NCBI RefSeq assembly: GCF_037975245.1
Contig: NC_092566.1
Span: forward strand, 1,178,001 to 1,242,000
DNA length: 64,000 bases
Direction: 5' to 3'
DNA from: Apostichopus japonicus
Lineage: Eukaryota; Echinodermata; Holothuroidea; Aspidochirotida; Stichopodidae
Under the pieces are notes generated by a model that was not told the DNA's origin, searched no databases, and saw nothing but the letters and a program-made list of their open reading frames with translations. Positions 1 to 64,000 of this stretch are shown here, piece after piece. Every line of letters begins with the position of its first letter. Position 1 is the first letter of the stretch. A program made the translations under genes and the position numbers.

Positions 1-1299
1 ACGGGGAGGTTCAGTCACAGAATCTCTTTTTACGCAGCACCATAACCAATGCTTGAATTTTTGTTGGGCAATCTGTCAGCTGTCACAGAAAGGTCGCCAT
101 TTTGGACAAAAATAATATTGTCTTTATTATGCAAATTTTACTGCCGTATAATGACTTCAAGAAAAATCGCAGTCATTATGCGGCAATATTTACAGTCAAA
201 TAATGACCTAGAAAGCAAAAACTAATTATGCGGCAATATTATTTTGGCGTTCCATTATTCCATTGGGATAACGCATATTGTTGCGCCCACTTCAGTTTTA
301 ACACTAGTAAATGTCAGTCACAAGTGTAACTTCCCGGAGAGTTTAATTCCTTGATCCAATTCAAATTTTTCATTTTATACTTAAATAGCTAAGTGAAAGG
401 AAATTGTATGAGGGTTCAGACAGTTAAGGCCTTCTTGAACTTTGAGCGGTGACCGTTATTTTATTTTCTTGCCTGTTTCTTCTTTACTTTTTTATATGTA
501 CATGTGGAGGGGAGGGGGTGGGTCCTGGTGGATGAGACAGCGAGGTTATTAAGGTTAGGGAGGTACATTCAATTTCGATCCCAATTACTCAACCAGATCA
601 ATGTCTCGTCTACCCCTCCCAACTTAGCCCCGCACCTAATGGGCCATGTTTCCCCGTTCCTATTGGAATGACCCTCCACCATCATTGCTTGTAAGTTGTA
701 GGTAGATATAGTACAATCTATAGTCTACCGACGTATATGTTCATGGTGGGTTCCTTCAAGAGCGCGTCTCCGAAATTTGATTAACAGTACTTGCCTAATG
801 CTGTAAATCATATAAGTCCACACGAAAAGACAAATCAGCAATTAGGAGTATATTCTTCAATATGTGTTGTATATATTAACGAACATAATGCTGTTGATAA
901 CAGGCCTACTTTATTTTTACGAAGGATTGTTTTTAACTCATATATACACTCAATAAAACAAACAACTTAAAAACCCAAAATATGAAGAAAAAAAAACTCT
1001 TTTGGGTTCTCAATATTTACAAGGATCGCATGTACAATATAAAATATATAATAAACACTGGGAAAAAACACCTCCGCTTCAACGACCCAAAGGCCATACC
1101 ACTAACTTACTAAATTGCTTGGCCCATCTCTTGCCATTTCATAAAGGGCCAAGATACCCTTACCAAAATCAATTATGGTATAGAATTTACCCACCCGCCC
1201 CTCCTCCGAAATCTGTGGCACGCCATTGTGACTTAGAATGCTATCAGTTACCATATTCAAATATTAATGAACAGTTGGATAATCCAATTAAACTATAAT

Positions 1300-1900
1300 A
1301 TGCTGACTTTAAAACTCTTGGTATTTTGAACATCAACACTAGGGCTGAACAGCTTCGTCTTAATCATGTTTTTAATGTTTTCCATGGTACCTCTCCAGTC
1401 TATATGAGGGAGAGTTTTATTAGAGTAAATAGTGTTCATAACCATAACACAAGAGGTAGTAGTTTTAATTTTCAACTTCCCAAAATTAAAACGCACTGTG
1501 CTGGGTCTTTTTATTACAATGCAATTAAAAACTGGAACAGGCTACCTGAAAACATAAAATCCATCCTGCTGAAATACAATTTTAAAAAAGATGCCAAAGC
1601 CTACCTTTTAAATCATATGAATGTCTAGCTTGTAAATATCTTTCTTTTTTACAGTGTTTGTATGCATGTTTTAGTTGTTTTAATAGTTTATTTCTTATCT
1701 TTTGTATTTTATTGGTTTTAAGGACCCCTTTGGAAATAAGCTTTTAGCTTAAAGGGTTATCCTTGGCATGTTATCTTCTTTTCGATGCATTTAAGTTTAT
1801 TCCCTTCTTGTATTTTAAATGTTTATCTTTATGTGCAATTTTTTGTTTGTATGCAGATGAAGATTGATATCTTGCCGAATAAAATCAAATCAAATCAAAT
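1300..1900 (+). mobile_element. 3' end of a LINE (CR1/L2-like) with reverse-transcriptase C-terminus
   Basis: The frame from about 1302 to 1628 reads LRLNHVFNVFHGTSPVYM, then NHNTRGSSFNFQLPK and FYYNAIKNWNRLPENIKS, the conserved C-terminal tail of CR1/L2-type reverse-transcriptase polyproteins. It is followed by a 250-bp 3' UTR ending in ATAAAATC and an AAATC repeat (about 1880-1900), the tail typical of these LINEs. The catalytic domain is absent (5' truncation). Clade assignment is approximate. Confidence 0.75.
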
Positions 1901-2251
1901 CATAAGGTTAAAATGTCAAAATAGAAGAAGGCCGTAAGACAAACGTAATGTAATCACGACAGATCATGTCCAATTGATACAAGTAAGGAATTGAATAATC
2001 GATCTTTGGTATATTTATGATACAATAAATAACTCTAGCTCTATAGCCATGGAAATATAGACTGTTAATCAAAATCAGTATACTTAAGTTTAAATGTCGT
2101 TTGGTCACGTGATATCAGATTTCTGTACGTTCCACATAAAATGAAATAATGTGTTGAGCCATACCAAATAACTTCGAGAAAATCATTTTGGGTACCTATA
2201 TGCGTTTGATGTATGACTATATAGTAGAGTACACCTTGACATAATTCCTTA

Positions 2252-2910
2252 CAACGAGGTAAATGAATCTGGAGAAACTATCACACAGTAAATACGCGCG
2301 TACCATGTATGGAGGGTCATGTGATGTGTTCCAGGGTGGTACTAATATACTACTCTCCCTATAACGCATGATGATTTCACCCAACTAGTACGTAAATGTG
2401 TTTGCGTGCTAAGAGCAGCAGACGACACCCGTTACCTAGCAATAACCGTGCCTGTAGCCTAACGTGATAGCTATATTCCCGTCGAGCAGCATTAGGCTCT
2501 GTTCCATGGAGAATTCCGTGGTTGCACTGAACTAAACATTTCCCCACATTTCCCATTTCTACATTCACTTATAGCGTGTAGTAATAACGTTAGGCCATAT
2601 GAGACAAAGCTTGCCCCTAGAGCTGTATTAATAAATAAGATTATGTAGAAAGCCTGCCTTCATTCAAGAGAATAAGGTTGAACGTTAGCATATTAGCACT
2701 ATTTCGTAGGCCTGAAGTACCAGTACCTTCTTATGCCGTTAGTTCCCCTGTCCGAACCGACCAATCTTTCACGAAGTCACTTACACTGTTCTCGAACTGC
2801 TACAGAGAAATATCAGTATAGTACCACCCTGGAACACATCACATGACCCTCCATACATGGTACGCGCGCACCCAATTGACATGAATCCTCCAGATTCATT
2901 TACCTCGTTG
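2252..2910. mobile_element. Non-autonomous hAT-type element, 659 bp
   Basis: Terminal inverted repeats begin CAACGAGGTAAATGAATCTG (left) and are matched in reverse at the right end. Inverted similarity continues inward for about 100 bp (2296-2341 against 2819-2864). Both sides are flanked by ATTCCTTA (2244-2251 and 2911-2918), an exact 8-bp duplication. Eight-base duplications and ends fitting YARNG are the hAT hallmark. No transposase frame is present. Confidence 0.82.
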
Positions 2911-3181
2911 ATTCCTTATTAAAACTATACAAACCCCCGCAACAATAGGCCTATAGTTACACTGCTCCTATTTGGTATATTATTAAAACAAACCTTCACT
3001 ACCCCCCCCCCCCCATATTTTAGCCCAAAATTAAAGAGAATCACAAGACCGGCCTCTTCTTAGGGGTACAATATGTCACTAAATGTTGATAGGATGTAAT
3101 ATAGCGTAGGTACAAGAAGGAGAACATAAAAAGTAATTAAGGGGAATAGTAACCGATTTCCTACTTGCTTGTTCTGTCAAT

Positions 3182-3383
3182 CAGGCGCGTAGCCAAGGGG
3201 GGGGGGCGAAGGGGGCAGCACCCCCCCCCCTTGAGCATATTTTTTACAAAATTGTTTAAGGTTTTTATGATATCGCTAGTATTTTCAAAAGAGAAAATGC
3301 TAAGATACAACTTACAAGGCATGGGAAGTGCCATTTCCGGCGATCTGGGAGGCATTTACAGCCAAAATTTTCTTGTACGCCTC
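3182..3383 (+). mobile_element. Truncated hAT-like element touching the MMP stop codon
   Basis: Starts with the inverted-repeat end CAGGCGCGTAGCCAAGG, then a G-run/C-run, then the shared core GTGCCATTTCCGGCGATCTG up to TTGTACGC. It breaks off where the MMP coding sequence starts. The 3' end and second target copy are missing. It matches the complete copy at 8620-8912 for about 190 bp. Confidence 0.75.
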
Positions 3384-3384
3384 A

Positions 3385-9132
<5,748 letters not shown>

Positions 9133-10050
9133 TTTGTCAGCAGCAGTTGTAAATTTCAAGTAAAGGAGAGTCGTAAATTTCTTAAAAGTTTGCTGTCGAA
9201 GATGTCAACTTGAAAGTGTAAAAACGCCTTATAAATGATAAACTACAAAGTCTGTCACCCTTTATATGAAAGTTTTTACTCGACTCGGTTTTCATTTGAC
9301 AAAAAGGAATCAGTGACCTGTAACCGTATACCATTCAACGTCGTTGTTTCTGTCAGGTAACAATCTCGCACACCATATTTGGAATATGAAAAGAAGGTAG
9401 GTGTGGCTTAACATATATAGAGCAATGAAACCTTTGCGTGTGTATGTGTGTGTGTGTATATATATACCTGTAATATTATAACACCTATATGAGACTTGTG
9501 GTTTCATAACAACTTACTAGGAATATGATGTTATCGAGAACTATAACAATACAATATATATCGTTTTAAATGGAAATGGCATTGTTCACTTCACGCGTAT
9601 ACCTAAATGATAAAACACCACTATGCCAGTCTAATGATTCAACTTAAAGACAGTGAAATAACGAGAAGTTTTCTGTTTGTAATGCATGCATATATATCAC
9701 AATGATTAAGCTCCGTTACGTCATGTAAAATCCCATATACTTGTGGTTGTAAAGATACGTCAGCATAAGAAAAGAAAAAACCTTTTTTTTAGATTTAAAA
9801 TAAATATGTGTCGTGAGTCTACGTGTACCCTCAGTAATTTGAACGAAGGGACTTTTACGTAGAACGCATATATATGCACCAACGTTACCGTAACAACCCA
9901 AACGTGGGTCATGTGACACTTAAATTAATCAGTGTAAATTAATGCTACACATTGCGTCCCATGGACTGAAATCCCCGGTCAAACCGCTTCCACTGCAATC
10001 TCTCATTGCCTCTCACTGTCATCCTCACGCCCTTCCATTCTCTCTTCCAC
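9133..10050. other. Upstream region of the MMP gene
   Basis: Non-coding as far as can be seen. TATA-like sequences for the minus-strand gene occur at about 9230 (TATAAGG) and 9260 (TATAAAGG), 100-130 bp above the start codon. The rest is AT-rich with a short microsatellite. Confidence 0.4.
9400..9475. repeat. TG/TA microsatellite
   Basis: Short alternating run of TGTGTG then TATATA around 9436-9465. No gene signal in it. Confidence 0.6.
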
Positions 10051-10058
10051 ATACTGGT

Positions 10059-10250
10059 GCTGTGGCCGAGTTGATAAAGGCGGTGGCATTTGAAACAATG
10101 AGGCTTAGCAATCGGGAGGAAAATATTCCAAATTTGAGTTAAAATGTTGAATTGGAAGCCACCCGACGTGAAAGTTGTAATCCATAAGCCATTGCGGGTT
10201 TCTCCCACATTCGTGGTCGCTTAAGCGTTGTAAAAATAAATTTCTGATTT
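10059..10250 (+). mobile_element. tRNA-derived SINE fragment (Ser/Leu-like head)
   Basis: GCTGTGGCCGAGTTGATAAA resembles the 5' half of a class-II tRNA and contains a good RNA polymerase III A box, TGGCCGAGTTG (10062-10072). The B box is lost, so this is a relic and not a tRNA gene. The downstream limit is a guess. Confidence 0.45.
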
Positions 10251-10259
10251 TTTTTTTAT

Positions 10260-11030
10260 CAGATTATGATATTGAAATAGGGAACAATCGAGGGGTAGTG
10301 GGAGATCTGAACTTGATTTGAGTTGGTAAACTACAATCTTACCCCGAGCTCTTCCGACAAAGTCAATCCGTTGTACAATCCCGTGCCACAAGAGTCCGGT
10401 ATTTGAATGTTTGCTCTTTCAACACAATGGCACCGTTATTTTCTTTGTTTCTTCATTTTGCCACAACAACACACGTTTTCATCACAGTTTTATATTTTTT
10501 ACATAATGGACACTTTCTATAGTTACAAAAATAAAAAAAAATATTTACACTTAAACCAACAAAGAGGCAACGTATCTTTATGATGGACACTTTAAGGGTA
10601 CTTCACAAAACTGGGACTACCGTGCGCGTTGCGCCCTTCCGTGACTCCACCTGTCTGTCCATCCCTTTTATTTAAAGAAGATAATAAAGAGGATGACAAA
10701 ACAATTTATTGAGTGAAAATACCAAACATCATAAAAACCGACACTTTCAAGCAAATGTATCTAGTCTTCATTTATGTCCCTTTTCTTCCGGTTTTTGTCA
10801 CAACCCTTGTGTCAGCATTGTGCCCCTTTCCCTCCCCGCTCCTAACTGGCCGCCCCCCCCCGACCCACCACTACCGGACTGTTACAGTGAATTTAGTATG
10901 ATTCCAAGTAAACATTGAGTCAGCAGGTCGCATGACGTTAATGCTATCACGTTTTGTCATGCAGTAGTTTGAATCACAGAGCTCAACGTTACCAAGCACA
11001 ACCAATGCAACACCGTCAGTTGTCTTCCGC
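10260..11030. other. Intergenic, no gene seen
   Basis: AT-rich with scattered homopolymer runs. The short frames at 10709-10918 overlap poly-C and lack splice or codon support. Confidence 0.4.
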
Positions 11031-11039
11031 CAACACAAA

Positions 11040-11666
11040 CAGTGGCGTTGCCAAGGGGCGGGGGTGCCTGGGGGAATGTGCCAAAAAAATCGTTCCCCTG
11101 GTGCCCCCACCACCAGATGCGATTTGTAGTGTTAAAAATACTCAAACAAAAACTTTTTTTAAAAGGACGAAACGTATTATGTTCAGCATGCAGTTAAAAC
11201 TTCTTTCCACCGACCATCACAATAACCAGTTGTTTTCTTATTGACAAGGTCACAGAGGCCCCGGCGTTAACCGCTATAGTGCTTAAACTTCACTACTACC
11301 CTGCATGAATTTAAATGTCATATTTTCAACACTCTTATTTAAAACATTATCAAAGCAACAGGTTTAATTTCCATTTTTTGTATAACATTTTTATCCGCCT
11401 CAATTAGAAACATATATATCGGACAGACTATGCCCGAAAATTCTTGAACATAAAGTTACTTCAAGTTGCAAAATATATCACCAGATTGCATCTAAGGACC
11501 CTCAGTTAATCAAAAATTTCTCAAAAAGCGGGAGGGGGGGGAGTCCCCCTCCGCTTTCAGACCCCTCCACCAGGACAGCATTCACAAATAAACATTGTTC
11601 CCCCTAATTAAGTGCTGTGCCGTCCCCCCCCCCCACCCCCGATTGAATTGTCTGGCGACGCAATTG
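11040..11666 (+). mobile_element. hAT-like element, 627 bp
   Basis: Begins CAGTGGCGTTGCCAAGG and ends CTGGCGACGCAATTG, diverged inverted repeats. Flanked by an exact 8-bp duplication AACACAAA (11032-11039 and 11667-11674). Inside are the poly-G/poly-C block and a segment AGATTGCATCTAAGGACC shared with elements at 25.9 and 59.7 kb. No transposase. Confidence 0.82.
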
Positions 11667-11935
11667 AACACAAAGAGGATTCCCTAATTCAAGTCGAACG
11701 GCAATTATTGACGTCAGTTACTAATAATCCATTTGAAAAGCCACTCATTATTCAATCTTTACGTAGGTCATGTTTTGAAAAAAGGTCTAATACAGGGTAT
11801 TGTACTTCTGAAACCAACATAAAATGCATCGTCCTGCATTTATATATAACTTAGTGATGATATACATAAGTCGAAACCTCAAAACTTTTAACTCGGAAAA
11901 ACTTATGACGCAAGTGACAGCCTGAATTGAGCTGT

Positions 11936-13050
11936 GTATAGTATGGATAGAGCTATAGATAGAGATCTAGGAAGACAGGTATACTGTAGAGGTATAGGGA
12001 TATAGGTATTAGTGATAGATGTATTAGGGATAGAGGTATAGAGATAGAGCTAGGGATAGAGATATAGGAAGAGAGGTATACTGTGGAGGTATAGGAGTAT
12101 AGGTATTAGTGATAGATGTATTAGGGATAGAGGTATAGAGATAGAAATATAGAGATAGAGCTAGGGATAGAGATATAGGAAGAGAGGTATACTGTAGAGG
12201 TATAGGAGTATAGGTATTAGTGATAGATGTATTAGGGATAGAGGTATAGAGATAGAAGTATAGAGATAGAGCTAGGGATAGAGATATAGGAAGAGAGGTA
12301 TTCTGTAGAGGTATAGGAGTATAGGTATTAGTGATAGATGTATTAGGGATAGAGGTATAGAGATAGAAGTATAGAGATAGAGCTATAGATAGAGATATAG
12401 GAAGAGAGGTATACTGTAGAGGTATAGGGATATAGGTATTAGTGATAGATGTATTAGGGATAGAGGTATAGAGAGAGAAGTATAGAGATAGAGCTAGGGA
12501 TAGAGATATAGGAAGAGAGGTATACTGTAGAGGTATAGGAGTATAGGTATTAGTGATAGATGTATTAGGGATAGAGGTATAGAGATAGAAGTATAGAGAT
12601 AGAGCTAGGGATAGAGATATAGGAAGAGAGGTATACTGTAGAGGTATAGGACTATAGGTATTAGTGATAGATGTATTAGGGATAGAGGTATAGAGATAGA
12701 AGTATAGAGATAGAGCTAGGGATAGAGATATAGGAAGAGAGGTATTCTGTAGAGGTATAGGAGTATAGGTATTAGTGATAGATGTATTAGGGATAGAGGT
12801 ATAGAGATAGAGCTAGGGATAGAGATATAGGAAGAGAGGTATACTGTAGAGGTATAGGAGTATAGGTATTAGTGATAGATGTATTAGGGATAGAGGTATA
12901 GAGATAGAGCTAGGGATAGAGATATAGGAAGAGAGGTATACTGTAGAGGTATAGGAGTATAGGTATTAGTGATAGATGTATTAGGGATAGAGGTATAGAG
13001 ATAGAAGTATAGAGATAGAGCTATAGATAGAGATACAGGAAGAGAGTATA
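11936..13050 (+). repeat. Minisatellite with 111-bp and 97-bp units, about ten copies
   Basis: The landmark TTAGTGATAGATGTATT recurs ten times, at 12009, 12106, 12217, 12328, 12439, 12550, 12661, 12772, 12869 and 12966. Spacing is 111 bp in six intervals and 97 bp in three; the short unit lacks a 14-bp block around AGAAGTATAGAGAT. Each unit is itself made of degenerate GATAGA/TATAGG hexamers, so the array is a higher-order repeat. Copies are nearly identical, which suggests recent expansion. Confidence 0.95.
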
Positions 13051-13090
13051 TGTAACAACAATAATCATGATAATCATATCAGTTTAACCA

Positions 13091-13356
13091 TTGAAAAACA
13101 CATTGCATATTATTCGGTGCCCGAAAACTTCTCAGCATATTGCCCGAATTTTCACAAACATTTTTGGTTGGGGGGGGGGGCTGCAGCCCCCAGCCACCCC
13201 TCACCTCCTACGCCTAGTAATAACCGATGCATGCCTATATGATATGCACATTAACATGTTGAACACGCGAAACGTTTTGGTTATAATTTTCGGGCAAGTA
13301 GTTACAGCCCCCCCACCCCCCCCCCCCCAAGTCAAATTGGGCTCCTACGCCTATAG
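13091..13356 (-). mobile_element. Fragments of a hAT-like family with CATAGGCGTAGG ends
   Basis: Two terminal pieces, ending CTCCTACGCCTAG near 13219 and CTCCTACGCCTAT near 13354, each follow a poly-C run. The interior shares TTTTCGGGCAAG with the larger copy at 29845-30862. No target duplication could be paired. Confidence 0.5.
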
Positions 13357-13769
13357 AGAAAGACGATATAAAACAAAATGACTTCTTATTGTTCATGGCT
13401 GGAGGTTATGTAAATTTGGAAGACAGTTCTGTTCACTGGATTATTATACGTAGCTGTATATATAACGATGATTCATATTAGCTTTCACTGCTTTAAATTA
13501 TTGCTGACTAATTGCTAGATCTGATAATAGAGAGATGAATAACAATCCATTTATCAACAGAGGTGAATACATCCTTATTAGGATGTCATCGGCCATTACC
13601 TATATAATTATTTGTTTTAATGACACGAGTGCAAGATTATATGGATAAAGCCTTAATTCTGTTCTCCAAAGGAGGTATACTCCATTATTGGAGTTCGTAA
13701 GAAACATACTCGGCTCGCATATGCAAATATCGGTTGTTATTGATACCAATGATACATATAATCAATGAT

Positions 13770-13908
13770 GTCTATAGAAAGCCTAACGTGCAATAATTCG
13801 AAAAACTAATTTATTGCCAATAAAGTCGGTTTTTTCCGAGTTTATCGTCGAGTTTATCGTCGATAAAACTGAGTTTTCGAATTATTACACATAAGGCTTG
13901 CCATAGAC
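13770..13908. repeat. Fold-back inverted repeat, 139 bp
   Basis: Left arm 13770-13807 (GTCTATAGAAAGCCTAACGT, then AATAATTCGAAAAA) pairs with right arm 13871-13908 with few mismatches. The centre contains direct copies of GAGTTTATCGTC. Probably a small fold-back MITE; no target duplication is clear. Confidence 0.65.
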
Positions 13909-14455
13909 GTATAGGCTGTTCAACAACAACATATACACCATCTTACAAAGACCAGCCTAATGAAACCCAGTCATGTTCATGTTCTGCTCAATAGCGGGAG
14001 GCCGGGGGCTGGGTTGGGGGGGGGGGGGAAGGGAGCCATCCATTGATCGTCCGTTCACCTTGTGGAGAGAATGAGCTGCAATTTATGACCCTTTGTATTG
14101 TTTGGACAGAACTTTGAGACATACTTCGGCCATCCCTTTCCCCTTCCCCTCCTCACTAATTCAAGTCCTGTTGTGAAAATATATCATTCCTTTAAGCTTT
14201 CATCTTAAATTAAAGGTAGTCTGTATATAGGACCCAAATTATAGCATGCTATAATTGCTAGACGTTTCAAAACGTACTTTCCTGGAGGTCTTTACTCTCC
14301 AAATTGTTCTTCGGACATTCTAAATGAACACAGAAGATGTTTGAAAGACCCAGGGAAGTAAATTTCCTCCATGGGTAATAACAAAAATAGTTTAAAGTGT
14401 TGACCAAAAGTGACCATATTAAAAATCTGGCGTATTTGGGGCCTATACAGCATAC

Positions 14456-14603
14456 CCGTAAATCCGACACCTAGTAAAATGGCTCTCGTTTCTCCGAGGC
14501 TAACCACGCATGATGACTCACTGCCAAGTATGGCGTTTGTTCTTGTGTTGTCCTTCACTGGTATAGTATATACTGGCTCTGGCTTCCTGCTAGAATTGGT
14601 CAT
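14456..14603 (-). CDS. Candidate first coding exon, unidentified
   Basis: Starts at an ATG (14603), stays open for 49 codons (MTNSSRKPEPVYTIPVKDNT onward) and meets a GTATGC donor after 14456. Composition looks coding, but no domain is recognised and no partner exon was found. It could be part of an unrecognised repeat. Confidence 0.28.
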
Positions 14604-15500
14604 TGGATTAGTACGATTATAAATTGGTTACTAATTCACGTGATTGTGGAAGACAAACGGTATATACCCCGGCAACAAATTATATTCAATATTCGTAGAA
14701 TCCCTCCCTCCCCCCCCCACCTCGCCCCCACATCCCGCCCCTTCACACCACAAAATTCATCATGAGGTTTAAACTGATAAAGCAGTCTGTTTATACACAG
14801 ATGAGTTGTATTCAAATCTCCTTATTATGCAATAAATCTTGCTGTGTAACATTACACTGTCAAACAACACATGAATTTGAAGTATACTGCAACGGAAACT
14901 TACTTCAGTTTTCATCCACCTTGAGATTTGTATCTCTTTTGCAAAAGCACACAAAAAAGTTCTCATTTAATATATGATGTCATACTTGTATATATTAACG
15001 GCAATCATGATATTGCGAAAATTGTCTATTTGCGGTTTTCATTATCTGTGTGTTAGTCATATAGCCTATTTATACCGTCTATAATATCTTTCTATTCAAC
15101 AGATTATAGGTGCACACGGAAATAAATTCACGTCAAGTCATTAACAGTTTCAATACGGACGGCCATATAATATTTGTCGCCTTAGTCATTAACCACTATT
15201 TGGAATCGTACTTTCCCTTGATTTTCTAACATTGAATTAAGTTCCTCGATTTCACAAGAAGGGGAAACCCCTTCAAAGTGTGAAACTCGAACATGTTAAC
15301 CTAATGGGATGCGAAAAACAAGTATATACATAAATGAAACTATAGTTAATGTCTTAATAAGGAATAATTTATAACATACAATATAAACGATGTATCAATA
15401 CTGAGAAATACAGATGCGAAATACAGATTTATATTTTTTCATAGTTCTCCGTCTAGTCGACCAAATGGGGTCTTATCTAGGGGCGGAGCCAGTAGATACA
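14604..15500. other. Intergenic, no gene seen
   Basis: AT-rich with a poly-C stretch near 14700-14745. Short frames only. Confidence 0.4.
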
Positions 15501-15510
15501 CATGACATGT

Positions 15511-15652
15511 GCCTCTTATGCCTCTTACGCCTCTTAGGCTTCTTACGCCTCTTACGCCTCTTACGCATCTTACGCCTCTTACGCTTCTTACGCCTCTTAC
15601 GCTTCTTACGCCTCTTACGCCTCTTAGGCCTCTTAGGCTTCTTACGCCTCTA
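15511..15652 (+). repeat. 9-bp tandem repeat (CTTACGCCT)n
   Basis: About 16 units of CTTACGCCT with variants in one or two positions. Because the unit is a multiple of three, it gives open frames on both strands (Leu/Arg-rich or Val/Arg-rich) that are not genes. Confidence 0.92.
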
Positions 15653-15659
15653 AGTAGTG

Positions 15660-17200
15660 ATTTAAAGGGACATTCAAGGCATATAATTGTGAGAATCATA
15701 TGATAGACCTAAAATCCGCTTTGAACTCGCTTTGATGAAGACAGGTGCGATTTCAGGCGGGTCTGGGAATGTAGCCACCAACCTCTCTTCTTTCCATCGC
15801 GAAAAAAATTAAAAGTATATTTTTTATCACAACCTTGCGTGTAGATCTAACTATATGCCTATAATTTCAGTGCATCCTTTATATACACTTAACTCAGAGT
15901 GCACCACTTCACCATTAAAGTTGTAATTTCCTCTGAGGATGACCTACAGACCACCCTACATGGGAGTACACGGCTTCAACGACCCAGGGGGGGGGGGGTC
16001 GCACCCGTCCTTTTCAAAACCCTGCAGCCGGCCTCTGACAGATATACCTGCTATATCAGATAACATTACATCATACCTTGACATAAATGCCAGTAAGTGG
16101 TCTGTGATGTCAAATCATCTTCAAAACAGGTTTTATTTAATTTTATAAAAGAACCTTTTAATTCTCCTTTAAATCTGATGCCTTTGCAATATTAGCTTAA
16201 AGTGTTCAATATATTCTGATTTGGAGGCTTTTTTGAAAAGAAAAATACCTTTTAAAGCTCATTTATCAAGATGATGTCTCCCATGCAAGCACTGTGACTG
16301 AGTTGCCAATTAGATTAACTAAAGAAAAGTCAAAAACTGAATTAATATCATCATGAGAAAGAATAATACTATGTATTAGACATGGACAGTTACATTAAAT
16401 TATTGAAAGTACGGGTTAGAGTTCTCAGAATCTATATATATATATCAATGATGTCAAACTACATCACCGATCATTAAATAAGGTTATGGGTAAAGCTATA
16501 TGATTAACATACAATACAATCATGAAAATATATAATATGAGAACGAGATTTGACCCCGAGCTTCCTACTCTGTATGCGGAAGTCCGATACCCTAAACTTG
16601 ACTATGCATTATGATGTTATGTCCAACAAAGAGAGGTCACCATCCCTCTGCAGACCGATCACTACCATTATATCGTTCCATACTTGTTCTGTGTTGTGAC
16701 GTATTTGTCTGATTTTTCTAGATACCATACAGCCTGAAATCATTTGTGAATCCTATGTAGATCTCAGTAGAGATTATGTAAACAGAACCCTTTTAAAGGG
16801 AATAGCAAAATTAAAGACCAAAGCAAATGGATTATATGTATTATTTCAAACTGCAAATTAGTTTAGAAAAATTGAGGAATATAAAAAAACTGTACATCGA
16901 GGCTATATGATTTAGGCTGGGTTTTCTTTCACCTGGACTGCAGTTTGACCTGTATTTCTGATCAACCTTGTTGATTTCCGACGGTCGGTCGTAGAACGGT
17001 TAATTGCCTTTATAAGGTCATATTCAGGGCAGGATATATGTTATGAGATGGGTGTATACTATGACCGATGGTCACGTGACTATAGCAGTCACTAAAAATG
17101 CTCATGTGAATGTACAAAGATGATCTACATTTGCACGCTTGATAGACGAAGCGTGCGAATACAAAATGAGTATCATGTTTATTAAATACGACAGTACGAC
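15660..17200. other. Intergenic, no gene seen
   Basis: Contains a poly-G tract at 15968-15979 of the type found at hAT-like element ends, and a short TA run near 16432. No coding signal. Confidence 0.4.
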
Positions 17201-17205
17201 CAAAC

Positions 17206-17350
17206 CTGGCCATATCATCCATAGAAGATATGGTCACTGCCAAGTTATTTACACAATCGGCCGGCCAAGTGAAATACATAACTGGTCGATCTTGTTGGCT
17301 TGCTTCTTTTGATGCCAGATGTTTTTCAAACTGACAATTTCTCAAGAAAC
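17206..17350 (-). CDS. Candidate internal exon, unidentified
   Basis: Acceptor TTTTGTTCCAG before 17350 and a weak GTTTGG donor after 17206 enclose an open frame containing GFLRNCQFEKHLASKEASQ and VMYFTWPADCVNNLAVTISS. The frame stays open past the donor to 17010. It reads like real protein, but no family is recognised and no neighbouring exon was found. Confidence 0.32.
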
Positions 17351-17873
17351 CTGGAACAAAATGATTTATACTTGCTACAAGATATTTGCCGAACTTCAAG
17401 ATGGTGGTAAGAAGTGGTAAATTGCATGACGTGGGTGGGGGGGGGGGGCAGTGTTAGGATGGGGTCGTTACGACGCCCCCAATACTGCCGACCTTATACA
17501 GCCCTGACAAAAATAAGTATTTCACACAACGTTTTTTTTCTTCTTAAAATTACCACAGATTGGGGTAACACGCTGTCAGAGGTGGCTAATAAGTCTACGC
17601 ATGTTTTCCATTGCTAGTGGGCTTTCTGGAAGCATAGAGCTATTTTCCCTCATCAAGGAAGTAACTAACATACCAAGTTACAGAAAGAAATGATAATAGC
17701 AGTTCAATTCGCAGTGTCGTGTAGTGTCCCAACCAGTTCCAGTTTCGCAGGCTATGTTATTGCAACAACAAAAAAAATTATGTGTGTTTTGTTTCTTGTT
17801 ATTACATCGTTTTATTTCTTCTAGAAACTGGAACCATTCATCGAATATATACATTGAATCCTAAGATGTATCT

Positions 17874-17877
<4 letters not shown>

Positions 17878-17926
<49 letters not shown>
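17878..17926. repeat. (AT)n microsatellite
   Basis: About 24 AT dinucleotides in a row. Confidence 0.9.
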
Positions 17927-17929
<3 letters not shown>

Positions 17930-18124
17930 CAAAGTATCTCTTTCGAGATCCGGCTTTAGGAATCACAAATGATTTTCGAGTTGGATAGCATCATGTTTGA
18001 TCTCTAGAGTTGGGCAAAAATATGTCACCAAAAACAGAACTAGTGTTGTTCGATATAGGTGACAAACGCCTACAGTGGAATTACGATCTTCCTTACCGGT
18101 TTCGAACCTCTGGACATACAATCA

Positions 18125-18197
18125 GCGTCCATAGCCTAGTGGTTAGGGTGTCCGCGTACAGAGCGGGAGGCCCGTGGTTCGAATCCCGGTGGAGGCT
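18125..18197 (+). tRNA. tRNA-like head of the SINE, probably not a functional tRNA
   Basis: Cloverleaf as described for the SINE: GCGTCCA pairs with TGGAGGC, and the D stem GCCT/GGGT pairs with two wobbles. T-stem mismatches G-G and T-C would weaken it. A pseudogene or SINE head is more likely than a gene. Confidence 0.35.
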
Positions 18198-18239
18198 GAA
18201 AGTTTTTTCACTGTTCTTGATTTTCCAACTCATTACGAT

Positions 18240-18290
<51 letters not shown>
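18125..18290 (+). mobile_element. tRNA-derived SINE with AT tail
   Basis: 18125-18197 folds as a near-complete tRNA: 6 of 7 acceptor pairs, D arm, a 5-bp anticodon stem with loop GTACAGA, and T loop TTCGAAT. A box TAGCCTAGTGG (18132-18142) and a perfect B box GGTTCGAATCC (about 18176-18186) are present. The T stem has two mismatches and the implied anticodon is ACA, which argues against a working tRNA. A short body (TTTTTTCACTGTTCTTGATT) and an AT repeat (18244-18290) follow, the SINE layout. Confidence 0.65.
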
Positions 18291-18291
<1 letters not shown>

Positions 18292-18959
18292 TAGCCAAAG
18301 ATAGTCTGCAATTTACCACCGAATACCATGACAACGTGAACAATACAACTGAGTGTTTATATTATCAGTCGTTTTCGACGGGTGCAGAATTGTACAGCAC
18401 GACTAGTGTGACACACACTGGAAGGTACGAACACATCACACTAATTCTAAATGATATAAAGAGTGACTGCCAGTGTATTACATATCGCATTTTAAGATTC
18501 TTTTGTACACTTATAAAGCCCCCAACAATTTGGCCTCAGTTTACATCGGTGAACAGCTTCAAAAGCACCAGCCATCTTAACCTTCGTAGCATGTGTGGAT
18601 ATATACCATATTCTAACGGTGGCATTACCGATGCAGCTAACTAACCGGTGCAGGAGTAATACACGTCCGCTGTGTGGGCAACAGCAATCCAGGATTCTTC
18701 GTTTTCAGTCCAAATCTCTACTGGTTGTCCCCACAGTTGAAACTTCTTCCACTTATGAAAAGCGACGTTTTGGTGGATATATCGATGCAACAAAATGGCA
18801 CAGTACTCCTGTGGGAGCTAAGCCTTCGTGTCAAAACATTCATGAATTTAAGAAACATAATAAAGCTGTCTTTTTCCCCCTTCTCTAATTGTTTGCATTT
18901 ATGGTCGTCTTTGTGTTGTTTCATTAGTTTAGCTATTTTTCATTGTTTTTGCGGTTTTA

Positions 18960-19140
18960 ACTCTTATATTAATTTTAGCTTTTATTATTATTTTCATTAT
19001 TATTTTTTATTATTCTTATTGTTGTTGTTATTGTTATTATCATTGTTATTATGATTATGATTATCACTATGATTATGATTATTATTGTTATTATGGTTAT
19101 GATTATCGTTATGATTATCATTATGATTGTCATTATGATT
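18960..19140. repeat. Degenerate trinucleotide tract (TTA/TTG/ATG)
   Basis: Long run of TTATTATT and GATTATCATTATGATT units, grading into the hexamer array downstream. Confidence 0.85.
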
Positions 19141-19358
19141 TTATGATTGTCATTGTTATCATCGTTGCCATTACCAGTGTCATTGTCGTTACCAGAGTCA
19201 TTGACATTGACATTGTCATTGTCATTTTCAGTGTCATTGTCATTGTCATTTTCATTGTCATTACCAGTGTCATTGTCATTGTCATTGTCATTTTCAGTGT
19301 CATTGTCATTGTCATTTTCAGTGTCATTGTCATTGTCATTTTCATTGTCATTATCATT
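19141..19358 (+). repeat. (TCATTG)n hexamer array
   Basis: Roughly 35 TCATTG units interspersed with TTTTCAGTG and ACCAGTG variants. It creates long artificial frames (Asp/Asn on minus, Val/Ile on plus) that should not be annotated as proteins. Confidence 0.93.
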
Positions 19359-19419
19359 ATTCGTATACAAACAATGGAAATTGATAGTACTTATTGTTTA
19401 ATTGTAGTGCTTCAGCCAT

Positions 19420-22400
19420 AAGAACTAAACTCAACTTTTGTAGACCACTTTATAAGTGCAGCTCATTTTACAGCTGAATCTCTTGTTATCCGGAATATCA
19501 TACATTATCACTGAAATTTGTTCTTTTTCTATACTTGGAAAATGACGTATCAAGACAACATTTCTGTCAAAAATTCTGACTAAATTCATCCTTTAAATTA
19601 TACTTTGCCTTGAAGAAAAGTAATTTGGCGTCATTATGATCAACTCATTTAATATTCACACATTAACGAATAGCCCTAGCCCTCAATTTAACACTCCTAA
19701 TACGTCTTGGTCAGTGTATTAACCATCAAAGACGTTCAAAGAATAAAGACCTAGGCAGAAGCGAATTTATTCCTGGCTAGTAGTGAAAGAGGAAGTTCCT
19801 GTTTTCACAAGCCACATTATTTATACATGTTGCGTCAACTCCGGATACATGCTCGGTATCTCATTTTCTGAGAAACGGGAAGTTGGTATGATGTCATGGA
19901 TGAGCATTGTCTAAAACAAAAGTTGACTTTATCCTATTGTTTGACTTTTCACTGATCTGGATTTACCTAACTTATTACAATTACAAATATACATAATATG
20001 GTAGTCCAACTCACTGAAATTATTCAGCAATGCTATCAGTTTGAAATTTGATGTGTTGAACTTGTGACAATTTGTTGAAAAGGTTCAAAACTGAAGAAAA
20101 ATGTACCAAAAAAAATGAAAAAAACTACATGAAGTTTATGACAAAACTTTCTGTACTTCACTAACTTGAGTGTGAAAAATCACTTATGCTTTAAATATTT
20201 TGTATCCACATCATTATATCTCTTAGCAATATTGAGAGTATGCACTTAAATTTGTTAATGTTACATGACTTGACGGCACAGTGACACAGTGCTACAGACC
20301 TATATAGCCATATAGCAGGATGTGGCTTGAAGTAAGTTAGATATATACAGTACAGTGTTTAATCACTGCTAACTCGTCAAGCGAATCATTTATTCTTCTT
20401 CTTTTTTTTTATTTCACACTCTACACTCTTCAGTTCTGACAATTTAAATATATATAAACAAAGTTTCCAGCAATACTGTGAGAATTTCTATAGCCAAAGT
20501 TGATTAAAGAACCTTGACGTGACGTATGCAAATTTAACGGTGTAAATATGTCTTACATATTCACAAAGAAAACAACTACGCCATTGTCTGAACTGTTTGA
20601 AAGAGGGTAAGAAAGCATATCGGATTTGCAAACAGACCTTTTATGTTGTCTCTTGGAAATTGGCTGTAGTCTATTACATCGCCTTGTCATAGTCCTTTGT
20701 GAATGACCAAACAATTTTACTCCAACCACAACGCCGTACGATTATCTAGGTTTCTATTAGTCACCCGTTGAATTTGCCTGCGTGTCAAATAAACTGTATA
20801 TAGACATGTTATTGTATGAACGTATATAGGAAACTACAACTGAAGCTTTGTAAGAGGCCCCCCTCTCCCCCTTCGCTATATGTATCTTACACAGGCGGGG
20901 GAGAAGGTGTTGTGGAAGGGAAGAGTGGAAGTGAAGAGTATCAGGGAAGGGAACAATACGGAAGGAAATAGAATCAGTTCACATAAAATTAGATATAATC
21001 TTCAAACAGATTAAGAGACTTAATCATTTGAATACCCGCTGATTAAGGAATAACCAACATTTTCATTCAATCGAGGGAGAAATGTATTATCTATCAAAGC
21101 GGCATGTGATTATTGCACATCTGGCGTGCCACGGTTTCCCCAATTTTGGAGCAGAAACCAAGCCTTTGCGAGTGTGGATTGGAGGTAGCATGGGTACCTG
21201 GAGGGGGGGGGGTCAGTTTAACGGTGGTGAAATAGGATAGCTTATCTAAGTTTACTTACTTCCGAAAAGGAAAGGTGTGAGGCGGGGTGGGGGGAGGCTG
21301 GAAGCGCGGGGGGGGGGGCAGTGGAGGTATTTAAATGGCCGATTGTATAGTGCCAACGAAGTGTGGATACTGTACAAAACTAGTCACTAAGAATTGTAAC
21401 AAACTCAAAAACATATTCCGTTTTTACCGCTTTGGCGAGTTCCTGGTATTTAGTGATTGTGAGGTAAACAAGATAACAAACTACAGTTATCAGATAATTA
21501 GCCCTTTTTTTCTTTCTTTACGATATCTTTTGAAGTGTTTTTAACTTTTCATCGATTATTACTGCACAGTTCTGTAGTACCATTGCGCTTTTCTCTTTCC
21601 AGGTTATCTGTGTATAGAATCTTTTTAGTGTGTGTGGGTGGCTAGGCTACAGTGCGTCCACCCTGTAGGTGTGATAGATTTATACAGCTGGGCGTTATAT
21701 AGGTTCTATGCTCAGCAATAATGATGAAATTCAGTTGTTGATTTAAGTTTGTTAAATTGGGTCAGGTCGGACCTGGATCTATTTAGTATGGTCTCCATAT
21801 GTTACTCAATTTGGTACAGGTATAAACTGACGGAGACGAGAAGGATGCATGGTCGTACCATAATGAGAGCAGTGCATGTCCGCCTGAAAAGTTAACAACT
21901 GTCGAAAAATAGCCCTGAAGTGACCTACTGTATTGTCTTGTTTTTTTCTATTGTTTTTTTTTCTATGAATTTCTGAGTCATCATCATTCTTTGTTATGCT
22001 TGAATACTGAAGAGGACGAACTATTCTACTGGTGGTCTAAAAATCTGGAGAATTGAAGGTGATTTATAGGCATTTTAGAAAATCTTGGGTGAAACGAGAA
22101 GATTCCGCTGCGAGAGCTTGCAGATGGGTTGGGAAGCAATATGTTAAAGTTTCAGCTCTTGTCAGTTGACAACATCTATCTATGCCATATCGGCCTTGGA
22201 AAGTGACGAGTTAAGTGTGTAAGTCAATGGGAGCAATTAATTGTGGTGTGACACCTATAGAGAACTCTTCATATCATGGAACGCCAAAAAGGCCTCATAT
22301 ACCAGGTATGAGGATTTTCTGAAGAAGTCGTACCAAACTTGCTGGCTTCATTGATTTACACACTGAATTCATCACAGTCCAAGACCGCTAAAATAGACAT

Positions 22401-23240
22401 TATCAACTGGCATACCCCACGCACCATGGTAGTTGATGGACTATCGTGGCACCTACACGTTTCCGTACAATGACCGCTTAGATTATGACCAAAAAGGATG
22501 ATAAATTATACAGAAATTATGTCTGCTCTCTCGGGGGTAATCTCTTCTTTAACCAGAAAACAAAAAACAACCCCCAACATAACGATGTAAATCAGCTTGA
22601 ATCCTCCTTATTTGCACACTATCTGTACTTTTATTTATGCTCTTTATACAAACATACAAACAAACAATGATGATATTTGAAAGACTGAAAATATATCAAA
22701 AACAATCTGTTTGTTACTTCAAGATTTTAACACTTGTCCCGACGAGTTGCCTGGGTTGATAACCTTTTGAGTGGGTGTACATTATTCTCATTGCAATATA
22801 GCAATTAACTATATATAGGTATAATGCAGAAACATTATACTACTATTAGAGTAAGGCGAGTCAAAACCGTTACTTGTTTTTTATTTTTTTATGTTTGCAG
22901 ATATAATCATTACTTTATGTTGCGGTGCTGACGCGCATGGTATACACTACGATGATATAAATAACCACGATGGTGTTAAAATTGGATTGAAAGCTTCATT
23001 GAGAACTGACACATGAGTTGAGGTTCCTAGCCTACCGTAAACTACTATGCTTTTTGTTTGTGGTGGGGAGCCTAGCCTAGCCGTAAAGACTACTACACTT
23101 TCAAATGATTATCTCCTAGCACAAAATCTAAGAGGTCATTGAGGTTAAAACTGCAAGAGAAGATGGCAAAAGGCAAACAACTAGTGAACTTTTCAATATC
23201 ACTCTGAGAGAAATAATGGGTGATGGAGTGCTTCTTGGTA
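19420..23240. other. Long gene-poor stretch
   Basis: Read on both strands: only short frames without domains or convincing splice borders. G-runs at 21200-21212 and 21305-21320 look like remnants of hAT-like ends. A CA/GT-poor, AT-rich background suggests intergenic or intron DNA. Confidence 0.45.
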
Positions 23241-23261
23241 TAGGCCTGAGGGACCTGAGTT

Positions 23262-23420
23262 AATTTTTTTCATTTTCATTTATTTATATATATTTTTGTT
23301 CACAACATAAGTATTACATATGACATAGAAGGAGATAAGAAACAAAACTTGTGAAAGGAAGTGTACTAAAAAACCTTATAGGGCTTGTCGGGTAGTGACA
23401 TTCCCTGAAAAAATACAGAA
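23262..23420 (-). mobile_element. Probable LINE 3' UTR fragment
   Basis: Read on minus, the segment ends ATATATAAATAAATGAAAAT after a T-rich leader containing CACTACCCGACAAGCCCTAT, resembling the 3' UTR and A-rich tail of CR1/L2-type LINEs. No coding part remains. Confidence 0.4.
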
Positions 23421-23795
23421 CTTTACAATTAGAAAAGAGAAATAAAAAAACAAAACAAACAGAACCACCCCTTCCTCTCCCTTCCCTCACCCCTCCCCGG
23501 TGTCATTTCGCAGTTCTATAGTACAAGTTGATGAAGTGCTTTTGTAAGCTTAGGGAATGTCAATATCACTCAGCCTGAATCAGGAGTAGCTGGCCTATAC
23601 CATAAACGCTAGTAACTCTAATACGTTTCTCAGAAGAGTATATGTAACGGATGTATAGTTATTTATTCCGATGGAAGATGAGCGACAAGTATGTATATCC
23701 ATTACTATATAGGTGTACTCTGACTTTGTGAAATCTATGGGAAAACCTTTTTGTTAAGTTTTTATCATGACATAGGCATTTATAACGATATTATA

Positions 23796-23842
23796 CAGGT
23801 GCGTATCCAGGGGGGGGGGGCGTTGGGGGCGCGCGCCCCCCG
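23796..23842 (+). mobile_element. Solo end of a hAT-like element
   Basis: CAGGTGCGTATCCAGG followed by ten G and a GCGCGCGCCCCCC block. This matches the start of the family, but no partner end with matching flanks was found; the similar end at 27903 has different flanking bases. Confidence 0.55.
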
Positions 23843-24002
23843 GGTAAGAAAAAGAGGAGAGAAAAAAAAGAGAAGAAAAAAGGAAAAAAGAGGGGAAAAA
23901 AGAGGAGGAGGAGAGGAAGGAAGGGAAAAGAAAAAGAAGAAAAAGAGAAAAAGGAGAAAAGGAGGGAGTAAAAGAAAAATGCGAAGACACCGGGGAGAGA
24001 AA
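23843..24002 (+). repeat. Polypurine tract (GAAAAAGAGG-rich), about 160 bp
   Basis: Almost uninterrupted A/G on the plus strand. Simple-sequence DNA; the Lys/Arg/Glu frame across it is an artefact. Confidence 0.9.
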
Positions 24003-24209
24003 GAGGAACAGTGACATCATTACAGCGCTGAAGGGTAGCCAGTGACGGATCAATGATTTCGTAAAAGTGTGACTCACCCTACCCCTTACACCGACAACTC
24101 CATTTTTTGACGTTTCCATTTTCCTCTCTCACTAATGATCTATATATGTACTATATATGGTCTATCATAACGCGTGTGTAGAATTGTGCTATGAAACCAA
24201 CTGTGGCTG

Positions 24210-24572
24210 CAGGGGCGGATCCAGGGGGGGGGGCCCGGGGGGCCCGGGCCCCCCCTTTTTGAAAATCCTGATTTTTTTTTGATTTTTTTTTTACCGCGCT
24301 CGAGGGAAAGTGCCCCATGCGTGATCAGTGGCGTAGCTACGGGGGGCCTGAAATTGCAGACATGAGATCCATATTTTCAGGCTAGGTACATGCTGCTTAG
24401 AATACTCGGGAAGTGCCGTTTCCGGCCATCTGGGGGGTTTGTAAAGCCAAAAATTTTCTTGTACGCTCCGCGCCAACCAATGATGGCGCTCCGCTTAGAT
24501 ATTCTTACGTTCAGGCGCGGCTGGACCAGTCAGACCCCCCCCCCCCTGTCACAAATCCTGCATCCGCCCCTG
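24210..24572. mobile_element. Two hAT-like termini, CAGGGGCGGATCC type, not a matched pair
   Basis: A left end CAGGGGCGGATCCAGG at 24210 and an opposite end GCATCCGCCCCTG at 24572 have different 8-bp flanks (TGTGGCTG, ATATGTCA). They overlap the element starting at 24326. Best read as remains of two insertions with deletions. Confidence 0.55.
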
Positions 24573-24796
24573 ATATGTCATTGAATATTCCACAAAACAA
24601 CTTTTTATGTCCACGAAACTGTCGAAACATGATTTTCACTACTGGTAGAGATATAAAATATTGGGAATTCTGAATTTCCTGCAAACATGCGGCTGTGCCT
24701 GTTCAATACTCACTACTGTATCGCCTTAAAAAATGATGAGTGGAAATAGTTTCTCCAGGACCGTATCGTATCGTGGGTATCGAGTGCGTCTGATAT

Positions 24797-24830
24797 ACGA
24801 ACGTACGTAGTACGTACGTACGTACGTCTA
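24797..24830. repeat. Palindromic ACGT repeat
   Basis: Several ACGTACGT units; self-complementary. Confidence 0.8.
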
Positions 24831-24856
24831 TGATGATATGCACTGTACTGTACTGA

Positions 24857-25081
24857 TAAAAACATAGGTGAATTTCACTCCATGGGAGTGATCACTGAGC
24901 ACATTCCGGTATAAGAGTGAATTTCCACTCCATTTGAGTAAATCTTAACTCCTAATAGAGTTATATTCACTCATATTAGGAGTGAGGGTTAACTCCAATA
25001 GAGTTAAATTTTACTCTTAATTTGAAGTGCGCCGAGTGATCACTCCAATGGAATGAAATCCACTCATTTGTTCTTAGAGTG
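24857..25081. mobile_element. Fold-back MITE-like element
   Basis: Arm 24869-24903 (GTGAATTTCACTCCATGGGA onward) is the imperfect inverse of 25027-25062. Inside, ACTCC...GAGTT palindromes recur every 30-40 bp. No target duplication could be fixed. Confidence 0.5.
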
Positions 25082-25975
25082 TTGCTAGATATATGAAGAA
25101 GAAATTTACATACCAATACATGTTATCGGTCATCGATTGGCACAAAAAGCCAGATTCTGATGACAGCTGCCTCAAGAAACCCAATAAATGGCCTAATAAG
25201 CACCGAGCCATCAATGTGGACCATTACCGAAACATCGATGCGTGTTAGTCTTCCACCCCCTTCCTCTAATGCTATTTAAGTCCACATGTGGGCATATCCT
25301 GCAAATCTACCGGTAGCCCACAGGGGTTTGAGTTGGGAGAAAGGCCTTGACAGCTTGAAACGACAAATGATGCCAACTTCCCTCAAGTTAAAAGTCTGGC
25401 TGAGTTGGCAAGGCCAGTCAGCATGAAAGAGAAAAAACTTTTTTTGCATTTCTGTCACCAAAGTTGCACATCTTTTTGGTTGCTATTTTGCCTCACAGGT
25501 GCCATCTCCTGCGATCTGGGGGGTGCTGAAATCTCAAATTTTCTCTGTACGCTCCGCGCCAACCAAGGTGGCGCTCCGCTTAGATAGTAAACTCCGCCCC
25601 CCACAAGAAAGAACAGCCCCCCATGGCCCCCCCCCCCACTCAAAAAATCCTAGCTACGCCACTGTGCGTGAAATTTTTTGTAAAATAAATTTGCAAAAAG
25701 AGTACACCATCATTCTGATAAAGTGAAGGTGAGAGGGGCACTCTGACTGCATCAATAGTCTCCATCTGGAAGGGGGCATCCAAGATGAAATGGCCTGGAG
25801 TAGCCTGGTAAAAAGTAATTTGCATCACCACCTACTCCCCAAAGACGTAAATCCCAGCTCATTGCTCGAAATTGCCAAATTAATATATGCCCGGCAAACC
25901 ATGAATACATGATTTATTGGAAATAAATTTTACTCCAAACTTTCACGAAAAGTAGCACCAGATTGCACCGAGGAC

Positions 25976-26104
25976 CTCCATATTTTGTGAAATTTTCCCA
26001 AAGGGGAGGGGGGCACCCACTCCCCTTAGACCCCTCCCCCAGGACGACGATTAGGCATTTCCCATCTGGGCCCCCCCTTCGGCGAAATCCTGGATCCGCC
26101 ACTG
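25976..26104 (-). mobile_element. 3' end of a hAT-like element
   Basis: Ends AATCCTGGATCCGCCACTG at 26104 after a block CCCCTTAGACCCCTCCCCCA also found at 11.57, 28.93 and 59.74 kb. The start and second flank are not recognisable. Confidence 0.55.
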
Positions 26105-26179
26105 GGCTGGTCTCGAACTCGACCGTGTCGTCGGGGAACATGACGCATTTTGGGATGGGGGCGACCGCCTGCCCCCCCC

Positions 26180-26480
26180 CCATTCAGCATTTTTTTAAAT
26201 GATATCGCTAAGTAATTTCAAAATAGAAAGTGCTTAGAGGCAACATACAAGGCCTGGGAAGTGTCATTTCCAGCGATCTGGGAGACATTTTCGGCCAAAA
26301 TTTGCTTGTACGCTTCGCGCTAACAAATGGTCCTGGGTAGTGCCATTTCCAGCGATCTGGGAGGCATTTTCGGCCAAAATTTTCTTGTACGCTTTCGCGC
26401 CAACCTATGGTGGCGCTACGCTTAGATAATTTGCCTACAGGCTTCGCCCCTCCCTTGGCAAATTCCTCGCTACGCGCCTG
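26180..26480 (+). mobile_element. hAT-like element with a duplicated core
   Basis: Matches the 8620-8912 element from its AT-rich left part to CTACGCGCCTG at 26480. The unit from CCTGGGAAGTGTCATTTCCA to AATGGT (26253-26330) is repeated head to tail at 26331-26408, an internal tandem duplication of about 78 bp. The left terminus is degraded. Confidence 0.7.
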
Positions 26481-26835
26481 TTCGAATTTGTAACGCAAAC
26501 AGCAGATATCACATCATATCAGTGAGCATGAAAATGGCGTTCCAGGATGAAAAGCCTCAAATCTGTCCGACTTGCCTGAAAAAATAACCAAAAATTTTCG
26601 CGCGCGAAGCGCGCGTTCAACGTCTTCATGTCAATATCATATAAGCAAGCATCGGTTATTACATCGCATGCCATCATGTACCGTACGGTCCGTTCAAATT
26701 GCGCAGTATTTCGCGGGATGCTAATGTAAACAACGACATGTCTCATGTAGATGTATAAAAAGCATGGAGGTCCAATTATGTCAAAACTCTCTTTTACATT
26801 AGTAATGGCGAATTAGGGGATGCACCCCCGCCGCG

Positions 26836-27214
26836 CAGTGGCGGAGCGTCCATACGGTCGGGGTGGATGCCCCCCCCCCCTGACGGACTCAAATGGACTG
26901 CTGGCGCCTTTTTCAGCTCTTTACCACTTTTTACTTATTCTAGATTATTAACTTTTTTATTGCGCTCTCATCTACTTATTGACATTTCTCACATTTTGTT
27001 GGTGTAATTTGGCGATGACACCTTATTCTTCGTTTATCTGCAAATTAGCCAGGCCCGGAAAGGGTCATTTCCGGCGATCTAGGGAGTATCTCTATTCAAA
27101 AATTTTCTGTACGCTACGCGCCAACCAGTGGTGGCGCTCCGCTTAGATAGTGTCGAAAGCGCTCCTACAGACCATTCTCGCCACTCCTGACCAATACTCC
27201 TAGATCCGCCACTG
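26836..27214 (+). mobile_element. hAT-like element, 379 bp, inside an older element
   Basis: Ends CAGTGGCGGAGCGTCC and CTAGATCCGCCACTG, flanked by an exact 8-bp duplication CCGCCGCG (26828-26835 and 27215-27222). The bases after the right copy, CCTCCTACGCCTATG, are the end of the CATAGGCGTAGG family, so this copy jumped into an older one. Confidence 0.82.
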
Positions 27215-27759
27215 CCGCCGCGCCTCCTACGCCTATGTGTGTAGTGTTCGCTTTCGGAAATATCTGCTATTTTTTCATTTCCTTCAACCAAGTTTTATAA
27301 TAGCCGATATAAGAGGTTTTAATGTTTCTACACCAATAAATTAACTCTGTCTGAATTTTCGAAAATTTCTGACCAACATTCTGCATCACACTTCCCTCTA
27401 CTCGTGCAATTTTGACCGGTCTGTTAGGGGTTCAAGGAAGTTTTTCTATATTGGTTGTCCATAGATGAAATTTTGTACAACATTATGGGTATGTTTTCAA
27501 GTGAGTTTATTCACGAGAAATGTGAATTTTCAAATTCTGAACAAATATGGGGCTTAAAACCTTGAAAAGTGGGGCTGACGGGTATTGTGGGCCGCGACGT
27601 AGAATCACCTACAAAAGCAAAGACCCACAGGAGATGCCATCAGGTCGAACATGATGTGTGCCGGGTTGACAAACTTCAAAAAGGTTATGGATGGAAAAAA
27701 AAAACTATTAGGAAATACCTGGTTCTCAGGCAAAAAGTGTACATCTGGTTGGTCATTTC

Positions 27760-27903
27760 AAGCCCGAGAAGTGCCGTTTCCGGTGATCTGGGGGGGTTTC
27801 AAAACAAGAAATTTTCTTGTACGCTGCGCGCCAACCGATGGTGGCGCTCCGCTTAGATAGTAATTCGCGCCCCCCGGGTTTGAAAATCCTGGATACGCGC
27901 CTG
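27760..27903 (+). mobile_element. 3' half of a hAT-like element with core motif
   Basis: Core GCGCCAACCGATGGTGGCGC at about 27828-27847 and terminus CCTGGATACGCGCCTG at 27903. The left end was not found. Confidence 0.6.
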
Positions 27904-28054
27904 TTATATAGTTCGATATCGAACTGAAATCTGAATCAGGAAGAATGCCTTTATTCCTAACTTCCACACTGAATTGTATTCATGGAATCAATTCTTTGAA
28001 CAAATTTGTATGACGCAGTGTGGCTATATAAACAATATACAAACCGTATAATTA

Positions 28055-28145
28055 TATATTTCTTTATTTGCTGTTACATAGCGTTTTAGAGCACTTTTGT
28101 GGAATTTACGCTTTACAAAATAAATCATTATTAAATTATTATATA
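28055..28145 (-). mobile_element. Possible SINE/LINE tail fragment
   Basis: GCGTTTTAGAGCACTTTTGT and a following ACGCTTTACAAAATAAAT with an ATT-rich tail resemble retroposon 3' ends. Weak support. Confidence 0.25.
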
Positions 28146-28245
28146 TACCACAACACGCAATCGTATACTCAATGGAAGGTTCGTAGAAATACCAAGTCGG
28201 ACGTATATGCTATATTGTATAGCTTTACCCACAGCGTCCATTGTT

Positions 28246-28398
28246 GAGCGTTTTTTCAATCATCCAACAGCAAATAGTCATTGAATTCTCAGTTTTTAAA
28301 GGTAATCACATTTCAAGGAAAGAGCGTTTTTCCAATCATCCAACAGCAATAGTCATTGAATTTTCAGTTTTTAAAGGTAACCACATTTCATGGAAATA
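28246..28398 (+). repeat. Tandem duplication of a 77-bp unit
   Basis: The unit from GCGTTTTTTCAATCATCCAA to TCACATTTCAAGGAAA is repeated at once with about five differences. No frame spans it. Confidence 0.85.
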
Positions 28399-28863
28399 AA
28401 AACAAGTTAATATAATTGTAATTTTGCTTACGAAACAATCCTTTGAGTAAGTAGGATAAAACAGGGGAAGTTGAAGTTCTAACTGAAGACATGCATGGAC
28501 CCACGGTTCACTGTGATACCCCCAATGAACAATTACCCCCTGTTCCGGTGTCCTCGATCAGTTAAGAGGACAAGAGATGGCATGGACTTTGTCCTTGGTT
28601 GGAAACCCAACAAGCTGGGCTCCAAATACACTGGACCCATTTTTCAGAGTAATTCCACTTTCTGACATTTGCGCTTGAAATTCACGACAAGAAAACCGCC
28701 CATCTGAAATTGTTTGCATCTGTAGCCAGGATGTCAACTTATGGATTGAGATTACAGTGTTCTCCTTATCTGTAACGTGTGATTAACTCAACTTGGAATG
28801 GTTAAAGTTAGTGCGCCTCATGCAGGCTTTCATTAAATGTATCGCTTGAAAGGGTAGTCCAGA

Positions 28864-29234
28864 CAGTGGCGTAGGAAGGTACTTTTGAGTGGGGGGGGGG
28901 GCTGAAGACTGATGGCCGGCCTGGGAGAGGGGTCTAAGGGGAGGGGGTGTCCCCCTCCCCTTTGGATTTTTTTGCATTCCCAGGTGGCCTCAGATGCAAT
29001 TAAGTGCAATATAGCACACTTCAACACCCACTCCATTTTGTAAAGAATTTTGCATTTTCACCTAGCCTTAGATGCAATTTGGTGCTTCAAATGAGATTTT
29101 TTTCTCATTTGGAAATAAAAAAGGGGTTTTCTGACTTGCGGAGCGGGGGGAGGGGGCCGGAACGATACTTCCGCCCCCATATTTTTCACTGGGGGGGGCT
29201 GGCGCCCCCCAGCCCCCCGGTTCCTACGCCCTTG
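28864..29234 (+). mobile_element. hAT-like element, 371 bp
   Basis: Ends CAGTGGCGTAGGAAGG and GGTTCCTACGCCCTTG (12 of 14 inverse). Exact 8-bp duplication AGTCCAGA at 28856-28863 and 29235-29242. It contains two poly-G/poly-C blocks. Confidence 0.85.
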
Positions 29235-29844
29235 AGTCCAGATGAACATTCTAAGAATACCGGTGAAAGTTGCATAAAAATTCCCGCATATCTGTTGGAT
29301 CCCTACCCAATCTAAGGTCAAAATTTATAAAAAGAAACACATCAGTTTTGCTGTCAGAGCTCAACTATGACGTCACACCTAACTGCACATTAAAACTGCA
29401 GTGATTTCAAAAGTGGAAAGATCCTTACAAGATCAGTGAACATAACTAAATCAAAGAAATATTTTGTTATTTCCGAACCTGACGAGACTGGTGGCTTCAT
29501 TCCCGGGGTCTTGGGTTAAATACGGTTTGGCCTCCCATGAAGATATGGAGGCGCACGGTAAACTGTGGGATAAAAATTTGTGTATCATGAGATTCAGAAT
29601 GAGTGTCCCTGGGACAATGATATTCCCGGGGCCCGACCTGGTTATCGACGCCTATTGTGGTGGCCATCATTATGATATTAGAAAGTAATTGCACAATATA
29701 TTTACATGACATGAATAATTGTTGAAAATTATTTCATATCACAGCAACGGACTAAGCTATCCAAATGGGAGTTTGACCAATGTGTTCTTGTTATACTTGT
29801 TTTATATTTCTTTTAATCACTTAAACTTCGCAGTTCCTACAAAG

Positions 29845-30862
29845 CATAGGCGTACGGGACCATTTCGGTTGGGGGCAGAAACTTTTGTGCCCGAAATTTC
29901 CCGTGACACTATCTAAGCGGAGCGCCACCATCGGTTGGCGCGTAGCGTTCAATAATTTTTTTGGCAAAATATGCCTCTCAGATTGCCGCGGAAATGGCAC
30001 TTCTGAGGCCTTGCAAGTTGCATCTAAACATTCTTTATTTTATAATCTCACGTTTAGAAATTTACACTTCCCCAAAAATTTGGTAAATTAGAAGAAGAAA
30101 AAATGGTAACATCACTTTGACGGGGAAAACTAGGACAGTATATTTTTTAACTGCTATTTAGTTACGGTATTTATTATTTTAACACAGTACTCAGCTACCC
30201 CCAGAACAACATACATTGTTCAACGACACGTAGGCGGGAAAATGTCGCTGTGTCGGGTGAGACTGCAATTTGTCTCACAAAAAAAGTATAAAAAATAACA
30301 AAGAATATGATAAACCTGTACTTTTAGGCTTGTAGGCACTCCCCCCCCCCCCCCCACCATCCAAGAAAAAGAAAATGTTTCTTATATACACTCATGTCTG
30401 GGATGTCCAGGTATACAGTTGACTAGTAAGAAAAAATGTTTACTGCGGTTTTTTTCACTTCAGAGACTGCTAATCTCCATGCATGCTTGTCACCACGATT
30501 GTGCTGAGCGGCGTTCCCTGTTAATAATTTTGGGCGATAGTGCAAAAAGCGTGGTAGCCCAGATGAGCTGCGCTTACGGTGGTGTTACACGGAAATATTC
30601 GGGCATCGTGATGCTAAATAAAGAAAATCATTAGGCCTATATAAATATTAATGTCACAAAACAAATAACACAGAACGCTCTCCACGGAATTTTCGGGCAA
30701 AAATATGAAAAAGATTCGGGCAAGCTACTACATATTTATATATATATTTTTATCTCCTCTTAGGCTGCCCGAATTTTTCAGGACTTTTGCCCGAATTTCT
30801 TGTCCTCTGGAAATTGGGGGGAGGGGAAGTCTGCCCCCTGCCCCCCGCCTCGTACGCCTATG
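29845..30862. mobile_element. hAT-like element, 1018 bp (CATAGGCGTACG ends)
   Basis: Ends CATAGGCGTACGGG and CTCGTACGCCTATG. Flanks CTACAAAG (29837-29844) and CGACAAAG (30863-30870) agree in 7 of 8 positions. An inverted copy of the family core lies at 29908-30010. The short frames inside show no transposase. Confidence 0.72.
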
Positions 30863-30916
30863 CGACAAAGCGTATGCATTAGCCTATAATACCAAACATG
30901 ATAATGATAGTCATAG

Positions 30917-31005
30917 CAGGGAGTTTCCATAACAACTCCCTGGTCAAAGCAACTCTACACCGCTGAATACAATGTTACTACTGACCTCTGATGTTAGAGG
31001 TCAGT
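30917..31005. repeat. Two adjacent perfect stem-loops
   Basis: CAGGGAGTT/AACTCCCTG with an 8-base loop (30917-30942) and ACTGACCTCT/AGAGGTCAGT with a 6-base loop (30980-31005). They lie just upstream of a LINE tail and may belong to it. Confidence 0.6.
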
Positions 31006-31189
31006 GAATGTTACTCCGAAGCCGTGCATAAGACACTGTGTGGCGCGGTTCAATTAAGGGCGCTCTGTAAGAATATATATCAAGTTGCCGAATGAAAGAC
31101 GACCAGAACCATAAAGAGGGAGACATGTCAATACTTTCCTCGGAGCCGCACGGCTGTGATCACCCCTCCAATAACAACAAGACGATAAG

Positions 31190-31925
31190 CCCACACAGTT
31201 CACTGACCTTGTATGTATGTATATTAGATCCTCCTGCAAGCAGGAACTCGCGAAGAAGCCTTATCGGCTTATCAAAGCCGCAAGCTGACTGAAGTCAGTC
31301 TCTTACAGTCATATTTAACTGGACGACATACATTATGAAGCACGGTGCAGCGTGGTTGGACCATGGAGGTAAAACAGACCTTCATGGTTGGACAGAAGTG
31401 TCGCGCATACAAGATGTCGTAACTACATTTCGTAATATAACACGGTCAAGGTAAACCAAAACAGCTGTCCTTTTTAGTTTATAGGCATTCGTTCGTTTCA
31501 CGTGAACGTACGTTTTGATTTCGTGCGAATGTCCTTTTGATTATGTTACATCTTCGTTTTATGGTGGCGATTGATCTTTTTGTTCTGACAAGTGGATCAA
31601 TTTTGTCTTCCGGTGCTCCTTGTTTATCCTTCGGTTGCATGTGTTTGATATATTTGGCTACATGATTGTCTTTTTAGTTTTATTTCTCTTTTTAAGTGCA
31701 GCCTTGCACAATTTTTACATTGGCATTACGTAAGTGTGTTTGATTTTGCATATTTCTTCTTTTTCAATTTTCTTTCTTGTTTATTTGCTTCATCGTCGTA
31801 ATTTTTGCCCAAGTGGCCGCCCATACTATACTGACTGAGGTATCACAAGTTCCTTTTGGAATGGAATAGATGCTACAAATAAAGATTTCATTCAACATCA
31901 ACATTCAACATCAAATCAACATTGA
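31190..31925 (+). mobile_element. LINE 3' UTR with (CATCAA/CATT) tail
   Basis: Ends GGAATGGAATAGATGCTACA, then AATAAAGATTTCATTCAACATC and repeated TCAACAT units, a structure typical of CR1/L2-type LINE 3' ends. No reverse-transcriptase part remains. Confidence 0.5.
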
Positions 31926-33900
31926 CAGTACTAAAAAAGGATGGTATGCAAGGCATGTGGTTCTTATCGATTGAATTGTTAGGACAAGAAACAAAGCAAT
32001 TTACCTATAACTGATTTATGGTTTGCCTTTGTACTGTATAGTTATTGATTATTGAACAAACGGCTTTCCTTAGCTTGTTACTGTGTTTACACTTTGCTTG
32101 GGAAGCGATTGTTTATCTCCGGTGATGTGGACAGAGATATATGACACATCTTAATCTTATGCTGAGAGCTACCTTAATCACAACTCTAGCATTGAGACAG
32201 GTGGTTACATTTGAAGGGAATGGGGTGTAGTATTATAAAGCGTTTTGGTCAGGCCAAGCTGGACCTGGGTCCAATTCAGAGTTAGGCTAATTGTGTAAGT
32301 ACAGCTTGAGTCCACACTTATGTTTCAGCCTAGCTCTCATACTGCTTAGGTCTTACGACATCGTTACACTTATACAAAATGGAAAACGCACCTTTAGTTT
32401 AAAATTAATCAAAATAAGTGAGGGGTGTAATGTGTTGTTCTCAAAATAATTTGAGAACCATAGAAAACAAGGTTGCTGTAATATACTCTTATTAAAAAAA
32501 ATGAAACAATCCAACTAGAAAATATAAGAGGCTTTTGGATGAGGTAACAGAGGTAAAAACAAAACATTGAATCCTTTTTGGTCAAAATCCTAGTCAACAG
32601 AGAAGAAATATACATAGGCCAGCCCTTTCACACACACACACAAAAGGAGGATGCTTTATGTCATTGTTATAACATGTTCTGAAAATTGGATCAAAACTGA
32701 AAATGCAAGGGTAGAAATTAAAGATGAAATACATCAAAAATATATATCAACAATTAAATGGCGATCTGCATGAAAAAAAGATAAGAAAAATACCAGAAAG
32801 TCCATTAGGAAACTGCCTAGCCTTGTCTTGTAATTAAGCATAAATGATGTAGAGTACCATGAAACTTCAAATGCAATCTCCATTGATCCATTTACTTCTT
32901 CCCATGTATTGAGTTTCTGCAATTTTTATGGTGATATTTATTTCTATTTTGCTGTAGGCTGCTCTTTCTCTTACTGTAGGTCAAGTATAGGCCTTGCTCT
33001 GAAGGCTAGGCTACAAGCTCTCCCAACGGTAAACTTGAAATCATGTAAATACTAAACAAAACTTACCTAAATATACTTTTTTTTACCTAAAAATACTTTT
33101 TTTTACCTAAAAATACTTTTTTTTTCTAAAAATACTTCTTTTTAACTAAAAAAAACTTACCTAAAAAACTTACCTAAAAATACTAAAATAAAACCCAACC
33201 CTTAAATTGTCAGTGTAAACTCATCCAACCCAGTACTGTAATAATAATCAGACCATTTCCATCAGGGTATAAAGAACTACTACAATCCTACTGTAGTCTG
33301 GTTTGTTCTCTGTTTCAGGTTTCATCTGCTGAAGAAGAGAAAGACTGGTCATCAGGAGTTTACCTTATCATCTCATCCTACAGCAGTCAGTGCAAACCAA
33401 GTTTTCCTTGTCTGTAGTCAGAGCATTTCCAGGAAAAACTGAGAAGGTCAATGAATAATTTATCTGGTAATGCCTCACAAAATGCTACACAAAAACGGGC
33501 AAATTACTGTACAATTGCAATGATACGTAACAACTATAGTGTTTATTAGGGGCAAGGTTCATAGCCTTCTATAGTGCTATGCAAAAATTTGTCTCTAAGT
33601 TATGCCCTGGAAATGGTAGACCCCTATTGGATGTAAATAAACTAAACTTCTTTAAGAATTTTCAGCTATACTAAGGTTGTATGTTTTAGACTTGCATTGA
33701 CTTCAGTTGGATCTTAGCAAGCTGTTCAACAAATTTCTTCAAAGATTTCCTATTCTAGCAAGATTATAACTATTTAGGCTGATTTGAAAAGTTCTGTAAT
33801 CATTTCTTTCTCCTGTTTGACAGCCATTCTGAAGTTCTTAAAGTTGTTTCATCTGCATCTTCCAACAAAGACGTTAAAACTTTGAGTTTATTTATTGAAT
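31926..33900. other. Region upstream of the zinc-finger gene
   Basis: No coding exon seen. A pyrimidine-rich acceptor CTCTGTTTCAG ends at 33319 and could open a 5' untranslated exon of the zinc-finger gene. A 20-bp tandem repeat lies at 33060-33180. Confidence 0.35.
33060..33185 (+). repeat. Tandem (TTTTACCTAAAAATAC)n repeat
   Basis: About five degenerate units of roughly 20 bp. Confidence 0.85.
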
Positions 33901-33950
33901 AATTAACTAATCTTTTGTATCTAACTAGAAGTAGATATCTGGTTTTAATA

Positions 33951-35165
33951 ATGATGCCTTCCAAACAGAAACAAGACCAAACTATCAGGAAGAGGAGCAC
34001 CCAAAGACATACCATGATCGATAAGAAAGTATTCAGCAAAGAGAAATCTTATAAATGTAAGCTCTGTGAAGAGACGTTTCCCATCATTGCAAGTGCAAGA
34101 TCTCACGAAAAGACTCATGGTGAGTCAAAGCCTTTTGGCTGCGAGACTTGCGGTAAAGCTTTCATCAAGCAGTATTTACTAAATGCTCATCAAAAGATCC
34201 ACACCGGGGTTAGAAATCATAAGTGCCGGTTTTGTGAAAGTGCATTCAGGAAGAGAAGCCATCTTGTGAATCATGAAAGGACACACACTGGTGAACGACC
34301 GTACACTTGTCGCCACTGCGAAAAGTCTTTCAGTCGCAAATCACTCGCCGAAGATCACGAAAGGGTCCACTTGGGTGAAAAGTCGTTCCAGTGTTTTGAG
34401 TGCGGCAAAGCGTTTTATCAGAAGTGTCGTCTAAAGCAACATTCCAGGACTCATTTGAACCAGAATGTCTTCATATGCCAATTTTGCGGCAAAGGGCTCT
34501 TCACCACACATCTTCTTCAGAGTCACGAGAGGATTCATACGGGAGAAAAACCATTCAAGTGCAAGTTCTGCCACAAATCGTTTTCTAACCGGGGTAATGT
34601 CATGAACCATGAGCGGATACATACTGGAGAGAAGCCTTATAAATGTACTCACTGTGACAAAGGTTTTGATAGAAGGTCCAATTTGAAAATTCACGAACGG
34701 AGGCACACTGGGGAAATGATTTTTCAGTGTAGGTACTGCGAGAAAGGTTTTGTTGCAAAAGGTCACATAAAACAACATGAGAGAACCCACACTGGAGAAA
34801 AGCCATTTCAGTGTCCGGACTGCGACAAAGCATTCACCATTAAAATTTCACTGCAGAATCACATGAGAAACCACACAGGTGAAAAACCTTTCAAATGTCA
34901 ACATTGCGGAAAAACGTTTCACACCAGAGGAAGTGCAAGAAGGCACGAGAAGGGAAGTGCTTGCAAGAAACCCACTAAATGTCGAGTATGTGAAACAGTC
35001 TGCGAAGGCAAAAGTGCTCTATCATGGCACAAAATGACACACAAAGGGGAACAACCGTTACAATGTCAACATTGTGGCAAATTGTTTGTAAGAGAAGGTC
35101 ATTTACAAAATCATGTGAAGAAGCAACATCCAGCAAAGACAAAAAATGCAAATCAAGAAGACTGA
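33951..35165 (+). CDS. C2H2 zinc-finger protein with 13 fingers
   Basis: Intact 404-codon frame in one exon, probably a nuclear DNA-binding protein. The ATGATG at 33951 is taken as start because the frame upstream has no other ATG; an acceptor-like TAACTAG lies at 33921-33927, so a 5' untranslated exon is likely. A basic 33-residue N-terminus is followed by 13 fingers every 28 residues (34-61 up to 370-404), most joined by HTGEKP-type linkers. Fingers 1-10 are canonical, except that finger 6 has Leu for the core Phe. Finger 11 ends His-x5-Cys in place of His-His, finger 12 has Cys at the core Phe position, and finger 13 has His-x4-His. No KRAB, BTB, SCAN or ZAD domain is visible. Target sites and orthology are unknown. 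Confidence 0.9.
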   Translation: MMPSKQKQDQTIRKRSTQRHTMIDKKVFSKEKSYKCKLCEETFPIIASARSHEKTHGESKPFGCETCGKAFIKQYLLNAHQKIHTGVRNHKCRFCESAFRKRSHLVNHERTHTGERPYTCRHCEKSFSRKSLAEDHERVHLGEKSFQCFECGKAFYQKCRLKQHSRTHLNQNVFICQFCGKGLFTTHLLQSHERIHTGEKPFKCKFCHKSFSNRGNVMNHERIHTGEKPYKCTHCDKGFDRRSNLKIHERRHTGEMIFQCRYCEKGFVAKGHIKQHERTHTGEKPFQCPDCDKAFTIKISLQNHMRNHTGEKPFKCQHCGKTFHTRGSARRHEKGSACKKPTKCRVCETVCEGKSALSWHKMTHKGEQPLQCQHCGKLFVREGHLQNHVKKQHPAKTKNANQED

Positions 35166-35559
35166 CTGTTTTTTTTTGAGGAGTAATGCTGCAGTCTTTA
35201 TGTAATACTTCCCTAAAAAATCTCAACATTATAAAAGGGAATCTAAGAGTTTAAAACTATATGTCACACATTGAGACAAGAGAAACAGATTTAGTCTCTT
35301 TATAGCCAAGATATAAAAGAAGAAAAAACTTTTATGAAAAGTGCATTACAAGTGCAAAACTTGTTGTGCACAGACAGCACATTCAACTGTGTTGTATTGC
35401 TCTGATAAATATTTTATGTGGCGATACAAAATGCAATGAGGATCTGGCTTTGACCTAAAAGATGCAGAAAAAGTGTCAGTCATTTTTACAAAGTAATCTC
35501 AGCTTCTTCAATAGGAAGATCTGTTTATTGGAAGAGGCTACAATAGTTTCATTATGTTA

Positions 35560-35945
35560 TATTTATATATTTTTATATATGTGTATGTTTTATTTATATA
35601 TTTTTATGTTATATTTATGTTATATTTATGTTTTTTTATGTAGGTATGTATATTTGTGTTTTTGTATTTTTTTTTTGTTTTTTGTATTTTTGTATTTATT
35701 TGTATTTATTTTTTGTATTTGTATTTGTTTGTTTTTTGTATTTGTATTTATGTATTGTATTTGTATTTGTATTTTTGTATTTGTATGTTTTGTATTTGTA
35801 TTTGTATGTATTTGTATGTATTGTATTTGTATGTATTTGTATGTATTGTATTTGTATGTATTTGTATTTGTATGTATTGTATTTGTATTTATGTATTTAT
35901 GTATATTTATATAAATATGTTATATTTATATATTTTTATATATGT
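35560..35945 (+). repeat. (TTTGTA)n hexamer repeat with TATATTT flanks
   Basis: Long degenerate TTTGTA/TGTATT array bordered on both sides by TTATATTTATATATTTTTAT. The Phe/Tyr/Val/Cys-rich frames across it are artefacts. Confidence 0.92.
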
Positions 35946-36131
35946 GTCAGTAATATGAATAACTTCTGGTTACAGTTGAGAAACATTTTCTTATTCAGTA
36001 TTCGAAAATTAAAGCCTTGCAAAACATGTGACAAGTTTCTTTAATAGCACCCATCATGAAAAATTTGATTTTACAATTCCAATTTTGGAATTGGAAACGA
36101 ATTAAACACTGGCAACAGCTTGATTAACATG

Positions 36132-36571
36132 AATAAACATAGAAGATGAAATGGATTCCAGGTCTGATATTTAATTCTTTTTATTATTGTTATTTGTTTT
36201 GGGGGGGGAGGGGGGTGGCTGTTATGAATGTCCTCAGTTGTAAAGTCATGGTTAAGTGGGACCATCTACCTTTCCAAATCCGTGGCAGGAATATTTCTAG
36301 CAGTGGTTGATGAAATTGATTATTGGATGTAATTCATTCAGTTCTTAAATATGCATTGTGAAAGGAAGACTTGAATTGAATATTTCCGAATGGATATGAA
36401 ATTGGAATTAAATGGAAAATCAATGTATGAATTGGTACAGAAAGAGAAGGAACTTGTCTGTCTTTACCCTTATACTGTAGATGTGTTTGTTCTGTATGAT
36501 AATATACAATATTAGTATGTGTCCACCTGATATGAATCAAGTAGGTTTGATAGGTAAAGAAACCTAATAAA
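36132..36571 (+). promoter_or_regulatory. Candidate poly(A) signals for the zinc-finger gene
   Basis: Two AATAAA hexamers, at 36132-36137 and 36566-36571, lie about 1.0 and 1.4 kb beyond the stop of the zinc-finger frame. If used, the 3' untranslated region would contain the TTTGTA repeat at 35.6-35.9 kb. The call rests on the hexamer alone. Confidence 0.3.
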
Positions 36572-36649
36572 AATTGAAATCAAGGACAGGTTTATTCATC
36601 TTTGTACTTATTATTGCCTTAGTGAAATGGACCCAACCCCATCCTCACC

Positions 36650-36735
36650 TCTTATTTTGGCTAGACCCTCGACAAAATAGCTGAAAATAATTTTAGAGTA
36701 TACACCTATGTAGATGATTCCATTATCCTCTGGGA
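36650..36735 (+). pseudogene. Possible reverse-transcriptase relic (YVDD)
   Basis: A short frame reads FRVYTYVDDSIILWEEQ before a stop (about 36690-36746). Tyr-Val-Asp-Asp is the catalytic motif C of many reverse transcriptases, including Penelope-like ones. The surrounding sequence is too decayed to classify, and chance is possible. Confidence 0.25.
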
Positions 36736-37212
36736 AGAGCAAGTCTAACACCAGCAGGCCTGGAAAGAGGGGACTTTATAGGGAGGCACCCAAGATCGAG
36801 CTCAGACAGGGGAACCAGACAACGTTGACTATTGTAGCAATAAGCCTAGGTGCCATGTGATCCACTCGGAGGGCCGCGTAACTTACTAGTTTTGACCCGA
36901 ATAAATAGTACTAAATTCAAAATAGCGTGTCCTGTGTGACAATGTTTTATTTGTTTCAAAAATTTACTTGCTCATGTTTGTCAATAGCGCCATCTATTAG
37001 CGTCTTTTTTTTTCAATTGCAAATTTTATGCGTAGTTCACTGACCTGGATTCCACTTACAGAGATGCATGGACCTCGATATATGTTAGTATTGTCAGATG
37101 TATGTGATATAAGCGTGGGTCGTTCTTTATGCTGAACGAATGGGAACTAAAATTAATGGTCAAAAACTTACCGAAGTTTATACATCAGTCAGCGTGAAAC
37201 CTTTAATTCTAG

Positions 37213-37401
37213 TATGATCCCATCGATGTGCGTGCGGAAGTAATGGTTATCAGTAAGCCTATTACTCCAAGGTTTAGCTTGCTAAAAGTTGCTAACATTT
37301 TCCAAACTGAAGGTTTTGACCCTCAATACATATTGCCAGATGAGATAAATGAGGGTTCACTTAGACAAGTACCTAAGAGCGGAACAAATGCGTTGATGTA
37401 G
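37213..37401 (+). CDS. Candidate 3'-terminal coding exon, unidentified
   Basis: Acceptor CTTTAATTCTAG is followed by 62 open codons and TAG. It includes VRAEVMVISKPITPRFSLLK and FDPQYILPDEINEGSLRQVP, with balanced composition unlike the AT-driven frames nearby. No family recognised; the upstream exon is unknown. Confidence 0.33.
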   Translation, partial: YDPIDVRAEVMVISKPITPRFSLLKVANIFQTEGFDPQYILPDEINEGSLRQVPKSGTNALM

Positions 37402-38560
37402 TAGTAAAAATGCTTCCTGAAGATTGCATGTGTAACTTTTATAAGACTTTCCAGCATATTTGGGGGCATGATGCATTGAGTCTGTCGTTCTAAGAACAGG
37501 GAAGAGTGGGGTGCACGCGCCCCTCCCCTTTTTCAACAGGAGTTAATAGCATAGCGTTCTGTCTTTAGATCTAATAGCCTATATACTTTAATTTATAGAC
37601 TAAATATGCCTCAAAATACACCATTTGAGGCTCTAAGTTTTATCTGGGTTATTTGGACAACTTTTGTGTTTCAAAGATCCTATGTTCTTTCCATAAATGT
37701 TTAAAAATATAATAATTAAAAAAATAATATTGAACAAAATGTCACTTGGGCAAATGACAACAACAAGAACAACAACAGAAATGTAATAACTAATGTTGAA
37801 CTGATTGTAATTGACCAAATTACATAACAAATAAATGCTGAAAAAAGGGTAGTGTTACCATACGATCACAGCCTAATTATTGTCCGTAAGTTAAAGCAAA
37901 TCATGAGAAGAACTTTAAATAGGCCAACATGAATGTTGCTTTTGAATATCATGATAAGATTACAGTTAACCTAAATCATCAAACTGTTGCAGATCTTGGT
38001 CTTCATGGCCATCGAAAAACGACAAACAAATTAAGTATTTAAATTCAATTATATGAAAAATTATATTTTAATAAAAAAGGTACTGGTTATATTGGCACAC
38101 ATATCATACATTTCCTTCGCCACTCTGAACATTACCCCCCTCCCCTCCCCACATAGTAAGGCTGCATGTGACGCACATCGTTCATGTGTTTAGTGCCCAG
38201 TAATTATTTGTGGGCAACCACTCAGTTTTTGACCAATTTAAAATCTTTTGTAAACTAGATTTTTCGTAATATCGCTTGGCATACAAATTATCCCTGAGGA
38301 TTGTATCTAATCTCCGCTCACGGATATTGTCGATGTGATGGAAATGCACGGAAACAAATTTGTTGCTATGGTAATACAGAATATACATAAAAAAGTACAA
38401 TTAACGTGTGTCTTCTTTGAAAACGTCAGATGTTTTTCTTTCAACTGTGTGCGAGTTATGAAATATAATATTGTCATGATTTATGATGTAATCAGTAGCG
38501 GTTAAAAGTCTTCAAAATTGCTCTCATGATTAAATATGCCAAACGGTAACTTGGTAACTG
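37402..38560. other. Intergenic, no gene seen
   Basis: AT-rich; only short frames. Confidence 0.4.
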
Positions 38561-38562
38561 AG

Positions 38563-38585
38563 CAGGCGCGGATCCGAGGGTTACG
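38563..38585 (+). mobile_element. Solo hAT-like terminus
   Basis: CAGGCGCGGATCCGAGG with left flank TAACTGAG; no matching partner end in the window. Confidence 0.4.
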
Positions 38586-38626
38586 ATATTGTACTGGACA
38601 AAATATTGCTCAATCTTTCGAAGAAT

Positions 38627-39270
38627 CAAGGGCGGCGGAACCGGGGGGGCACGTGCCCCCCCCCCCCACTTTTCCTCAGGTTAAAAATGTGCCCTTTTTC
38701 TACATAAAAATTGAGGTGTCTCAAGTTAGCAAGAGGCCAGGGAACCAGAATGAACACTCGGGAAGGGCCGTTTCCGGCCATCTGAGGGGTCTGTAAAACC
38801 CAAAATTTTCTTGTACGCTCCGCGCCAACCGATGGTGGCGCTCCGCTCAGATAGTCGTGCATACAACTTTGCAAATCCTGGCTACGCCCCTGACTTTTAA
38901 TGAATTTCTGTGGGCCAAACTCAAAGCTATTTCGAATGGAAAATTTTTTGTTAAGATATTAACAAAAAAAAACTCTAATTCGGAAGATTCCTACATTAGC
39001 AACTAGCATGATTTCACCTCATTTTGTCTCAAAAGAAAGCTTGTTCCTTGTTTCCCAATTTGCACATTGGATATTGCAGTGCTAGTATGCATATTTTCGT
39101 GGGGGCGGGGGCGTTGATGGAGTGATGTGTATACGCAAATAAGATAATACAATAAGAGTCATATAGGGTACTAAATATAAGGCTGCATCAGTCCAATCGA
39201 ATTTCTGCAAAGTGCCCTTTGATGTCGGTGCCCCCCCCCCCCCAGATTAAAAGTGCTTCCGCCGCCCTTG
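38627..39270 (+). mobile_element. hAT-like element, 644 bp
   Basis: Ends CAAGGGCGGCGGAACC and TTCCGCCGCCCTTG (14 bases exact inverse), flanked by an exact duplication CGAAGAAT (38619-38626 and 39271-39278). A family core (38760-38855) and an inner terminus CCTGGCTACGCCCCTG (38892) show it absorbed part of another copy. Confidence 0.85.
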
Positions 39271-39629
39271 CGAAGAATCATAATTTGAATTAACTATCAA
39301 CCCAAAGAAGAAGAAGAATCGAAAGAGAAAAGAGGCAAGAACAAGATGAAAATGTGACCAGCGCTTAATGTATTGTAATACCCTAAACTAATAGGACGAA
39401 AATATCTATATCTTTGTATGAGATGATGAACTTAGCGGAAACAACAGATATGTTACAACACTGGTCCATTAACCGTGTAATGAACAAAAGACTCCAAAGC
39501 GAAAAGGAAATACACAACTCATATGAAATAAGCTTGCGGATTGTCATCCAGTTCCTGTAAACACGTCTTATCTTATAGTTTAATTCGTATCGCCGTGTCC
39601 AAACTACAATATATAAGTTAAAAGCTTTA

Positions 39630-40185
39630 TAAGCAGTTGGTTATAGGACCCATCTGGAGTATGCAGTGCAGTACGTCTTGGACCCCATATATTGCTAAGG
39701 ATAAGGAAGTACTTGAAAAGGTCCAGAGGAGGGTTACTAAGATGATTAGTTCCTTAAAGGGTGTTCCTTATTATAGGCGGTTCAAACTGTTGAATCTCAC
39801 CACCCTGGAGCTTAGGAGGTTACGTGGTGACTTTATTCAGGTTTTCAAGATTGTGTATGGTTTTGACAACTATCCTTCACTGGCTTTTTCATGTTTGCTA
39901 ATAGTAGGTGTACCAGAGTTCATTGTCTAAAACTCCCAAAGTAGGATTAATATTCGGCATATTTTCTTCAATGTAGGGTTGTGAATGATTTGAACGGTTT
40001 GCCTGAGAAAGTTGTACTTGCAAGTAGTTTGAATGGGTTTAAGAATGCTTTGGACAAGCACTTTAAGCATTGTAATCGGTCTGAGTGTTTGTGTCTTCAG
40101 TTTTTTTCTCTCTCTCCTATAGGGTCCTTGGTGGGGACTTGAGTGCCCCTCCTGATCATTTTATTCTACTAAACTAAAGGTTAGT
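39630..40185 (+). pseudogene. LINE reverse-transcriptase C-terminal fragment
   Basis: The frame contains TSWTPYIAKDKEVLEKVQRR and LKGVPYYRRFKLLNLTTLEL, the well-known 'EKVQRRxTK ... LNLTTLExRRLRGD' block of CR1/L2-type LINEs. A frameshift near 39900 moves the continuing part (RVVNDLNGLPEKVV, then NALDKHFKHC) to another frame. Truncated at both ends. Confidence 0.78.
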
Positions 40186-40477
40186 TGATGATTTATCTTC
40201 AGCACAAGAAGCTAACCTACATAGGCGGCTTGAAATTGACAATATCTTATACTCGGAAGTTAAAGCCTATAATACCCAGTTCTATCAATCATGGCACACA
40301 ATGCTCATATCGAAATGATACACAATCATATTTATCTCCGGCCTGAGCAAAAAACTTGTGAACGTTCAAACAAGCTCCATCCAACCCCCCCCCCCCCCCA
40401 TCCTACTTGCGATATTTTTCACATAGCGCTTTATACCAGCAATAGGTCTCAAATGAACGCTTTACAGACGTTATAGT

Positions 40478-40720
40478 ACCCCTGGTTAATGATAACCTGT
40501 CCCAGAGACAATCCCTCCAGGCGGCTGCAGTAACATACTGCGCCCAATGACAAGTTCACAGGTACCCATTTAACCCCTGCATGGGTGAAGAGAGGCAAGT
40601 GAGATTAAGAATCTTGCCCAAGGACACAACGTAATGAAGCAGGCAGGAATCGAACCATCAATTATTGGATCACGAGTCCGACACTTAACTATGAACCATC
40701 ATCACCATATCACCTCCGAG
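40478..40720 (-). mobile_element. tRNA-derived SINE
   Basis: On minus, a perfect B box GGTTCGATTCC (40656-40646) follows an A-box-like TGGTTCATAGTTA. Downstream is the block TTGTGTCCTTGGGCAAGATT with AATGGGTACCTGTGAACTTG, like the conserved central domain shared by several animal SINE families. Which named domain this is I cannot settle by eye. Confidence 0.65.
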
Positions 40721-40758
40721 TCCTTGCAATCTCACAATGGCAAGGCCGTTAGCTGGTA

Positions 40759-41904
40759 GCGAGATTTTTTTTCCCAGCGCGGTAAAGGCCGTCATTTGCA
40801 TACCTCGCTTCTCATTGGCTGCAGTCTTGCACTGTTGATGCTGGGAAGTTCTTGCTTACGCTATGCGTGTGTGTATGTACATGAACATACACGTGCAAGC
40901 AGTGGATCGTGATTCGCATACACGTACTGTATGAACTGGCCACTGTGTTGAGACAACGTTGTTAAAAAATTTGTTAAAATGTTTTTTATTTGCTTTTGCG
41001 CGGACTTGTTTGTGTACATTTACATCCATAAGTTCGTAAAACAATACTGCGACCATGGACTGTGAGTGTACACGTCTCATATAGATGACTGTCCTTCTTT
41101 GAAGGTAATGATTACTTAGGTTGATGATCCAAAACTGAAAAGCCAATATATCGAATTAGTTAGTTTTGACGAGGGTGAAGCTTCGAAGTGATGGTGGTGG
41201 AACTTGCTGTACATGGTACTGCGATGGGCAATGTACGCAGATAAGTACCAGGCGTTTGATTGCTTCAAAACTGTTTAAAAACATTGGACAGCTTGACCGT
41301 TTCTGGTTGACTATTAACTTGGGATGCTTTTAATCTTTAAACTGATAGACTCATCTTAATTCTGAGCATAGACATTGATTTGAATTTCAAATTCATGACC
41401 CTTTGAAACGGTTTATTATGACCCTTTGGCACGGTTTTCAGATAATATACTACGAAATCTAGGCCTAGTATTTAGTCATGCATGTTAGTAGTACCACTGC
41501 CATTGTGGATTATAGTTATTGAACACAGAAATTGTCTTACGTTTATATTATATGGTGCTTTTTTTGTATCATCTTCAAACTGTTCCGGTTTGATTTAACT
41601 TCTTTCAATTTACTGAGCAACAGAGTTGTGCGATACATAACCACAGACCCTCTACACCCGTGGCATAAGACACCGACAAATATATTAACTCTACTCAAAC
41701 GCGTACCATTGTACATTCTGCTGCTAGACTGTTTTCTTTTTTGAGTGTAGCAAAGTGGCCTTGTGAAATGTGGTATGTGATGAACGATTCAGTGCATCAG
41801 CTGCTAGTTGATATTGCAATGAATCTTATGTATACGGACCGCAGCCAATGAGAAGCGAGGTATGCAAATGATGGCCTTTACCGCGCTGGGAAAAAAAATC
41901 TCGC
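40759..41904. mobile_element. Mutator-like DNA transposon remnant, 1146 bp
   Basis: Inverted ends about 71 bp long (40759-40829 and 41834-41904) starting GCGAGATTTTTTTTCCCAGC differ at two positions. Both sides carry the exact 9-bp duplication TAGCTGGTA (40750-40758 and 41905-41913). Long inverted ends with 9-bp duplications are typical of Mutator-like elements; Merlin (8-9 bp) is the alternative. No transposase frame is seen. Confidence 0.8.
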
Positions 41905-41913
41905 TAGCTGGTA

Positions 41914-44900
41914 AGGTAAGTAACCCTGTCAAGTCGTTGAAACTGACTTGAAGCAAGTCTTTTATCATGCTCGATGGTCCATTTTTGCAACTACTCATGC
42001 AGTAATAACATTAGACTTGACCAAGTTCGTTATATTTTCAACGGATGCTCAGTGGAAAAAAGTTTTCGCTTGACATTCAGTGTTCTATTGACATTAAAGG
42101 TGATTAATAACTGTTAACTTGTGGGTGCCACCAACAGCTAGAAACAGAAAACGTTAGTGTTTAGGTAAACAACTTGCTCAAAACCAAATGATTCTTCCGA
42201 AGAATTACATGCAAGGTCACATGACCAACGAACTTTCCCTGGTCACGCCCCCTGTTCATGATATACATAGGTTGTTAGTATTAGGCTGCATGCATAGTCG
42301 TTCATTGATTTGTACGGATTCTACGTATGTAGGCTTCATTTGCATGAGTACTTCACGGATTTACGTACGTGTGTACCATTACGTTCCTGTGTGTACAATA
42401 TACGCTAAGTAAATACTACTACTCGTATCGATTTTGCCGTCTGCTAGTGCTACTGGTTTAACGGCATAACCGTCTGCAAAGCACAACTTGGATTCTTTAT
42501 TTATCGCTAAATTGCCAAGTTGGACATCGGAATAATATATTGCAGCTATTAATTTTCTCATCAGAGGTAAACAATATGGATTTTTTTTAAAGTAAAGAGT
42601 AACATTCGAAAGTTCATTTAGAATCGCGATTGCTGACAGCAAAACATTGCCGCAGGCGTAGTATATTGTAAAACGTGAAGCCTAACGTAAGCTAATGTTG
42701 TCCCTTAGACTAGAGTTAGACTAACACGTTAGAATTTTGGTATCTGTATGTTTACTAGCAATGCTTTGCAATATTCCTAACCAGCAGTGAGCACATATGC
42801 TTCGTAGTATATAGTGGCTACTTCATGATTTGACATTTATCCGCTTCTAAAGCGAGGCGAATATTACCGTGGTTAATTGCAATGCCTGTACTGTTGCTAC
42901 CACTTACTGTTGAATCGCTAAAAACAAGTGCTAATGTTAGCCATAATACTATAGTGTCGGTTAATATTACTAATCTATAGCCTAGGCCTAACTACTTCAA
43001 GGCTAGGCATACTACAAGGTAGGGGCATCACCTATTGTACGGTGTACCTAAGTTAGGTGCCAAGGCTACAGTCGCATGATGAATAAACATTGCTAAACTG
43101 TAGCTGGGACACTGCCAATTTTAATTTTGTTCTGTGGTTGATTGTGAATTCAACATAGGCCTATGCTAGTTCCTGATTTTCATCACATTTGTGTATTTGC
43201 TACAAAACACAGATTGAACTTCTGCTGGCAGGGAACTTGTACTTGCAAAATGCAGAGTGTAAGGAAACAAATGAGATCAACAACATGAGTTCAAGTAGAA
43301 TTCTTGCAAAATGAGTAGTTTATGAGCACAAGGCTCTAAGCAAGTGCATAAGTATGTAAGTTTGCATAAGATCCTTATCCTTTACTACTGTTCAAAATGC
43401 CTCGAGTACAGGTACAAATCCACAAGGGTGACTAGCTCTAGCCTATAGCTAGTCTGTGGTAACAATATGAGTAAGAACTCACTACAACCCTGGTCCGGAT
43501 CTAGTGCCATTCCTCCATAGGTACATACCGCCATAGCTTTCCGCTATAGGTTTAGATCCTTTCATTTTGGCAATGGATTTTACCCTGGTGTACAGGAATG
43601 TATCGGTGAAACTTTCTTTCAATCGAGTGGAAGGATAGGTTCACCGTCTTCAATGTGACAGATCGCTCACTAGACTGAATTGTAGTTTAGACAAGATTGG
43701 GGAATTGATACATGTGCAGTCTTTAATGTACAGGTTGATTGAATAGTTTTAATTGTAAGTTCGTAGGAATTGATACACTGTCTTCAAATATATAATAGTT
43801 GGTTGAATAAATCGATTTAAATTAGGCTGGTTGTTAATTAAAAAAGACAGATTCTGTTTGTCGATTTAAATCACAGATTTTGTGGATTTTGCGGGGCCTA
43901 GGTAAAGTGAAGCAAAGCAATATACAGTGCATATGCAACCACAATAATGTGCTCTTTCCCCCATGCAAAAAGTGCTTTACCTCGATGGCGGTAACATGGC
44001 AGAATGGCACTTTTTTCTATGGCGGAAAGAGCACATTTTCTATGACGGAAAGTACCGATATCGGAATGACACGGCCCCCACCTGGTCCAGCCTATAACAA
44101 AACCCTCTGAATAAAGCAAAACATTTTGTGGTAAATTGATTGTTGCAATTTAAACTTATGTTTTTAAGCTTAAATATTTCACGTTGTGAATCCAAACATC
44201 TAATGATATCAAATAAGGTCTTGTATAGCCAAAAAAATATGTTGCATTCCTTGGAACTGAAGATTTCTTAAGTGTTTGGAAAAGAAACCACATTAGCATA
44301 CTTCTCAGGGTTTTTTCTCCAACCCATTGGCCAAATTTGCAGATAGAAAAGTGGTCACAGTTAATCATGCTCTGTAACACAGATGGAGCGATTTGGTTTT
44401 TTGAAAACAACTTAGTTTTGATAGACCTTTTCCTTATCGGTACCCCTTTATTGTAGCATACTGCTGGCAGTTTGGCACTCTGGAAATGTCAATGGCAATG
44501 ATGGAATTATATGATTGTTCCCCATTTGTGACTGTTGAAAAGGAAAAAGACATGTGCAGTTGACTGTTAAAGGATATGCAGGCCTAGCCTTGTAATTTTG
44601 ACCAAGCCATGTAACAATTGCATATCGATACTCTTCAGTTGAACTAACTCCTAAGATATTGTATGAAGTTACAATAACTTTATTAGCGAATTAGTAACTG
44701 ATTAATCCTATATAAGTAATTTTTTTGCATATTTTATAAACCTTTGAAGTCTATTGGTTTATTTAATAATTTTCAACAGTTTTTATTGTAGTTTCTACTA
44801 ATATACCACCTCTAGATGGCAACCAATGTAAATTAGTGGCACATGATATCACAGAATAATTTATTGCTCCAATCTTTTGTAGCTGTTTTGAAGTGTCTAA

Positions 44901-45371
44901 TTATTATAGGTCTGTGTGTATTGCAACGATCTAAACTTTCTTTAAAACTTTCTCACTGTTTGTGAGTGATTGTTTCTTGAATTAGGATTGTTGTTGTAGT
45001 CCACCACATAACACAATTTTAGGGTGTCTACTGTACACACAAATGGTTTCTTAAATTGTGTTTCACTTCTCGCTTGCATTTTCACTTTACAGTATGTGCA
45101 GGGCAGTTGGAGTTACGAAAATACTCATTTCGGTTTTTAAAGGGCTTTTTTAAAAGCTGTGTTCAGAGTCGATTTCAATAAATGTATTGATGTACTGTTC
45201 AATATTTTTCCACATTTAAGTCTCATAGCAATAGGTCCTTCAGCTTGTTCATGAAATTCAGTTTCATTTCAACTAAAGAAACAAGTTCAGGTTAATCCTT
45301 GAGAATTTTTCTATGAAAGCAGTACTGACATTTATAAAAATAACACAGCAACTTAATTTGAAATACTGCAG
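41914..45371. other. Gene-poor stretch
   Basis: No supported exon. Minus frames at 42379-42642 and 44156-44410 look mildly coding but lack good splice sites or known domains. Confidence 0.35.
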
Positions 45372-45491
45372 TGAACTTAAAATTAAATATGATCATGTTA
45401 CATCCACATCAAACTGTTCCATTCAAATCATCGGTTCCAACTGTCTCACTGCCACGGCCCCTGGGGGTTACACAGGAAACTATGATCAAAG
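45372..45491 (+). CDS. Candidate internal exon, unidentified
   Basis: Acceptor ATACTGCAG and donor GTAAAT border 39 codons including LHPHQTVPFKSSVPTVSLPR and PLGVTQETMIKG, low-complexity-free and unlike the local background. Possibly a disordered region of a regulatory protein; not identified. Confidence 0.3.
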
Positions 45492-47344
45492 GTAAATTGT
45501 TTCCAGCACAACAAAAGGTGGTGGAAGGCTTTGCTATTCCTGAAGTTTTGCATGACTGCTATGTACATAACTATATACTGTATATTACTGTGGGAAATAA
45601 CTTCCAAACACAACACTAGCTATGAATCATCTTGCATTGAAATGTTTTAAGTTGATTTGCTCCCTGTGCTTTACCTGTGCTCCAGTTTACCCCTGGGAGC
45701 CTGGAGGTTGTTGACATAATCTGGCTTTGAAAGGGGGTGACAATTTCCTTAATAACACCACCACCAAACAAGACAGGTCACATGTAGCAAGGAGGTTTGC
45801 AAAGCTCTTGAAGTGTAATTGTTCTGATGAAAGCCAAATGCTCTTTCAGACTTGGATCACAGTATAGCTCTGTAAGGACAATAGATTTTATTGAAAATAC
45901 TGTACCCGAATATTTTAAAGTGCTATAATAGTACAGTATATTTCGAATATTTGAGTTTATAACTTTTCATATGTTGCCCTGCATTTGAAAGTTGCCCTTG
46001 CCTACTAATCCCTGGTATAAAAAGACCTCTTTCCTTTTCAAATGTGGATTTGAATGCAACCTGAAAGCATATTTAAGTTTAATCTGGTTTGCGATTTCTT
46101 GGTTTATCTGTGCTGAAATTGTTCCTTGCCATAAACAGCCAGAGATGGCACATGTATTTATGTGTCTTTCATATCAATTGGTATCTTGGCAGACTTTCTT
46201 TCATTCAGGAAAATTGGATAAATTTAGATTGTGTGGCTTTAGTCACAATTTTTACAATATTTTGGGAACTGTATGAAACAGGAAAAGACACAATTGTGAC
46301 ATCAGTATTTAGAAATATTGATTGTAGAAGAGGACCCTTGTAGGACTTTAAATGTAAACATAATCATATATAGACCACATGTATGCATGGGACATTTGCT
46401 TCTCCTTCATTATTCTCTCCCAACTTGGAAGGCACTGGCCAGAATTTATGTCCGGGGATATTGTAAAATAGTTCTAGGAGAGGTCATTTCAAAGTGAACA
46501 CTGTTTCCAAGTAAGGAGAAAGATGTGGTTAACCACTATGTAACCAAAGAACTCCCTGTTTTAAACTGATAATAAACTCTCAAGAGAATTGTTCCATGAT
46601 TCTGAGACAATATAAATCAAGATGACCCCCTGATCCTATGCTTAGGGATAAGCAGGGTACACAATACAGTATTAGTGAAAGGTTCCACATGATGACAGGT
46701 GTGTGTACATGGTGAATTGTCACAGACAGTTCTACAAATCCACTAAATAACTCAATCACTGGTAACTTTCTTTCAAGGAATTAAGGAGATGTACTGCTTA
46801 CATATATTAAACAGTAAGCAGTTAACCTTGTACATTTTGCAAACGACTGTCTGATATTCAAAGATTAACAAAAATCATAGCTGGTCACAATTTTAAGGAA
46901 GAACTTTATGGTATATTATTTAATCTGTTGAACACATGCAAAAAAATGAGTATGATAGTAAAACCAATGGGATAGATACAGGACTCTGGAACTATAATAA
47001 GAGTTTGAAGAAAATTCAGTTCTGTTTGGTAAAAATGACTGATATATTGGGTTGTGTGGTTGTAGTAGATGCATATAATATATATGTGTGATGTAAGTAC
47101 CAGGTTTAGTGAATTGCAATCAATCCTTTGCTTGTTACTGTATGAACTAAAACTTCTATTTCAGTAAGTGAGTGATGCAACCATGGGACCAGCATGTTTC
47201 ATCACTTGCAGATTGGGTTGTAATAGGTCGTCAAAAGAAAATTTGAAAATATTCCATATATTGAAAGTTTGGCAGAGATGCTGTAAGGGCTGTGTATGTG
47301 ACTATCACAACATATCACCACTTACTGTGCAGTATATTTCAGTC

Positions 47345-47512
47345 AGAAAAGTAGAAATATCCGCAACAGTTTACAAGCAATTGAGAAAGGCATTAAAAAT
47401 CCCAAATGCTGTGACTTGTTGGACTTTGCTAGGGTTCGCAGAAAAGCATTTTGCAATGTTTGTGTGAAAGAATTCAAGAAAAGAAAAAAGGAGTCGAAAA
47501 CTAAACAAGGAA
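47345..47512 (+). CDS. Candidate internal exon, unidentified
   Basis: Acceptor TATATTTCAG and donor GTAAGTG enclose a frame reading SLQAIEKGIKNPKCCDLLDF and RVRRKAFCNVCVKEFKKRKK. The CxxC pair with basic residues may bind metal. A different frame of the same DNA is open from 47168 to 47467, so the choice is uncertain. Confidence 0.28.
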
Positions 47513-48489
47513 GTAAGTGAAAACGTCTTCATAATCGTGTGAAAACAGATCGTGGTTCAAAAATCTTTCCAAGAATAAATATTTGATGGTATCACTACAT
47601 ATTGCTAAGGGGGAAAAAAAAACAAGAAACCCTTGTCATCCCACTATCCTCCTAAAAGCCAGCTACACGCTTGTACAAACACCTGGACAAATTGCCAGGC
47701 ACCAAAAGTTTTAAAACAACACTCCCAAAATGGTGGCACACTTCACCTAGTCTGCATGCACTCTCCTGTTGGATGTCTGTAAAGTATGTGGGGACATAAG
47801 TTTACAAGACCTGTTGCCTGTTAGCCTTTACACCAGAGGGGGGGGGGTGACTCTTTATCAACCTTGGGGTTCTACATTGTTTAGAACCAACCAATTTCCT
47901 CTTCAGATGGATGTGATCAATTCCTGTCTGCTATTTTCAGTCCTATACCAGTTTGTAGACTGTGTCAACAATAATGAACTTTTGAACATTGTACTCTAGA
48001 AGGATCAAGGCCTTCCCGTGTTTCAGTTAGAATAATTTAAATACAATCGTTATTGTCATCCTGTCTTGTGATACCTACGTAGTAGTGTTGATAATTTAGC
48101 CAAAGTGATGGATTCGTTTGACTTCTGTTTCACCCCTTGAGCTTGATTCTAAATTTACAAAAATCATGGTTGATTTACGGGTAATGATGGTTAGTGGTAA
48201 AGTTAAAACAGATCAGTTTTCAATTGTTTCGAACCTGTAGGTCCTCCCACCCTGTTACATGTCAAGGCTTTAAAAGGTACCCCAAGTGTCAATGTTTGTT
48301 ATTTACAGTTGACACAAATGGCTTTTTTTTTTGTGAGTATATATAGATAGTGTAGTTTTGAAAATGACTTTCATCAAGTGCAGAATGGATAAATGAGTCA
48401 GCTACTGTATTTGTGTTACATGTACATGCATACAGTACATGTATAGATGGAAACTATTGCATCAAATAACCTTCACAATACACTGTTAA

Positions 48490-50116
48490 AGACCAACTAT
48501 GGAGACTTTTCGATGAACATAAAATCCCACCATTTTTCATGTATGTAATCCTTAACTGATTCCAATTACATTGCTGTAATTAACTTTACCAATTTCGGAC
48601 GTTAAATAAGTGAAAAATGGGACGAAAAGTCAGCTTCTATTTCAGACATTCCTGAAACATTCCTAAGACATCAGGTGACCATGTGACGTCAACGTTTGTA
48701 TACCTCACTCACAACTATACTTTTAGTGTGTAAAGTCGTATACTTGAGCTGCCAAAAACATCAACGATATTACTCCTTTTTCCTCAAAATGTCACAATTC
48801 TGTGTTGTTGGAGGTTGCAGTTATACCTCATCCAACAAAAGCATCAGCTTTTTTAGATCTCCGAGTAAAAGAACCGACGTAAAACGCCGCAGACTTTGGA
48901 TCAATTTTTTGAGATCCACGCGGAAAGATTTTTCAGCACCCGGAGTATCTCATGCCCATGAGTCCACATGCATGACCCTGCTTCTGTGTATGCTGCAAAT
49001 GTCTCATTCTGTGAAAATTATATACTGTCGATAGCTGTGTCGGACCATGGTCGGACATAGCTAATGTGAAATTGACCGTAAACACGCCCTGGACGTCCTT
49101 ACATGTAACATTATATCACGCAATTGACAGTAATATATTTACTGTAAGAGATGACCGTATATATATATACCGTGCCAAGGGTATAGCATTGTTAGTACAT
49201 GTACGGTAGTTAGTTACAACTCTCGCCGGCGTTGGCTCACAGCATGTGTAAAAAGCCATGTTAGGATTTATCTATTTCATTTGTTGTATTCCAGTATCGT
49301 GAGTTCGTGATACATGTGTAATATTGTCCGTTCTGTTTATTCCGACATCTGCATGTTCCAAGGAGTTGAATAAAAACGGTAGTATGTAGCGATCGGACGT
49401 TTTATTTCGTTAGTGACTGTCTTGTGATTGTGGGATGTTAGTACTGGTCAAGGCCTGTTTCAACTAGACCTAACTCTATGGAATTACACAGACTCACGGT
49501 AGTTTTTCGCCCAGGATTGAACAAGAAACGTGGATTAGGATATTCACTGCTAAATTTGTTTATTGACAAGATACTTTTTCTGTGTTTGTATACTTTTGGA
49601 TATTAAAACGAGTAAGTACTATGTAAGTATATTGTACCGTACGGACCTATTGACGCTACGCTATGTAAAAGATGCCTCCATTTGAGTGAAAATTTTGCTA
49701 ATAAAATAAGCAATTTAACTAAAATTTCTGCTTATAATTGTCTTAAAACTTGTTGTTAACCTTCATGTGTTCTTGTTTTAAGCTAACAGCTTTTCAAACG
49801 CTCGAAATTGGAAGTCAAAAACAGTACAATTGTTCGCTATCTGTGTACAAACAGTGCCTATATCAGCGTTTGATTTTCGCGGTATACAAACTTTGACGTC
49901 ACACGGTGACCAGAGGCTCCTTTGGGTCAATCTCTGTTTTCAGACATTCCAGAGGTTCATGTCACGTGACTACCGAAAATGTCCATTTTCGTGGTCGTTT
50001 TGGATGGGTTATAGTAGGTTTTCGAAGATTATTTTTTACACATGTTGATTATGGGTATGTAAACTCCTAAATTAATGGAAAATCTCAACAAAAAAAATTG
50101 CCTCCATATTTGGTCT
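48490..50116 (+). mobile_element. TTAA-flanked transposon remnant with THAP domain (Kolobok-like), 1627 bp
   Basis: Ends AGACCAACTATGGAG (left) and the inverse of AGACCAAATATGGAG (right), directly flanked by TTAA (48486-48489 and 50117-50120). A second inverted pair of about 31 bp, GTGTGACGTCAAAGTTTGTA in the right copy, lies at about 48674-48704 and 49888-49918. Inside is a THAP-domain frame. Kolobok elements combine TTAA targets with THAP domains; P elements have THAP but 8-bp duplications, which I do not find here. Confidence 0.6.
48789..49034 (+). pseudogene. THAP zinc-finger domain fragment of a transposase
   Basis: From ATG 48789 the frame reads MSQFCVVGGCSYTSSNKSIS, then RRRLWINFLRSTRKDFSAP. 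This is the first half of a THAP domain: CxxxxC pair (Cys5, Cys10) and the invariant Trp37. The second CxxH pair is missing; the frame drifts after SAPG and stops at 49034. Either an intron begins at GTATCT there or the gene is broken. No catalytic domain follows. Confidence 0.65.
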
Positions 50117-52160
50117 TTAAAGGGTAGTCTGATATGCTGCTGCAGTGTGCATGTATACTCACATACAGTTTTTACTGTACAACACGTTTTTGGAATAATT
50201 CCTATTTTAATAACATAAAATTATATCTGTTTACTCAATAAATTGCCACTGATTAGACTCTTATAGATAGATTCTTAAATTTGAGAACACTGATACATGT
50301 ATACTCTCTGTGCTTTGAAAGTGCATCACAAAATTCACCAGTTTCATTTTTGACATGACTAGTATTGATCTGTGTGGTGTGCTGGTATCGTTTACCAGTA
50401 CTTGAAACTGGATGCTCACTAACTAACCAATGAGAAGACATAAAGTGACTACTCTTTTATAATATATGCAAGTTCATTGATCTGTCCGGTAATTATCAGC
50501 ACTTCCAGGTCAAAAATTGATCAGCGATAGTCAAATTTACTGATAAAAATGGGTTTATTGTACATTATTTGCGAGAGTGTTTTGAGAGTGGTACATAATT
50601 TATCCATACGTAACAGTTGCCAGGGTTGAGTGTGTGGCAGGTAGATACAGTATTATACTGTAAATGCCAGGTTCTGAGTTGGAAATGAAATTAAAAAAAT
50701 TGTTTTCAAAATGCTATCCACATTTTCATGAAACTGGAATTTAATCCATTTGTGAGATTGCAAGGGAGGAAACTAACATACGAATTGCTCATACAAATGT
50801 TTCTCACTTCAGTTCTAAGTTCCCCCGTGTTGTGAAATGTCATTGAAGTTTTACGATTTATTTTTCGCAGACATTGCTAATACTCTTCCATATATGTACA
50901 TTATACTCAAATATTTCTCAATATTTTCAGCAAGTTTTTCCAGCATTCTGTACCGTTTGATATAACCTGCTTACAAACTACAAAGAAACGCCAGATTTTT
51001 TAATACTTAACAATAAGGGAACATTTCAGACAGCTCAGTTCGCACAGAATGAATTTGCTTTGTTTTCTTGACTGGTTGAACCGTTCAGGTGCGTTAGTAG
51101 TAACCGTGTCTTTGGGAGCATCCAACTGTGTGAGTCACATATCCACAGGGTATAAAATAACACATGACTGTAGAAATTTGCCTCCTGTTTTGTGTGAGGG
51201 AGACTTTTGTCATAATTAAGAGGTAAACGTATCACACTTATGAATCAGTCGTTGATTAATTCCTAATCTATTTAAAAGAGAATCAAAAGGTTTGTGATTG
51301 TGTTTTCAGATAATTTTGTTTTCAGATAATCAGTGGGATTAAGAGGCGGTAGAAAATTGACCCCATCACATGATTAGTACGTATAATACTTGCAAGTTTC
51401 TTCTTCTTTTTCGTTTTTTTTTTTTCCGGTGGGAAAGGGAGACAACTGTACACAGTGTACATACAGAACTTGATACTTAACGGTTGATACAGAACTTGAT
51501 ACTAATCAGTGAAGGAATACACCAGATTCTGAGGGTCATGTTGCCAGATGTGTTGTGTAAAGTTCATCTAATGGAATGCAGCTAGTAGCTTGATTACTTT
51601 ATAGCTTCATTGACATTTGATAATGAAGTTGTCCAGACATTGCCATACAACAGTTGGAGCAGTATGTTTTACATTTAGCGACAGTCAATTAGCATATGTT
51701 GTACACAGCATGGGCTTGTACTACAGGTCCCCATCAGAATAATATGTGAATTATAAGCATTGATAAACGCATTGCACTTACTGTAGCTAATAGGCTCACT
51801 TTAACAGGCCTATTGTAGGCTATTGTAGCCTTATTGTTAAGGTCATTGCTGTACTGAAGTAAAACACAAATGAACAAGAAAAACAAGAAAAGAAAAATTT
51901 TATTTGGGAAGTACTTTTATAACTCTTATTTAAGTCTGTGAGGAAAGTGTGTATTAAATCAACCTTTTGATAGAACTTGCTGATTTTGTGGAAAGCAATT
52001 TGTTAGTTAAGGCCTTCTGTACTATCCCTTACTTAGTGAATGCTGTATTCCTTTAAAAGTTTGTCTATATCACTGTATTGAATGACATGTTCAGTTTCAA
52101 ATTTACTTCTCATATGTTTGTACAAGATTAATACAAAAATAACATTACAGTTAGTAAGGT
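50117..52160. other. Gene-poor stretch
   Basis: AT-rich, no supported exon or repeat on either strand. Confidence 0.4.
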
Positions 52161-52166
52161 TAACAT

Positions 52167-52310
52167 ATGAAGGAAACTAGAAAAACAGCGAGGCTGTTAT
52201 CTCAGCTAGTGACCAATGCAATGGCAAGATCTCCAGGACGAATCACAATTTCTTCAGTAAGAGCGAGGGCACCCTGCTCCAAAAGTCTTAGGAGTCTGCC
52301 AAGGCTATAG
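52167..52310 (+). CDS. Small ORF, 47 codons, doubtful
   Basis: ATG to TAG, beginning MKETRKTARLLSQLVTNAMA. Arg/Ser-rich; a GTAAGA donor lies inside after ISS (52256). Could be a first exon or chance. Confidence 0.18.
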   Translation: MKETRKTARLLSQLVTNAMARSPGRITISSVRARAPCSKSLRSLPRL

Positions 52311-53344
52311 ACAGTGTGTAATGTGTTCATGTTAATACCGATGTACCCTATACTGTATGTACAGTATGTCTTGAATGACAATAGCGAGCTACTATGCTGT
52401 TCAATCTTGTGCTGATATGCTTAAATTAATTTAAAATGGATTTAAAATGAAAAAAAAAAGAGTATTAATTAAGCACCCAACAATTAATTCACAGCTCAAC
52501 GGACAGCTGCTGATCGTGTGGTTTATAAACTCGGAATGCAGTAGTGAAGCGTAAATCGCTCGACAAGGTTAACAATTGCATAGACTTTTGTGAATCCATG
52601 GAACTGCAAGCAAAACTAGAACTTTTTAAAATTACGTACCGGTACTGTGTGTGCTGTATAGTGTACATGTGTCAGTATACCTGCATTAATATGATACAAC
52701 ATATAAATTATGTATGTAATTCAGGAAATACTGTACCTCGTTTTCTCCTCATATTTTCGAAATGCTTTTACAAAAGTTGAAAGCAAAACTTGATGAGGGG
52801 GATTTTCAAACAGGATATAGAGACCACCTCGCTATGGAAAGATCATCGATGAAACGGTAACATGTGAAGAACTTTCTATTTTGGGTTCTGATTGGGTTTA
52901 TCATTAAACTAGTGCCGTATATGCAATGAGGCATCACATGGTTTTAACAGTACTGCACTGTCTGCACATCCATGCAGTTAAATTTCCACTTAACATATCA
53001 TTATTGTATGCACTTCATTGCAGAAAATGATTACAAACAAAAACTTCCACAAATAATTGCAATTCTTAAATAATAATATTGTTACAATACCACATGTAAC
53101 ACTGTATATTGATAATTTTTTGCAATATCATGTTGTTTTTTGTATTTTTTACTTTCCCAAGGTCACTTTTAAAGTGCTTTGCCAAGTTTGTTTCTGTGCT
53201 TTGTGTGTTAGATGTAAAGCAATATACAAACTGTGTTACAACAATAAAGGTGGTTGACAAAGTATCACCTGCTTTGAAGGTGTTAGTTTTCTCAGAGATT
53301 TTGTCACAGCACATATATTGTCAGCTGTTTCATGGTGGCCTTCA

Positions 53345-53650
53345 CATTGTGATATATAGCACTCTGAAAGATTAGCTATATAATGTGTATTTATTAACCA
53401 GTGTGTTGTGGGCAGGGGGGGGGGTGTGGAGAGGGGGTTAGGGAGGAGGGAGTGATAGGAAGGAGGATAGTGGACGGTCTGATAATTTTGCTCATCATGA
53501 TAGCACACTGAAAATGTTAACTGTATGATACATAATTATTCACCAAGCTTGGTGAGGGGGAGATGGAGATAGAGATAGGGGTGAGGGGGGGACGAGATAG
53601 GAGGGAGCGGGAGGACTGGAGGTGATAGTCTAATAATTTTGCTCATCATT
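53345..53650 (+). repeat. Diverged direct repeat, two units of about 155 bp, each with a G-rich purine tract
   Basis: Unit 1 (53345-53500) and unit 2 (53501-53650) share CACTCTGAAA/CACACTGAAA near the start. Both have a GGGAGG-rich purine block and end with TAATTTTGCTCATCAT. The purine blocks differ in sequence. Confidence 0.65.
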
Positions 53651-54066
53651 GTCTTTGTAGGTCCTGATCTCTCCAGGCTCTCACCTGCAACCCCTATCCC
53701 CTGCTCCTACAAAACAAGAATATTAATTACAAACAAGCAAATAAATCGTGCAAGAGAAAAAAAGCCATTAAGAATTTTTTTAGATAGTTTGAATGGAAAT
53801 GTATAGTTTAATACAGAATGATTTGCTTTACCAGCAAATGTTACTTGCTGTTTCTTTAAAAATAAAAAATTGTGGTTCTCTTTATTCTCCTCATCTTTTT
53901 TTCAGTTGAAAGTATTTTTGTCACTGCGATAAAATTTGGAAATAAATTGTGTCCTGATATTTTGATCCATAAAATCGGTTGTTATTGTCAAGAAAAGCAG
54001 GCGGGGGGGGGGGGGGGGACTTTGTCGTCATGTACAGTAGAAGCTGAAAACAACTGAAAATCTTAC

Positions 54067-54142
54067 TTCTCTCCCGCTGTCAGGAGACCGTAAAATTTGT
54101 TTGATAAACTCATCTTGTTTTGCACGAATGTCTTTTGCCAGA
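54067..54142 (-). CDS. Candidate internal exon, unidentified
   Basis: Acceptor CATTTTATTTTAG, donor GTAAGA. The 25 complete codons read LAKDIRAKQDEFIKQILRSP then DSGRE, helical and charged. Starts in phase 2, ends in phase 0. Splice sites are good; the function is unknown. Confidence 0.4.
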
Positions 54143-56874
54143 CTAAAATAAAATGATGGGTTCATAATATATTCATCACAAGCTAATGGAATAACAAACA
54201 CAGTTGCCATGGATTCAAATCAACCAATTTGAAAAACAAAAGTTGCTGAAATTACTTTTTATGCCCCAGTGGTTTATTAAGCACGGTCCATAATCGTCTA
54301 TGTTGACAAGGTAATTTTCCTTTGAATACAAATGTTGCTCTAGGTTTCGTTAGGTTTTACAGTTAAACGACTTTGATGGCAGAATGGACTGAATCCTTGC
54401 AAGCTACTGTAACAACTTGTTTAATACAGCGTGTGTGAACTTTTGAGAACTTCATTTAAATAGATGATACTTGTAAACAGTTCAGTCTATTTACAATTGA
54501 TAGGATGTGAAGTAGTATAACAGTAGTTTGTATTAATTATTATTATTAATAAGTGAAGTTTTTATATCAGTTTTAATAGATGATGAGGGATGTCAAGTGC
54601 TGTTTAACTGATACAGTCGTCATAGTGATATAAGTTTAAATAAAACATCTTGCATGTATGTGGTAAAAGTTGTTACCTAACCTACCCCGTACCAAGTGTT
54701 ACGAAAACAAGATCGTTATTTATAATCAAACTAAACCAAAGGTCCAAGAATTTCCCACTAAGTAAAGGTTAATAATTGCAAGTGATTGACAAACTTTATA
54801 TGATGATCAACATTTTGATTATTAGATCATCATGATGCCTTGATAATTATCAAATTACTATTAATCCCATGTAACAAGCAAATTGGATAATTATAAACTT
54901 TTTTCCCCTTACAAAACAAAAAGAAAAGCAAAAACGATGCTATTTGTGAAAAAAAAGGTAGAAAATGAGGAAATACTGTATTCTCATTGAATGGTGTGTA
55001 CACATGTTCTGTACTTTACTTATATGTATAAAACAGCACAGAAACTGAACATATTGGTAAATGAACTAAAATTTATGTTAATCATTCTAAATAAAACAGA
55101 TGTCACCCATCGTAATTAAAATATCACACTTGCCTAATAAAATATGTAAATTTATGCTGTTAATTTTGGGGAAATTGTATCTATGACACACATCTGAGAA
55201 AGGGCTGAGATGGCAGCAATGTTTTTTCTTTTGTCTTTTTGAATACAATAGATATCTGAGGATACTGTCGCAAATTAATTAGTGTTGTCTTATAAGAATG
55301 TCTGCCTTGGGTTGAATATATACAGTATGTATGCAATAAACTTGGCTGTGTTCTTGAAGGCTGTCTACTGTACATTCTGTATGCTGCACCATCGGTCATT
55401 TTTTCTTTCACTTTGCAAACTTCTACAGAAATATTCTGATTTTTTGTAAAAGTTAGTGATAAAGTGTTATTATAACACTGTACCACTGTTCCCTTACAAT
55501 TGTCAACAAGTAACTGTCTCTAGGGGACATTACAGTAGGTAGAAGAGAGAGAGAAAAAAAAAGGAAAATAGTCAAGCTTGTGCTTGAAAAGTTTATATTA
55601 TTGTTTGCCTTCGTTCATATAAATATTTTTTATGACCTTAGTTCTGCATGATAATAACAAAAGAGCCTTGTTATTGATATAGAATACAGCAGTCATCTTT
55701 TGTACTGTATGTTCACTCAAGCTAGCAGCTGATATGCATGCAAGGCTGCCACAAATCTGTTTTGTTGCTTCTTGATTTGACACCAGGTTTTGAATCAAAT
55801 ACCATTAGCAGCAGCTTCTCTCCCCTATGAAAACAGTGAGTTTTACCCATTGTGAACGGCAAAAGATAATTTGGTTTTGAACGTACAGTAAGGGAATCAT
55901 TTATCCACAAAATCATCGCAAAATGCTATACCAAATAGGCAAATGGCTACACAATGGAACGTAATTATGCATGGCAGTTTTTGCACACTGATAGCATACT
56001 ACTGTCAGTATTTTATGAGAAATATAATTCATCATAAAACCGAAAAATGCTACACAAAATATAAACACTAAATTATTCCCTGTCATTAGCTGTACATATT
56101 ATTTCATGTATACATGCCAATTGGTATAAACTTTGTTAACTGAAAGTAACAACTTAATTCCTTTTGAAAGTAAGAAGTTAACCCCCCCCCCTTTTTCACC
56201 CATAATCCTTACTCCCTCCTGACCTTCTCCCAGAAAACAAACAAAAAAGAAGGCGAAAGACCTGTCAAGACATAGAATCAAATACAAATTTATATCGTAG
56301 GGCAATGTTACAACTGATATTTTGTTCAGACTCTTGTTGAGTTAAAATTAACCATTACAACTTATTTTGGAATCTAATTCTGGCCAGGTATTAAACAGTG
56401 AGTGCTTTGGCCGATCTCTTTGTATTGACCTAAAGAAATCAGTTTCACAATTATGGCAGGCTTACAGATCTTTCAAAATTGATGATTCATTATATATTTT
56501 TTGGCAACGTATTAAATTTACGTTGTTCCTCGCTTACCTGTCTCCCCACGACTTTAGCACTCTTGCTCTATCATGTCTAGAACGAACTGGTAAAATTTAA
56601 CACTTTTGGGCCCACTATGTCCGGACCTCCTTTATCAACCATCTTTTGATACCTTGCCAAATTTTGGCAGGTGATATCAATTACTTTGTTAATTTGGGAA
56701 TAAGTTTTATTTTAATTCATTGTACAATTTTGTTGTTGTGTTGTTGATAGTTCTCTCTAGATGTACATCCACATGTACATTGTTGTGATATGTTTTTTGT
56801 GCATTACAAGTATATACTGAATGTAACTCGCTTGCTGACAACATTGTTTTAATACCCAGTTTGAACCCACTCAC
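54143..56874. other. Likely intronic or intergenic DNA
   Basis: No supported exon. A minus frame around 55620-55770 is open but its donor is poor. A poly-C tract lies at 56181-56190. Confidence 0.35.
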
Positions 56875-57124
56875 CATGGTTGTCCTGACATGATATTCTC
56901 CCCTACTAAAGTGTATATACCATCTTTGATGTGCAGAACCTCCCCAAACATTACCAATTATTACCAGGCCTGTCATTTCACAGTTGGGGTTAACAGATAC
57001 AGTGAGTAGTGATGTATTATATGGTGTAACAACCTGGATTACCTTGTACATTCTGCTGGTTAGGGCAAGGTCAAGTCTTCGCCCCAGGGGGATCCATTCC
57101 TCAATGTCAGGTATCCCTGTATTC
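56875..57124 (-). CDS. Candidate internal exon with strong splice sites, unidentified protein
   Basis: Acceptor TTTTCCTTCTCCCCAG before 57124 and donor ATG|GTGAGT after 56875 enclose 83 complete open codons. They include NTGIPDIEEWIPLGRRLDLA, TVSVNPNCEMTGLVIIGNVW and HQRWYIHFSRGEYHVRTTM. This is the most protein-like frame in the right half of the window. I recognise no family; alternating hydrophobic and polar residues suggest a beta-rich, perhaps extracellular, domain. Confidence 0.5.
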
Positions 57125-57247
57125 CTGGGGAGAAGGAAAACTCAGAAAACTAAAAATATATTTCCCTGGTCTGCCACTACTGCCCAGACTTAAAACAAGA
57201 AAAAAAAGAAGTATTTTAATGTATGGTAAGAAAGAGTTTCTTCTGAC

Positions 57248-57303
57248 ATGGAATGCCAAATAGATGTTTTAGAAACATGTTTATTGTCCATTTGGCATTC
57301 CAT
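57248..57303. repeat. Perfect 14-bp stem hairpin
   Basis: ATGGAATGCCAAAT (57248-57261) is the exact inverse of 57290-57303; the 28-base loop holds an inner ATGTTT/AAACAT stem. Too short a continuous stem for a typical microRNA precursor. Confidence 0.7.
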
Positions 57304-58300
57304 ACTTGCATTATGTAAAACAGTACTATAGTTAGGCTATATTCTTGATCCCTTTTGTTACAATGTACCTATCATCCTATCAACTAATGCACAGTTTCCT
57401 GGCCCGGAGAGCATTTCTATGAATCAGATTATGATGTACTGTAGTGTAAAAATGGATGTCAAATACATTTAATGCTTTGGCATGTTTTACTGAACCTATG
57501 TTTCAAAAAAATAGAGTAGTAACATTATTAGCATTTTTCCTAACTTTCTGCCCTACATTTTTAATACAATGCCATGAGTCCTATACTTCTCACTGTATTC
57601 TTGAAAATGAATACATGTACTCTTAGAAGACACATTCTAAACAATATTTGAAATATTTGTTTGCATTTGAGGAAGATTCTGCTATGTTAAAAATATCCTC
57701 TTATTTAAATATCTTTTATTTATACCTACACAGGTGTTTTAATAATAATAATAATAAATGAGAATTATATAGATCTTTGTAGTAGATCTTTGTAGTAGAT
57801 CAGCAGTTAACAGTTTTTTTTCTCTCTCTTTAATATGTATTAAATGATATAAAGTTCCATGCATTTTCATCTCATGCATGTTTGTATGGATGTCATTGAA
57901 GCAAATAGCAATTGAGTTGATACTGCTGACATTACACAGGGCCATTTTGCATTGTATAAATTGCTTCTGCTCCAGCATTTTTCTTACAGCTACCGTATGT
58001 TGTAAGCCAAAAGTCCATCGTGTTTAATGCACACAATTAAGAGTCTGAATGGTGGTTGACGCACCAGTATTTTATCAGCCAATTAGTAATTAACTAAGTT
58101 TATTAACCATGTGTGGGTGACATAATACATGCTGGTAGTGCATGGTGGTGGATTCACATCATTGTGTTCCTTCAAGCTTGTGGTTTTAACATGTCAGAGG
58201 ATATAATGGGCATTCAAGACACTAACTTGTAAAATAGAGTTTGGAATACAGTAAGTTATTGTATACGTTCAAAACAATTTAACTGGTAAAGTAGTACACT

Positions 58301-58516
58301 TTATCTTGAATAATCTGTAACATAGATTCTGCATTGAGATGGGGTCATTACATTAAGCAGGCCCAGTTTGTGCATTTTATCATTTAAACTGCTCAAATAG
58401 TTGGTTGCCATTTTTTTTTCTCCAGGCCATTTTCTTGCTGTTTTGCCCAAATGAGCTGGGTACATTTCAAAGACAGTTTCCAGTTGATTCAAACAAGATA
58501 CTCGATTGATTGATAT
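58301..58516 (-). CDS. Candidate exon, unidentified
   Basis: Open frame on minus containing LNQLETVFEMYPAHLGKTAR and MATNYLSSLNDKMHKLGLLN, closed by TAA at 58301. The possible acceptor CATGACCAG is weak. It may be a terminal exon or an exon cut short by a GTAATG donor near 58349. Confidence 0.25.
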   Translation of the reverse strand: MSINRVSCLNQLETVFEMYPAHLGKTARKWPGEKKMATNYLSSLNDKMHKLGLLNVMTPSQCRIYVTDYSR

Positions 58517-58906
58517 GTAACACTGGTCATGTGAATGTTAAGTATCTGTAGGAATATATGAAATTGCCTTCTAAACATATCATCACGCAGAACGTTTTGG
58601 AATTCAATACTTAAAATTCAAGCTAATGATTGTTAGGATGGAATTTTAGTATCGAATGCTGTGACAAATTTTCCAAATAAAAGGGAAAACAAGCTCTTTC
58701 AAGAAATTATTGTGAGATGAATGAAACACTAGACTGCGTACCAAATGTTGTTTACAATATTACAGTAAATTGCTGTATGAACTTCTCTCTACAGGTTTAT
58801 TTTCCGTATTCCTATTTACACAAATTGCAAATGATCAAGATCGATATTTTTTTCATGCTTGTCAAAGTCCATGTCGATCATTTCTTTTGTAGTGGTCTGT
58901 CTAGAA

Positions 58907-59845
58907 CCAGGTTACTCAACCTGGGGTCCGCGGACCCCTAGGGGGTCCGTGAAATTTATTTGGGGGTCCGTGAGGTCAAAGGGGTCCGCAGGGGGTCCGT
59001 GAAAAAATAGGGGTCCGTGAAAAAAATAAGGGTCCGCGAAAGCCGAAGAAGTTCGTGAAAAATGGAATGAGAGATATAGTCGAAGGAAGAAGTATGTATG
59101 CCTCTAGAAATCTAGGCTAGGCTAGCCGTCAATACGTCGGACCCTGATGATCAGACCGTATCGTCAGTAGTCGATAAATGTTGAATCGTGCGTTCCCCAG
59201 ATGAAAGCAAGTAATATAGTTTCTCATTGGTATATATAGGTATGGATAACATGCCACCCGAGTGTTGTGTACAACTTAACTGCACACAATACATCCTAAT
59301 ATGCAGAGCAATAACTATGATGCGTTGCTCACTGTTGACACAGCGAAGCGCGGTAGTTATAAGGCTTTGGTGGAGGAAAAGTTATAACTAACTTGGATTT
59401 GACACAAAAAACGGTGCCATTTGCAGCTATCTCTGACAAAGAAAACCCATAATTCTCCTGACCTCATGCAGAATCAACCAGTTTGTATCTGACAACTCAT
59501 CGCTTCCAAATTAAAATTTAATTGGGAAATATATAATTTGAAAGTAAGAATTTCCAAGAAGGCCTATGCCTAGCAATACTTGCAGGTCTAGGAAAACTGC
59601 ATAATTCCAGGCCCAGAAAAATGCAATTCTAAACATAAATTCTTGAACATAAATTTACTTCAAAAGTCACAAAATAATGCACCATTTCGCATCTAACCCT
59701 CAAATATTGAAAAAAATTCAAAAGGGGGGGGACACCCCCTCCCCTTATACCCCTCCCCCAAGCCGGCGGTCACTGTCCGGGGGTCCTCCAAATATTTCAG
59801 TTTATCTCAAGGGGTCCCTGGATAGAAAAAGGTTGAGAACCTAGG
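58907..59845. mobile_element. hAT-type element, 939 bp, with ggggtccgtg tandem repeats
   Basis: Ends CCAGGTTACTCAACC and GGTTGAGAACCTAGG, like the 'ggttctcaacc' ends of known hAT families. Flanked by an exact 8-bp duplication GTCTAGAA (58899-58906 and 59846-59853). Near the left end GGGGTCCGTGA recurs about six times (58940-59060), and the block CCCCTTATACCCCTCCCCCA is shared with the other elements. No transposase frame. Confidence 0.85.
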
Positions 59846-59896
59846 GTCTAGAAGATATTTTTATTATTAATGTGAGGACCTTAAAGCATCAAGTAC

Positions 59897-60067
59897 CTTG
59901 TAGGTTTCCATAAATTTGTAAAATTTGCTAGGCCTCATTCGATGGCGTACTTGGTATTTCCCACAGCGATACTTTCGTAAGTTGAGTGAACTGGACAAAA
60001 GTGTAAAATTCAAGTCTCTGATCTTAATCATTACTTGTTGTACTTGATGGAAGGAAGTGTTTTGCGG
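59897..60067 (-). CDS. Candidate internal exon, unidentified
   Basis: Acceptor CCATCATTACAG and donor GTACTT bound exactly 57 codons (phase 0 to 0), including VQQVMIKIRDLNFTLLSSSL and KYRCGKYQVRHRMRPSKFYK. A hAT element sits 52 bp beyond its donor. Function unknown. Confidence 0.35.
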
Positions 60068-60969
60068 CTGTAATGATGGGGAACCTCTATTATGCCTTAA
60101 ATACCACATGTTACCATGGTAACAGGAATTTGATTTTGATGTTTAGCAAAACAGTTCATGGGATGCACCTAACGTTATATTCACAACTTTCCTGGTTATT
60201 ATAAAAAGTGAGGCGTGATAATTTATTCTGGGGGGAGATTTTTAAATAGTAAATCCAAAATACCTCTAACATGTCTTTTGTTCAGTTAATGTTAGAGGTG
60301 TCTTAAAACAGCTTTACTTTGATCATGAATTTTATGAGCATAATTAGAAATTCAAAATCATCAAGATACCAGTACTCCCACCCTCCAAGCTCTTTGTTTT
60401 TTTTTAATCACAAAAATGCTTAAATATTGGAATAATTGAAGAATTCTATTCTGTTCCTGTAAGAGCGAACTGAGTTAATCAGTGAATTGTAAGACTGGAA
60501 GTGCTTATTAGTTGATTAAGCTGCTGTCAGTAAATTTGAGATTCTGTAAAATATCCAGTTTGCCCCTCCTTTCTATCTTCATTGCATTTTAATGTCAACT
60601 TGTCAGCCCAGATAATTTGATGCTGTTGGTGAGGTCTGATACAAAGGTTTAATACTGTACATGGATGGAATGTTTAACATTCGATAAAGTGTTTTATAGG
60701 GTCAAGTTTGTTTGATCCACCACCTTCCCCATTCCCCAAACAAAAGAGAATAATGTCAGTAAAATACCAGGCCTAGCATTTCACAAATTTTATGTCCACT
60801 GGCAACAAATTACAAGTGCCTCCCCCACCCCCCCCCCTCCCAAAAAAACCCAGCAAAATCCAGTTTGCTTTTAGTCAGTGAATACCCTGAATTGTGAGGC
60901 CTGCAGTACTGAAGATAATACATGTTTTTGTAGACTAGAAAATGAAAAAAATATAGAAAAACCTGTTAC

Positions 60970-61149
60970 TGAACAGCTTTTACTTTTGTGTAGCATTGTA
61001 CCAAGTGATGTCAGTTGACTTATTCTCCAGATGGAGGTATTTGCAGAGACCATGTATATGATTTCCAGGGTGTTATTATAAACTAAACCTTGACCACAGC
61101 AGTGTTTGTTTGTCCTTGAATTATCAACAGGTTGTTGGTTCTGTGCCAA
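60970..61149 (-). CDS. Candidate internal exon, unidentified
   Basis: Sixty codons, phase 0 to 0, with QPVDNSRTNKHCCGQGLVYN and TLEIIYMVSANTSIWRISQL. Two Asn-x-Thr sites suggest a secreted or surface protein. Both splice sites (GGCAAG, GTAACA) are mediocre. Confidence 0.27.
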
Positions 61150-61544
61150 CTTGCCATGTTAAAAAGATTACCCCTCTTTTTTTTATTTATTAAAGTCCTT
61201 TTTTTTGAGGTACTGCTGAAGTGGTTAAAATAAAATTTAACTAATAATAGTATAGTATCAGATTATCACTACCAGTAGATATTCATTTAATCTATCTTCA
61301 GAGATTTGAGGATACAGTCGTCTTGCAGGCATATATATGCTCAAAGGTTTACAGTAACTTGAAAGTAAAAATCTATGATTCATGGTTTTACGCAAAGATA
61401 GACCAAATCACAACCTAAGGCTGATTTAGGGCAAGTGAAAGAATGAAAGGTGTATACATAGAGCTTTCTGATATAAGAGAAGTCTATGACTTCACGAAAT
61501 AATATTATAATTGTCATCGAGAGATACACGTGTATGTATCTTAC

Positions 61545-61627
61545 AATTCTCATCCACACGGAGAGAAATGAAATAGAGAATTTCTTTGTACCCTGTTCAT
61601 TGTAGGGACCTTCATAAAAAGACAACT
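61545..61627 (-). CDS. Candidate internal exon, unidentified
   Basis: Acceptor CCTCTCTCTGCTCAAG and donor GTAAGA enclose LSFYEGPYNEQGTKKFSISF and LSVWMRI, ending in phase 0. Splice sites are good and the peptide looks real, but no family is recognised. Confidence 0.38.
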
Positions 61628-63880
61628 CTTGAGCAGAGAGAGGTCAAGAGGGATTTCTTCAAGTCTTATAGAGAGAGGCTTAACAGTACAAGGTTTAATA
61701 ACTCTTCTGTCATATAGTTACATGGAATTATCCTATACAATATGTGAAATTTAATCCAACAGACTGTACCTGTTATCATTGAAATGACTAGTAAGTTACC
61801 AAAAGACAAACTGCCCTTGATAAGGGAGATTTAATTTTTTTTTTTTTTGTAGTAAAATGTCTCATTTGTGCAGAACCTGATTAACCACAAGTTAAGAAAC
61901 AGACCCCCACAGTACAGCTGCTGTTGAATGATGTGTCTGTATGTTTGAGATGCCATATTTTGAATGGTATTTTAACATTGTGCCCAACATGCTGTGAACT
62001 AACAGGAGATCAAATTTTGTTATATATGTCTAATGTTTTATTTCTGTATTTTGGGAATAAAATAACTGAAAAGTGAGTCATTAATCTGGTAGGACAATTT
62101 AAACCATGCTATTTACATTCTAGTATTTTATTTCAGAATTGAAATACAAATGGTAGTTGAAGAAGTTCTGAAGTTGACTTTTTAAAGCCACAAAATTGCT
62201 TAATTAAGACAAAGTCCAGGATTAAAATTCCATTCCCTTTTGCTGCGTGAATTGGGCCGCATTCCTTGCATAATATCAATGGGAGAAAGGAATGTTTATG
62301 ACAGTGGGGGCTCAAACTGTTACTTTTTGAAATTTTAGTGACTGCTTTAGCACATTGAAAAGTATGAACAAATCTCTGACATAGAGATAATGATGTTTAC
62401 TGTTATCTTCCCACGTATGTTAGCCCAACTGTACTTGACATTATCTTTGTGATAATTTGTGTGTGTGTTTTGAGTAGGATCAGAATGCTATTGTTTGAAA
62501 TTTATGTGGGACATTCAAAAGGAAAAGTAAGTTTGTTTGAAAGTTGATATCCCATGGGTGACGTGTCCATGAAATAGATGAAAATATTCAGGTGAATAAA
62601 CCTTTCTTTGAATTGTTACAAGTTGGTGAAGTGCATTGTGTTGTTCTACATGAGTTGTTGAATATTACACCTGTTTGTTTATTCAATTTTAGAATATTCA
62701 CACGTACAGTAGCTAGGCTAAGGCAATGTTTGCATGTATACGGTAAATCAATTTCAGGTCAATTTTTACAAGAGTTGCTTTAAAATAAGAGTGCTTTTCT
62801 CATTTATATTGGCCATGCAGTACTACTGCAACGATTCGATCAGATTCTGAGCAACCGTTGCCCATTCACTTCTTATATTCAGTTCTGAATAGCCAAGCAC
62901 CAGGGTATAAGGTTAGTGTTCGAAGTTTGCAGCAATTCTTTAAGGCTACGAAGTTTGTCTCTTATATAAAAGGCTATGGTTCCTATGTACAGAAAATGCT
63001 ATACATACATCCATTGTAAATGTGTATAGCGATTCACTTATATAGCATCTATATTATTTCGCTATGTGATGTAAGATAAATTATTCCTGTGCACAACTTG
63101 ATAAAATCTGGTGGTTAATTGAATAAGCTACGTCATGGAATAATTTAGTAATTTTCATTTTGCATATTGCAAGGTTTAATCATTGTGATTACAATAAAGT
63201 AGGTATGAAAATTCCAAGGTTTTGCGCATAGAAAATTGGTATCCTGTACAGTATCCGTACATGTGTATATAGCAAATTAGCAATGTGACCAAATTGCATT
63301 GGTCTTTAAATAATAAGTGTTACCAGCTGAATTAATCTCAATAATGGCTATGTATTAAGAAGAAGTGAAATTATTTGAAAATTTTAACCGTTCCATATAT
63401 TAATAACAAATAAAGAAGAAAATTCTATACAGATGTTTGGTATATATGCAAAATTACAATAAGCACATAATTAATGACGGACACTATTAAAATAAAGAAA
63501 ACAATGTTTGCTATTAAATGAAGGGCAATGATCATGAGGACAAACAAACCAGACAAAAAAAAGGGGAAAATGAATGAAGATTACGTAAGAAAACAAGGAA
63601 ATATGGATTAAATCTTAATCTTCATAATAATTTACAAGATGAGATTTCAAAACAAATTATTGTTGAAGCCATGCCAAGAGAGTACTAACCGACAGAATAC
63701 GAAGACAAGATTATTTAAAGATGTATTTAGAAATGATAGAACAAAGTTACCACATTTTGTGAAAAGTTATTAAATTGCCCTAAAAAAGAACATTCACAAA
63801 CACACACACATAAAAAAAAAACCCACAAATGGTTGCTTTAATGATCTAGAAATGCTAGCAGTGTCTAGTAGTATCTTTAA
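61628..63880. other. Gene-poor stretch
   Basis: AT-rich. A minus acceptor with strong pyrimidines precedes an open frame at 62133-62270, without a convincing donor. Nothing else is supported. Confidence 0.35.
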
Positions 63881-63995
63881 CTGGTCAGTGTACAGTTACT
63901 AGTACTGCTACGTCTGCTACAGTTACTAGAACTGCTGGTCAGTATACAGTTACTACTTAGTAACTTTTACTGGTCAAGTGGTCAGTATACATTTG
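63881..63995 (+). repeat. Degenerate tandem repeat (GGTCAGTATACAGTTACTA)
   Basis: Three to four imperfect copies of GGTCAGTRTACAGTTACTAG separated by short spacers, running to the window end. Confidence 0.7.
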
Positions 63996-64000
63996 TGACA

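Follow-up and report, generated by a model that had tools for sequence, protein, structure and literature searches.

Kolobok transposons have been described as duplicating TTAA on insertion (PMC9587614, PMC6004289), and their 5'-RR/YY-3' ends set them apart from piggyBac, which duplicates the same four bases (PMC9587614). In Xenopus, AG ends were found in all ten full-length Kolobok copies; the usual motifs of the transposase are DDE, THAP and an H2CH finger, and its THAP domain shows C2CH, P/W/F and an AVPTIF box (PMC6004289). The word THAP has 0 occurrences in the accessible text of PMC9587614, and the accessible parts of PMC9587614 and PMC6004289 make no mention of a distinct inner inverted pair, 'subterminal' having 0 occurrences in the latter. 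Nor did we find a report of an inner inverted pair in Kolobok in the literature searched, a body of text from which subscription journals are mostly missing. A literature search with six end sequences returned papers that were judged unrelated by title and the start of the abstract.

Such a second pair is known from P elements. The distance between terminal and subterminal inverted repeats is about 100 bp in the Drosophila P element and 400 bp in that of zebrafish, and internally deleted P copies are common (PMC7776569). Galileo has a first binding site for its THAP domain about 70 bp from the end and another deeper in the element (PMC3688188). Since the motif selected by the zebrafish THAP domain is absent from Pdre2 (PMC10983969), the role of the subterminal repeat as a secondary site is uncertain even in P. 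KolobokP has long terminal direct repeats of about 450 or about 660 bp with short inverted ends of their own, and a His-Me finger nuclease (PMC9587614).

In the window, that is, the whole stretch of 64,000 nucleotides that was analysed, two TTAA sites bracket an element at 48486-50120, with 1,627 bp between the TTAA copies. We read it as a single non-autonomous, internally deleted cut-and-paste DNA transposon of Kolobok type in an animal-like nuclear genome, and give this reading a probability of about 0.6. This weight, like that of the nested reading treated below, is a judgement and not a computation. The putative target-site duplication consists of the left TTAA (48486-48489) and the right TTAA (50117-50120), identified from the sequence and from pair statistics. 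Inverted-pair analysis and the same statistics place the left terminal inverted repeat, AGACCAACTATGGAG, at 48490-48504 on the plus strand and the right one, AGACCAAATATGGAG, at 50102-50116 on the minus strand. When TTAA|AGACCAACTATGGAG (48486-48504) is compared with the minus-strand TTAA|AGACCAAATATGGAG (50102-50120), 14 of the 15 bases adjoining TTAA match. The window has 476 TTAA sites, and no other pair of them at a distance of 150-6000 bp has at least 14 of 15 adjoining bases matching; dinucleotide shuffling of the whole window, repeated 60 times, produced 1 comparable pair (at least 14/15) in total. The original prediction of 15-bp ends adjoining TTAA on both sides was thus borne out. 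The element begins with AG and ends with CT, and its termini are therefore of the 5'-RR/YY-3' type. At the outer ends no 8-bp duplication was found, TTAA alone being common to both sides and the letters beyond it being different. TTAA being palindromic, a 2-bp duplication of TA would fit the same letters.

A second inverted pair was located by inverted-pair analysis and shuffles at 48671-48704 (plus strand, including TGACGTCA) and 49881-49914 (minus strand). It had been predicted at about 31 bp and measures 34 nt per arm, with 30/34 positions matching; its arms are placed nearly symmetrically, at a distance of 181 bp from one end of the element and 202 bp from the other. With a separation of at least 500 bp required, no 34-mer inverted pair in 200 shuffles of the element had more than 25 matches, against the 30 observed, while in a looser test without the separation rule 31 matches were reached in 1 of 40 shuffles of a 2,001-bp region. 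The spacers between outer and inner pairs (166 and 187 bp compared) are unlike each other, as had been predicted: their local score in inverted orientation was 21, against a 95% mark of 30 in 500 shuffles. A diverged terminal repeat of about 220 bp was also considered, as its global score of 155 exceeded the shuffle maximum of 118.5, yet it was rejected because the stretches between the two pairs bear no likeness.

Two further features were seen in the subterminal stretches. Folding of the left one indicates a hairpin at 48504-48632 (outer limits set by eye), with arms GACTTTTCG...CGAAAAGTC and CCATTTTTCA...TGAAAAATGG, a z value of -3.36 and 0/200 shuffles folding as well, whereas the right stretch is unremarkable, 39/200 shuffles folding at least as well. 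Both spacers also contain a direct repeat, TTTCAGACATTCC[T/A]GA, with plus-strand copies TTTCAGACATTCCTGA at 48640-48655 and TTTCAGACATTCCAGA at 49938-49953. It matches at 15/16 positions, where none of 60 shuffles exceeded 13, but it is considered a weak feature because its gapped local score of 29 merely equals the 95% mark of 500 shuffles (maximum 35).

The inner pair holds a detail that goes beyond the original description. On each side, the core of the inner repeat is bordered by the 7-mer GGTGACC, in the same (direct) orientation at 48674-48680 and at 49905-49911; this 7-mer could be the target-site duplication of a nested element. The inverted core inside the two copies reads [A/G]TGTGACGTCAA[C/A]GTTTGTATACC, and 3 of the 4 mismatches of the 34-nt pair fall in the outer 11-nt part outside this core. 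As to TGACGTCA, it occurs 5 times in the window (3418, 11709, 29368, 48684 and 49894), compared with 0.57 expected and 0/100 shuffles with 5; the contexts of the three copies outside the element look unrelated by eye.

The predicted first half of a THAP domain is present inside the element. It starts from an ATG and spans 52 codons, MSQFCVVGGCSYTSSNKSISFFRSPSKRTDVKRRRLWINFLRSTRKDFSAPG, at 48789-48944 on the plus strand, within a stop-to-stop frame at 48687-49034, as established by frame translation, Pfam and phmmer. When this frame was scanned alone, the Pfam THAP model matched residues 39-83 with 25.4 bits (cut-off 23.9), covering profile positions 1-45 of 87; the same match scored 22.1 bits, and fell below the cut-off, once the frame was embedded in an X-laced translation of 5 kb (1,666 residues). 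By phmmer, the half domain aligns to the human THAP2 structure 2d8r with an E value of 0.031. NCBIfam matches of the frame were dismissed as far below cut-off (NarU, E 0.0018, 17.4 bits versus 836; vinyl phenol reductase, E 0.31). An open frame at 47183-47464, considered as a candidate second THAP relic, had no Pfam match.

From 48945 to 49880, frames and Pfam disclosed no recognised coding content; a 32-bp near-palindrome lies there at 49032-49063. The longest of the other open frames in the element is 88 aa, so that no intact DDE catalytic domain can be encoded. A Pfam scan of all six frames of 46500-51501 returned the THAP half and no catalytic, transposase or nuclease match, although a Kolobok model may be absent from Pfam and decayed pieces of the catalytic domain or of the H2CH finger could thus escape such a scan. 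No further THAP or transposase part was obtained in the forward frames of 51400-58001. The second C-x2-H pair of THAP was not found in the forward frames of the element from 48901 onwards, and the three forward frames of 48901-56000 hold a single C-x2-H[FYW], at 50712, outside the element. Among the 11 GTs of 48851-49040, the best splice donor reached the 74th percentile of the GTs in the window, as scored with an approximate matrix written from recall. Because there is no good donor and the scans show no second THAP half, an internal deletion is likelier than a missed intron as the cause of the missing half. As judged from its frames, the element is probably a deletion derivative, since it has no other Pfam domain, no other frame above 88 aa and no second THAP C-x2-H.

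CpG content was compared by Fisher tests of CpG against TpG+CpA. The observed/expected ratio was 0.70 and 0.67 in the outer parts of the element and 1.1 in its inner part, while the 2-kb flanks gave 0.23 and 0.42. Both the inner part (p 1.7e-10) and the outer parts (p 0.029) differed from the flanks, and the difference between outer and inner part was not significant (p 0.22). For the whole window the ratio was 0.64, and the inner value lies at about the 90th-95th percentile of 400-bp windows, which is high but not unique. This step in CpG speaks for an insertion whose edges lie near the reported ends; by itself it does not separate one element from two.

Further copies were sought in the window and in sequence collections. 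The rest of the window contained none among the matches listed, the best short match being 14 bases. Chance figures for matches of the two repeat patterns in the window were set aside as circular, these patterns having been derived from the element itself. An exact scan of IMG/VR with the terminal 15-mer gave a raw count of 98 stretches, 0/98 of which had the full 19-mer including TTAA, and the inner 22-mer had 0 matches in IMG/VR and 0 in prokaryote genomes. The terminal 19-mer matched once in prokaryote genomes, in a Shapirobacteria MAG (L099), and this match was taken as chance because the 8,000 bases searched there contained no second end, even when 3 mismatches were tolerated. At the protein level, the THAP half was looked for in IMG/VR, where 63 stretches fitted the peptide pattern and none encodes a relative, and blastn of the element against phages gave no match. 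As these collections are viral, phage and prokaryotic, the absence of copies from them says almost nothing.

Compared with Kolobok, including the T2-MITE of Xenopus, the element shares the TTAA duplication, the AG...CT ends and, as a first half only (profile 1-45 of 87), the THAP domain of the transposase; it differs in the lack of a catalytic part, which is expected of a non-autonomous copy, and in having a distinct inner inverted pair. With P elements (Drosophila P, zebrafish Pdre2) it has in common THAP and a terminal plus a separate subterminal inverted pair, but P duplicates 8 bp, while here the outer ends adjoin TTAA and lack an initial CA. The earlier view that separated double inverted repeats are unusual is not supported, as P elements have the same layout (PMC7776569). 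Galileo, of the P superfamily, resembles the element in its THAP domain and, if the inner pair represents ends, in a 7-bp palindromic duplication; it has long repetitive terminal repeats and a GTANTAC target, in contrast to the 24-bp core and GGTGACC observed here. KolobokP is similar in its RR/YY ends and its two levels of terminal repeats, which in this element are inverted and short. A KolobokP structure was discarded, the longest direct repeat in 48300-50300 being 16 nt and a nuclease match being absent.

The GGTGACC copies raise the question of whether there are two elements rather than one: a deleted P/Galileo-like element, comprising 1,224 bp from 48681 to 49904 and including the THAP half and inverted arms of 24 bp (22/24 matching), would have inserted in GGTGACC with a 7-bp duplication inside an unrelated outer TTAA element, a MITE of about 400 bp. 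The original prediction had named 8-bp duplications as evidence against itself; none were seen, but the 7-bp direct repeat leaves room for a nested P/Galileo-like element. GGTGACC is repeated exactly just outside the inverted core, and an exact 7-mer so placed arose in 0.36% of 40,000 simulations with random arms (8-mer 1.6%, 6-mer 9.3%). The rejoined site TCA[GGTGACC]AGA is palindromic at 5/6 pairs by eye, and Galileo duplications are mostly 7-bp palindromes (GTATTAC, GTANTAC) within a 15-bp palindromic motif (PMC4168063). Moreover, THAP is the DNA-binding domain of the P superfamily (PMC7776569), and the higher CpG ratio of the inner part (1.1 versus 0.67-0.70) goes in the direction fitting nesting, with p 0.22. 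When GGTNACC was instead treated as a palindromic module whose centre base is free, an exact direct match came up in 13% of 40,000 simulations. The inner insertion would have fallen about 11 bp or less from the midpoint of the outer element, and the combination of THAP, TTAA and AG/CT would be a coincidence. Within the inner part no further subterminal pair was detected, the best 12-mer matching at 10/12 while 28/30 shuffles gave 10 or 11, and of a P-type transposase (THAP, GTP-binding insertion, RNase H fold) the inner part holds the half THAP only. The ends of the Drosophila P element start with CA. The inner ends considered here start with [A/G]TGTGACG and not with the CA of zebrafish P, for which an insertion flanked by AGGTGAAT has been described (PMC10983969). 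Altogether we consider nesting unlikely; if right, it would be a plain case of one decayed transposon within another.

Two other explanations carry still less weight. A non-autonomous element of another superfamily, either piggyBac or a mariner-type element with a TTAA or TA duplication, is improbable. The TA within TTAA would suit mariner, but a duplication of TA alone would require T and A to stand next to it by chance on each side, and THAP is not known as a feature of piggyBac or mariner. A TTAA duplication is also made by piggyBac, but RR/YY ends part Kolobok from it and those of this element are AG/CT (PMC9587614). It is more improbable again that a host gene contributed the THAP part, as an exon or a processed relic, and that this lies by chance between two unrelated inverted repeats. 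THAP domains are known in animal host genes (PMC7776569), and the frame found here opens with ATG and encodes half a domain that can still be recognised. A host THAP gene spliced beyond the element, which the original prediction had listed as evidence that would speak against it, was nevertheless unsupported, as none of the 11 GTs scored above the 74th percentile and the second half was absent from the forward frames to 58 kb; the CpG shift, in addition, lies near both edges of the element and not around the THAP exon.

For the single Kolobok-type transposon, the TTAA duplication, the AG/CT ends and the half THAP speak in favour of the predicted Kolobok relationship, while the protein evidence stops there, with no catalytic domain. 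As no catalytic domain, second THAP half or other copy was found, the assignment rests on the ends and the half domain. With half a THAP and no intact catalytic part, we speak of a Kolobok-type element and not of a proven member of Kolobok. Against certainty stands that THAP also occurs in P elements, and that the exact GGTGACC is better explained by nesting unless GGTNACC is a palindromic module.

In a longer ancestor, a transposase gene would have begun with the THAP zinc finger some 300 bp from the left end. An internal deletion would then have spared the ends of the element and about the first 52 codons of the gene, whereas the catalytic part and the second half of THAP would have been lost. 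A full copy would provide, in trans, a transposase that binds to the 15-bp ends where they join TTAA, makes its cuts at the AG/CT termini and reinserts the element at TTAA, which would thereby be duplicated. Because of P and Galileo, inverted subterminal repeats in a THAP element are readily read as secondary transposase-binding sites, and we infer this P-like role for the inner pair, in which GGTNACC stands beside TGACGTCA about 180-200 bp from the ends. The left inner repeat, ending 84 bp upstream of the THAP ATG, may also be part of the promoter of the gene. By analogy with P, we tentatively propose, at somewhat less than even odds, a Kolobok-type transposon with bipartite ends, in which TTAA terminal repeats would be combined with a distant, inverted and palindrome-rich putative anchoring site for THAP. 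If so, the terminal-plus-subterminal layout would be common to THAP transposons beyond the P superfamily. Should copies confirm it, the inner pair would provide a candidate site for THAP binding to a Kolobok-type element, and it would allow one to test whether the arrangement of two sites per end, as in P elements, predates the P superfamily.

Elsewhere in the window, two inverted pairs were noted. A perfect 50-bp pair at 2295-2868 (CGCGCGTACCATGTATGGAGGG...), with 474 bp between its arms, is probably a young palindromic MITE; one forward frame had no Pfam match and the immediate flanks showed no clear duplication. At 40749-41914, a 78-bp pair, 94% complementary, with 1,010 bp between its arms and no Pfam match in three forward frames, is a probable non-autonomous DNA transposon. 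On the minus strand, hemopexin and matrixin matches at 3385-3918 and 6274-6630 probably represent exons of a matrix-metalloproteinase-like gene, and suggest that the window is animal nuclear DNA. A 420-aa open frame at 33903-35165 has about 12 C2H2 zinc fingers. A tandem array with 111-bp spacing at 11914-13184 can be read on the minus strand as a repetitive open frame of 262 aa, and a strong skew of G over C (0.415 in 12001-14000) is seen at this array. Finally, a dispersed repeat family (AGGCATGGGAAGTGCCATTTCCGGCGATCTGGG...) has nine plus-strand members, 61-94% alike to the reference, at 3317-3380, 8754-8817, 24402-24465, 25488-25551, 26250-26313, 26329-26392, 27051-27114, 27760-27823 and 38754-38817, with related inverted arms near 29902-30041.
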